Source: Longimicrobiaceae bacterium (lineage in GTDB: Bacteria > Gemmatimonadota > Gemmatimonadetes > Longimicrobiales > Longimicrobiaceae). Taken from it: 39,559 bases of DNA. The position numbers were made by a program, and so were the translations under genes. The number at the start of each line of letters is the position of its first letter. The first letter of the stretch is position 1. Positions 1-39,559 of this stretch are shown here, in pieces. Location: NCBI GenBank assembly GCA_035696245.1, contig DASRQW010000386.1, positions 1-39,559 on the forward strand. The letters run 5' to 3'. The notes under the pieces were generated by a model. The model was given only the letters and a program-made list of their open reading frames with translations. It had not been told where the DNA came from and did not search any database.

Positions 1-1
1 G

Positions 2-595
2 CTGCGCCGCCTCTGCTCCATCGCGCCGCTGCCGCTGCGCAGCGCCAGCCGGTACGAGGCGCTGGACCGCCGTGCATCTACCGACAGCATGACGGGGCTG
101 CCCAACCGCGGCAGCTTCGAGGCGCGCCTGGCGACCGCCGCGAACTACTGGGATCGCTACAAACGCCCGTTCGGCGTGGTGATGCTGGACGTGGACCACT
201 TCAAGCGCTTCAACGACACCTGGGGCCACGAGGCCGGCGACCGCGTGCTCAAGCACGTGGGCGAGACGCTGCGCGGCACGGTTCGCGAGATGGACCTGCC
301 CGCGCGCCTGGGCGGCGAGGAGTTCGTGGTCCTGCTGCCGGAGACGGGCCTCCGCGCCTCGATGGAAGCCGCCGAGCGCATCCGCCGCGCGATCGAGGCC
401 AAGCCGGTCATCTGGAACGGCCGGCCGCTCTCCGTGACGGCGTCGTTCGGCGTGGCCTCGTGCCCGGACTGCGTCCCGCTTCCGGCGGAAGTCCTGGCCG
501 CGGCGGACGCGGCGCTCTACAAGTCCAAGGGCGCCGGCCGCAACCGCGTCACCGCCGCCCCGCGCGCCGGTGCGGGCGAGGACGACGGGCACTGA
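2..595 (+). CDS. Diguanylate cyclase GGDEF domain, 5'-truncated by window edge
   Basis: The reading frame is open from base 2 to the TGA ending at 595, so the true start lies upstream of the window. The visible part is a complete GGDEF domain, which condenses two GTP into cyclic di-GMP. It opens with the typical STDSMTGLPNRGSFE entry helix, carries the metal and substrate segment MLDVDHFKRFNDTWGHEAGD, and has a GGEEF active-site loop. An RxxD inhibitory site (REMD) lies exactly five residues before GGEEF, so product feedback inhibition is expected. The C-terminal GADAALYKSKGAGRNRV-like region is normal for the family. The N-terminal sensory or receiver part is outside the window and its input cannot be judged. 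An internal ATG at 89 cuts into the domain and is not the start. Confidence 0.93.
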   Translation: MRRLCSIAPLPLRSASRYEALDRRASTDSMTGLPNRGSFEARLATAANYWDRYKRPFGVVMLDVDHFKRFNDTWGHEAGDRVLKHVGETLRGTVREMDLPARLGGEEFVVLLPETGLRASMEAAERIRRAIEAKPVIWNGRPLSVTASFGVASCPDCVPLPAEVLAAADAALYKSKGAGRNRVTAAPRAGAGEDDGH

Positions 596-665
596 GCTTG
601 CACGGACGGGAGATGCGGACAGAGGGCGGTCGTCGGAGCGCGTAAGTGATTGTGCTGCAAGGGGA

Positions 666-694
666 TTGACGGGGCGGGGAGGGCGGGTTAGATT
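666..694 (+). promoter_or_regulatory. Sigma-70-type promoter for tmRNA
   Basis: TTGACG at 666-671 is separated by 17 bases from TAGATT at 689-694. Transcription would start near 701, giving a short 5' leader before the mature tmRNA end at 725, as expected for a precursor trimmed by RNase P. Confidence 0.6.
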
Positions 695-724
695 GGAGAC
701 GTTGGAATTGACAATTCGGGTCAT

Positions 725-1096
725 GGGGATGACTGGCTTCGACGTGTATGGTGAAGCCGTGGCAGCGTGCCGAGGTCCCAGATACCTCGTTAAGCCTCTG
801 GAAAACTTGTACCTGCGAACGATAACTTCGCCCTGGCTGCGTAAGTAGAGTTCCCTTCGGGGAAATCCTTACCTCCCGTTCTGCGATCAGCCCCGCCCGA
901 GGCGGGTCGTAGAGCGCCGTTAAATTCAGGCTGGTCTGCCCGAGCGCCGTGGTAGGGTAGACGAGATTACATGGCTGGTTCGCGATGGGCCTTCTGCTGG
1001 CCGATGAGCGGACGAGGAGAAAAGAACAGCGGAATACGCACGTAGACGTCGCGATGGATCTGTAGGCGGACCCGGGTTCGATTCCCGGCATCTCCA
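725..1096 (+). ncRNA. ssrA: Transfer-messenger RNA (tmRNA)
   Basis: tmRNA rescues ribosomes stalled on broken mRNAs and tags the nascent peptide for proteolysis. The ends form a 7-bp acceptor stem, GGGGATG (725-731) with CATCTCC (1089-1095), followed by discriminator A at 1096. It includes the G3-U70 wobble recognised by alanyl-tRNA synthetase. The D-loop-like segment ACTGGCTTCGACG follows the 5' strand. The T arm is CCGGG-TTCGATT-CCCGG at 1072-1088. The tag frame starts with resume codon GCG at 815 and ends with TAA at 842-844, encoding A-ANDNFALAA, a close variant of the common ANDENYALAA tag. The CCA end is not encoded (the DNA reads ACT), so it must be added enzymatically. About 240 bases between tag and T arm hold the pseudoknots, including hairpins near 846-868 and 893-909. 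A frame on the opposite strand (549-1121) is an artefact of the tRNA-like end. Confidence 0.96.
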
Positions 1097-1100
1097 CTCT

Positions 1101-1142
1101 GAAGAACGGGGCCGCGGACACTTGTCCGCGGCCCCGTTCTTC
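1101..1142. terminator. Perfect 20-bp hairpin terminator shared by tmRNA and toxin gene
   Basis: Bases 1101-1120 and 1123-1142 are perfect reverse complements around a 2-base loop, so the practical loop is slightly larger. The hairpin starts four bases after the tmRNA discriminator base and lies between two convergent transcription units, so it probably stops both. Its outer arm GAAGAAC/GTTCTTC gives a short A/T-containing base but no long U tract. Confidence 0.75.
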
Positions 1143-1188
1143 GTGTCCGTAGGTTCCACTTGCCTTTCAGCCTTCTCCCGCGGACAGC

Positions 1189-1593
1189 CTACTTTCGCTT
1201 CTTGGATCCAGGCTGCGTCGTTGCCGGCATGTCCGCAAGCTTCACCCGGTCGTAGCCGCGGCTCTTCGCGTCTTCCGGATGAGGTTCGATCCCGATCACC
1301 GTGATCATACCGTCTTCCGGCCCGTAGACCCAGAAGATGCGGCCGGCCGCGGGTGCGTTGTTCTGCAGGTAGCTTTCGAAGACCTTCCGTCCGCACCGTT
1401 TCGCCAGCGTTGCAATTTCGTGCGATACGAGCCCGGGGTGGCGCGGATTGTCGGCGAGGAGGCTCGCGGCCTCGACGAGGCGCTTGAACAACGCGTGCTC
1501 GTCCTTGGAAAGCGACCCCGACGCTAACTTCGCGTCGAGGTCGTTCCAGAGTGCTTCGACGCCCGGCTGGCCCTTCTTGATGACGAAGCTCAC
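1189..1593 (-). CDS. RelE-like toxin of a type II toxin-antitoxin pair
   Basis: The predicted 134-residue basic protein starts at GTG 1593-1591, which overlaps the TGA of the upstream gene as GTGA, so translation is coupled. It begins SFVIKKGQPGVEALW and has a helical first half followed by strand-rich segments (GRIFWVYGPEDGMITVIGIEPHPED), then a Lys/Arg-rich tail ending GSKKRK. This alpha-then-beta layout and the R-I-F/W-V-Y segment followed by a hydrophobic strand resemble RelE/HigB-type mRNA interferases. No single catalytic residue can be assigned with certainty. A partner antitoxin gene immediately upstream in the same operon supports the call. The frame stays open far upstream of the GTG, but that part overlaps the antitoxin and lacks its own start signal. 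A plain hypothetical protein is the alternative. Confidence 0.6.
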   Translation of the reverse strand: MSFVIKKGQPGVEALWNDLDAKLASGSLSKDEHALFKRLVEAASLLADNPRHPGLVSHEIATLAKRCGRKVFESYLQNNAPAAGRIFWVYGPEDGMITVIGIEPHPEDAKSRGYDRVKLADMPATTQPGSKKRK

Positions 1594-1907
1594 TCCTCGT
1601 CCGCGTCGAGGAGGCCGCGATACCGTGCGAAGTCGATCGCTCCACCCACGGAGCCTTTCTCGAGGTTGGCTACCGACTCGTCCATCATCGCAAGGGTTCT
1701 TGGAGCCACGGTAGCCGGACGGGCCAGCACGCGCGGCTCGAGCACGATCGTTCCGTCGTTCTGGACCATCATGTGATAGTGCTCGAACTCCGCGCCCGTC
1801 AGCGTAGCACGCTTCTTCGCGTCGAGCCGGATGTCGCGCTCGAACACCACGTTCGCGGGCAGATCTTCGGCGGCGGCGCGCTTGCGTGCGGAGCTTGCCT
1901 TGGGCAT
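1590..1907 (-). CDS. AbrB-like antitoxin, first gene of TA operon
   Basis: The protein has 105 residues, from ATG 1907 preceded by a good ribosome site (AGGGAGG, seven bases upstream). After a basic N-terminus (MPKASSARKRAAAE), residues about 16-50 read VFERDIRLDAKKRATLTG...DGTIVLEPRVLA. This resembles a SpoVT/AbrB swapped-hairpin DNA-binding domain. The remainder (MMDESVANLEKGSVGGAIDF) would be the toxin-neutralising tail. The stop TGA overlaps the GTG start of the toxin. An upstream in-frame ATG at 1952 would place the start on the -10 box and is rejected. By analogy with the family the protein should bind its own promoter, where overlapping palindromes are visible at 1933-1951. Confidence 0.6.
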   Translation of the reverse strand: MPKASSARKRAAAEDLPANVVFERDIRLDAKKRATLTGAEFEHYHMMVQNDGTIVLEPRVLARPATVAPRTLAMMDESVANLEKGSVGGAIDFARYRGLLDADEE

Positions 1908-1932
1908 GACGGCCTCCCTGCGGGTGGGTACG

Positions 1933-1980
1933 TCCCAAAGTGGGATACCCAAATTTATCTTCGCCCAGATTCCCGGACAA
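1933..1980 (-). promoter_or_regulatory. Promoter and overlapping palindromic operator of the TA operon
   Basis: Reading the minus strand, TTGTCC (1980-1975) is followed after 17 bases by TAAATT (1957-1952), a good sigma-70 match with a start point near 1945. Two overlapping palindromes sit on the start point: TCCCA-AAG-TGGGA (1933-1945) and TGGG-ATA-CCCA (1941-1951). Such repeats are typical operators for autoregulating antitoxins; binding is inferred. Confidence 0.5.
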
Positions 1981-2070
1981 GCTCGTCGCTCCAGACTTCT
2001 CGGCTACACCCGAAACCCGCTACGTCTGAGTTTCGGCGAGTCGTCCGATTTACGTCGCGTCCGGCATTGC

Positions 2071-2122
2071 CGGGCGGCTAAAGCCGTGGGCTACGACGGC
2101 GCGAAGTCTCCCTGCGGGGACT
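2071..2122. repeat. Two-hairpin dispersed element, copy A
   Basis: The copy contains hairpin 1, CGGCT-AA-AGCCG (2075-2086), and hairpin 2, AGTCTCC-CTGC-GGGGACT (2105-2122). A second copy at 28068-28118 shows the same layout with compensating base changes in both stems. A REP-like repeat follows about 50 bases downstream in both places. Apart from these repeats, 1908-2239 holds the TA promoter and no gene. Confidence 0.6.
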
Positions 2123-2170
2123 GGAAATGGTTGTGCCGCTGTGACTTCAATGGGCGCGACGAGCTCCAAC

Positions 2171-2222
2171 CAACCCTCTCCCGCTTGCGGGGAGGGTGCG
2201 AGCCTAAGCGAGCGGGAGGGGG
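2171..2222 (+). repeat. REP-like intergenic repeat, copy 1
   Basis: This roughly 52-bp sequence begins CAACCCTCTCCCGCTTGCGG, continues through GAGGGTGCGAGCCTAAGCGA and ends GCGGGAGGGGG. The first half folds as CCCTCTCCCGC-TT-GCGGGGAGGG; this copy lacks one G of the G run. Near-identical copies occur at 13167 and 28168 in the same orientation. It sits just after the stop of the minus-strand aldo/keto reductase gene. Confidence 0.85.
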
Positions 2223-2239
2223 CGCCCCGCCTCGCTCCA

Positions 2240-3160
2240 TCATCCCGCCGCGTTGACGATCCGCTCCACCTCCGCCAGGTCGTCCGGCGAGAGCTGCCAG
2301 TCCACCGCGGCGGCGTTGGCGCGGACCTGCTCGGGCGAGGTGGCGCCGGCGATGACGGAGGCGACGGCGGGGCGCGTGGCGAGCCAGGAGAACGCAAGCT
2401 CCAGAACCGTGTGCCCGCGCCCCTCCGCGAAGGCGATCAGCTGCTCGACGATGGCGAAGTTGCGCTCAGTGAAGTCCGCCGCGGCCCAGCCGGCGGCGCC
2501 GCGGCTGCCCTCGGGCATCGGCTGGCCCTGGCGGTACTTGCCGGTGAGCAGCCCGCTGGCGAGCGGGAAGAACGGGATGAAGCCGATGCCCAGCCGCTCG
2601 CACTCCGCCAGCACCTCCTTCTCCGGCTCGCGCTTGAGCAGGCTGTACTCGTTCTGCACGCTCACGAAGCGCGCGCGGCCCGCCGCCGCGTCCTCTGCCT
2701 CGCGCAGCATGGCGGCGGTGAAGTTGGAGCAGCCGATCTCGCGCACCTTGCCCGCGGCCACCAACTCGTCCAGCGCGCCCAGCGTGTCCGCGATTGGCAC
2801 CGTGGGGTCCGGCTTGTGGAGCTGGTACAGGTCGATGTGGTCCGTGCCCAGGCGCCGCAGGCTGTCTTCCGCGGCGCGGAGAACGTAGTCCGGGTGCGCC
2901 CCCTGCCGCTCGTCGTCGATCTTGGCGCCGAACTTGGTGGCGATCACCACGCCCGCCCGCCGTCCGGCCAGTGCGCGGCCCAGGAACTCCTCGCTCTGCG
3001 TCTTGCCGTACGTGTCGGCCGTGTCGAAGAAGTTGATGCCGCGGTCCAGCGCCTCGTCCACCACGCGCCCGGTCGCCGCTTCATCGATCCGCATCCCGAA
3101 GTTGTTGCATCCCAGCCCCACGACCGACACCTCCAGCGATCCGATCTTCCGCGTCTCCAT
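2240..3160 (-). CDS. Aldo/keto reductase
   Basis: This 306-residue NADPH-dependent oxidoreductase of the AKR superfamily is probably cytosolic; its substrate is unknown. The start METRKIGSLEVSVVGLGCNNFG at 3160 has a nearby GGGGAGAGG ribosome site and matches the family N-terminus, so longer upstream frames are rejected. The catalytic tetrad is visible: D46 and Y51 in FFDTADTYG, K76 in ATKFG and H115 in YQLHKPD. The SVQNEYSLLKREPEKEVL and GCSNFTAAML segments are the usual barrel strands. The C-terminal SVIAGATSPEQVRANAAAVDW is the cofactor phosphate-binding region. It appears monocistronic, with no partner to suggest a pathway. The 360-base upstream gap to the divergent macro-domain gene should hold its promoter. 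Confidence 0.93.
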   Translation of the reverse strand: METRKIGSLEVSVVGLGCNNFGMRIDEAATGRVVDEALDRGINFFDTADTYGKTQSEEFLGRALAGRRAGVVIATKFGAKIDDERQGAHPDYVLRAAEDSLRRLGTDHIDLYQLHKPDPTVPIADTLGALDELVAAGKVREIGCSNFTAAMLREAEDAAAGRARFVSVQNEYSLLKREPEKEVLAECERLGIGFIPFFPLASGLLTGKYRQGQPMPEGSRGAAGWAAADFTERNFAIVEQLIAFAEGRGHTVLELAFSWLATRPAVASVIAGATSPEQVRANAAAVDWQLSPDDLAEVERIVNAAG

Positions 3161-3449
3161 CGTCGTCCTCTCCCCGGTTCCGATCCATCCCGCCGCGAGC
3201 CGCCACGGGACCGCGAGCACCATGCCGCCGCGCCGCTCGTGGCGGACACGACGTTCATCGTCGGTCCGCCGTCGCCGTCTACCGGAACCACCCACCGCCC
3301 GACAAGCGGCATCGGATCCGCCGACAGGAAGTCATCTCCATACGGTTGCATATTGTATTCTCCGCCGTCATGTCGGTGAGCCGGAGCGTCGGACGCGAGC
3401 GGTGGTGGAAGCGGGAGATGTACGGCAGATGAGCAGATGGCGAGCGTCG
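3161..3449. other. Divergent intergenic region without a gene
   Basis: No credible coding sequence is seen here. On the minus strand TACAAT, a good -10 box, lies at about 3355-3350, but its -35 partner is poor (CTCACC), so a promoter for the aldo/keto reductase is only possible. The partial words CGGGAGATG and CGGCAGATG near 3410-3430 belong to a motif enriched elsewhere in the window. Confidence 0.35.
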
Positions 3450-3477
3450 TTGCGGGTCGTGGAGAGCGTCGTATCTT
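3450..3477 (+). promoter_or_regulatory. Candidate promoter of the macro-domain gene
   Basis: TTGCGG at 3450-3455 and TATCTT at 3472-3477 are separated by 16 bases. Transcription would start near 3484, about 40 bases before the ATG at 3523. Confidence 0.4.
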
Positions 3478-3522
3478 TCCGTGCAAAGCGGCGGACGGAC
3501 TTTCGGCGGAAGGGCCGATGCA

Positions 3523-4041
3523 ATGGCGGACGAACGGATGCGGGTGGTGCGCGGCGACATCACCAAGCTGCAGGTGGACGCGATCGTGAACGCGGCGAAC
3601 TCGTCGCTCCTGGGCGGAGGCGGGGTGGACGGCGCCATCCACCGCGCCGCAGGGCCGGAGCTGGTGCACGAATGCCGCCTGCTGGGCGGCTGCCGCACGG
3701 GCGAGGCGAAGCTCACGCGGGGCTACCGGCTCCCGGCGCGCTGGATCATCCACACCGTCGGCCCCGTCTGGCAGGGCGGCGGGCATGGAGAGGACGAGCT
3801 GCTGGCGTCGTGCTACCGGAACAGCCTGCGGATCGCGGCAGAGGAGGGCATGGGCAGCATTGCGTTCCCCGCCATCAGCACGGGCGTGTACCGCTTCCCG
3901 CTGGAGCGGGCCACGGGCATTGCGGTGCGCGAGGTCCGGGACTTCCTGGCCGCGCACGACATGACGCGCGAGGTGGTGTTCGCCGCGTTCGGCGACGATG
4001 CGTATCATTGCTACTTGACGGCGATGGCGCCGCAGGGCTAA
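3523..4041 (+). CDS. Macro-domain ADP-ribose hydrolase/deacetylase
   Basis: The 172-residue protein is a nearly pure macro domain (MacroD/YmdB class). Such proteins hydrolyse O-acetyl-ADP-ribose or remove mono-ADP-ribose from targets. The ligand loop [23 protein letters not shown] (residues about 18-42) carries the key Asn and the glycine-rich phosphate clamp. The second loop [10 protein letters not shown] holds the diphosphate-binding Gly and the stacking Tyr/Phe. [25 protein letters not shown] is also diagnostic. I chose ATG 3523 because the domain starts right after it; a GTG at 3481 would add 14 non-conserved residues and would overlap the predicted transcription start. No partner ADP-ribosyltransferase is visible nearby, so the target is unknown. 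Confidence 0.93.
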
Positions 4042-4141
4042 ATCATATGGACACTTCGTCCATTGCATCACCGAACGCTTTCGCGAACCCACGTGCGGCA
4101 GCCGCGCCACCCGGCCGGCGGTGCCGCGGAACAGGGAAACC

Positions 4142-4696
4142 ATGGAAGACCTGAAGCAGGTCCGCGAGCTCCTCGACGAGATCAACGCGGCCATCTCGAG
4201 CTACGACGCCGTGTTCAAGGAGACGGCGCGCGACATCCTGGTGGAGCACGCATTCCGCCGCCCGCCCGCGCGCGCCGCGTCGGCCCGCTCCGACCGGGAC
4301 GAGGGCGGCGAGGGCGAGGACGAGGCGCAGCCCCGGCGCCGCGGCCGTCCGCGCGGCTCGGTGAACGCGCGGCGCGGCGGGCAGGGCATCGCCAGCCTGG
4401 TGGAGCGCTGGAGCCCGGAGACCATGGCCGAGCGCGCGCTGCTGGGCGCCTACTCGCTGGCCCGCGGCAAGGCCGACCGCACGGTGACCAGCCAGGCCAT
4501 CAACGCCGAGCTGAAGAAGAACGGCCTGCCGGTGCCCAACATCACCCGCGCCATCGAGTCGAACCTGCGGGCCAAGCCGCCGCTGATGGTGCAGAAGAAG
4601 AAGATGGGCACCACGCGCCAGGCCCGTAAGCAGTACGCGATCACCACCGAGGGCGTGGAGTTCGTGGAGAGCCACCTGCGGGCGGACGAGGAGTAG
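4142..4696 (+). CDS. Small protein with AT-hook-like linker and winged-helix-like C-terminus
   Basis: I do not recognise a named family for this 184-residue protein. Residues 1-40 (MEDLKQVRELLDEINAAISSYDAVFKETARDILVEH) look like a coiled coil or helical hairpin. Residues about 45-80 are charged and end in RRRGRPRGSVN, a good AT-hook core (RGRP flanked by Arg) that would enter the DNA minor groove. Residues about 90-184 (WSPETMAERALLGAYSLARG...VTSQAINAELKKNGLPVPNITRAIESNL...KQYAITTEGVEFVESHL) have the helix-helix-helix-strand pattern of a winged-helix domain. A DNA-binding architectural or regulatory protein is the likely role, but this is inference. The start ATG 4142 is preceded by AGGGA. 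An upstream ATG at 4121 is less well placed. A strong terminator follows, and the gene stands alone between the macro-domain gene and the signalling operon. Confidence 0.6.
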   Translation: MEDLKQVRELLDEINAAISSYDAVFKETARDILVEHAFRRPPARAASARSDRDEGGEGEDEAQPRRRGRPRGSVNARRGGQGIASLVERWSPETMAERALLGAYSLARGKADRTVTSQAINAELKKNGLPVPNITRAIESNLRAKPPLMVQKKKMGTTRQARKQYAITTEGVEFVESHLRADEE

Positions 4697-4719
4697 TCTC
4701 GTCCGCAGGGGTGGAAGGG

Positions 4720-4753
4720 AGGGCCCGGGGCCACGGCGGCTCCGGGCCCTTTT
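4720..4753 (+). terminator. Rho-independent terminator
   Basis: GGGCCCGG (4721-4728) pairs with CCGGGCCC (4742-4749) and is followed by TTTT (4750-4753). It ends the AT-hook protein gene and insulates the operon that follows. Confidence 0.85.
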
Positions 4754-4821
4754 CGCGTCCGGCACGTCCGTTTCACGCCGTTCCTCCCCCCGTGTCCACG
4801 ACGTCCGCTCGCCGTGCGTCG

Positions 4822-4849
4822 TTGACACGGTCCTCCGCGCAGGTAGTTT
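4822..4849 (+). promoter_or_regulatory. Candidate promoter of the signalling/exopolysaccharide operon
   Basis: A consensus TTGACA at 4822-4827 is followed after 16 bases by TAGTTT at 4844-4849. The start point would be near 4856, leaving a leader of about 90 bases before the TTG start at 4949. It lies after the strong terminator at 4720-4753, which fits the start of a new transcription unit. Confidence 0.55.
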
Positions 4850-4948
4850 ACGCAGCGGCATGCGCCCGCAGCTCGCCCCCCGGCTGCACGCGGCACGGCT
4901 CCCGCCGCGCCGTGAGGCGGGGCGCAAGGAACCCTCATTCCCACACTC

Positions 4949-7564
4949 TTGCCCATCCTCCCGCAGCGTACCCGTCCATCCACGCCGTACGCCGGCCGCT
5001 ACGTCGCGGGCTTCGCCGTGCTGCTCGCAGTGCTGGTGGGGCTGGTGGTGGTGGGCTATGCTAACTTCCGCCGCCTCGCCGAAGCGAACCGCTGGAGCCT
5101 GCACACGTACGCCGTGCTGGCAGCCAACGACGCCATGGAGGAGGCGCTGGCCACCACCGAGACGGCGTTCCGCGGTTTCGCGCTCACCGGCGACGCGGAC
5201 CAGCTGGACGCGTGGGTGCACGGGCGCGAGCAGTTCCGCAGCAGCCTGGGCCGGGCGGTCGCGTTGACGCGGGACAACCCCGTGCAGCAGCGGCGCCTGG
5301 AGACGCTCCGCGCCATGGAGGTGCGCTGGGAGGCGATGCAGGGCGTGCCGCGCCCCGTGGCCGGGGGCGCCGGCGGGGTCCCGGACGCGCAGGCGCGGGC
5401 AGGCGGCGTGGCGCGCATCCGCGAGCGGGCGGTGCTGATGGACTCCATGCGGGCCGTGATCGGCCGGATCGGCGAGGGGGAGTCGGCGCTCCTGCTGCGG
5501 CGCGCGGCGCGCGCGGACGAGCTGAAGCGTTCCACCGAGGCGCTGATCCTGGGGGGCGGCGCGTTCGGCATCGCGCTGGCCGCGGGGCTGGCGCTGATGC
5601 TCACGCGCCGTACCCGCCGCGTGGCCGAGGCCAACCGCGAGCTGGCCGGCGAGGTGGGCGAGCGCAAGCTGGCGCAGCGGGCCGCCGAGCGGCTGGGCCG
5701 CCAGAACGAACTCATCCTGAGCTCCGCCGGCGAGGGCATCTACGGCGTGGACGTGGACGGCTACACCTCGTTCCTCAACCCCGCCGCGGCCGCCATGCTG
5801 GGCCGCGACGCCGCCGACCTGGTGGGCCGCCCGCTGGAGACGGTGCTCCAGCTCGAGGAGCCGTGCGACGGCGACGCGCGCGGCCACTCCGCAGTGCGCG
5901 AGACGCTGCGCACGGGCGCGACCCGCCGCCTGGGCCGCTGCTCGCTGCGCCGGGCCGACGGCTCGCGCTTTCCGGTGGAGCTGGTGAGCGCGCCGCTTCT
6001 GGAGGAGGGGCGCATCGCCGGGGCCGTGGTCACCTTCCGCGACATCACCGAGCGGCTGGAGGTGGAGCGGATGAAGGACGAGTTCATCTCGGTGGTCAGC
6101 CACGAGCTGCGCACGCCGCTCACCTCCATCCGCGGCTCGCTGGGCCTGCTGGCGGGCGGCAAGATGGGGGAGATGAGCGAGCGGGTGCAGCGGCTGCTGG
6201 AGATCGCGGTGCAGAACACCGACCGCCTGGTGCGCCTGATCAACGACATCCTCGACATCGAGCGCATGGAGTCCGGCAAGGCGACGATGGAGATGCGGAC
6301 CGTGGAGGCGGCGTCGCTCGTGCGCGACGCGGCGGACGTGATGGAGGCGATGGCGGAGAAGGCGGGCGTCGTCCTCCGCGTGGAAGCCGTGGCCGCCGCG
6401 GTGCGCGCCGACCCGGACCGCATCCTCCAAGTGCTCACCAACCTCCTCTCCAACGCCGTGAAGTTCTCGCCCGCCGGGTCCGAGGTGTCGCTCTCGGCCG
6501 AGGCGCGCGACGGGCAGGTGCTGTTCGGGGTGCGCGACCACGGGCGCGGCATCCCCGCCGACAAGCTGGACACAGTGTTCGAGCGCTTCCAGCAGGTGGA
6601 CTCGTCCGACTCGCGGCAGAAGGGCGGGACCGGCCTGGGCCTTGCCATCTGCCGCAGCATCGTGCAGCAGCACGGCGGGCGCATCTGGGCCGAGAGCGTG
6701 GCGGGGGAGGGCAGCACCTTCCGCTTCTCCATTCCCTCCGCCCAGCCGGCGGAGGCCGACGAGGCGCCCGCGGCCGCCGACGACGCCAGGGGTGCCCTGG
6801 TGATGGTGGTGGACGACGACGCCACGGTGCGCGCGGTCGTCACCCGCATCCTGCACGGGTGGGGCTACCGCGTCGTGGCCGCGGCCGACGGCGAGACGGC
6901 GCTGGAGCTGGCGCGCATCCGCCGTCCGGACGCCATCCTGCTCGACGTGGTGATGCCGGGGATGGACGGCTGGGAGACCCTGGGGGCGCTCAAGGGGATG
7001 CCCGAGACGGCCGCGATCCCCGTCATCATCCTGAGCGCGCTGGAGCCCGGCGACGCGGCTGCGGCGGCGTCCGAGGCGGTGGGGTGGGTGAGCAAGCCCT
7101 TCGGCGACGACGACCTGCTGCGGCAGCTGGAGGCGGCGGTGAGCGACCGCGCCAAGCACGGCCGCGTGCTGCTGGTGGAGGACGACGAGGGCCTGGCCGG
7201 GGTGCTGGCCGAGATCTTCGGGCGGCACGGCATCGAGACGGTTCACGCCGCCACCGGGCGCGAGGCCGTGGCGCTGGGGATCCAGCACCCGCCGGACATG
7301 ATCGTGCTGGACCTGGCGCTGCCCGAGGGCGACGGCTTCTGGGTGGTGGACTCGCTGCGGCGGCACAACCAGCTGCGGCACGCGCGCCTGGTCGTCTACA
7401 GCGCCCGCGACCTGGACGCCGACGAGCGCGCACGCCTCATGCTGGGCCCCACCGAGTTCCTCACCAAGGGCCGGGTGGCGCCCCGCGACTTCGAACGCCG
7501 CGTGGTGGCGCTGCTGAACCAGCTCGTCCCCGCCGCGCCTTCCGCACCCGAGACGGACCGATGA
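4949..7564 (+). CDS. CHASE3/PAS hybrid histidine kinase with two receiver domains
   Basis: This is an 871-residue inner-membrane sensor. Domains in order: membrane helix about 17-38; extracytoplasmic helical CHASE3-like domain about 42-190 (AMEEALATTETAFRGFALTGD is characteristic); second membrane helix about 197-218; a short coil; a PAS domain about 250-370 ending VTFRDITERLEVERMKDEF; HisKA with phospho-acceptor H385 in SVVSHELRTPL; and an HATPase domain with N box NLLSNAVKFSP and G boxes DHGRGIP and GGTGLGLAI. Two C-terminal receiver domains carry acceptors D666 (ILLDVVMPGMDG) and D788 (IVLDLALPEGDG). REC2 has a Ser in the usual Thr/Ser position (VVYSARD) and K in TKGR, so it may be weakened. 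The start is a TTG with a poor ribosome site, so the N-terminus is uncertain by a few residues. The stop overlaps the next start (ATGA). It heads the operon and is the likely signal input. Confidence 0.92.
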   Translation: MPILPQRTRPSTPYAGRYVAGFAVLLAVLVGLVVVGYANFRRLAEANRWSLHTYAVLAANDAMEEALATTETAFRGFALTGDADQLDAWVHGREQFRSSLGRAVALTRDNPVQQRRLETLRAMEVRWEAMQGVPRPVAGGAGGVPDAQARAGGVARIRERAVLMDSMRAVIGRIGEGESALLLRRAARADELKRSTEALILGGGAFGIALAAGLALMLTRRTRRVAEANRELAGEVGERKLAQRAAERLGRQNELILSSAGEGIYGVDVDGYTSFLNPAAAAMLGRDAADLVGRPLETVLQLEEPCDGDARGHSAVRETLRTGATRRLGRCSLRRADGSRFPVELVSAPLLEEGRIAGAVVTFRDITERLEVERMKDEFISVVSHELRTPLTSIRGSLGLLAGGKMGEMSERVQRLLEIAVQNTDRLVRLINDILDIERMESGKATMEMRTVEAASLVRDAADVMEAMAEKAGVVLRVEAVAAAVRADPDRILQVLTNLLSNAVKFSPAGSEVSLSAEARDGQVLFGVRDHGRGIPADKLDTVFERFQQVDSSDSRQKGGTGLGLAICRSIVQQHGGRIWAESVAGEGSTFRFSIPSAQPAEADEAPAAADDARGALVMVVDDDATVRAVVTRILHGWGYRVVAAADGETALELARIRRPDAILLDVVMPGMDGWETLGALKGMPETAAIPVIILSALEPGDAAAAASEAVGWVSKPFGDDDLLRQLEAAVSDRAKHGRVLLVEDDEGLAGVLAEIFGRHGIETVHAATGREAVALGIQHPPDMIVLDLALPEGDGFWVVDSLRRHNQLRHARLVVYSARDLDADERARLMLGPTEFLTKGRVAPRDFERRVVALLNQLVPAAPSAPETDR

Positions 7565-7941
7565 GCGCCAAGCGAATACTGGTGGTGGACGACGAGGACG
7601 ACATCCGCGAGGTGGCGCAGCTCAGCCTGGAGATGGTGGGCGGCTGGGAGGTGCTCACCGCCAGCTCCGGCGCCGAAGCCCTGCGCCGCGCCGCCGAGGA
7701 GCGGCCGGACGCCATCCTGCTCGACGTGATGATGCCGGGGATGGACGGCCCCACCACGTTCCAGCAGCTGCGCGGCGATCCCGCCACGGCCGCCATCCCC
7801 GTGATCCTGCTCACGGCCAAGGTGCAGCCGGCGGACCGGCGCCGCTTCGTGGACCTGGGCGTGGCCGGGGTGCTCGCCAAGCCGTTCGACCCCATGGAGC
7901 TGGCCGCGCAGGTGTCCGAAGCGCTGGGCTGGAGCGCGTGA
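7561..7941 (+). CDS. Single-domain response regulator (CheY-like)
   Basis: This 126-residue stand-alone receiver domain has the acidic pair in ILVVDDEDD, phospho-acceptor D55 in AILLDVMMPGMDG, switch Thr in ILLTAK and Lys in LAKPFDP. It has no output domain, so it probably shuttles phosphate between the upstream hybrid kinase and the HPt domain of the downstream protein, or acts by protein contact. ATG 7561 overlaps the kinase stop (ATGA). Its own TGA overlaps the next start (GTGA at 7938-7941), so all three proteins are likely made in fixed proportion. Confidence 0.95.
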   Translation: MSAKRILVVDDEDDIREVAQLSLEMVGGWEVLTASSGAEALRRAAEERPDAILLDVMMPGMDGPTTFQQLRGDPATAAIPVILLTAKVQPADRRRFVDLGVAGVLAKPFDPMELAAQVSEALGWSA

Positions 7942-10574
7942 CCCTGGGCCCCCCCGCGGAAGGCGGCACACGCGTCCTGCTGGCGGGGCTGCCCGATACC
8001 GACCCGGCCTGGCTGGCCGCGCGCGTGCCGGGCGTGCGCGCCCAGTCCGCCGCCACCGGCGAGGCGGCGCTGGCGGCGCTGCGGGGCGGCGGCTGGGCCC
8101 TGGTGGTGGCGGACGACGCCCTGCCGGGGCTTTCCGCGCGCACGGTGCTGGAGCGCGCGGCCGAGGCGGCCGGCTGCCCGCCCGTGTTCCTGGTGCTCCC
8201 GCGCTCGGGCGCGGGGCTGTCGCACGGCGACGCGGCGCGGCTGGGCATCAGCCGCGTCTTCTTCCACCCGCTGGGGCCGGACGAGGTGGCGCGCCAGGTC
8301 GCCGCGGCGCTGGGGCTGCCGGAGCCCGGGCCCGAGCCCCGGGCGCACGCCGCCCCCTCGCCCGCGGCGGAGGTGGCCGGCGCGGTCGCCGCGCTGTGGG
8401 AGCGCTTCCGCGGCACCATCCTGGAGCGCGTGGACGTGGTGGAAGAAGCCGCGCTCGCGGTCCTGGAAGGGCGGCTCGACCCCGAGCTTCGCGGCCGGGC
8501 GGAGCGCGAGGCGCACAAGCTGGCGGGCAGCGTGGGCACCTTCGGCTTCGCGGAGGCGTCCGTCGTCGCCCGGCAGGTGGAGGGCGTGCTCTCCGGCACC
8601 GCCCCCCTCGGCTCGGCGGAGGCATTGCAGCTCACCGACGCCGCCGTCGCCCTGCGGACCGAGCTGAGCCGCCCCGCGCCGTCCAGCCCCGCATCTCCCG
8701 CGGGCACCGCATCTCCCGGCGGCTCCGCATCTTCCGGCGGGGCGACGTCTCCGCCCGGCGCCGCATCTCCCGGCACCACATCTCCCGAACCCGCATCTTC
8801 CGCCCTCTCGTCGTCCGACGGGACGGCGGCATCTCGCGCGTCCGGCGACGGCTCGCCGGCCGACGCGTCTCAGGCCGTGGTCGGACGGGCGCAGGGGCGG
8901 GACGGCGGGGCGCCGGTGCAGCGGCTGCTGATCGTGGACGCGGACGCGGAGCTGGGCGACCGGCTGGCGATGGAGGCTTCGGGACGAGGGATGGCGGCGC
9001 GCGTGGTGGGCAGCGTCGCGGCGGCGCGGGAGGCCCTGCGGCAGGGCGGGGTGGACGCGGTGCTCATCGACCACGACGTGCCCGAGGGCGAGGACGCGGC
9101 GCTGGAGCTGATGGGCGAGCTGTCCGAGCGCGAGCCGCCGGTCGCCGTCGTCGCGCTCACCGCGAGGGCGACGCTGGCGGACCGGGTGGACGTGGCGCGG
9201 CGCGGCGGGCGCGGCTTCGTGCAGAAGCCGGTGACGCCCGGGCGGGTGCTGGACACGGTGCAGGAGGTGCTGCGGGGCTCGCGCGCGCACGGAAGCTCGG
9301 TGCTGGTGGTGGACGACGACGAGCACGTGCTGGGCGCCGTCCGCTCGCTCCTCTCGCCCACGGGCGTGGACGTGCACACGCTAGACGACCCGCTGCGCTT
9401 CTGGGACGCGCTGGAGGCCCACGCGCCGGACGTGCTGGTGCTGGACGTGGACATGCCGCACGTGAGCGGCTTCGAGCTGTGCCGCGTGGTGCGCAACGAC
9501 CCGCGCTGGAAGTCGCTGCCGGTGCTCTTCCTCACCGCGCGGACCGACGCGGCCAGCATCCAGCGCCTCTTCGGCTCCGGCGCCGACGACTACGTGGCGA
9601 AGCCGTTCGTGGGGCCGGAGCTGGTGACGCGCATCACCAACCGCCTGGAGCGGGTGCAGCTGCACCGCGCGCTGGCCGACACCGACGCGCTCACCGGCGT
9701 GGCCAACCGGCGCAAGAGCGAGGAGTCCATCACCCAGCTCCTGCGCCTGGCGGCGCGGCAGCAGCAGCCGTTCTCAGTGGGCATCGTGGACCTGGACTTC
9801 TTCAAGCTGGTCAACGACCGCGCCGGCCACGCGGTGGGCGACGAGGTGCTGCGGCGCCTGGCCAAGCTGCTGCTGCGCAGCTTCCGCGCGGAGGACGTGG
9901 TGGCGCGCTGGGGCGGCGAGGAGTTCGTGGTGGGGATGTACGGGATGGAGAAGGACGACGGCGTGACGCGGCTCATGCGCACGCTCGACGCGCTGGGCGA
10001 GGAGCCCTTCACCGACCGCGACGGCGAGGTCTTCCACGTGGCCTACAGCGGCGGCGTGGCGCAGTACCCGCAGGACGGCGTGGAGCTGTCCGCCCTGTAC
10101 CGCGCGGCCGACGGGGCGCTGTTCCAGGCCAAGGGCGCGGGCCGCGGGCGCGTGCTGCCCGCCGGGTGGACGCCCGACGCGCCCCAGCGGGCCGAGAGCG
10201 TGGACGTGCTGGTGGTGGACGACGACGACGCCATCGCCCGCCTTCTCGTGCACGCGCTGGAGACGCGCGGCTTCCGCACGCGGTGGATCGCGGACGGGCA
10301 GACCGCGGCGGACTCGCTCCTCGGCCAGCGGCCCAGGCTGAAGGCGCGCGTGGTGCTGCTGGACGTGGACCTGCCGGGGCTGGACGGCCTGGGCCTCCTG
10401 CGCGCCCTGGCCCGTGACCGCGTGCTGGACCGGACGCGGGTGATCATGCTCACCGCGCGCTCGGTGGAGACCGAGGTGCTCCAGGCGCTGGACCAGGGCG
10501 CCTACGACCACGTCGCCAAGCCGTTCAGCATCCCCGTCCTGGTGCAGCGCGTGCGCCGCGCCATGCGGGGCTGA
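7938..10574 (+). CDS. Multidomain phosphorelay diguanylate cyclase (REC-HPt-REC-REC-GGDEF-REC)
   Basis: The protein has 878 residues and starts at GTG in a GTGA overlap. Order: a degenerate receiver (about 11-128, normal acidic pair absent, DD at 59-60); an HPt domain (about 145-225) with phospho-His H193 in REAHKLAGSVGTFGF; a Ser/Pro/Ala/Gly linker (about 240-315) built from a DNA repeat; receiver 2 (about 326-440, D378 in LIDHDVPEG); receiver 3 (about 448-565, D503 in LVLDVDMPHVSG); a GGDEF domain (about 570-745) with GGEEF at 659-663; and receiver 4 (about 755-878, D809 in LLDVDLPGLDG). The cyclase has an RxxD inhibitory site (RAED) five residues before GGEEF, so it should make c-di-GMP under feedback control. 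Having HPt and several receivers in one chain suggests it is both relay node and output of the upstream kinase. It is soluble, with no membrane segments. Confidence 0.92.
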   Translation: MTLGPPAEGGTRVLLAGLPDTDPAWLAARVPGVRAQSAATGEAALAALRGGGWALVVADDALPGLSARTVLERAAEAAGCPPVFLVLPRSGAGLSHGDAARLGISRVFFHPLGPDEVARQVAAALGLPEPGPEPRAHAAPSPAAEVAGAVAALWERFRGTILERVDVVEEAALAVLEGRLDPELRGRAEREAHKLAGSVGTFGFAEASVVARQVEGVLSGTAPLGSAEALQLTDAAVALRTELSRPAPSSPASPAGTASPGGSASSGGATSPPGAASPGTTSPEPASSALSSSDGTAASRASGDGSPADASQAVVGRAQGRDGGAPVQRLLIVDADAELGDRLAMEASGRGMAARVVGSVAAAREALRQGGVDAVLIDHDVPEGEDAALELMGELSEREPPVAVVALTARATLADRVDVARRGGRGFVQKPVTPGRVLDTVQEVLRGSRAHGSSVLVVDDDEHVLGAVRSLLSPTGVDVHTLDDPLRFWDALEAHAPDVLVLDVDMPHVSGFELCRVVRNDPRWKSLPVLFLTARTDAASIQRLFGSGADDYVAKPFVGPELVTRITNRLERVQLHRALADTDALTGVANRRKSEESITQLLRLAARQQQPFSVGIVDLDFFKLVNDRAGHAVGDEVLRRLAKLLLRSFRAEDVVARWGGEEFVVGMYGMEKDDGVTRLMRTLDALGEEPFTDRDGEVFHVAYSGGVAQYPQDGVELSALYRAADGALFQAKGAGRGRVLPAGWTPDAPQRAESVDVLVVDDDDAIARLLVHALETRGFRTRWIADGQTAADSLLGQRPRLKARVVLLDVDLPGLDGLGLLRALARDRVLDRTRVIMLTARSVETEVLQALDQGAYDHVAKPFSIPVLVQRVRRAMRG
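8691..8802 (+). repeat. Degenerate tandem repeat encoding a Ser/Pro-rich linker
   Basis: Within the linker of the multidomain cyclase the word GCATCTYCCG recurs at 8691, 8709, 8727, 8763 and 8793, with further variants between. Spacing is about 18 bases and multiples, so the reading frame is kept and each unit adds an Ala-Ser-Pro/Ser-Gly type segment. Copy number could change linker length without breaking the gene. Confidence 0.7.
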
Positions 10575-10583
10575 CGCGGCGAG

Positions 10584-11642
10584 ATGCCCTCCTCCCTCCA
10601 GCTTCTCCACTTCGCCCTGGAAGTCCTGGGCCTCCTCTTCGCCGTCACCCTGGCCGCACTATTCGGCCATGGATTGTGGATGGTGCGCACCCAGCGCCGC
10701 GCCGCGGTCCCCCTCGCCCTCGGGCGCGAGGCGCTGCTCGCCGTCGCCGCGGGTGAGCCGTTCACCGAGGAGGACTTCGCCGTCCTGGAGTCGCTTCCGC
10801 GCAGGTACCAGATCCGCCTGTTCGTGGAGCTGGCGGCGAGCGTGGCGGGCGCCAACCGGGGCGACCTGAACGACCTGGCGCGGCGGCTGGGGATCACCGA
10901 GGCGGGGGAGAGGCTGTGCCGCAGCCGGCTGTGGTGGCGGCGCCTGCGGGGCGTGCGCCTGCTCGCGGCCGTGGGCGGGGGCGAGGGCGTGGTGCCGGGC
11001 CTCTTCCGCGACGCCAGCGACGCGGTGCGGGCCGAGGCGGTGGAGTGGGCGGCAGACCATCCGTCGGCCGTGGTGGTGCGCGCGCTGCTGGAGCTGCTGC
11101 CGGAGCCGCAGGGCGCCGCCGGTTTCGCGCTGCGCGACTCGCTGCTGCGCATCGGCGCGCCGGTGGTGCAGCCGCTGGAGGAGTACATGGAGACGCACGG
11201 GGGCACCGCGGCCGAGGCGGCGCTGGAGGTGGCGGTGGGCCTTCCCGACTCGCGCTTCACCCCGGCGGCGCTCCGGCTCACGCACGACGCCTCGCCCGGC
11301 GTGCGCGCCCGCGCCGCGGCGCTGACGGGAGCCATCGGCGGCGACGCGGCGGTGTCCACGCTCACGCGGCTGCTGGAGGACTCGGACGCGGGGGTGCGCG
11401 CCGCCGCCGCGCGGTCGCTCGGGCTGCTCGGCCACTGGCCCGCCGCGCCCGTCATCGCCCGCCTGCTGCGCGACGGCTCGTGGGACGTGCGGCGCGAGGC
11501 CGGGCTGGCGCTCCGCTCGCTGGGCAGCCCCGGCCAGCTGCTGCTGCGCCGCGCGCTGGAGGGCGACGACGCCTTCGCCGCCGACATGGCGCGCCAGGTG
11601 CTCGACCTCCCCAGGTCCGCCGCGGGCCGGCGGGCCGGATGA
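10584..11642 (+). CDS. Membrane-anchored HEAT-repeat protein
   Basis: This 352-residue protein has one N-terminal membrane helix (about 8-33, LHFALEVLGLLFAVTLAALFGHGLWMV) followed by a cytosolic alpha-solenoid. HEAT/PBS-lyase-type repeats are clear from about residue 115: VRLLAAVGG, VRAEAVEWAADHPS, VRARAAALTGAIGGDAAVSTLTRLLEDSDAGVRAAAARSLGLLG and WDVRREAGLALRSLG. Such solenoids are scaffolds with no enzymatic activity. It starts 9 bases after the cyclase stop and its own TGA overlaps the glycosyltransferase ATG, which argues for a physical partnership with that enzyme. It may be the synthase's cytosolic adaptor or c-di-GMP-responsive subunit, but no known c-di-GMP motif is seen; this role is inference. 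Confidence 0.85.
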   Translation: MPSSLQLLHFALEVLGLLFAVTLAALFGHGLWMVRTQRRAAVPLALGREALLAVAAGEPFTEEDFAVLESLPRRYQIRLFVELAASVAGANRGDLNDLARRLGITEAGERLCRSRLWWRRLRGVRLLAAVGGGEGVVPGLFRDASDAVRAEAVEWAADHPSAVVVRALLELLPEPQGAAGFALRDSLLRIGAPVVQPLEEYMETHGGTAAEAALEVAVGLPDSRFTPAALRLTHDASPGVRARAAALTGAIGGDAAVSTLTRLLEDSDAGVRAAAARSLGLLGHWPAAPVIARLLRDGSWDVRREAGLALRSLGSPGQLLLRRALEGDDAFAADMARQVLDLPRSAAGRRAG

Positions 11643-13105
11643 GCTTCGCAGAGGTCGTCACGCTCGTCCTGGTGCGGCTGGAGACGGCCATCCTCGTCTA
11701 CTTCCTGGCCGTCAACCTCTGGTACGCCGTCCTCCTCGTCAGCGCGTCGCTGGAGATGCGGTTGCACTCGCTGCACTCGCGCGGGCAGGCGCGCTGGAAG
11801 ATGCTGGGCTCCCGCGCATCTCCCACCATCAGCATGCTGGCCCCGGCGTACGGCGAGGAGGCGACCATCGCCGAGAGCGTGCGCGCGCTGCTCGCCCTGT
11901 ACTACCCTAACCTGGAGATCGTCGTCGTCAACGACGGGTCCAGGGACCGGCAGATGCAGGTGCTGATCGACCAGTTCGAGCTGGTGCCCATCCACCCGGT
12001 GTACCGCCGGCTGATCCCGTCCAACGACGTGGTGGGCCTCTACCGCTCGCGCACCCATCCCAACCTCGTGGTCGCGGACAAGGTGAACGGGGGCAAGGCC
12101 GACGCGCTGAACGCGGGCCTCAACCTGGCCACCGGCGAGCTGGTGTGCGCCATCGACGCCGACACGCTGATCGAGCCGGACTCGCTGCAGCGCATGGTGC
12201 GGCCCTTCCTGGACAGCGATCAGGTGCTGGCCGTGGGCGGCACCATCCGCATCGCGAACGGGTCGCGGGTGCGCGGCGGGCGGGTGGTGCAGACGTCGGT
12301 GCCGCGGCGCGCCATCCCCGGCTTCCAGACGGTGGAGTACCTGCGCGCCTTCCTCTTCGGCCGCCTGGGCTGGAACCGGCTGGGCGGCAACCTCATCATC
12401 TCCGGCGCCTTCGGCCTCTTCCGCCGCGACAGCGTGCTCGCCGCCGGCGGCTACGCGCACGACACCGTGGGCGAGGACATGGAGCTCGTGCTCCGCCTGC
12501 GCCGCCACGGCTACGAGACGGGCGGGCCGCACCGCATCGACTTCGTGCCGGACCCGGTCGCCTGGACCGAGGCGCCGGAGACGCTGCGCGTGCTGGGCCG
12601 CCAGCGCGACCGCTGGCACCGCGGCCTGGCCGACGTGCTGTGGCGCCACCGCGGGCTGCTCTTCAACCCGTACTACGGCGCGATGGGCCTCGTGGCCTAT
12701 CCGTACTTCCTGCTCGTGGAGCTGCTCGCGCCGCTGGTGGAGGCCATCGGCATCCTCGGCCTGGTGGTCGGGCTGTTCATGCACGCCGTCGACGTGCCGT
12801 TCGCCATCCTCTTCTTCCTCACCGCGTACGGCCTGGGCGCGCTGCTCACCACGGCCACGCTGGTGCTGGAGGAGATGACCTTCCGCCGCTACGACACCCT
12901 GCGCGACCGCATGCTGCTGGTGGCCTGGACGCTGCTCGAGAACTGCGGCTACCGCCAGCTCACCGTGTGGTGGCGCCTGCGCGGCCTGGTAAGCTACCTG
13001 CGTGGCAGCAAGCAGTGGGGCGCCATGGAGCGCCGCGGCTTCCAGCCCAAGCCCGCGAACGCCCCCTCCCGCCGCGCGGACGACGCGCCCCCGCTCGTCC
13101 CATGA
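11639..13105 (+). CDS. Processive family-2 glycosyltransferase (exopolysaccharide synthase)
   Basis: This 488-residue inner-membrane protein resembles PgaC, hyaluronan and cellulose synthases. After a first membrane helix (about 10-36) the GT-A domain shows the full processive signature: D99 in VVVNDGSRD, DAD at 173-175 (AIDADTLIEPD), the catalytic-base region GED at 278-280 (VGEDMELVLRLRRHG), and QRDRW at 322-326. Three or more helices follow (about 345-420), expected to form the export channel with the amphipathic interface. There is no PilZ domain and no MshEN-like extension. If c-di-GMP controls it, the receptor must be another subunit, as in PgaC/PgaD. ATG 11639 overlaps the HEAT gene stop (ATGA). 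The polymer cannot be predicted from sequence. Confidence 0.9.
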   Translation: MSFAEVVTLVLVRLETAILVYFLAVNLWYAVLLVSASLEMRLHSLHSRGQARWKMLGSRASPTISMLAPAYGEEATIAESVRALLALYYPNLEIVVVNDGSRDRQMQVLIDQFELVPIHPVYRRLIPSNDVVGLYRSRTHPNLVVADKVNGGKADALNAGLNLATGELVCAIDADTLIEPDSLQRMVRPFLDSDQVLAVGGTIRIANGSRVRGGRVVQTSVPRRAIPGFQTVEYLRAFLFGRLGWNRLGGNLIISGAFGLFRRDSVLAAGGYAHDTVGEDMELVLRLRRHGYETGGPHRIDFVPDPVAWTEAPETLRVLGRQRDRWHRGLADVLWRHRGLLFNPYYGAMGLVAYPYFLLVELLAPLVEAIGILGLVVGLFMHAVDVPFAILFFLTAYGLGALLTTATLVLEEMTFRRYDTLRDRMLLVAWTLLENCGYRQLTVWWRLRGLVSYLRGSKQWGAMERRGFQPKPANAPSRRADDAPPLVP

Positions 13106-13166
13106 CGAAGGTCGGCCGTCCCGCGCGAACGTTTCGCCCACGCGGCCGATGCGGAAACGTTAGAAC

Positions 13167-13219
13167 CCAACCCTCTCCCGCTTGCGGGGGAGGGTGCGAG
13201 CCTAAGCGAGCGGGAGGGG
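13167..13219 (+). repeat. REP-like intergenic repeat, copy 2, inside the operon
   Basis: This matches copies 1 and 3, with CCCTCTCCCGC-TT-GCGGGGGAGGG as the first hairpin. It lies in the 158-base gap between the synthase gene and the hydrolase gene, the only sizeable gap in the operon. A separate 8-bp inverted repeat, AACGTTTC (13128-13135) with GAAACGTT (13154-13161), precedes it. These hairpins could stabilise the upstream message or partly terminate transcription. Confidence 0.85.
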
Positions 13220-13263
13220 GGGGCCCCCGGATGCGCAAGTCCATGATACCTCGGGAGATGTGA

Positions 13264-15993
13264 ATGCAGTCACCCTACGGTTCGATGCAACACATCTCCG
13301 CAGATGCGAAGCGGTCCTTCACCCGCGCCGCATCTCCGCTGCTCGTCCTGCTCGCGCTTTTTCTCGGCGCTCGGGCGGATGCGCAGGAGACGGCGTGCCC
13401 GCGCGCGGCCGGTGCGCAGGTCGAAGCGGGCTGGACCGCCTACAGGGCAGGGCAGATGGCTGCCGCGCGCACCGCCTTCGAAGCCGCGCTCCGCCGCTGC
13501 CCGGACGATCCCGGCGCGCGCACCGGCCTCGGCTACGTCCTCCTCCGCTCGGACGACACCCCCGGCGCCCGGCGCGCGTTCGAGGCGGTGACGGTCGCAT
13601 CTCCCAACAACGTGGACGCCCTCGTCGGCCTCGGCATCGCCGCGTGGCGGCAGGGCGACCTTGCCGCCGTGCGCACCGCGTTCACCCGCGTCCACCGTAT
13701 CGACCCCAGCAACACCGATGCGCGCGACTACCTGGCCCGCCTGCCCGAGGCGCCGGAAGCCAGCGTCGTCCGCGCCCCTCTCGTCCTCCCCGACACGCTC
13801 GTCTACCCGTCGCGCACGCACGGCGACCGCTTCGAGGTCCGCACCGCGCGCGGCTGGCAGCCGTTCTACGTCAAAGGCGTCAACCTGGGCGCGGCGCTTC
13901 CCGGAAAGCATCCCAGCGAGTTCCCGGACAGCGCGACCTATGCGGGGTGGATCGCCGGGATGTCGGAGATGGGCGCCAACACGGTGCGCGTCTACACCAT
14001 CCACCCGCCCGTCTTCTACCGCGTGCTGCGGCAGTGGAACCTCGCGCATCCCAGTAACCCTCTGTGGGTGATCCACGGCGTGTGGACCGAGCTGCCGGAG
14101 GACGACGACTTCGACGGGCCTGCGTGGGAGGGCGACTTCTTCGCCGAGATGCACCGCGTGGTGGATCTCCTGCACGGCCGCGCCGACATCGCCCCGCGGC
14201 CCGGCCACTCCAGCGGCTCGTACACGGCGGACGTCTCGCCGTGGGTGCTGGCGTACATCATCGGCCGCGAGTGGGAGCCGTTCAGCGTCGTCGCGTACAA
14301 CCAGCTCCGCGCGGGGAGAACCGGCTTCGGCGGGCGGTATCTCACGGTGAGCGGCGGCACTCCGATGGACGCGTGGATGGGCAAGGCGTGCGAGGAGATC
14401 GTTGCGTACGAGATGCGCACGTACCGCGCGCAGCGGCCGGTCGCCTACACCAACTGGCCCACGCTGGACCCGCTGCACCACCCCACGGAATCCACCGTGT
14501 CGGAAGAGATCGCGATCCGCGAGCGGCTGGGCGAGCAGGTGGGCCGCCGCCCGCTGGAGTACGACAACGACGCCACCGGGCTGGACGCCAGCATCGTCCG
14601 CCCCACCGCGGCGTTCCCGGCGGGCTACTTCGCGTCGTACCACGCGTATCCGTACTATCCGGACTTCATGGTGCTGGACCCCGGATACGGCCGGGCATCG
14701 TCTCCCGAAGGCCGTTCCAACTACTTCGGCTACCTGCGCGAGCTGAAGGCGCACCACCCCGGCATGCCCGTCGTCATCTCCGAATACGGGGTGCCGGGCA
14801 GCATGGGCAGCGCGCACCTCCAGCCGCAGGGCTGGCACCACGGCGGCCACACGGAAGAGGAGATGGCCGCGGCCGATGCCCGGCTGACGAGGGAGATCGC
14901 CGAGTCGGGGATGGCCGGCGGTGCCATCTTCGCGTGGATCGACGAGTGGTTCAAGAAGAACTGGATCACCATCGAGTTCGAGATCCCGCTGGAGCGCAAC
15001 CGCCTGTGGCTCAACAGGTTGGATGCGGAGCAGCACTACGGCATGATCGCCATGGAGCCCGGCGTCGTGGTCCCCGGCCGCACGCTGGCGGACCGGCTGC
15101 CGGCCTGGCGCCGCATGCCCGCGCTGTACGCCACGGCGGACGGCGCGACGGTCCGCGCCGCGGCGGACGAAGCGTACCTGTGGGTCTTCGTGGACCGCGG
15201 CCGTGGGCCCGCATGGAAGGACCTCTACCTCGGCTTCGACGTGGTCAAGCCGGAGGCGGGCGACTTCCGCTGGCCGGGCGCCGTCGGCCAGCGCCTGCCC
15301 GTCGGCATCGAGTTCGCCCTGCACGCATCGGGAGACGAGGTGCGGCTGATGGCCGATCCGCCGTCGAACCCGTTCGCCATCACGCTCAACACGCAGATCC
15401 GCGGCGGCACGGTCACGCCGCCGCCGGCCATCTCCAACCCGCTGCCGGGCTTCTTCTTCGGCCGCTGGGAGCAGCACTTCAACCGGCCGTTCATCAGCCT
15501 GGCCAACGACGATGGGCGATACGACTCGCTGCGCGTGGTCACCAACCGCCGCCGCTTCGGGCGCGACGGGACGGAGTACGCCGGGTTCGGGTACGACCGC
15601 GGCATCCTGCGCCAGGGCGAGCCGCCGGACGGCGCGTGGGAGCGGCTGGACCGCGAGGGGGTGATGGAGATTCGCATCCCCTGGGGCCTCATCGGCTTCA
15701 CCGACCCCAGCGAGCGCCGCGTGCTGCAGGACGCGCCCGGCGCCACCGCGGCGAACGACTTCGGCACGGTGACGGTGCCCGGCATCCGCATTCTCGGCGC
15801 GATGGTGGATGGGGGAGGGCGCTGGCGCTCGTTCCCGGCGAGCGGCCGGGCGGCGGACGTGCCGGTCTTCACCTGGCCCGCGTGGGAGCAGCCGCGCTAC
15901 GTCGCCCGCCGCCGGCCCGCGTTCGATTCGATGCGCGACGCCTTCACCCGCATGAACCCCGTGGTGATGACGGCTTCGGGAGACGGTCGATGA
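13264..15993 (+). CDS. Secreted TPR-glycoside hydrolase (GH5/clan A-like) of the exopolysaccharide operon
   Basis: The protein has 909 residues. A signal peptide (about 16-41, SPLLVLLALFLGARADA-Q) predicts periplasmic location. TPR-like repeats occupy about 50-155 (AGWTAYRAGQMAAARTAFEAAL and two more). A TIM-barrel hydrolase domain about 180-560 starts FYVKGVNLGAALPGKHPSEFP. E338 in GREWEPF is the likely acid/base, and E507 in VVISEYGVPG the likely nucleophile, the paired Glu pattern of clan GH-A. Residues about 590-890 form a beta-rich domain (EAYLWVFVDRG...LYLGFDVV) that could be a CBM9-like carbohydrate-binding module; that part is a weak call. ATG 13264 follows GGGAG and is preferred to the ATG at 13285. 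The stop overlaps the next gene (ATGA). It probably trims or releases the exported polymer, like BcsZ, PslG or the PgaB hydrolase domain. Confidence 0.82.
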   Translation: MQSPYGSMQHISADAKRSFTRAASPLLVLLALFLGARADAQETACPRAAGAQVEAGWTAYRAGQMAAARTAFEAALRRCPDDPGARTGLGYVLLRSDDTPGARRAFEAVTVASPNNVDALVGLGIAAWRQGDLAAVRTAFTRVHRIDPSNTDARDYLARLPEAPEASVVRAPLVLPDTLVYPSRTHGDRFEVRTARGWQPFYVKGVNLGAALPGKHPSEFPDSATYAGWIAGMSEMGANTVRVYTIHPPVFYRVLRQWNLAHPSNPLWVIHGVWTELPEDDDFDGPAWEGDFFAEMHRVVDLLHGRADIAPRPGHSSGSYTADVSPWVLAYIIGREWEPFSVVAYNQLRAGRTGFGGRYLTVSGGTPMDAWMGKACEEIVAYEMRTYRAQRPVAYTNWPTLDPLHHPTESTVSEEIAIRERLGEQVGRRPLEYDNDATGLDASIVRPTAAFPAGYFASYHAYPYYPDFMVLDPGYGRASSPEGRSNYFGYLRELKAHHPGMPVVISEYGVPGSMGSAHLQPQGWHHGGHTEEEMAAADARLTREIAESGMAGGAIFAWIDEWFKKNWITIEFEIPLERNRLWLNRLDAEQHYGMIAMEPGVVVPGRTLADRLPAWRRMPALYATADGATVRAAADEAYLWVFVDRGRGPAWKDLYLGFDVVKPEAGDFRWPGAVGQRLPVGIEFALHASGDEVRLMADPPSNPFAITLNTQIRGGTVTPPPAISNPLPGFFFGRWEQHFNRPFISLANDDGRYDSLRVVTNRRRFGRDGTEYAGFGYDRGILRQGEPPDGAWERLDREGVMEIRIPWGLIGFTDPSERRVLQDAPGATAANDFGTVTVPGIRILGAMVDGGGRWRSFPASGRAADVPVFTWPAWEQPRYVARRRPAFDSMRDAFTRMNPVVMTASGDGR

Positions 15994-17804
15994 TCCGCCG
16001 TGCCTTCCTTCCGCTCGTCGTGGCGCTCCTCGCCCTCGCCGCCGCACATCGTCCGGCAGATGCGCAGAGGACGGCGGCGGACAGTGCATGGACGAGCGGC
16101 GACATGGCTACGGCGGAGCGGCTGTATTCCGCGCGGCTCGCGGCCGACTCGACCGACCAGCTGGCGCTGCACCGCATGGCGCTGATCCTGGCTTGGGCGC
16201 AGAAGTACGACGAGAGTATCCACCTGTTCGACCGGCTGCTGGCGTACGCGCCGGACAACCGCGAGGCGTACGTGGACCGGGCGCGGGTGATGGCCTGGCG
16301 CGGCGACCCCGCCGCGGGCGTGGAGTCGCTGAACCAGCTTCTCGCCCGCGACCCCGCGTACCTGCCGGCGCTCCAGGCGCGCGCGCAGTTCCAGTCGTGG
16401 GCGGGCGCCTACGACGCCGCGCTCGCCACGTACGGCCAGATCCAGCGCATCAGCCCTGAGGATCGCACCGTGGGCTACGACCGGGCGCGCGTGCTGGGCT
16501 GGGCGTCGCGCTTCGGCGCCGCGTCCGCCGTGTACGACTCGCTCCTGCGCGTGAACCCGAACGACCGGGCGGCTCTGCTGGGTCTGGCCCAGGTGCTGAC
16601 ATGGTCGGGGAAGGCGGATTCCGCGTCCGCCGTGTACCGGCGCGTGCTGGCCGCGCACCCCGGCGACCTGGACGCGATGCGCGGCCTGGCGCGAGCCTCC
16701 GCGTGGGGCGGACACCTGGTGACGGCCGAGCGGGAGTGGAGGGACGTCCTCGCGCGGAAGCCGGACGATCCGGCGGCGCTGGTGGGGCTCGCGCAGACGC
16801 TGCGGTGGCAGGGCAGGGACGCCGCCGCGCTGGAGGCGGTGGAGCACGCGTTGCGCGTCGCGCCCACGGACAGGGATGCGCGCGCCGAGCTGCCGTTCGC
16901 GCGGCTTCCATTCGTCCCCCGCGCCGCGCCCTCGTACACGTACGAGTCCGACTCCGACGGCAACCGCATCCACACCGCCACGCTCTCCGGCGGCTGGCGC
17001 CCCGTGCCGCGGCTGGACGTGCGCGGCGAGGCCTACTTCCGCCACGCGCGCGACAACGGTGAGGCTGATGCAGAGGCTGAGGGCGGCGCCGTCACGCTCT
17101 CGACGCAGCTCGAGCCGGGCTGGACGCTCTCCGGCACCGGCGGCCTCAGCACGTCCAACCTCGCAGGCGGACGGGTGACCCCCGTTGTGCGCGCGAGCGT
17201 GGCCACGCCCGGCCGATACAGGACGAATGGCTCGCTAGCGTACTCGCACTCCGCGGTGGACGGCACGTCGCTGCTCATCCGCCAGGCGGTGACGATGGAC
17301 GAGCTGGGCCTCTCCGCCAGCTTCGCTCCGGCAGACGGATGGAGTCTGAGCGCAGGCGGCGGCGGCGCGCGCTACCACGGCCGCGTCTCCGGCGAGCACA
17401 ACGACCGTTGGAACGCCCAGGCCGCCGTCTCACGGCGCGTGTCGAGCCTCTTCACGCTCGGCGTGGGAGCCCGCGCCTTCGGCTTCAAGCGTGACCTCAC
17501 CGACGGCTACTTCGACCCGGACTTCTACGGCCTCGCCGAGCTTCGCGCGCGCCTCAACCGCGAGACGAAGCGCTGGGCCGTCGGCGCGGAGGTCGCGCCC
17601 GGCGTCCAGCAGGTGCGCCACAGCGGCGATCCCTCCGGCTCCTTCCGCGCGACGGGCAGCCTGGCGCGCATCTTCGGCCCCGGCCGCCAGCTAGGCATCT
17701 CCGGCGCCTTCGCCAACTCCGGCCTCACCCGGCTTTCGCCGACTGACACGAACTCGGCCTACCGCTATCACGCGGTAAGCGTGAACGGGACTTGGAGTTT
17801 TTGA
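15990..17804 (+). CDS. TPR protein with C-terminal outer-membrane beta-barrel (YaiO/PgaA-like exporter)
   Basis: The protein has 604 residues. A signal peptide ends at about residue 25 (LVVALLALAAAHRPADA-Q). About eight TPR-like helical pairs run from about 28 to 310 (for example LLAYAPDNREAYVDRARVMAWRGDPAAG and LLGLAQVLTWSGKADSASAVYRRVL). A strand-rich region from about 320 to the end shows alternating aromatic and polar residues (YTYESDSDGNRIHTATLSGGWRPV) and finishes with YHAVSVNGTWSF, a terminal Phe typical of barrel insertion signals. This TPR-then-barrel layout matches outer-membrane secretins of synthase-dependent polysaccharide systems (PgaA, BcsC) and the YaiO family. The start overlaps the hydrolase stop (ATGA). 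It is the last gene of the operon and the expected outer-membrane exit. No convincing terminator follows. Confidence 0.85.
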   Translation: MIRRAFLPLVVALLALAAAHRPADAQRTAADSAWTSGDMATAERLYSARLAADSTDQLALHRMALILAWAQKYDESIHLFDRLLAYAPDNREAYVDRARVMAWRGDPAAGVESLNQLLARDPAYLPALQARAQFQSWAGAYDAALATYGQIQRISPEDRTVGYDRARVLGWASRFGAASAVYDSLLRVNPNDRAALLGLAQVLTWSGKADSASAVYRRVLAAHPGDLDAMRGLARASAWGGHLVTAEREWRDVLARKPDDPAALVGLAQTLRWQGRDAAALEAVEHALRVAPTDRDARAELPFARLPFVPRAAPSYTYESDSDGNRIHTATLSGGWRPVPRLDVRGEAYFRHARDNGEADAEAEGGAVTLSTQLEPGWTLSGTGGLSTSNLAGGRVTPVVRASVATPGRYRTNGSLAYSHSAVDGTSLLIRQAVTMDELGLSASFAPADGWSLSAGGGGARYHGRVSGEHNDRWNAQAAVSRRVSSLFTLGVGARAFGFKRDLTDGYFDPDFYGLAELRARLNRETKRWAVGAEVAPGVQQVRHSGDPSGSFRATGSLARIFGPGRQLGISGAFANSGLTRLSPTDTNSAYRYHAVSVNGTWSF

Positions 17805-17952
17805 CCTTCCGATCCTGTCGAACGTCGGCGAACCGATAGCATAAGAGATCCATCCAGACAGTTCGGATGGGATCGCGACCCAGAGGGAGATTTCGTTCAG
17901 CACCCCTGGGCCCGACGAAGATCCGCATGGTGGAAACCGGACAAGATTCCGG

Positions 17953-17981
17953 TTGTGCGAATACGGTCCTGCTCATACGTT
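17953..17981 (+). promoter_or_regulatory. Possible promoter of the RHS gene
   Basis: TTGTGC at 17953-17958 and TACGTT at 17976-17981 are separated by 17 bases, giving a start near 17988. If real, it rules out the in-frame GTG at 17955 as the RHS start. The -35 box is weak. Confidence 0.3.
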
Positions 17982-18104
17982 CTCAAAACCAGCAGCACGC
18001 CAGCCTTCGTTTTTCGCTCGTCTGTCCCACTGCACACCATCTCCCGGCGTGCAGTCGCAATGCAGCCGTCTTCGACAAATTCCACCTTTATCACACGATT
18101 TCGC

Positions 18105-21100
18105 ATGATGCCCTTCCTCCGGCTCGTCCGCTCGGCTTCCCTCTCCATCGCACTGATCCTTCCTGTTGCGTGGACCTCCAACGCCGCCGCGCAGTGCAGT
18201 CCCACGCGCGCGGAGGCGGTCCAGGGCGTGTATCGCCAGGTGCTGGAGCGCGAGGCGACGCCGGGTGAGGTGGCGTTCTGGCAAGCCCCGCCAGACAGCG
18301 CACGGAGCATGCGCTACATCGTGCAGCAGGCCGTCTACTCCGTGGAGTACCAGACGCGCTTCGTCAACGGACGCACGAACGCCGACGTGACGAAGCAGCT
18401 CTACCTGCACCTGATGGCGCGCGAGCCGGTGGGCACGGAGTGGAGCTCGGCACCCGTGGGCAGCGACTGGTCAGGGGTGATGAACGCGCTGGTGGGCAGC
18501 AGTGAGTACACGGCACGGTTTGGTGATCGCGGGGTGCCGGGCAGCCCCATGCAGGTGTGGGACTGCACGAAGCCGGGTGTGTCGCTCGAGCCCGCGCAGG
18601 CATCGGCGACGCAGATGCGCGGCATGTGCCTGACGATCGCCGTCTCGGGCGGCGCGTACGAGTGCGGGGACCTGCGCCTGGCGCACGCGCTGCCGTCGGT
18701 GCGCATCCGCAGCAAGGCACGGACTCCCGTGCTGCTCTACAACAGCCAGCACGCACAGCCGCACCCGCTGGTGGGCGCCTACGTGACGCTGCCCGCCGCG
18801 GCCGACCGGGTGGACGCCACCGTGGCGGTCGCCGGGCAGTCACAGTCCCACACTGGGAGTTGGACGGGCTGGGGCGCGAACGTGTCGCGGCGCATCACCA
18901 TTGGCTGGGACTGGGACCTGACGAAGGAGACGGGCCTCTACCCGTACACGCTGCAGGTCACCGCGTACTCCGGCAGCAACGTAGTGGCGAGCTACACGGC
19001 ACAGGGCGAGATGGCGGTTGTCAACCGCTCCGCCTCGGCGTTCGGGGCGGGATGGTGGCTCGCGGGCTTCGAGCAGGTGATCCCCATCTCGAACAACCGC
19101 CTGCTGTGGGTGGGCGGGGACGGGAGCACGCAGGTCTACAACCCCGCGAGCTCCGCCTCGTACGTCTGGTACGGCGACGTGGTCTCGCGCGCCGACACGA
19201 TCCGGCAGTACGCGCCCACGCAGGCGTACGGCATCTACGTGCGCGAGCTGCCGGGGAAAGCGAAGCTGTGGTACGACTCGCTGGGCTGGCAGAACGCCAG
19301 CGAGGACCGCTTCGCACATCGCACGATCTTCGACGTGGACCCGGCCACGAAGCGGCTGAGCACGATCCACCTCTACGGCGTGAGCGGCTACCAGTACGGC
19401 TTCACCTACGCCAACGCAGGGAAGCTGAGCGCGGCGACGCTAACCGCCGGCACTGCGCAGCGCAGCGTCACGATGTCGGTGGATGGCACAGGCCGGCTGA
19501 CGCAGTTCACCGACCCGGACGCCACGACCGAGGTGATGACGTTCGACACCGCCGCCCTCACGCCGCGGCGCGTGGTGAAGCAGACGGACGCGCGAGGCAC
19601 CGTCTCGCGGTACGGGTACGATGCAGGTGGCAAGCTGGCGAACTCACGCCTGGAGATGCAGGGGCAGGGCTCGGACATCGTGCTCGGCTTCCAAGCGCAG
19701 GAGACGCGCGGGCTGGCGCCGAAGCCAACCGACCCACCGGGCGCGCCCGCCTGGACGACGGACACGTACACGCTGATGGGCGGGCCGCGCACCGACAGCA
19801 CCATCTACAACCGCTTCTGGCTGGACCGCTGGGGCGGGCCGCGCAAGGTCGTCAACGCCCGCGGCGACTCGACCGCGGTGGTAGTACGAGGAGATCCGCG
19901 CTTCCCGGGAGCGGTCACGCGCATGGACGCGCTGGGCGCCGGCGGTACACGCATGATCAGCCGCGCCTGGTACAACGCCCGCGGCGGCGTAGACAGCACG
20001 ATGGTGATGAACCCGCTGGGCGACGGCGCCAACCCGGTCACGAAGTACACGTACGGCAACACGAGCTGGCCGGACTTCGTGACGGAGGTGAGGTCGCCGA
20101 CGGGGCTCATCACGAAGATGCACTACGATGCGGCGGGCAACCGCGACTTTCAGCAGGTGGGGCAGGACAGCATGCGGGGCGTCCGCTACCACTACGACTC
20201 GGAAGGTCGCGTGGATTGGGTGCGGAGCGCGGCCGCGGCGGCTCGCGGTGAGGCCGCGGAGCAGGTGCTGTACGACGCCGTGCTCGGCAACCCGAGCGAG
20301 ACGCTGAGCCCCCTCGGCGCGCGCACCACCTCGCTGAGCGACGCCTACGGCCGCGTGATCCGCACGCGCAGCTACATCGACGCCGACTCCACGCACGTGG
20401 CCACCGACAGCACGGTCTACGACGTGATGGACCAGGTGACGCACACGTCCAGCTACGCGCCGTCGCTCCAGTACACGACCGTCGCCGGCAGCCTGATCAA
20501 GCAGACCGCGCATCCTACGCTGCACGTGCAGAACTTCTATGACCACGGCGGGCTGCTGCTGCGCGTGGACCGGTGGTCCGATCCAGACAGCCTGAGCATC
20601 GGCACCATCTCCACCCGCTGGCACTACGACCCCGCGGGGCGGAAGATCTCTGAGATGGCGCCGGACAACACGCCGGGCGACACCACGAACAACCCGGTCG
20701 AGCGCACCTACTACGACTTGGCCAGCAACGCGGACTCGGTGGTCACCCGGCTGGGCGACCGCATCAAGATGAAGTACGACGTGCTGAACCGCCTCACCGA
20801 CCGCTACGTCCCCTCGCGCACCGACGTGAGCGGCCCGATCCCGGGCGACACCTCGCACTTCGAGTACGATGCGGCCGGCAGCATGCTCGCGGCGAACAAC
20901 GCCACCGCGCGCATCTCACGGACGTACTTTCCCGGGGGTGCACTCAACACCGACCGCTCGTGGGTGGCGAAAAGCAATGGCAGCTTCGTCTCGGGTCAGC
21001 ACGACTACACCATCAGCCACGTCTACGACCTGGAAGGCCGGCAGGTCGCGCTCAATCACCCGCGGAGTCTCACGCAGGACAGCGCCGCGTGGCAGACGAC

Positions 21101-23393
21101 GTACGCCTACGACGACTCCACGGGCGCCCTGGCCTCGGTGACGGACCCGCTGGGGCACATCAACCGCTTCAGGTACACGCGCGAAGGGCAGCTCGACACG
21201 CTGGTGCTGCCGGGCAACATCCGGGAGACGCACCACTACGACGCGGACGGCCGCATGACGCGCCGCATCCGCGGAAGCCTCTACGACGACTCGCTGGTCT
21301 ACGACCGCCGCGGCAAGGTGACCACCGCGCGCACCATGTCCGACATCCAGCAGATGGCGTACGACGGGCTGGGGCATCTGGTGTGGAGCTTCCAGGACCG
21401 CATCGTCAACACACCCCAGGAGAGCGACTCCGAGGAGGAGTACGGTTTCGATGCGCTGGGCAACACCACCTTCCGGCTGCGGACGGGCATCGCGCCGGGG
21501 CAGGTCAACGCCGCCGGCTACCCGATCCACGAGAGCTACGAGCTGGGCACGGGCCGTCACCTCGGCTCCCACACGCCCACGAACAGCACGATCCGCATCG
21601 CCCAGCAGCGCCACGAAAAGCGCGTCTTCGACGCCGCGGGCGATGCGGTGAGCGACACCACGATTGCAGGCTTGCAACTCCAGGTCGCGGGCAGTGGCTC
21701 GAAGCCGGAGAGCTACTACATGACGGAGTTCGTACAGAGTTGGAAGATCGACGATAGCAATCAGATCACCCCTGGAGCGACGGACACCCTTTCCAACACG
21801 AGTGGCTCCGACCAGTCGGGTAGGCAGGTTCTTTTCACGAACAGCAGCTACAGGGCGGACGGCAAGCTCGCCACCTTTCGGCGCGACGCGGACTGTCTGT
21901 ACAGCCTCGCCGCTGCGAGCTGCACCGGCCAGGCCCCGGCGCACGGCTCTCAGGACATGACGGAGCAGTATGGGTACGACGCGTTAGGCCGGCGAGTCCT
22001 CGTCCGCACTAACACGCCTCCGGGCAGCTACCCGGGAGGAACGGCACTGCCGGGACAGTGCCCGAATGACCTGCCGCGCTGCGACAACACGACGAAGCGG
22101 ACCGTGTGGGACGGCGATCAGGTGCTGTACGAGATGCGTTACCCGAACACCCAGACGGACAAGGAGACGGGGCTCGACACCACGAACATCCTGGCGCAGG
22201 CGCACCGGGCGGAGGTGGACAGCACGGCCCAGGGCCACGCGTACGGCGGGCCGAACACCTCCGCGTGGGCGCCGAGCGGGCGAGTGGCATACGTGCACGC
22301 GGGCGGGCTGGACCAGCCGCTCGGCCTGATCCGGATGGACGACAGCTACGACTTCCCCGATCCCGTGCTGATCGTACCGCACGCGAACTGGAAGAGCGCG
22401 TACGAGACGAGTACCTTCGACGATGGGTACTCGACACGCTGCAAGACGGTGTGGATGCCGTCCAACGAAGTGCTCACTTCGGGAAGCGGAAGCAGTGGAG
22501 GCGAGGGTGGCACCATCGGCAACACGAATCCTGAGGAAGGGCCGGACACCACACAAGTGCGTTGCATTGAGCGGGACTTCCCCGGCGCGTATATGGGCGT
22601 CTCCCGCCTGCTGAAGCGGCAGACGGTGTATGGGCCCATCGCATGGATGGGGAGCCTAGTGCAGGACGCACAGGACGCCAGCGGCCTCATGTACCGCCGC
22701 AACCGCTACTACGACCCGCAGACGGGCAAGTTCACCCAGGAGGATCCGGCGGGGCTGGCCGGGGGCATCAACGCTTACGGGTTTGCGAACGGGGATCCAG
22801 TTACATATGGGGATCCCTACGGGCTTGATCCGTGCAGGGCATCAAGCGCGTGGACGGATTGTTTGGCAGTTGCGCTTGCGAATTGGGGTGGGGAGCATCA
22901 GAGTTCAATTGCATTGTATACGGGTGCAGCAGCGTCTGGGCTATTGCAGGCTACCGGATTGAACGCAGCTGCGACGGCTGGTGATGACATCGGGAATGGT
23001 CGGATACTAAGGGGGGGGACAAACGCCGCTATCCTCATTGGCGGCGGTTACCTGGCCAAGTGGTTGGGCGGGGCGGTGTCGAGCGCGCTTGGGAGGGTAG
23101 GTTTGACCCGGTTCGCCGAACTCAGCGGGATTCTAAGACAGGCTGCTATAGGAAAGGGGAACTTCGGAGTTGGGGCCGCAACCGTTGAAGAGGCGGAAGC
23201 GCTCGGGAAAGCGTGGGTTGGCGAAGGCGCGACCATAAACGGTAAGGGTATCGCGGTAAGCAGGGACGGCTTGCGTCAGTACCGCCCTGCGTCGTACAAA
23301 CCTAGTCTTCAGCGAGTGCAGGCGAATTTGGAGAGCCGATTGAAGCCCCAAGGCGAATGGCAAGGCAACGCACACGTCGACATCAAACCATGA
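18105..23393 (+). CDS. Secreted RHS/YD-repeat polymorphic toxin
   Basis: This protein of about 1762 residues has a signal peptide (RLVRSASLSIALILPVAWTSNAAA-Q), which guided my start choice. In-frame starts at 18060 (ATG) and 17955 (GTG) also exist, and none has a good ribosome site. Residues about 32-150 resemble DUF4214-type modules (VQGVYRQVLEREATPGEVAFW). A beta-rich region follows. From about 430 to 1500 there are many YD repeats, such as GTVSRYGYDAGGKL, TKMHYDAAGNRDF and NRFRYTREGQLDTL, which form the RHS shell. The RHS-associated core (YYDPQTGKFTQEDPAGL...NAYGFANGDPVTYGDPYGL) ends near residue 1575. The last 185 residues are the variable tip: a hydrophobic stretch, then GKAWVGEGATINGKG...DGLRQYRPASYKP...QGEWQGNAHVDIKP, a recurrent polymorphic-toxin C-terminus whose activity I cannot name. 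Codon use becomes visibly less GC-rich after DPYGL. The stop overlaps the immunity gene. Confidence 0.88.
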   Translation: MMPFLRLVRSASLSIALILPVAWTSNAAAQCSPTRAEAVQGVYRQVLEREATPGEVAFWQAPPDSARSMRYIVQQAVYSVEYQTRFVNGRTNADVTKQLYLHLMAREPVGTEWSSAPVGSDWSGVMNALVGSSEYTARFGDRGVPGSPMQVWDCTKPGVSLEPAQASATQMRGMCLTIAVSGGAYECGDLRLAHALPSVRIRSKARTPVLLYNSQHAQPHPLVGAYVTLPAAADRVDATVAVAGQSQSHTGSWTGWGANVSRRITIGWDWDLTKETGLYPYTLQVTAYSGSNVVASYTAQGEMAVVNRSASAFGAGWWLAGFEQVIPISNNRLLWVGGDGSTQVYNPASSASYVWYGDVVSRADTIRQYAPTQAYGIYVRELPGKAKLWYDSLGWQNASEDRFAHRTIFDVDPATKRLSTIHLYGVSGYQYGFTYANAGKLSAATLTAGTAQRSVTMSVDGTGRLTQFTDPDATTEVMTFDTAALTPRRVVKQTDARGTVSRYGYDAGGKLANSRLEMQGQGSDIVLGFQAQETRGLAPKPTDPPGAPAWTTDTYTLMGGPRTDSTIYNRFWLDRWGGPRKVVNARGDSTAVVVRGDPRFPGAVTRMDALGAGGTRMISRAWYNARGGVDSTMVMNPLGDGANPVTKYTYGNTSWPDFVTEVRSPTGLITKMHYDAAGNRDFQQVGQDSMRGVRYHYDSEGRVDWVRSAAAAARGEAAEQVLYDAVLGNPSETLSPLGARTTSLSDAYGRVIRTRSYIDADSTHVATDSTVYDVMDQVTHTSSYAPSLQYTTVAGSLIKQTAHPTLHVQNFYDHGGLLLRVDRWSDPDSLSIGTISTRWHYDPAGRKISEMAPDNTPGDTTNNPVERTYYDLASNADSVVTRLGDRIKMKYDVLNRLTDRYVPSRTDVSGPIPGDTSHFEYDAAGSMLAANNATARISRTYFPGGALNTDRSWVAKSNGSFVSGQHDYTISHVYDLEGRQVALNHPRSLTQDSAAWQTTYAYDDSTGALASVTDPLGHINRFRYTREGQLDTLVLPGNIRETHHYDADGRMTRRIRGSLYDDSLVYDRRGKVTTARTMSDIQQMAYDGLGHLVWSFQDRIVNTPQESDSEEEYGFDALGNTTFRLRTGIAPGQVNAAGYPIHESYELGTGRHLGSHTPTNSTIRIAQQRHEKRVFDAAGDAVSDTTIAGLQLQVAGSGSKPESYYMTEFVQSWKIDDSNQITPGATDTLSNTSGSDQSGRQVLFTNSSYRADGKLATFRRDADCLYSLAAASCTGQAPAHGSQDMTEQYGYDALGRRVLVRTNTPPGSYPGGTALPGQCPNDLPRCDNTTKRTVWDGDQVLYEMRYPNTQTDKETGLDTTNILAQAHRAEVDSTAQGHAYGGPNTSAWAPSGRVAYVHAGGLDQPLGLIRMDDSYDFPDPVLIVPHANWKSAYETSTFDDGYSTRCKTVWMPSNEVLTSGSGSSGGEGGTIGNTNPEEGPDTTQVRCIERDFPGAYMGVSRLLKRQTVYGPIAWMGSLVQDAQDASGLMYRRNRYYDPQTGKFTQEDPAGLAGGINAYGFANGDPVTYGDPYGLDPCRASSAWTDCLAVALANWGGEHQSSIALYTGAAASGLLQATGLNAAATAGDDIGNGRILRGGTNAAILIGGGYLAKWLGGAVSSALGRVGLTRFAELSGILRQAAIGKGNFGVGAATVEEAEALGKAWVGEGATINGKGIAVSRDGLRQYRPASYKPSLQRVQANLESRLKPQGEWQGNAHVDIKP

Positions 23394-23752
23394 AAGCGAC
23401 TATCCGAGGGCTACACAGCCCGGATGTAGCGGATTTGTCTTCACACGTTCCGGATGATCCTGCGAAGTTCGGCTTCTTACTCCAAGCTCTCCTAGGGCCT
23501 GACGATGGTCTTGGTGAAGAGTCGTTTACCTTTCTTGTTTGTACGCCGGCTTGGCTGGATGAGCAACTTACTGATGACGGACATTTGTTTGTGCGGCACT
23601 ATCTGCTTGTTAAGCGTTTCGATTGGCGAGTGATTCTGGAAGCACTGACGGAACTCTGCGTGCGGAGCGCTGGGCCCTCATGGAGCGCTGTCTCCACGAT
23701 GCTCTCCCGGTATGGTCAATGGGAGTTTGAAGATTACACACCGTCAGAATGA
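23390..23752 (+). CDS. Imm8-type immunity protein
   Basis: This 120-residue cytosolic protein is predicted to neutralise the adjacent RHS toxin tip. It reads MKATIRGLHSPDVADLSSHVPDDPAKFGFLLQ..., then VCTPAWL, RHYLLVKRFDW and the closing WEFEDY. These features match the Imm8 family as I know it (N-terminal HSPD, central CTPxWL, C-terminal WEFEDY). ATG 23390 overlaps the toxin stop as ATGA, so the pair is translationally coupled; a GTG/ATG-like start further upstream is not needed. The gene shares the lower GC and looser codon use of the toxin tip, which suggests they arrived together. No second immunity gene or orphan tip is visible downstream. Confidence 0.8.
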   Translation: MKATIRGLHSPDVADLSSHVPDDPAKFGFLLQALLGPDDGLGEESFTFLVCTPAWLDEQLTDDGHLFVRHYLLVKRFDWRVILEALTELCVRSAGPSWSAVSTMLSRYGQWEFEDYTPSE

Positions 23753-23852
23753 CGTCAGGATAGAATAGCCAGGTGATGAAACTTTTGGATTTGTTGGAAG
23801 TTCGAGTGAGCGCCTACTCACGCAGGAGCATGCTGGGTGCGTATCCAGAGAA

Positions 23853-24413
23853 TCAGAACTGCCCATCGCGCATCACCGTCGCGAACGCGAAATGCACCGC
23901 TTGCAGCGTGGCGTCCCGCCGGGTGACTTGGCCGCGGGTGAGCCAGCCCATGGCGCCGTCTTTCTTCGCGATTCCGGGGATGCCGGAGAGCTCCTCGACG
24001 ACCGCGCTTAGCTCGCGGCCGGCGCGGACCTGGTCGGCGATGGGGTCGGGGAGCTGGAAGCGGGCGGCGGAGGCGAGACCCGTGCGCCCCTCGCGGTCCA
24101 CGACGGCGACCCAGGTGACGCCGAACCAGATCCCTCCCACGTTCGCGATCCCTCCCTCGATGCCCACGCCGTAGTCGCCGCCCGCCGCGATCAGCGCGTT
24201 GCGGGCGCGGTTCAGTGCGCCAGTCAGCGTCTCTTCCTCGCTCAGCGGCTGGTCGGCGACCTCGCTCGGGACGCTGGCGGCGACGACCACGCTGCCGCGG
24301 AAGAGCAGGCGCGTGGCCACGCGCACCGGCTCCAGCTTCGCCGGGTTCGTACTCCCCACGACGATGCGGATCGCGGGGCGGCTGTGCTGCGGTCCGGCGT
24401 TGCTGCGCGGCAT
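23853..24413 (-). CDS. yjjX: Inosine/xanthosine triphosphatase (YjjX/DUF84 family)
   Basis: This 186-residue protein removes non-canonical purine triphosphates (ITP, XTP) from the nucleotide pool. The diagnostic N-terminal segment IRIVVGSTNPAKLEPVRVA is at residues 15-33. It is followed by SEVADQPLSEEETLTGALNRARNAL and DYGVGIEGGI, where the conserved Glu/Asp residues bind metal and substrate. GIAKKDGAMGWLTRGQVTRRD and AVHFAFATVM form the conserved C-terminal half. Length is slightly above the usual 170 or so. ATG 24413 is chosen because the conserved domain begins soon after; the frame remains open far upstream, without homology. Its ribosome site is weak. It is transcribed divergently from the heptose kinase gene and convergently with the RHS/immunity pair. 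Confidence 0.88.
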   Translation of the reverse strand: MPRSNAGPQHSRPAIRIVVGSTNPAKLEPVRVATRLLFRGSVVVAASVPSEVADQPLSEEETLTGALNRARNALIAAGGDYGVGIEGGIANVGGIWFGVTWVAVVDREGRTGLASAARFQLPDPIADQVRAGRELSAVVEELSGIPGIAKKDGAMGWLTRGQVTRRDATLQAVHFAFATVMRDGQF

Positions 24414-24744
24414 CGAATCGGCTTCGTGGGTGGATTGGGTGAGCGGGGTCGTCGTTCGCCGTGCATCTGCCGAACGCCGCTTCTGCCGGGAGAGGCGTGT
24501 AGCTCGGCCGCACGCAGCGAATCTGCCGAGAGTTGCGCATCCGCGGAGATGCGTCGGCCGATGAAGCGCATCTTCGGGACGATGTGCATCTACCGAGTGC
24601 ATCCATCTTCCGGATGATGCGCATCTACCCGGCCGTGCATCTCCCCGAATGCGGGCACGGACGGGGCGGAGTATACGGTCCTTGCGACCCGGCGGGAAAG
24701 TCGCGGCGGCCTCCTCTACGGTGTCGGAGTGGGATGCCACCGGC
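24414..24744. repeat. Non-coding spacer rich in the word GCATCTNCCG
   Basis: No gene is supported. Exact copies of GCATCTNCCG occur at 24463 and 24586. Near matches, several with one or two changes, crowd 24495-24660 (for example GAATCTGCCG, GCATCTTCGG, CCATCTTCCG, GCATCTACCC and GCATCTCCCC). Spacing is irregular, about 12-40 bases, so this is not a CRISPR or a simple tandem array. Confidence 0.55.
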
Positions 24745-24773
24745 TTTACACGTGTGATGCAGACTGCTACATT
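24745..24773 (+). promoter_or_regulatory. Promoter of the heptose kinase gene
   Basis: TTTACA at 24745-24750 and TACATT at 24768-24773 are 17 bases apart. Transcription would begin near 24780, giving a 55-base leader to ATG 24835. This argues against the longer in-frame start at 24649. Confidence 0.55.
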
Positions 24774-24834
24774 GGCGGCCCTTTTCCCGGGGCGTGAACG
24801 GCCGGGACACGCACACACCCGGTCCCCACGCTGG

Positions 24835-25833
24835 ATGCACGGCCTGACGCGCGAACGACTCGACGAGATCCTGGAGCGGGCCCGCACGCTGCGAATCGCG
24901 GTGGTGGGCGACCTGATGCTCGACGTGTACCTCGTGGGCTCGGTGACGCGCATCTCGCCCGAGGCGCCGGTGCCGGTGGTGCAGGTCACCGAGGAGCGCG
25001 TGGCGCTGGGGGGCGCGGCGAACGTGGCCGCCAACGTGGTGACGCTGGGCGCCGAGTGCGACCTGATCGGCTACGTGGGCGCGGACGACGCGGGCGCGCG
25101 CATCCGCCACGCCCTGTCGCGCCTGCGTGGCGGCACGGTGCACCCGCGCCTGGTGGAGCGCGACGACCGGCCCACGACCACGAAGACGCGGGTGATGGCG
25201 CGGCACCAGCAGGTCGTGCGCTTCGACCGCGAGCGCGACGACGACCTGGACGAGGGCTGCGTGGGCGAGCTGTGCGAGGTGATCGCCGCGTCGGTCGCCG
25301 CGGCGGACGCGCTGGTGCTGGAGGACTACAACAAGGGCGTGCTGTCGCCCACGGTGATCCGCGCCGCCATCGACGCCGCGGCGCGCGCCGGCATCCCCGT
25401 GGTGGTGGACCCGAAGTTCCGCCACTTCTTCGACTATGGCGGCGCGACGGTGTTCAAGCCGAACGCGGTGGAGCTGGGGAACGCGCTGGGCACCGCGGTG
25501 CAGCCGCAGGACGATGCGTGGCTGGAAGATGCGCGCAACCAGGTGGGCGCCGCGTACCTGCTGCTCACGCTGGGCGAGCACGGCATGGCGCTGCGCTGCG
25601 ACGACGGGACCACGCTGCGCGTGCCCACGGTGGCGCGCGAGGTCTACGACGTGTCCGGCGCGGGCGACACGGTGACGGCGTTCCTGGCGGTCGCGCTCGC
25701 GGCGGGCGCATCGGTGCGCGAGGCGGCCGTGCTGGCGAACCTCGCCGCGGGCATCGAGGTGGGGAAGCCCGGCGTCGCCGTCGTCACCCCGGACGAGGTG
25801 CGGCAGATGCTGGAGCGGACGGCAGGCGCCTGA
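24835..25833 (+). CDS. hldA: D-glycero-beta-D-manno-heptose-7-phosphate kinase
   Basis: This 332-residue PfkB/ribokinase-family kinase corresponds to domain I of HldE (RfaE). It phosphorylates heptose 7-phosphate at C1 in the ADP-heptose pathway for LPS core. Residues about 22-60 contain RIAVVGDLMLDVYLVGSVTRISPEAPVPV, the family signature. GGAANVAANVVTLGA is the sugar-binding glycine loop. DYNKGVLSP and VVVDPKFRHFFDYGGATVFKPN are conserved in RfaE1. DVSGAGDTVTAF carries the catalytic Asp and anion hole. The nucleotidyltransferase domain II is absent, so this is the stand-alone HldA form and the adenylyltransferase must be encoded elsewhere. The start MHGLTRERLDEIL at 24835 fits the family and the promoter. 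Confidence 0.9.
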   Translation: MHGLTRERLDEILERARTLRIAVVGDLMLDVYLVGSVTRISPEAPVPVVQVTEERVALGGAANVAANVVTLGAECDLIGYVGADDAGARIRHALSRLRGGTVHPRLVERDDRPTTTKTRVMARHQQVVRFDRERDDDLDEGCVGELCEVIAASVAAADALVLEDYNKGVLSPTVIRAAIDAAARAGIPVVVDPKFRHFFDYGGATVFKPNAVELGNALGTAVQPQDDAWLEDARNQVGAAYLLLTLGEHGMALRCDDGTTLRVPTVAREVYDVSGAGDTVTAFLAVALAAGASVREAAVLANLAAGIEVGKPGVAVVTPDEVRQMLERTAGA

Positions 25834-25855
25834 TCGTTCGCGATACGCGCATCGC

Positions 25856-25968
25856 CCGGTAGGGTCGCACCTGTGTGTACGACCGTCTTTCCGTGGCGAC
25901 ATCGCGTCGGGATTGGGCATTGGTGCATTCCGAGGCGCGGGCGGACACGCAGGTCCGCACCCTACCGG
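25856..25968. repeat. 113-bp MITE-like inverted-repeat element
   Basis: The left arm CCGGTAGGGTCGCACCTGTG... (25856-25878) matches the reverse complement of the right arm (25945-25968, beginning ACACGCAGGTCCGCACCC), with a few mismatches, over about 23 bases. About 66 bases lie between. The element encodes nothing. It sits 22 bases after the hldA stop in the hldA-ridA gap and could act as a terminator hairpin or be a non-autonomous mobile element. No clear target-site duplication was found by eye. Confidence 0.6.
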
Positions 25969-26090
25969 TCGGACGCGATTTCGCGGTTCTGCGGGGGGTG
26001 AGGCTCTCGCGGTTTCGGTAGATGTGGGATGATGGGCGGCTGGCGGGATCGGCGGCTCGGTGGATGACACGCAAACAGCAAGGAGCGGAG

Positions 26091-26483
26091 ATGGCTTCTC
26101 TTCAGAAGATCCAGACGGCCGGCGCGCCGGCGGCGATCGGGCCGTACAGCCAGGCGATCACGCACGGCGGCCTCGTGTTCACGGCGGGCCAGATCCCGCT
26201 GGACCCGGAGTCGATGCAGATCGTGGAGGGCGACGTGGCCGCGCAGACCGAGCGCGTGATGCTGAACCTCCAGGCCGTGCTCCAGGAAGCCGGCGCGGAC
26301 CTCTCGTCGGTGGTGAAGACGACGGTGTTCCTGAAGGACATGAACGACTTCGCGGCCATGAACGAGGTGTACGGCCGCCACTTCGGCGATCACGCCCCGG
26401 CGCGCTCCACCGTGCAGGCCGCGCGTCTCCCGCGCGATGCGTCGGTGGAGATCGAGTGTATCGCCGCGCTGCTGGACCGCTAG
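26091..26483 (+). CDS. ridA: RidA family reactive enamine/imine deaminase
   Basis: This 130-residue YjgF/YER057c/UK114-family protein should hydrolyse 2-aminoacrylate and related enamines released by pyridoxal-phosphate enzymes. It forms a cytosolic trimer in known members. Visible signatures are IGPYSQAITHGGLVFTAGQIPLDP, the middle VVKTTVFLKDMNDFAAMNEVYGRHF, and APARSTVQAARLPRDASVEIECIA. The last contains the Arg that binds substrate carboxylate and the Glu near the active-site water. ATG 26091 has a strong ribosome site (AAGGAGCGGAG). The phosphomannomutase gene follows after 91 bases with no terminator between, so the two may be co-transcribed. Confidence 0.95.
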   Translation: MASLQKIQTAGAPAAIGPYSQAITHGGLVFTAGQIPLDPESMQIVEGDVAAQTERVMLNLQAVLQEAGADLSSVVKTTVFLKDMNDFAAMNEVYGRHFGDHAPARSTVQAARLPRDASVEIECIAALLDR

Positions 26484-26574
26484 ACATCCAAACGCCAGGC
26501 CCGCCCGCCCCGCATCTTCCCCGATGCCGGGCGGCGCGTGCTTTTCCCGAGCCGAACGCGAGACCGAGGTACGC

Positions 26575-27972
26575 ATGCTGAATCCGCACATCTTCCGGCA
26601 GTACGACATCCGCGGCGTGGTGGGCCCCGACGTGACGGCCGAGGTGGCCGAGGGCATCGGGCGCGCCTTCGCCACGCTCGCCATCCGCCGGCTGGGCAAG
26701 AAGGACGTGCGCCTGGCGCTGGGCCGCGACAACCGCCTCACGTCGAACGAGCTGGCGGACGGTGTGGCGCGCGGGATGATGGCGGCCGGGGCGCGGATTT
26801 TCGACGTCGGCACCGTGCCCACGCCGGCGCACAGCTTCTCCATGTACTACCTGGGCCTGGACGGCGGCCTGCAGGTCACCGGCTCGCACAACCCGCCGCA
26901 GTACAACGGCTTCAAGATGACGCTGGCCGGCCGCTCCATCTACGGAGACGCCATCCAGCAGATCCGCCGGATGATCGAGGAGAGCGACTTCGAGATGGGC
27001 GAGGGCCGCGGCAGCCGCGAGAACCACGAGATCCTGCGAGACTACGCCCGCGAGGTCGCGGCCAAGTTCACCATCGAGCGCCCCGTGAAGGTCGTCGTGG
27101 ACTGCGGCAACGGCAGCGGCAGCCTCGTCGCCGAGGAGATGCTGTCCGCGCTCGGCCCCAACGTCACCGTGATCCCGCTCTTCTGCGAGTCCGACGGCAC
27201 GTTCCCGAACCACCATCCGGACCCGGTGGTCGACAAGAACCTGGTCGACATCATCGCCAAGGTGAAGGAGACGGGCGCCGACCTGGGCGTGGCGTTCGAC
27301 GGCGACGCGGACCGCATCGGCGCCATCGACGACAAGGGCGAGATCGTGCGCGGCGACACGCTGCTGCTGCTGTACGGCCTGGACCTGATCCAGCGCCGCG
27401 GCCCTGGCCAGGCGGTGGTGTTCGACGTGAAGTGCTCGCAACTGCTGCCGGACGAGCTGGAGGCGGCGGGCGGGCGGCCCATCATGTCGCAGACGGGCCA
27501 CTCGCTCATCAAGGAGCGGATGAAGCAGGAGCACTCGCTCCTCTCCGGCGAGCTCTCCGGCCACATCATGTTCGGCGACGACTACTACGGCTTCGACGAC
27601 GCGCTGTACGGCGCCTGCCTGCTCATCGACATCGTTGCCCGCATGGGCCGCCCGCTCAGCGAGCGTCTGGCGGAGTTCCCCAAGTACGTCTCGACGTCGG
27701 AGATCCGCTACGTCTCGTCGGAAGAGGAGAAGTGGAACGTGGTCGCCCGCGCCACCGAGCACTTCCGCAAGGACCACGAGGTGATCGACGTGGACGGCGC
27801 CCGCGTGAAGTTCGGCGACGGCTGGGGCCTGATCCGCGCCAGCAACACCGAGCCCGTGCTCGTCGCCCGCTACGAGGCGCGCACGCCGGAGCGCCTGGCC
27901 GAGATCCAGGGCGAGATGGAGCAGTGGCTGGCGAACGACGGCGTGAACGTCGCCGCACCCACCACGCACTGA
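26575..27972 (+). CDS. Phosphomannomutase/phosphoglucomutase
   Basis: This 465-residue alpha-D-phosphohexomutase interconverts hexose 6- and 1-phosphates, supplying nucleotide sugars for LPS and exopolysaccharide. The four functional loops are visible: phospho-Ser S104 in VTGSHNPPQYNG; the Mg2+ loop D242-G-D244-A-D246-R (FDGDADRIG); the sugar-specificity loop GELSGH around E326; and the phosphate loop RASNTEPVLVARYE near the C-terminus. The N-terminus HIFRQYDIRGVVGPDV is typical of the ManB/AlgC type. Whether Man, Glc or both are used cannot be told from motifs. ATG 26575 follows GAGG; longer in-frame starts run into ridA and are rejected. A strong terminator follows. Confidence 0.93.
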   Translation: MLNPHIFRQYDIRGVVGPDVTAEVAEGIGRAFATLAIRRLGKKDVRLALGRDNRLTSNELADGVARGMMAAGARIFDVGTVPTPAHSFSMYYLGLDGGLQVTGSHNPPQYNGFKMTLAGRSIYGDAIQQIRRMIEESDFEMGEGRGSRENHEILRDYAREVAAKFTIERPVKVVVDCGNGSGSLVAEEMLSALGPNVTVIPLFCESDGTFPNHHPDPVVDKNLVDIIAKVKETGADLGVAFDGDADRIGAIDDKGEIVRGDTLLLLYGLDLIQRRGPGQAVVFDVKCSQLLPDELEAAGGRPIMSQTGHSLIKERMKQEHSLLSGELSGHIMFGDDYYGFDDALYGACLLIDIVARMGRPLSERLAEFPKYVSTSEIRYVSSEEEKWNVVARATEHFRKDHEVIDVDGARVKFGDGWGLIRASNTEPVLVARYEARTPERLAEIQGEMEQWLANDGVNVAAPTTH

Positions 27973-27982
27973 GTCCGTGCAC

Positions 27983-28020
27983 CGAAAGATCCCGCGTCCG
28001 CGCGGGATCTTTCGCGTTTT
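27983..28020 (+). terminator. Rho-independent terminator after the hexomutase gene
   Basis: A perfect 14-bp stem, CGAAAGATCCCGCG (27983-27996) with 28001-28014, closes a TCCG tetraloop and is followed by CGTTTT. Confidence 0.9.
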
Positions 28021-28067
28021 CGGTGGATGTGGATGCGGGAGATGCCGATCTGATGCGTCGCTCCTGA

Positions 28068-28118
28068 CGGGCGACTGAAGTCGCGGCAACGACTGCGCAA
28101 AGTCCGCCTTCGCGGACT
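28068..28118. repeat. Two-hairpin dispersed element, copy B
   Basis: Hairpin 1 is CGACT-GA-AGTCG (28072-28083) and hairpin 2 is AGTCCGC-CTTC-GCGGACT (28101-28118). Compared with copy A at 2071, one stem pair changes G-C to A-T, another C-G to G-C, and a T-G wobble becomes C-G, so pairing is kept while sequence drifts. A REP-like repeat follows, as at copy A. Confidence 0.6.
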
Positions 28119-28167
28119 AACCCCGAAGCTCCTGTCGCATCGAAAGTTCGGATGCGGGGATGCTCCA

Positions 28168-28221
28168 CCAACCCTCTCCCGCTTGCGGGGGAGGGTGCGA
28201 GCCTAAGCGAGCGGGAGGGGG
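28168..28221 (+). repeat. REP-like intergenic repeat, copy 3
   Basis: This is nearly identical to copy 2 through CAACCCTCTCCCGCTTGCGG and AGCCTAAGCGAGCGGGAGGG. It lies upstream of the carbamate kinase promoter. Together with the terminator and copy B it fills the 27973-28268 gap, which has no gene. Confidence 0.85.
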
Positions 28222-28268
28222 CGTTCCCGCGGCCCGCGCTTCGCAGTATCTCCCGCCGGCACTTTCGC

Positions 28269-28297
28269 TTGCCGCCCGGTGGGGGGCGGCTTATCAT
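28269..28297 (+). promoter_or_regulatory. Promoter of the carbamate kinase gene
   Basis: TTGCCG at 28269-28274 and TATCAT at 28292-28297 are separated by 17 bases. The start point near 28304 leaves about 15 bases before the TTG start at 28319, which supports that start over upstream ones. Confidence 0.55.
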
Positions 28298-28318
28298 TTC
28301 GCGCGCAACGGGGGGAGC

Positions 28319-29269
28319 TTGGCGGACCGTACGATCGTGGTGGCGCTGGGGGGCAACGCGCTGGCGCAGCCGGGCGAGGAAGGCACCATCACCGAGCAGT
28401 TCCGCCACACGCGCGAGAGCCTTGGCGCGGTGGTGGAGCTCGCGCGCGAGGGCTGGCGAATCGCCATCGTGCACGGCAACGGGCCGCAGGTGGGCAACGA
28501 GCTGGTGCGCAACGAGATGTCGCGCCACCTCGTGCCCCCGCTCCCTCTCGGCGTGCTCGTCGCCGCGACCGAAGGCTGGATCGGATACATGATCCAGCAG
28601 TCGCTCGAGAACGCGCTCTGGCGGGGCGGCGTGGACCGCCAGGTCGTGACCATCGTCACGCAGGTGCAGGTGGACCCGGCCGACCCGGAGCTCCAGCGCC
28701 CGTCCAAGCCCATCGGCCGCACGGTCGACGAAGCGACGGCCCGGCAGCTCGCGAGCGAGATGGGCGGCGACGTGATGCGGGTGAAGGGCGGCTGGCGGCG
28801 CGTCGTCCCGTCCCCGCGCCCCCTCGCCATCGTCGAGCGCCCCATGATCCGCTCGCTCGTGGAGCAGGGCCACCTCGTCATCGCGGCCGGCGGCGGGGGA
28901 ACGCCCGTCTACCGCCACGCCACGCTGGGGCTGGAGGGCATCGACGCGGTGATTGACAAGGACCGCGCGGCCGCCATCCTCGCCCGCGACATCGGCGCGG
29001 AAGAGCTGGTGATCCTCACCGACGTGGACGCGGTCTACCTCGACTACGGCGAGCCGACGCAGCGCGCGATCCGCCGGCTCACGGTGTCGCAGGCCGTGCA
29101 GCTGCTGGACGATGGAGAGATGGGGTCCGGCAGCATGGGGCCCAAGGTGGAGGCCGCCGCCACGTTCGTTCGTGGCGGGGGCCGGCGCGCCGTGATCGCG
29201 CGGCTGGACCAGGGCCGCGAGGCCGTGGCGGGACGGGCAGGAACCGAGATCGTGCCCGACGAGGCGTAG
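28319..29269 (+). CDS. arcC: Carbamate kinase
   Basis: This 316-residue amino-acid-kinase-fold enzyme interconverts carbamoyl phosphate plus ADP and carbamate plus ATP. The sequence opens TIVVALGGNALAQPGEEGT and continues IVHGNGPQVGNEL, both ATP-site signatures. PLGVLVAATEGWIGYMIQQSL and SKPIGRTVDEATA are specific to carbamate kinases. VIAAGGGGTPVYR, DAVIDKDRAAAILA and LVILTDVDAVYLDYG complete the active site. The start is TTG 28319 with GGGGGGAG just upstream; a longer frame to an ATG at 28160 runs through a REP repeat and is rejected. No arcA or arcB is adjacent, so a fermentative arginine deiminase operon is not shown. The 3' hairpin separates it from sucC. Confidence 0.93.
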   Translation: MADRTIVVALGGNALAQPGEEGTITEQFRHTRESLGAVVELAREGWRIAIVHGNGPQVGNELVRNEMSRHLVPPLPLGVLVAATEGWIGYMIQQSLENALWRGGVDRQVVTIVTQVQVDPADPELQRPSKPIGRTVDEATARQLASEMGGDVMRVKGGWRRVVPSPRPLAIVERPMIRSLVEQGHLVIAAGGGGTPVYRHATLGLEGIDAVIDKDRAAAILARDIGAEELVILTDVDAVYLDYGEPTQRAIRRLTVSQAVQLLDDGEMGSGSMGPKVEAAATFVRGGGRRAVIARLDQGREAVAGRAGTEIVPDEA

Positions 29270-29276
29270 GTCCTCC

Positions 29277-29318
29277 GCGGGCGCGGGCGGGCACGGCGAG
29301 CTGCCGGGCCGCGCCCGC
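29277..29318 (+). terminator. GC-rich hairpin between carbamate kinase and sucC
   Basis: GCGGGCGCGG (29277-29286) pairs perfectly with CCGCGCCCGC (29309-29318), with further inner pairing (GGCA/TGCC). Only ATTCTTC follows, so it may be a weak terminator or an mRNA-stabilising hairpin. Confidence 0.45.
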
Positions 29319-29353
29319 ATTCTTCGCAACTCGAACGCAGCGTGGCGAGCCGA

Positions 29354-30496
29354 ATGAACATACACGAATACCAGGCGAAGGAGCTTCTCGCCGCCGAAGG
29401 GGTGCCCATCCCCATGGGCGAGGTCGCCACCACGCCCGAGCAGGCCGAGGAGATCGCGCGCCGCCTGGGCGGCGCCGTGGTCGTCAAGGCGCAGGTGCAC
29501 GCGGGCGGCCGCGGCAAGGCCGGCGGCGTCAAGCTGGCCAAGACGCCCGAGGAGGCCAGGGAGAAGGCCGCGGGCATCCTGGGGATGAAGATCAAGGGCC
29601 TCACGGTTGAGCGCGTGCTCATCGCCCCGGCGGCCGACATCGCCAGCGAGGCGTACGTGGGCGTGATCATGGACCGCGCCAGCCACGCGCCCGTCTTCAT
29701 GGTCAGCGCCGCGGGCGGCATCGACATCGAGGAGGTGGCGGTCACCAACCCCGAGGCCATCCGCAAGCTGGCGGTGGACACGCGCTACGGGCTGCTGCCG
29801 CACCAGGCCTACCTGCTCGCCACCGAGCTGTACAAGGACGCCAAGCAGCAGCGCGCCGCGGCCAAGATCCTCCAGCAGCTCTACACCGCCTTCGTGAAGG
29901 CGGGCGCGTCGCTGGCCGAGATCAACCCGCTGGTCACCACGCCCGAGGGCGAGGTGCAGGCGCTGGACGCCAAGTTCAACATCGACGACAACGAGCTCTT
30001 CCGCCATCCGAACATCGAGGCCCTGCGCGACGAGGCGAGCGAAGAGCCGGCCGAGGTGGAGGCGCGGAGGGCGAACCTGACGTTCATCAAGCTCGACGGC
30101 AACGTGGGATGCGTGGTCAACGGCGCCGGGCTGGCCATGGCGACCATGGACCTGGTGAAGTACTACGGCGGCGACCCGGCCAACTTCCTGGACATCGGCG
30201 GCTCGTCGAACCCGCAGAAGGTGGTGGACGCGCTGCGCATCATCACCAGCGATCCGCAGGTCAAGGTCATCCTCTTCAACATCTTCGGCGGCATCACGCG
30301 CACCGACGACGTGGCCAACGGCATCGTCACCGCCACGCAGCAGAACCCCATCTCCGTGCCCATCGTGATCCGCCTGACGGGCACGAACGAGGAGATCGCG
30401 GTCAAGATCCTGGAGGAGGCGGGCTTCACCGCGCTCACGGACATGGACGAGGCCGTGAAGCGGGCCGTCGAACTCGCAACGGGAGAGGGCAAGTGA
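29354..30496 (+). CDS. sucC: Succinyl-CoA synthetase (ADP-forming) beta subunit
   Basis: This 380-residue subunit works with SucD to convert succinyl-CoA to succinate with substrate-level phosphorylation in the TCA cycle. [20 protein letters not shown] is the classic N-terminus and fixes ATG 29354; a GTG at 29342 would add four residues. The ATP-grasp domain includes [47 protein letters not shown] holds the Mg-nucleotide ligands. The C-terminal domain contains [28 protein letters not shown] and [19 protein letters not shown]. The stop overlaps the sucD start (GTGA). Confidence 0.97.
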
Positions 30497-31362
30497 GCAT
30501 CTTCATCGACAAGAGCACGAAGCTGGTCGTGCAGGGCATCACCGGCCGCGACGGCTCTTTCCACACGAAGCAGATGCTGGAGTACGGCACCGACGTGGTG
30601 GCCGGAGTCACTCCGGGCAAGGGCGGGCAGATGTTCGAGGGCCGCGTGCCCATCTTCAACACCGTCGAGGAGGCGGTGAAGGAGACCGGCGCCAACTCGT
30701 CCGTCATCTACGTGCCGCCCCCCTTCGCGGCCGACGCGATGCTGGAGGCGGCGGACGCGGGCGTGGGCTTCATCGTCTGCATCACCGAGGGCGTGCCGGT
30801 GCTGGACATGACCCGCGTGCGGCCCTACGTCCAGGAGAAGGGCGCGCGCCTGCTCGGCCCCAACTGCCCCGGCCTGCTTTCCGCCGGCAAGAGCAAGGTG
30901 GGCATCATCCCCGGCCACATCACGCAGCCCGGCCCGGTGGGCCTGGTGTCGAAGTCCGGCACGCTGACGTACGAGGTCGTCTTCAAGCTCAAAGCCGCCG
31001 GCATCGGGACGACGACGTGCGTGGGCATCGGCGGCGACCCCATCAACGGGACCAGCTTCATCGACTGCCTGGCGGCGTTCGAGGCGGACCCGGAGACGAA
31101 GGCGATCGTGATGCTGGGCGAGATCGGCGGGACGGACGAGCAGGAGGCGGCGGCGTACATCAAGGCCAACGTCAAGAAGCCCGTCGTAGGCTTCATCGCC
31201 GGCCAGACGGCGCCTCCGGGGCGGCGGATGGGCCACGCGGGTGCCATCATCTCGGGCTCGGCGGGCACGGCGGAGGAGAAGATCCAGGCCTTCCGCGACA
31301 ACGGCATCGCCGACGCCAAGCGGCCGCTCGACGTGGTCGCGCTGATCCAGGCGGTCCTCTGA
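30493..31362 (+). CDS. sucD: Succinyl-CoA synthetase alpha subunit
   Basis: This 289-residue partner of SucC starts at GTG 30493, overlapping the sucC stop. The CoA-binding Rossmann domain has [23 protein letters not shown] and [28 protein letters not shown] and [16 protein letters not shown] form the ligase half. The phospho-His is H248 in [12 protein letters not shown]. The C-terminus reads [11 protein letters not shown]. The gene pair is followed after 29 bases by the EIIA-CBS gene, probably in the same transcript. Confidence 0.97.
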
Positions 31363-31391
31363 GCGAGGGAAGGTCCGGGGGAGGCCGCGAG

Positions 31392-32270
31392 GTGCGGCTC
31401 ACGGAGGTGCTCCGCGCAGAGCACGTCGTGGCCCCCCTGGATGCGGTGACGGTGCACGAGGCCGTGGTCCAGCTCGCGCGCACCCTGGTGGCGACCGGGG
31501 CCGTCCCGCACGCGGAGAAGCTGGCCAAGCTCTTCGCCGAGACCCGCGTGCGCGACACCATCCACATCGGCACGCGGGTGCTGCTGCCGCACCTGCGCAC
31601 CGACGCGGTGGACGGGCTGGTGGTCGCCATAGGCGTGGCGCCGCGCCCGCTGCGCAGCGTAAGCGCAGACATGGACGGATCGGCGCAGGTGGTGGCGCTG
31701 GTGCTGGCCCCGCCCTCCGCGGCGGGCCTGTACCTCCAGACGGTCGCGGCGCTGGCCGGCGCGCTGCGGCAGGACGCGACCGTCGACCGGCTCGTCGCCG
31801 CCCGGAATGCGGCGGAGGTGCTGGCCGTGCCGGAGATCCGCGGGATCACCATCCAGCCGCGGCTCACGGTGCGCGACGTGATGAGCCAGCGCGTCTACCG
31901 CGTGAGCCCGGACGCGCCGGTGAGCGAGGCGCTGGACCTCATCAGCCAGCACAGGCTGCGCGCGGTGCCGGTGGTGAGCGAGGACCGCGAGGTGCTGGGG
32001 ATGGTGAGCGACCGCGACCTGCTGAAGTTCCTCCTCCCGGGCGTGCTGAAGACGGGCGAGGGGACCGACGCCGGCGGGTCGCTGCGCGAGGTGCGCGTGC
32101 GCGACGTGATGACGCGCTCGGTGATCTGCGTGTCCGAAGACCAGGCGCTGGCCGAGGTCGCCTCGCTGATGGTGGGGAAGGACCTGGAGCGCCTGCCGGT
32201 GACCAGCGAGGGGAAGCTGACCGGCTTCCTCACCCGCGGGGACATCATCCGCAAGATGTACGGCCCGTGA
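31392..32270 (+). CDS. PTS EIIA-like domain fused to two CBS domains
   Basis: This 292-residue soluble protein has residues about 1-145 resembling a PtsN-type EIIA domain. [22 protein letters not shown] places H67 where EIIA proteins carry the phospho-His, and [15 protein letters not shown] matches the closing helices. Residues about 158-290 form a CBS pair ([38 protein letters not shown] and [51 protein letters not shown]), which usually binds adenine nucleotides. The fusion suggests a regulator that reads both PTS phosphorylation and energy charge. GTG 31392 has GGGAGG upstream. It lies just after sucCD and before ndk, in a nucleotide and TCA setting. Function beyond domains is unknown. Confidence 0.8.
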
Positions 32271-32359
32271 CGGGCCGCGGACGGCTTCCGGCGGACGCCG
32301 TCCATCGAGGTATCGGGATCGACCGAACGAACCACATCTACCGAATAGAGAGAGACGCC

Positions 32360-32776
32360 ATGTCGCGCACCTTCGCCATGATCAAGCCCGACGCCGTGCA
32401 GGGCGGCACCGCCGGCAAGATCATCGCCCACGTCCAGCAGGCCGGCTTCAAGATCCTGGGCATGAAGCTCACCCAGATCAGCATGCCGCAGGCGCAGAAG
32501 TTCTACGAGGTGCACGCCCAGCGCCCGTTCTACGGCGAGCTCACCGAGTTCATGTCCAGCGGCCCCAGCATCGTGATGGCGCTGGAGGCGGACAACGCCG
32601 TGACGCTGTGGCGCGACACCATCGGCGCCACCGACCCGGCCGAGGCGGCCGAGGGCACTATCCGCAAGCTGTACGCGGAGAGCAAGGGCAAGAACGCCGT
32701 GCACGGCTCGGATAGCGACGAGAATGCGGAGATCGAGATCGCCTTCTTCTTCGCGGGCACCGAGCTGGTCGGCTAG
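32360..32776 (+). CDS. ndk: Nucleoside diphosphate kinase
   Basis: This 138-residue housekeeping enzyme transfers the gamma phosphate between nucleoside tri- and diphosphates. Recognisable parts are [20 protein letters not shown], the Kpn-loop region [35 protein letters not shown], and the phospho-His H115 in [23 protein letters not shown] 32360 matches the family start; its ribosome site is GAGAG. It lies 89 bases after the EIIA-CBS gene and ends before a strong hairpin. Confidence 0.97.
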
Positions 32777-32817
32777 ACTCGGCGCGAAACCGGGCCACGC
32801 GCCCGGACGTAGGCTCC

Positions 32818-32850
32818 GGGGCGGCGGACGACTCAGGTCGCCGCCGCCCC
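32818..32850 (+). terminator. Hairpin after ndk
   Basis: GGGGCGGCGG (32818-32827) pairs with CCGCCGCCCC (32841-32850). The inner CGAC/GTCG extends the stem to 14 bp with one bulged A and a TCAG loop. The downstream GCATCTTTAT is only weakly T-rich. Confidence 0.55.
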
Positions 32851-32887
32851 GCATCTTTATCCCTTCCCCCGAGCCGCAGAGGCAGTC

Positions 32888-33253
32888 GTGAACCTCCTTC
32901 TACGCTGGGTGGCCGCCGCGGCCGCCGTGTGGGCCGCCACGCACTTCGTGCCCGGCATCCACGTGCAGGGCGGCATCCAGGCGCTCTTCGTGGTGGCCGC
33001 CATCATCGGCCTGGTCAACGCCATCGTGCGCCCGATCCTGAAGGCGATGGCGTGCGGGCTCATCGTCCTCACGCTGGGCCTCTTCCTGCTGGTGGTGAAC
33101 GCGGTGATGCTGTACGTCGCCAGCTTCATCGCCGGGCGCCTGGGCTACGTCTTCACCATCGACAGCTTCAAGGCCGCCGTGATCGGCTCCATCGTCATCA
33201 GCGTCGTGAGCTGGGTCCTCTCCCTGGTCCTCACTGACAGCAACGACGACTGA
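32888..33253 (+). CDS. Four-helix membrane protein of the phage_holin_4_2 (DUF360) family
   Basis: This 121-residue protein has four predicted membrane helices: LLRWVAAAAAVWAATHFVPG; IQALFVVAAIIGLVNAIV; LIVLTLGLFLLVVNAVMLYVASFIAG; and AAVIGSIVISVVSWVLSLVL. The VNAIVRPILK and NAVMLYV motifs are characteristic of PF04020. Despite the family name, members are chromosomal genes in many phyla and are not evidence of a prophage; the function is unknown. The start is GTG 32888 after AGAGG. Confidence 0.85.
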   Translation: MNLLLRWVAAAAAVWAATHFVPGIHVQGGIQALFVVAAIIGLVNAIVRPILKAMACGLIVLTLGLFLLVVNAVMLYVASFIAGRLGYVFTIDSFKAAVIGSIVISVVSWVLSLVLTDSNDD

Positions 33254-33445
33254 CCGAGTCCGCTTCGCCCTGTCCGCATCGACCTACGAGTGTGGGACGT
33301 AGATGCGGTGCCGGCGTGGCGGGAGGAGCGAGAGATCGACGGTGGATGCGGCGCTACGCCAACAGCATGGCGTGCGTGGGGTGTGGAAGAAGGAACCGGC
33401 TCATCCGATCGGTGGGCCGCGTGATGCGCACGCAGGCACACGGTC

Positions 33446-34336
33446 TCAGTTGAGCAGAAATTCCGCCAAGGAAGGCACATCCACTGCGCAGTGACCACCG
33501 TAGAGCGGATGCCACTCCGTTCGCACGCCCCGCCGCCGTGCGATGCTGGCCAGCCGCTGTGTGCCTTCGTAGTTGCCGTAGGCGTCATACAGTCCGCAGG
33601 AGAGATACAGTGCTGGATAGTCCGGCTCCGCCCGCTCCACCAGATTCAGGGGCGAGATACGGCGCCACTCCCCGTCGTCCGCCGCGAACTTTCTTGCCAT
33701 GAGCCAGATTCCCAGGACGATCTTCGGCTGCGCCCCCGTGCGCTCCATCGCTGCCCGTATCGTGGACAGGGACGCGAAGGGTGAAACTACGTACACTCCT
33801 GGACACAGCGCTGCCACCTTGGCGAACCTGGACGGGTAGGAGAGACCCGCAACGAGTACGTTGAGTCCTCCCATGGACTCACCCAGCAGGATCCGACGTC
33901 GAGGACGGCCCACCTTGGCCTCGATCTCCGGCAGACGCCCCATGAAGTCCTCGAGCAGACCACTTTCCGGTTGTCTGCCCTTGGGTGTCAGAAGCCAGGT
34001 CGGCCCATAGCTTACGGTGACGACCGTAGGCGGCACGGTTCCGGAACTCTGCCATTGCGCCTGTAGCATGGCCGTGATGTATGTGTTGTCGTTCCAGATC
34101 CGCTCGTCCAGGTTGCGCCCATGGAGGTGATAGACAACATCCCCATTCGTGCCTGCGGCGTCCCTGTACACACAATAGCGCACTGGCCCTGACCTATCAC
34201 ACCGCTGCACCGCCGGGCGGAAGGACACGGCTTGATTCCCCCGTACTCGGTTGACTTCCGTCCAGCCATAGCGGAGCAAGCCAATTCCAAGGAGAGCCAG
34301 CAGCCAATACCGATGTCGGCTTACAAAGAGAATCAA
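33446..34336 (-). CDS. Membrane-anchored alpha/beta-hydrolase esterase
   Basis: The 296-residue protein has a signal-anchor or signal peptide (about 9-24, RYWLLALLGIGLLRYGW). The esterase D-like hydrolase fold follows. The oxyanion region is YHLHGRN (70-75). The nucleophile is S154 in LLGESMGGLNV, with likely acid D251 in SCGLYDAYGNYEGT and base H282 in LYGGHCAVD. It would act on the outer face of the inner membrane or in the periplasm; the substrate is unknown. The start appears to be TTG 34336, without a clear ribosome site, so the N-terminus is uncertain. Base composition is less GC-rich than its neighbours, hinting at more recent arrival. It stands alone, with about 190 bases of featureless DNA on its 3' side. 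Confidence 0.8.
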   Translation of the reverse strand: MILFVSRHRYWLLALLGIGLLRYGWTEVNRVRGNQAVSFRPAVQRCDRSGPVRYCVYRDAAGTNGDVVYHLHGRNLDERIWNDNTYITAMLQAQWQSSGTVPPTVVTVSYGPTWLLTPKGRQPESGLLEDFMGRLPEIEAKVGRPRRRILLGESMGGLNVLVAGLSYPSRFAKVAALCPGVYVVSPFASLSTIRAAMERTGAQPKIVLGIWLMARKFAADDGEWRRISPLNLVERAEPDYPALYLSCGLYDAYGNYEGTQRLASIARRRGVRTEWHPLYGGHCAVDVPSLAEFLLN

Positions 34337-34619
34337 GAGGCACCGCCGCTATAGGACGTAGGACGTTGATCGTGTGCAGCCGAGCTTCGGCGAGCGCGGT
34401 TCACTTCGAGATCGGAAACCGGGTTGGGCGCACGCCAAAGGCGTGGGCTCCCCCTGCATATAGATGCATCTCGAAGGGCACCTTGTCTTCGCGTAACGCG
34501 GCGATTGGGACGGCACGGGGGCAACTCCTCCCGCGGGAGATTTGCCAGCCACATCGTGGTTCGCCGGAGCATGGAAGGGGGAGGGCGAAAGTGGCTCGCT
34601 CCGTCTCTTTTCCATTTTC
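34337..34619. other. Intergenic region, no gene seen
   Basis: These 283 bases lie upstream of the esterase and downstream of the SEDS-like gene. I see no convincing coding sequence, terminator or promoter. Confidence 0.4.
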
Positions 34620-35780
34620 TCACGCGATTGCGATCCGGAGATCGAGGACCGTTCCGCTCTCCGCGCGCTGCTCATCCCCCACTCGTTTCTGCACGACGGC
34701 GACCGATCGCACCTGGCCGGGCAGGAACGCCAAGCTGAGCAGGTAACCCAGCACCGCGCTTCCGCCATAGCCGACGAGCGGCGTGGGATAGTTTCCGAGC
34801 GCAGCGGCCAGCACGACCGCGAGCCACACCATCCCGAACACGCTGCACGAATCGCCGTTCCGTGAATCGAGTTTCCGTCCCGGGATCGCGGGGACGGCGA
34901 GCAGCAGCGCACCGCCGACCACCGCCAACCCCGCCAGGGGATGGACCTCGAACGCGGTGCGGAGGATCCGGTCCACGTACGGCACGGCCGGCAGCGTGTC
35001 CGGCCGAAGCAGCGTCACCGCGAAGCCGACCGCCGCGATCGCGAGTGCGGACACGACCCATCGGTCCGGCCGACGCACCGCGAGCACGGCCAGCGCGGCG
35101 GCGAGCACACCCGCCATTGCGCGGTCGGGCTGAAGCGCCAGCGCCACCGCGCCCAGGATCACGCCCAGCGCGGACAGGGTGTCGCGCTGCCGCGCAAACG
35201 CGACCAGCATCGCGGGAAGGAGGATTAGGCTGAGCTGCACGGCGAGGCCACCGACCCGGACCCAGCGGGAGGCACCCTCGACGGAAACCCCGAAGAGCGT
35301 CGCCGCGAGCAGGGCCCCGCCGAAAGCGAGCGTCACCCCACCCGGAAGGCGCGGGGCCTGCCCCGACGAGAAGCGCAGAACGCCGAAGAACGCGAGCCCC
35401 AGCACCAGAGCAAGCCCATTGACGACCAGATAACGCCGCGGCGCCCCCGCTGCGGCCATGTACGCCAGCCCCAGCCCGGTGGCGGCGATCGCGCACGCCA
35501 CTCCGACCGCTCGCGGGTTCTCACGGAGGTCGTGGAACCACGATCCGAGCGCCCCGGTCCCGCGCGCGCGTCGGCTCGCTTCCTTGATGCTGTCGAGGTG
35601 CCCGAACTCGGCGCGTGCGCGCAGCATCGCGTCCTCGCGCGAGAGCCCCGCGCGCTCGTGTCGCTCGGCCTCGCGCTCCAGGTGGAAGCTCAGCTCCTCG
35701 TCGAGCTCGCGCTCGAGGGCGTCGCGGTCGAACAGCGCGCGCATTCGGAAGCGCACAACACTCCAGATCTCGCTCAGCAT
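34620..35780 (-). CDS. SEDS-like (FtsW/RodA) membrane protein with N-terminal permease-prefix domain
   Basis: Residues 1-75 of this 386-residue protein (FDRDALERELDEELSFHLEREAERHERAGLSREDAMLRARAEFGHLDSIKEASRRARG) match the cytosolic prefix that normally precedes MacB/FtsX-type permeases of Acidobacteria and Gemmatimonadota. What follows is not FtsX. About eight to nine helices carry echoes of SEDS glycosyltransferases: GASRWVRVGG (169-178), like the GxRRW motif; LQPDRAMAG (216-224), like QPDxGT; and NYPTPLVGYGGSAVLGYL (330-347), like LPFVSYGGSS. It is shorter than normal FtsW/RodA, so activity is doubtful. ATG 35780 lies 5 bases after the PadR stop. The pairing with PadR is normal for prefix-domain permeases. 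The SEDS relation is my reading of motifs and needs a profile search. Confidence 0.6.
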   Translation of the reverse strand: MLSEIWSVVRFRMRALFDRDALERELDEELSFHLEREAERHERAGLSREDAMLRARAEFGHLDSIKEASRRARGTGALGSWFHDLRENPRAVGVACAIAATGLGLAYMAAAGAPRRYLVVNGLALVLGLAFFGVLRFSSGQAPRLPGGVTLAFGGALLAATLFGVSVEGASRWVRVGGLAVQLSLILLPAMLVAFARQRDTLSALGVILGAVALALQPDRAMAGVLAAALAVLAVRRPDRWVVSALAIAAVGFAVTLLRPDTLPAVPYVDRILRTAFEVHPLAGLAVVGGALLLAVPAIPGRKLDSRNGDSCSVFGMVWLAVVLAAALGNYPTPLVGYGGSAVLGYLLSLAFLPGQVRSVAVVQKRVGDEQRAESGTVLDLRIAIA

Positions 35781-35785
35781 CGCGG

Positions 35786-36118
35786 TCACCCGATCTTGAG
35801 CACCAGCGACACGGCCCGCGTGAGCCGCGCCCAGGCGTCGGCCTCCACGTCGAGCTGCTTGCGGCCGGCGCGTGTCAGTTCGTAGAACTTGGCTCTGCGG
35901 TTGTTTTCCGAGGTGCCCCACTCGGCCTGGATCCAGCCACGCCGCTCCAGGCGGTGCAGGGCGGGATACAGCGAGCCCTGAGGCACCTGCAGCACTTCGT
36001 GCGACACCTGCCGGATGCGCTCGGAGATCGCCCAGCCGTGCATGGGCTGGGCAGAGAGGGCCTTCAGGATGAGCAGGTCGAGCGTGCCCTGGGGCAGGTC
36101 GAGACGGTCGTCGGTCAT
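35786..36118 (-). CDS. PadR-family transcriptional regulator
   Basis: This 110-residue winged-helix repressor is typical of the short PadR-s2 type. [61 protein letters not shown] is the DNA-binding domain. [34 protein letters not shown] is the wing and dimerisation helix. ATG 36118 follows AAGGA. It is the first gene of a two-gene unit with the SEDS-like protein and probably controls that unit from the promoter just upstream. Confidence 0.95.
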
Positions 36119-36141
36119 GGCAGTCCTTGTGTGGTCGGCTA

Positions 36142-36170
36142 AGGATACGCCGTCTCGTGTAGAAGCGCAA
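36142..36170 (-). promoter_or_regulatory. Candidate promoter of the padR operon
   Basis: On the minus strand TTGCGC (36170-36165) and TATCCT (36147-36142) are separated by 17 bases. Transcription would start near 36135, close to the padR ATG at 36118. Confidence 0.45.
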
Positions 36171-36263
36171 GGGGAGTGGTCTGTGGCTCACGTCGCGTGC
36201 CGTGGTGCCGGACAGGCGCGACCACACGCAGCAGCGCACGCATGCAAGCGTGTTTGCTTCTGT

Positions 36264-36455
36264 CTATCCTGCCGGGGTGAGGTTCAGGTGACGCGCCGCG
36301 GCAGGATCTGGAAGCCGGACTTCTGCAGGGCGGCGACGATGCGCTCGCGGCCTTCTTTGACGCCCCGTGCGGAAGCCCGACGATGCCAAAAGGAGGAGGG
36401 GAGGCCCTGCGCGACATCGGCCTCCACGGTGATCAGGTAGGCGTCACAGCGCAGG
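36264..36455 (-). pseudogene. comM: Decayed comM (Mg-chelatase-like) N-terminal fragment
   Basis: Reading three frames of the minus strand in turn gives RCDAYLITVEADVAQGLPS, then FGIVGLPHGA, then VKEGRERIVAALQKSGFQI followed by LPRRVT, then NLTPAG and a stop. This follows the ComM N-terminus ([56 protein letters not shown]) almost residue for residue. At least three frameshifts are therefore present, and only about 60 of some 500 codons remain. It abuts an insertion-sequence remnant on its 5' side, so the parent gene was probably broken by the insertion or a later deletion. Confidence 0.75.
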
Positions 36456-36693
36456 GCGGCAGGTTGGTCAACATCAGCGCCCCTGGGCTCCGGTTCGAAG
36501 AATCCAACGTACCCCGTTGAAGACCTCAAGCGTGCTGTGCTCCCGCTGAAGAGCATCTTCCCTCATCAGAGTCAAGGATGGCGCGACAAACGCCCACTCC
36601 TCGTCCGAGACATCCGTCGTGTACGGCTTTCGATCCTGTGGTGCATGGGCCCATACTACCGCCCACCAAGCACTTCAGTTCATAACAGGCTCT
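36456..36693 (-). mobile_element. IS5-type transposase remnant with one terminal repeat
   Basis: On the minus strand an open frame (36674-36474, no ATG) encodes WAHAPQDRKPYTTDVSDEEWAFVAPSLTLMREDALQREHSTLEVFNGVRWILRTGAQGR and then a stop. After a one-base shift MLTNLPP follows. This is the N-terminal DUF4096-type region of IS5-family transposases (usual continuation WRMMPxNLPPW). The outer edge GAGCCTGTTATGAACTG (36692-36676) looks like the terminal inverted repeat. The DDE catalytic part and the other end are missing; the copy ends against the comM fragment. Confidence 0.75.
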
Positions 36694-36712
36694 AGGTGGG
36701 TGCCGTACAGAC

Positions 36713-36744
36713 GAGGCCGAATCTCCCGTGCGAGGTTCGGCCTC
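36713..36744. other. 9-bp hairpin upstream of the permease gene
   Basis: GAGGCCGAA (36713-36721) pairs with TTCGGCCTC (36736-36744). No T tract follows. It may be a leftover terminator or an attenuator. The rest of 36745-36865 shows no gene; a longer in-frame ATG at 36728 would add 46 unlikely residues to the permease. Confidence 0.4.
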
Positions 36745-36865
36745 TCCGCTGGGGGGCGGTATGGGGAAACGCGCGATTGCGCGGAGTGGCGCATTCGTCT
36801 ACCATTCCGGCGCGCAGGAACATCCGCGTGCACCGTCCTCCTCCCGCCATCGCGAACCCCTCCGC

Positions 36866-38212
36866 ATGTCTTCGAACCTGGAACGCACGCTCGGGCTGCG
36901 GGACCTCGTCCTGCTGGTGATCGGGTCGGTGATCGGCTCGGGCATCTTCCTGGTGCCGGGCATCGTGCTCAAGCAGACAGGCGGGTACGTGGGGCCCATG
37001 ATGATCGTGTGGGCGGTCGCGGGCGTGCTCTCGCTGCTGGGCGCGCTCACCTACGGCGAGCTCGCGGCCATGTACCCGAAGGCGGGCGGCCTGTACGTGT
37101 ACGTGCGCGACGCCTTCGGGCCGCTGCCCGCGTTCCTGCTGGGGTGGACGCTCTTCTTCGTGATCGGCACGGGCGCGGTGGCCACGCTGTCCGTCGCCTT
37201 CGCCACGTACCTGGACCACCTCGTCCCGCTTTCGCCCTTCGCGCGGCGCATCGTGCCGCCGCTGATGATCGCCGTGCTGGCGGCGGTCAACGTCCGCGGC
37301 GCGCGCAGCAGCGCCAGTGTGCAGAACTTCTCCACCGCGGTGAAGACGACCGCCATCGTGGCGATGGGCGTGCTGCTGGTCGTATTCGGGAAGGGCCTGG
37401 GCCACGGCGCAGCGCTTTGGCCCGAGAAGATGACGGGGTCGATGCTGTCCGGCCTGGGCCTCGCCGTCGTGGGTGTGCTGTGGGCGTACGAGGGATGGCA
37501 GTTCGTGACCTTCGCGGCGGGCGAGGTGGTGGATCCGGGGCGGACCTTCCCGCGCGGCATCTTCCTGGGCACGCTGGGCGTCACGCTCATCTACCTGCTC
37601 GCCAACCTGGGCTACGCGGCCGCGCTGGGCCCCGCGCGCATGGCGAAGTCCACCAGCATCTCGGCAGATGCCGTCGGCGCGCTCTTCGGCCCCACGGCCG
37701 AGAAGCTGATCGCCGCCGCCATCCTGGTCGCCATCTTCAGCTGCGCCAACGCGCTGACGTTCACGTCGCCGCGGGTGTTCTTCGCCATGGCGCGCGACGG
37801 GGTCTTCTTCCGCCGACTGGCGGAGGTGCACCCGCGATACGGAAGCCCGGCCTTCGCCATCCTCGCCGGCTCCGCGTGGGCCATGCTGCTCACGGTCACG
37901 GGCACGTTCGAGCAGCTGCTGACGTACGTGGTCTTCGCCGGCTGGATCTTCTACGCGCTGGGCGCGATGAGCATCTTCGTGTTCCGCCGCCGCCTGCCCG
38001 ACGCGCACCGGCCGTTCCGCGTGCCCGGCTATCCGCTCACGCCGGTCGCCTTCGTGCTCGCGTCGGCCGCCATCGTGCTGAACACGCTGATCACGCAACC
38101 GAAAGAAGCCGCTATCGGCCTCGCCGTCGTCCTCGCCGGCACGCCCGCCTTCTACCTCTGGCGCGCCCGCAGCCGCCGCCACCGCGTCGTCGAAACCGTG
38201 ACCGACGGCTGA
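36866..38212 (+). CDS. APC-superfamily amino-acid permease
   Basis: This 448-residue inner-membrane transporter has about 12 helices. The N-terminal LGLRDLVLLVIGSVIGSGIFLVPGIVLKQTGG contains the GSGIF unwound segment that binds substrate amine and carboxylate in APC proteins. WAVAGVLSLLGALTYGELAAMYPKAGGLYVYVRDAFGPLPAFLLGW is the conserved TM2-TM3 region. FAAGEVVDPGRTFPRGI and TSPRVFFAMARDGVFF are typical of the LAT/basic amino-acid branch. The substrate cannot be set from motifs. ATG 36866 fits the family N-terminus. A bidirectional terminator follows. Confidence 0.92.
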   Translation: MSSNLERTLGLRDLVLLVIGSVIGSGIFLVPGIVLKQTGGYVGPMMIVWAVAGVLSLLGALTYGELAAMYPKAGGLYVYVRDAFGPLPAFLLGWTLFFVIGTGAVATLSVAFATYLDHLVPLSPFARRIVPPLMIAVLAAVNVRGARSSASVQNFSTAVKTTAIVAMGVLLVVFGKGLGHGAALWPEKMTGSMLSGLGLAVVGVLWAYEGWQFVTFAAGEVVDPGRTFPRGIFLGTLGVTLIYLLANLGYAAALGPARMAKSTSISADAVGALFGPTAEKLIAAAILVAIFSCANALTFTSPRVFFAMARDGVFFRRLAEVHPRYGSPAFAILAGSAWAMLLTVTGTFEQLLTYVVFAGWIFYALGAMSIFVFRRRLPDAHRPFRVPGYPLTPVAFVLASAAIVLNTLITQPKEAAIGLAVVLAGTPAFYLWRARSRRHRVVETVTDG

Positions 38213-38234
38213 TCGAAGCGCCGGAAAACACGAC

Positions 38235-38264
38235 GGCCCTCCCGCAGAAGCTGGAGGGCCTTCT
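38235..38264. terminator. Bidirectional terminator between convergent genes
   Basis: GGCCCTCC (38235-38242) pairs with GGAGGGCC (38253-38260), followed by TTCT on the plus strand. On the minus strand the stem is followed within a few bases by TTTT (from AAAA at 38225-38228), so it can serve both flanking genes. Confidence 0.7.
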
Positions 38265-38289
38265 CGCTACCGTCGATCTAGACCGAACC

Positions 38290-38880
38290 TCAGGAGCAGG
38301 TCACCTGTGCGTTTCGGATCTGGACCGCTTTGCGTGTGAACACGGAGAAGCGGTTGGACACCACCAGATGGTAGGAGCCGGGACTGGGAAGAACGACATG
38401 AAGCGAAACGGCCGAGGTGCGCGTTTCGCTGAAGTACGCGCGCCCCTGGCTGCCGTTCCGCCAGTTGGTGAATCCGTCGTCGTCCAGCACCATCACGTCC
38501 ACATCGCGCCGGCCGCCGGCCAATCCGACGATCCGGCCCTCGAGCGTGCAAGTCCGCGGATCCGAGAGTTTGAAGTCGAAGTATTCCGCATGGCCTGCTC
38601 TGATCTCCACCGCGCTGGTGTCCACAATGGATACCAGTGCGGGTGGGGGAGCCATTGGTGGAAGAAGCTCGGTCACCCCGGCTTTCCCCCGGCTTCCGCT
38701 GGTTTGGTTCACATACGCGAAGACGCTCATCGCGATACCGCCGGCAATAATGAGCCCTGCCACCCATGCGGGGCCGCTGCTCTCCCTCTCCGGCGGAGCT
38801 ACGACCTGCGAGCGATTGCAGAAGCGGCAGATGACAGCTGCATCCTGGATCTCCTCTGCACAGTAACGGCAGTGCTTCAT
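38290..38880 (-). CDS. Zinc-ribbon membrane protein with C-terminal beta-sandwich
   Basis: The 196-residue protein begins with a zinc ribbon, MKHCRYCAEEIQDAAVICRFCNRSQ, with CxxC pairs at residues 4-7 and 18-21. A single membrane helix (about 38-56, AWVAGLIIAGGIAMSVFAYV) follows. After a Pro-rich linker, residues about 90-196 are strand-rich with a pattern (AGHAEYFDFKLSDPRTCTLEGRIVGL...SLHVVLPSPGSYHLVVSNRFS) like GOLD or pre-peptidase-type beta-sandwiches. The ribbon would be cytosolic and the sandwich periplasmic. Function is unknown. It is a single gene convergent with the permease. Confidence 0.75.
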   Translation of the reverse strand: MKHCRYCAEEIQDAAVICRFCNRSQVVAPPERESSGPAWVAGLIIAGGIAMSVFAYVNQTSGSRGKAGVTELLPPMAPPPALVSIVDTSAVEIRAGHAEYFDFKLSDPRTCTLEGRIVGLAGGRRDVDVMVLDDDGFTNWRNGSQGRAYFSETRTSAVSLHVVLPSPGSYHLVVSNRFSVFTRKAVQIRNAQVTCS

Positions 38881-39194
38881 GAACGTGCTCTGGTTGTGAG
38901 GTGGACGACCGAATCGGGAGATGACGGGCAGAGGAACGGCGGACCGGATACGGCGGTGCGGCAGCGGGCTTGAGGAGAGCCCGGGCGAGGCCGCGGCACA
39001 TCATCGCATGTTTACGGCAGACCCGCAAGGCTGCGTACGCCGGGCTCGTCCGGCCGGTGGTTTCTGCCCGCTCCGGCCGGATACTTGCCGGTCATGGCGT
39101 GCGGGCCAACGAGCGCGCGGCGACAGGTGTATACATGGGGCTAGCCCGGCACCGCCGGTACGCGCGAACGACCGAAATCCAACGGAGGCATGCT
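38881..39194. other. Divergent intergenic region before the lipoprotein gene
   Basis: No gene is supported here. TATACA at 39130-39135 is a fair -10 box for the downstream lipoprotein gene, but no good -35 lies 16-18 bases upstream. CGGGAGATG at about 38914 is a near match to the motif enriched in the window. Confidence 0.3.
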
Positions 39195-39559
39195 GTGACG
39201 ATCAAGAGACTTGCGTGGGGGCTGGGCCTCCTCGCGCTGGGTGCGTGCTCGTCCGCGCCCGCTTCGGCGCCCGCGCCCGCGAACGGGCCTGCGGGTTCGC
39301 GCACGGGCATGGGCGGCGGGTTCGAGGGGCCGGGGCAGACGCCGGTGGTGTTCGGGCTGCTGGGCCAGCGCGAGCGCCTGAACCTCAGCTCCGCCCAGGT
39401 GACGGCGCTGGACTCCATCGGCGAGGACCTGCGCGTGCGCAACAGCTCGCTGATGACGCACCTGCGCGAGCTTCGCGACTCGGTGGGCGGCGGCGACCGC
39501 ATGAACGACCGTGAGCGCACGGCCTACGCGGAGCGCAGCCGCCCCACGCTGGAGCAGCT
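39195..39559 (+). CDS. Putative lipoprotein with Spy/LTXXQ-like helical domain, 3'-truncated by window edge
   Basis: The start GTG 39195 is preceded by GGAGG at a good distance; an ATG at 39190 hits a stop at once. The N-terminus TIKRLAWGLGLLALGAC is a lipoprotein signal with lipobox LGAC, so Cys-18 or so should be lipidated. A Pro/Ala/Gly-rich linker follows. Then come helical segments (LGQRERLNLSSAQVTALDSIGEDLRVRNSSLMTHLRELRDSV...DRERTAYAERSRPTLEQ) resembling Spy/CpxP-type LTXXQ stress proteins, where LNLSSAQVTALDSI stands in for the LTxxQ motif. About 121 codons are visible with no stop. The role is probably periplasmic chaperone or metal/stress sensor, inferred. Confidence 0.7.
   Translation, partial: MTIKRLAWGLGLLALGACSSAPASAPAPANGPAGSRTGMGGGFEGPGQTPVVFGLLGQRERLNLSSAQVTALDSIGEDLRVRNSSLMTHLRELRDSVGGGDRMNDRERTAYAERSRPTLEQ

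Follow-up and report, generated by a model that had tools for sequence, protein, structure and literature searches.

We find that a HEAT-repeat protein and a processive-type GT2 synthase are encoded side by side as an obligate and widespread pair, a genomic fact that is well supported across bacteria and archaea. Our reference is a stretch of 39,559 nucleotides from a Longimicrobiaceae bacterium (the window), whose genome (70% G+C) is fragmented into 561 contigs and which very probably encodes a machine, under the control of a sensor, for making and exporting a sugar polymer. The nearest named relatives of its GT2 come from one Gemmatimonadota MAG and one Longimicrobiaceae MAG. A search of the open-access literature, with subscription papers and preprints outside its scope, returned no description of a HEAT protein together with a GT2 or a synthase; a systematic survey of exopolysaccharide operons makes no mention of HEAT (PMC7112194), and no database model was found that names the pair. 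Provisionally, we regard HEAT–GT2 as an unnamed class of synthase.

Seven genes on one strand make up the system in the window (Table 1), and Pfam, motif and TM analysis reproduced the order and domains given to them in the initial annotation. That annotation had counted five 4-base overlaps between neighbouring genes; we find four (kinase/REC, REC/cyclase, HEAT/GT2 and GH-like/barrel), along with the 9-base gap between cyclase and HEAT and the single gap of more than 100 bases, between GT2 and the GH-like gene, that it had described. Its single promoter found no support: no sigma-70-like site reaching 9 of 12 consensus positions occurs within window positions 4600-18100, and a dispersed palindrome lies in the 158-base gap. 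One transcript for all seven genes is therefore no more than a possibility. The GH-like and barrel genes may form a separate transcription unit, and in relatives they are often divergent or at another place. The 25-base palindrome (CCCTCTCCCGCTTGCGGGGGAGGGT) is a REP-like dispersed repeat found at window positions 13171-13195 and 28172-28196, with 123 copies in the genome at up to two mismatches (64 forward and 59 reverse). A large RHS/YD-repeat protein gene (17955-23393) lies directly downstream of the barrel gene and is unlinked to the system in relatives.

Table 1. Features of the seven-gene system, in window coordinates.
Feature	Position	Strand	Evidence and remarks
Hybrid histidine kinase (HK)	4949..7564	+	2 TM, CHASE3-PAS-HisKA-HATPase-REC-REC; Pfam, motifs, TM prediction
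HK H-box	6092-6118	+	Motif
HK REC Asp motifs	6935-6970 and 7301-7336	+	Motif
Stand-alone receiver (REC)	7561..7941	+	Pfam; ATGA 4-base overlap with HK
Regulator, REC-Hpt-REC-REC-GGDEF-REC	7938..10574	+	Pfam, motifs; GTGA overlap with stand-alone REC gene
Regulator Hpt His	8508-8528	+	Motif
Regulator I-site RAED and active-site GGEEF	9885-9926	+	Motif
Regulator C-terminal REC, KPFS motif	10518-10562	+	Motif
HEAT-repeat protein, one N-terminal TM helix	10584..11642	+	Pfam HEAT_2, TM prediction
GT2 synthase, processive type, TM helices	11639..13105	+	Pfam, motifs; ATGA overlap with HEAT
GT2 motifs D, DAD, ED (as GED), QRDRW	11921, 12149, 12467, 12602	+	Motif
158-base gap GT2/GH-like, with palindrome 13171-13195	13106..13263	.	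Dispersed repeat
Secreted TPR + GH-like protein	13264..15993	+	TPRs by Pfam; rest without Pfam match
GH-like segments IIGREWEP, VVISEYG, DEWFK	14257-14280, 14770-14790, 14938-14964	+	Family alignment
TPR-barrel, putative outer-membrane exporter	15990..17804	+	Signal peptide, TPR array, weak BCSC_C, terminal Phe; ATGA overlap with GH-like gene

Comparison with relatives shows that the seven genes are not conserved as one unit, as had been proposed, but as two modules. One consists of a REC-containing protein, HEAT and GT2 and recurs in many phyla, and the other of the GH-like protein and the TPR-barrel.

Loci were collected by scanning one genome per species for the GT2 (80 loci from many phyla) and, in a sample of 200 genomes of the phylum, by scoring as positive the 52 with a GT2 match at E < 1e-60. 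Gene calls outside annotated records came from a custom gene caller; many loci derive from MAGs, species labels could be wrong, and loci L008-L036 have short flanks only. HEAT lies directly upstream of GT2, or is fused with it in the case of one ORF, in all 105 loci that have enough upstream sequence to judge, and the junction is an exact 4-base overlap in 68 of them. Within the phylum sample, HEAT is present in 52 of the 52 GT2-positive genomes (Fisher p about 1e-47, with no correction for relatedness). Searched with a HEAT profile, the same 200 genomes yielded 59 strong matches in 53 genomes, weaker matches being partial and unlinked, and in the sole HEAT-only genome (G066) the GT2 is truncated by the contig end right behind the HEAT gene.

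HEAT is still found upstream of GT2 relatives at only 32-40% identity. On plasmids, PGAP places a 'HEAT repeat domain-containing protein' ahead of GT2 in ten genera (Haloarcula, Salinirubellus, Halosolutus, Deinococcus, Mesorhizobium, Erythrobacter, Devosia, Bacteroides, Legionella and Planococcus) and a profile search adds Paenibacillus and Emticicia. The pair reaches Deinococcota, Bacillota, Pseudomonadota and haloarchaea. A single-sequence tblastn of HEAT against the plasmids gave no match where the profile search succeeded, a difference explained by the faster sequence divergence of HEAT compared with GT2. The weakest GT2 match, a deacetylase–GT2 fusion in Kocuria, is without HEAT and marks the edge of the family. 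Relatedness inflates the linkage counts, yet the phyla that carry the pair are far apart. The near-perfect linkage backs the earlier suggestion that HEAT is a likely partner subunit of the synthase, and it speaks for a shared function, not for physical contact. The refuting condition set in the initial annotation, regular occurrence of GT2 and HEAT without the other genes, holds for the GH-like, barrel, cyclase and kinase genes but not for the HEAT–GT2 pair itself. Very long HEAT proteins (1170-1175 aa, and one of 763 aa that is cut) are encoded directly upstream of divergent GT2 genes in L151 (G088), L157 (G066) and L152 (G194), an arrangement that is a variant of the pair.

The GT2 carries the D, DAD, ED and QxxRW motifs of a processive-type enzyme, as annotated, and structural modelling agrees with this. 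We modelled the pair by AF2 as the fused HEAT–GT2 ORF of a Rubrobacter (L089), in which both domains are well folded (mean pLDDT 84, pTM 0.71); by Foldseek, the GT2 part best matches hyaluronan synthase 7sp7 and BcsA, and the HEAT part matches HEAT-type alphaRep proteins. The model supports the folds of HEAT and GT2, not their contact. As a Rosetta stone the Rubrobacter fusion was rejected, its join being a frameshift in a GC-rich linker, and it was kept as a modelling device. With these motifs and folds, HEAT–GT2 likely makes an exopolysaccharide. The Pfam scan also agreed with the annotation that neither GT2 nor HEAT has a PilZ or MshEN domain, and the family scan that PgaD, BcsB and AlgK are absent from the seven proteins. 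In a Nitrospira MAG (L065, 9986-12991), the GT2 is fused to a C-terminal region of ~500 aa that has no Pfam match there and reads like a periplasmic TIM-barrel domain.

The sensor phosphorelay with a GGDEF regulator is in place as described, with kinase RECs, Hpt, GGEEF and RAED all present. Control by a diguanylate cyclase fits the window, where the GGEEF and the I-site RAED are intact, but an active cyclase is unusual among relatives. Among 94 regulators, 9 carry an intact GGDEF domain (GG[DE]EF in the window and eight other loci), in 34 the domain is catalytically degenerate and in 49 it is not detected, and two more are truncated (one intact-type, one degenerate-type); activity may persist in a few motif variants, for example RGDEF or GGEEI. 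RxxD survives in 28 of the 34 degenerate domains, and a degenerate GGDEF that keeps this motif is the signature reported for the c-di-GMP receptors PelD and BcsE (PMC8461298). These states change at least 15 times on a quick GT2 tree, and GGDEF has disappeared, with Hpt and RECs kept, from three loci of Arthrobacter/Zafaria and one of Longimicrobiaceae.

A REC-bearing gene stands immediately ahead of HEAT in 89 of 102 loci, often with a 4-base overlap. The C-terminal REC keeps its Lys in 94 of 94 regulators and its Asp in 75, the other 19 carrying Glu or Gly at that site, where no phosphorylation is possible. Conservation of its alpha4-beta5-alpha5 face (0.56) exceeds that of its N half (0.41) and that of the corresponding face in the neighbouring REC (0.40). 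REC–HEAT–GT2 also occurs in haloarchaea and Bacteroidota, with no cyclase encoded alongside; c-di-GMP signalling is not expected in haloarchaea. The loci of G021, G023 and G191 and those of Bacteroides and Legionella have no nearby REC. No single regulatory input is thus universal across HEAT–GT2 loci; the receiver is the steadier one, and c-di-GMP a second, lineage-dependent one.

From these data we propose a model, which we hold with moderate confidence, of a two-subunit, processive HEAT–GT2 synthase gated by a phosphorelay REC, with c-di-GMP as a second input in many lineages and with the GH-like protein and barrel processing and exporting the product. HEAT and GT2 together would form the inner-membrane synthase, in which GT2 would carry out polymerisation and translocation of the glycan and the HEAT solenoid, cytosolic but anchored in the membrane, would be its obligate partner and docking platform, and the regulator encoded just upstream would control them. 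In the window genome, the kinase would feed a phosphorelay that runs through its own RECs and the Hpt and RECs of the regulator and ends at the C-terminal REC. As a reasoned hypothesis, the alpha4-beta5-alpha5 face of this receiver would dock on HEAT and thereby gate GT2. The GGDEF domain of the window, with GGEEF and RxxD intact, would supply c-di-GMP locally, and the catalytically dead domains of relatives that keep an I-site are probably c-di-GMP receptors, as in PelD. Trimming or remodelling in the periplasm would fall to the GH-like protein, and export of the polymer to the TPR-barrel. We are more tentative, and would put the chances somewhat short of even, about the general form of this idea, in which HEAT–GT2 is a widespread two-subunit synthase of bacteria and archaea whose polymerisation is gated directly by REC docking on HEAT, a post-translational phospho-switch that works without transcription and, in many lineages, without c-di-GMP.

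Control could instead be classical, with c-di-GMP made by the cyclase binding the HEAT–GT2 interface directly and the receivers merely tuning the cyclase. The intact GGEEF and RAED of the window and the eight further loci with GG[DE]EF would suit this, and there is a precedent in Pga, whose synthase is under c-di-GMP control and where c-di-GMP is reported to bind the PgaC–PgaD interface (PMC8461298). We nevertheless consider it unlikely, as the intact domain is the minority state against 34 degenerate and 49 undetected ones, haloarchaeal and Bacteroidota REC–HEAT–GT2 loci have no adjacent cyclase gene, and neither HEAT nor GT2 showed a known c-di-GMP-binding domain in the Pfam scan. About as improbable, in our estimate, is that HEAT serves GT2 as a general factor for assembly or stability (a chaperone or scaffold) and that the signal takes effect at another point, such as transcription or sugar-nucleotide pools. 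The regular position of a REC-bearing gene immediately before HEAT argues against such a role, as does the conserved face of the C-terminal REC, which suggests a specific partner; it would, however, account for the pairs without adjacent REC or GGDEF (Bacteroides, Legionella, G021-type), and the regulator, although it has no DNA-binding domain, could work through c-di-GMP.

The product, too, might be other than an exopolysaccharide, namely a short glycan, a glycolipid or a wall polymer. Members in monoderms and archaea do not require an exporter in the outer membrane, and scores against TIGR03937 (PgaC), CelA and NodC fall far under their cut-offs. This reading is the least probable of the three, given the QxxRW motif, the resemblance in fold to hyaluronan and cellulose synthases, the YaiO or TPR-barrel partners that are frequent in diderm HEAT–GT2 loci and the GH16 genes among the neighbours of some.

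Among the known synthases of such systems, c-di-GMP acts as the switch via PilZ, PgaD, PelD or Alg44. A synthase with another obligate partner, present in Gram-negative, Gram-positive and archaeal lineages and paired with receiver domains, would imply that a substantial part of the exopolysaccharide machines in the environment has escaped notice and may be under direct control by phosphorylation. The route from two-component signals to matrix synthesis becomes testable in cultivable Arthrobacter, Deinococcus and Haloarcula. It also reveals a secreted GH-like family without a Pfam model that travels with the synthase.

Compared with known machines, the window system would count as a variant of the synthase-dependent exopolysaccharide systems, which are defined by an inner-membrane synthase, a c-di-GMP-binding PilZ domain or co-polymerase, a periplasmic modification enzyme and a TPR protein coupled to an outer-membrane pore (PMC7112194). 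Set against this definition (PMC7112194), the synthase is recognisable from its GT2 motifs, TM helices and hyaluronan synthase/BcsA fold match; in place of PilZ there is a GGDEF domain with an intact I-site; the candidate modification enzyme is the secreted GH-like protein, with an invariant Glu pair, no Pfam match and a low-confidence model; and the barrel has clear TPRs and a weak BCSC_C match (E=0.0015, below cut-off). Like PgaC–PgaD and IcaA–IcaD, the system joins a membrane GT2 to an obligate small partner gene, and PgaC is the best NCBIfam match of the GT2, but at 139.1 bits against a TIGR03937 cut-off of 422.3; unlike them, its partner is a HEAT solenoid rather than PgaD or IcaD, its control is tied to a receiver domain, and none of the seven proteins belongs to the PgaB deacetylase or PgaD/IcaD families. 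It shares with BcsA–BcsB–BcsC a processive GT2 fold, a putative TPR-barrel exporter architecture and the weak BCSC_C similarity, whereas it has neither PilZ nor BcsB and scores 67.3 bits against the CelA cut-off of 699.1.

Many relatives of the regulator resemble PelD and BcsE in their inactive GGDEF with an RxxD I-site; here, however, GGDEF is fused to phosphorelay receivers and Hpt and lies beside HEAT–GT2 rather than a PelF-type GT4, and the window regulator retains an intact active site. YaiO (PF19413), a TPR and barrel protein, is the partner of HEAT–GT2 in Balneolota, Mesorhizobium, Emticicia and Legionella, whereas the window barrel has no PF19413 match and, when aligned by profile with the YaiO set, corresponds to it mostly in the TPRs. 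For NfrA/NfrB, the NfrA family PRK09782 scores 17.4 bits against a cut-off of 1223, in the TPR region only. Hyaluronan synthase 7sp7, the best fold match of the GT2 part, shares 17% identity with it and is not known to have a HEAT partner.

The 'periplasmic hydrolase' of the initial annotation stands as a secreted protein with an invariant Glu pair, but its hydrolase activity is putative: outside the TPRs, no Pfam family matches its GH-like domain at E<10, and a profile search of PDB and Pfam gave nothing credible. An AF2 model was poor (pLDDT 49), and its Foldseek matches, which covered the TPRs only, were discarded. Family-wide, the invariant Glu residues lie in the IIGREWEP and VVISEYG segments, and these segments look like those of the acid/base and nucleophile residues in clan GH-A enzymes, although the GH-like fold itself is putative. 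The family is present in 24 of the 200 phylum genomes, 21 of which also carry the GT2 (p 1.6e-11), and its gene adjoins the barrel gene in the loci examined. It lies directly upstream of HEAT–GT2 in Deinococcus, Paenibacillus (twice) and Planococcus, and nearby in Actinomycetota. The family is linked with the pair in four phyla. The Planococcus copy is without both invariant Glu residues and may be inactive; at this locus (L185, on a plasmid of Planococcus maritimus), genes for a CotH kinase and a DUF4956 protein stand ahead of it and of HEAT–GT2. In L150 (5688-10115), GH-like domain, TPRs and barrel are fused into 1475 aa with no internal signal peptide.

A further conserved family of ~385 aa adjoins HEAT–GT2 in L095 (11392-12534), L080 (424-1599) and ten other loci from Myxococcota, Bacteroidota, Ignavibacteriota and Fidelibacterota, with no Pfam match in the two members scanned (L095 and L110). 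On a Legionella adelaidensis plasmid (L184), HEAT–GT2 and YaiO lie among nucleotide-sugar dehydrogenase and epimerase genes, neighbours that hint at a uronic-acid polymer.
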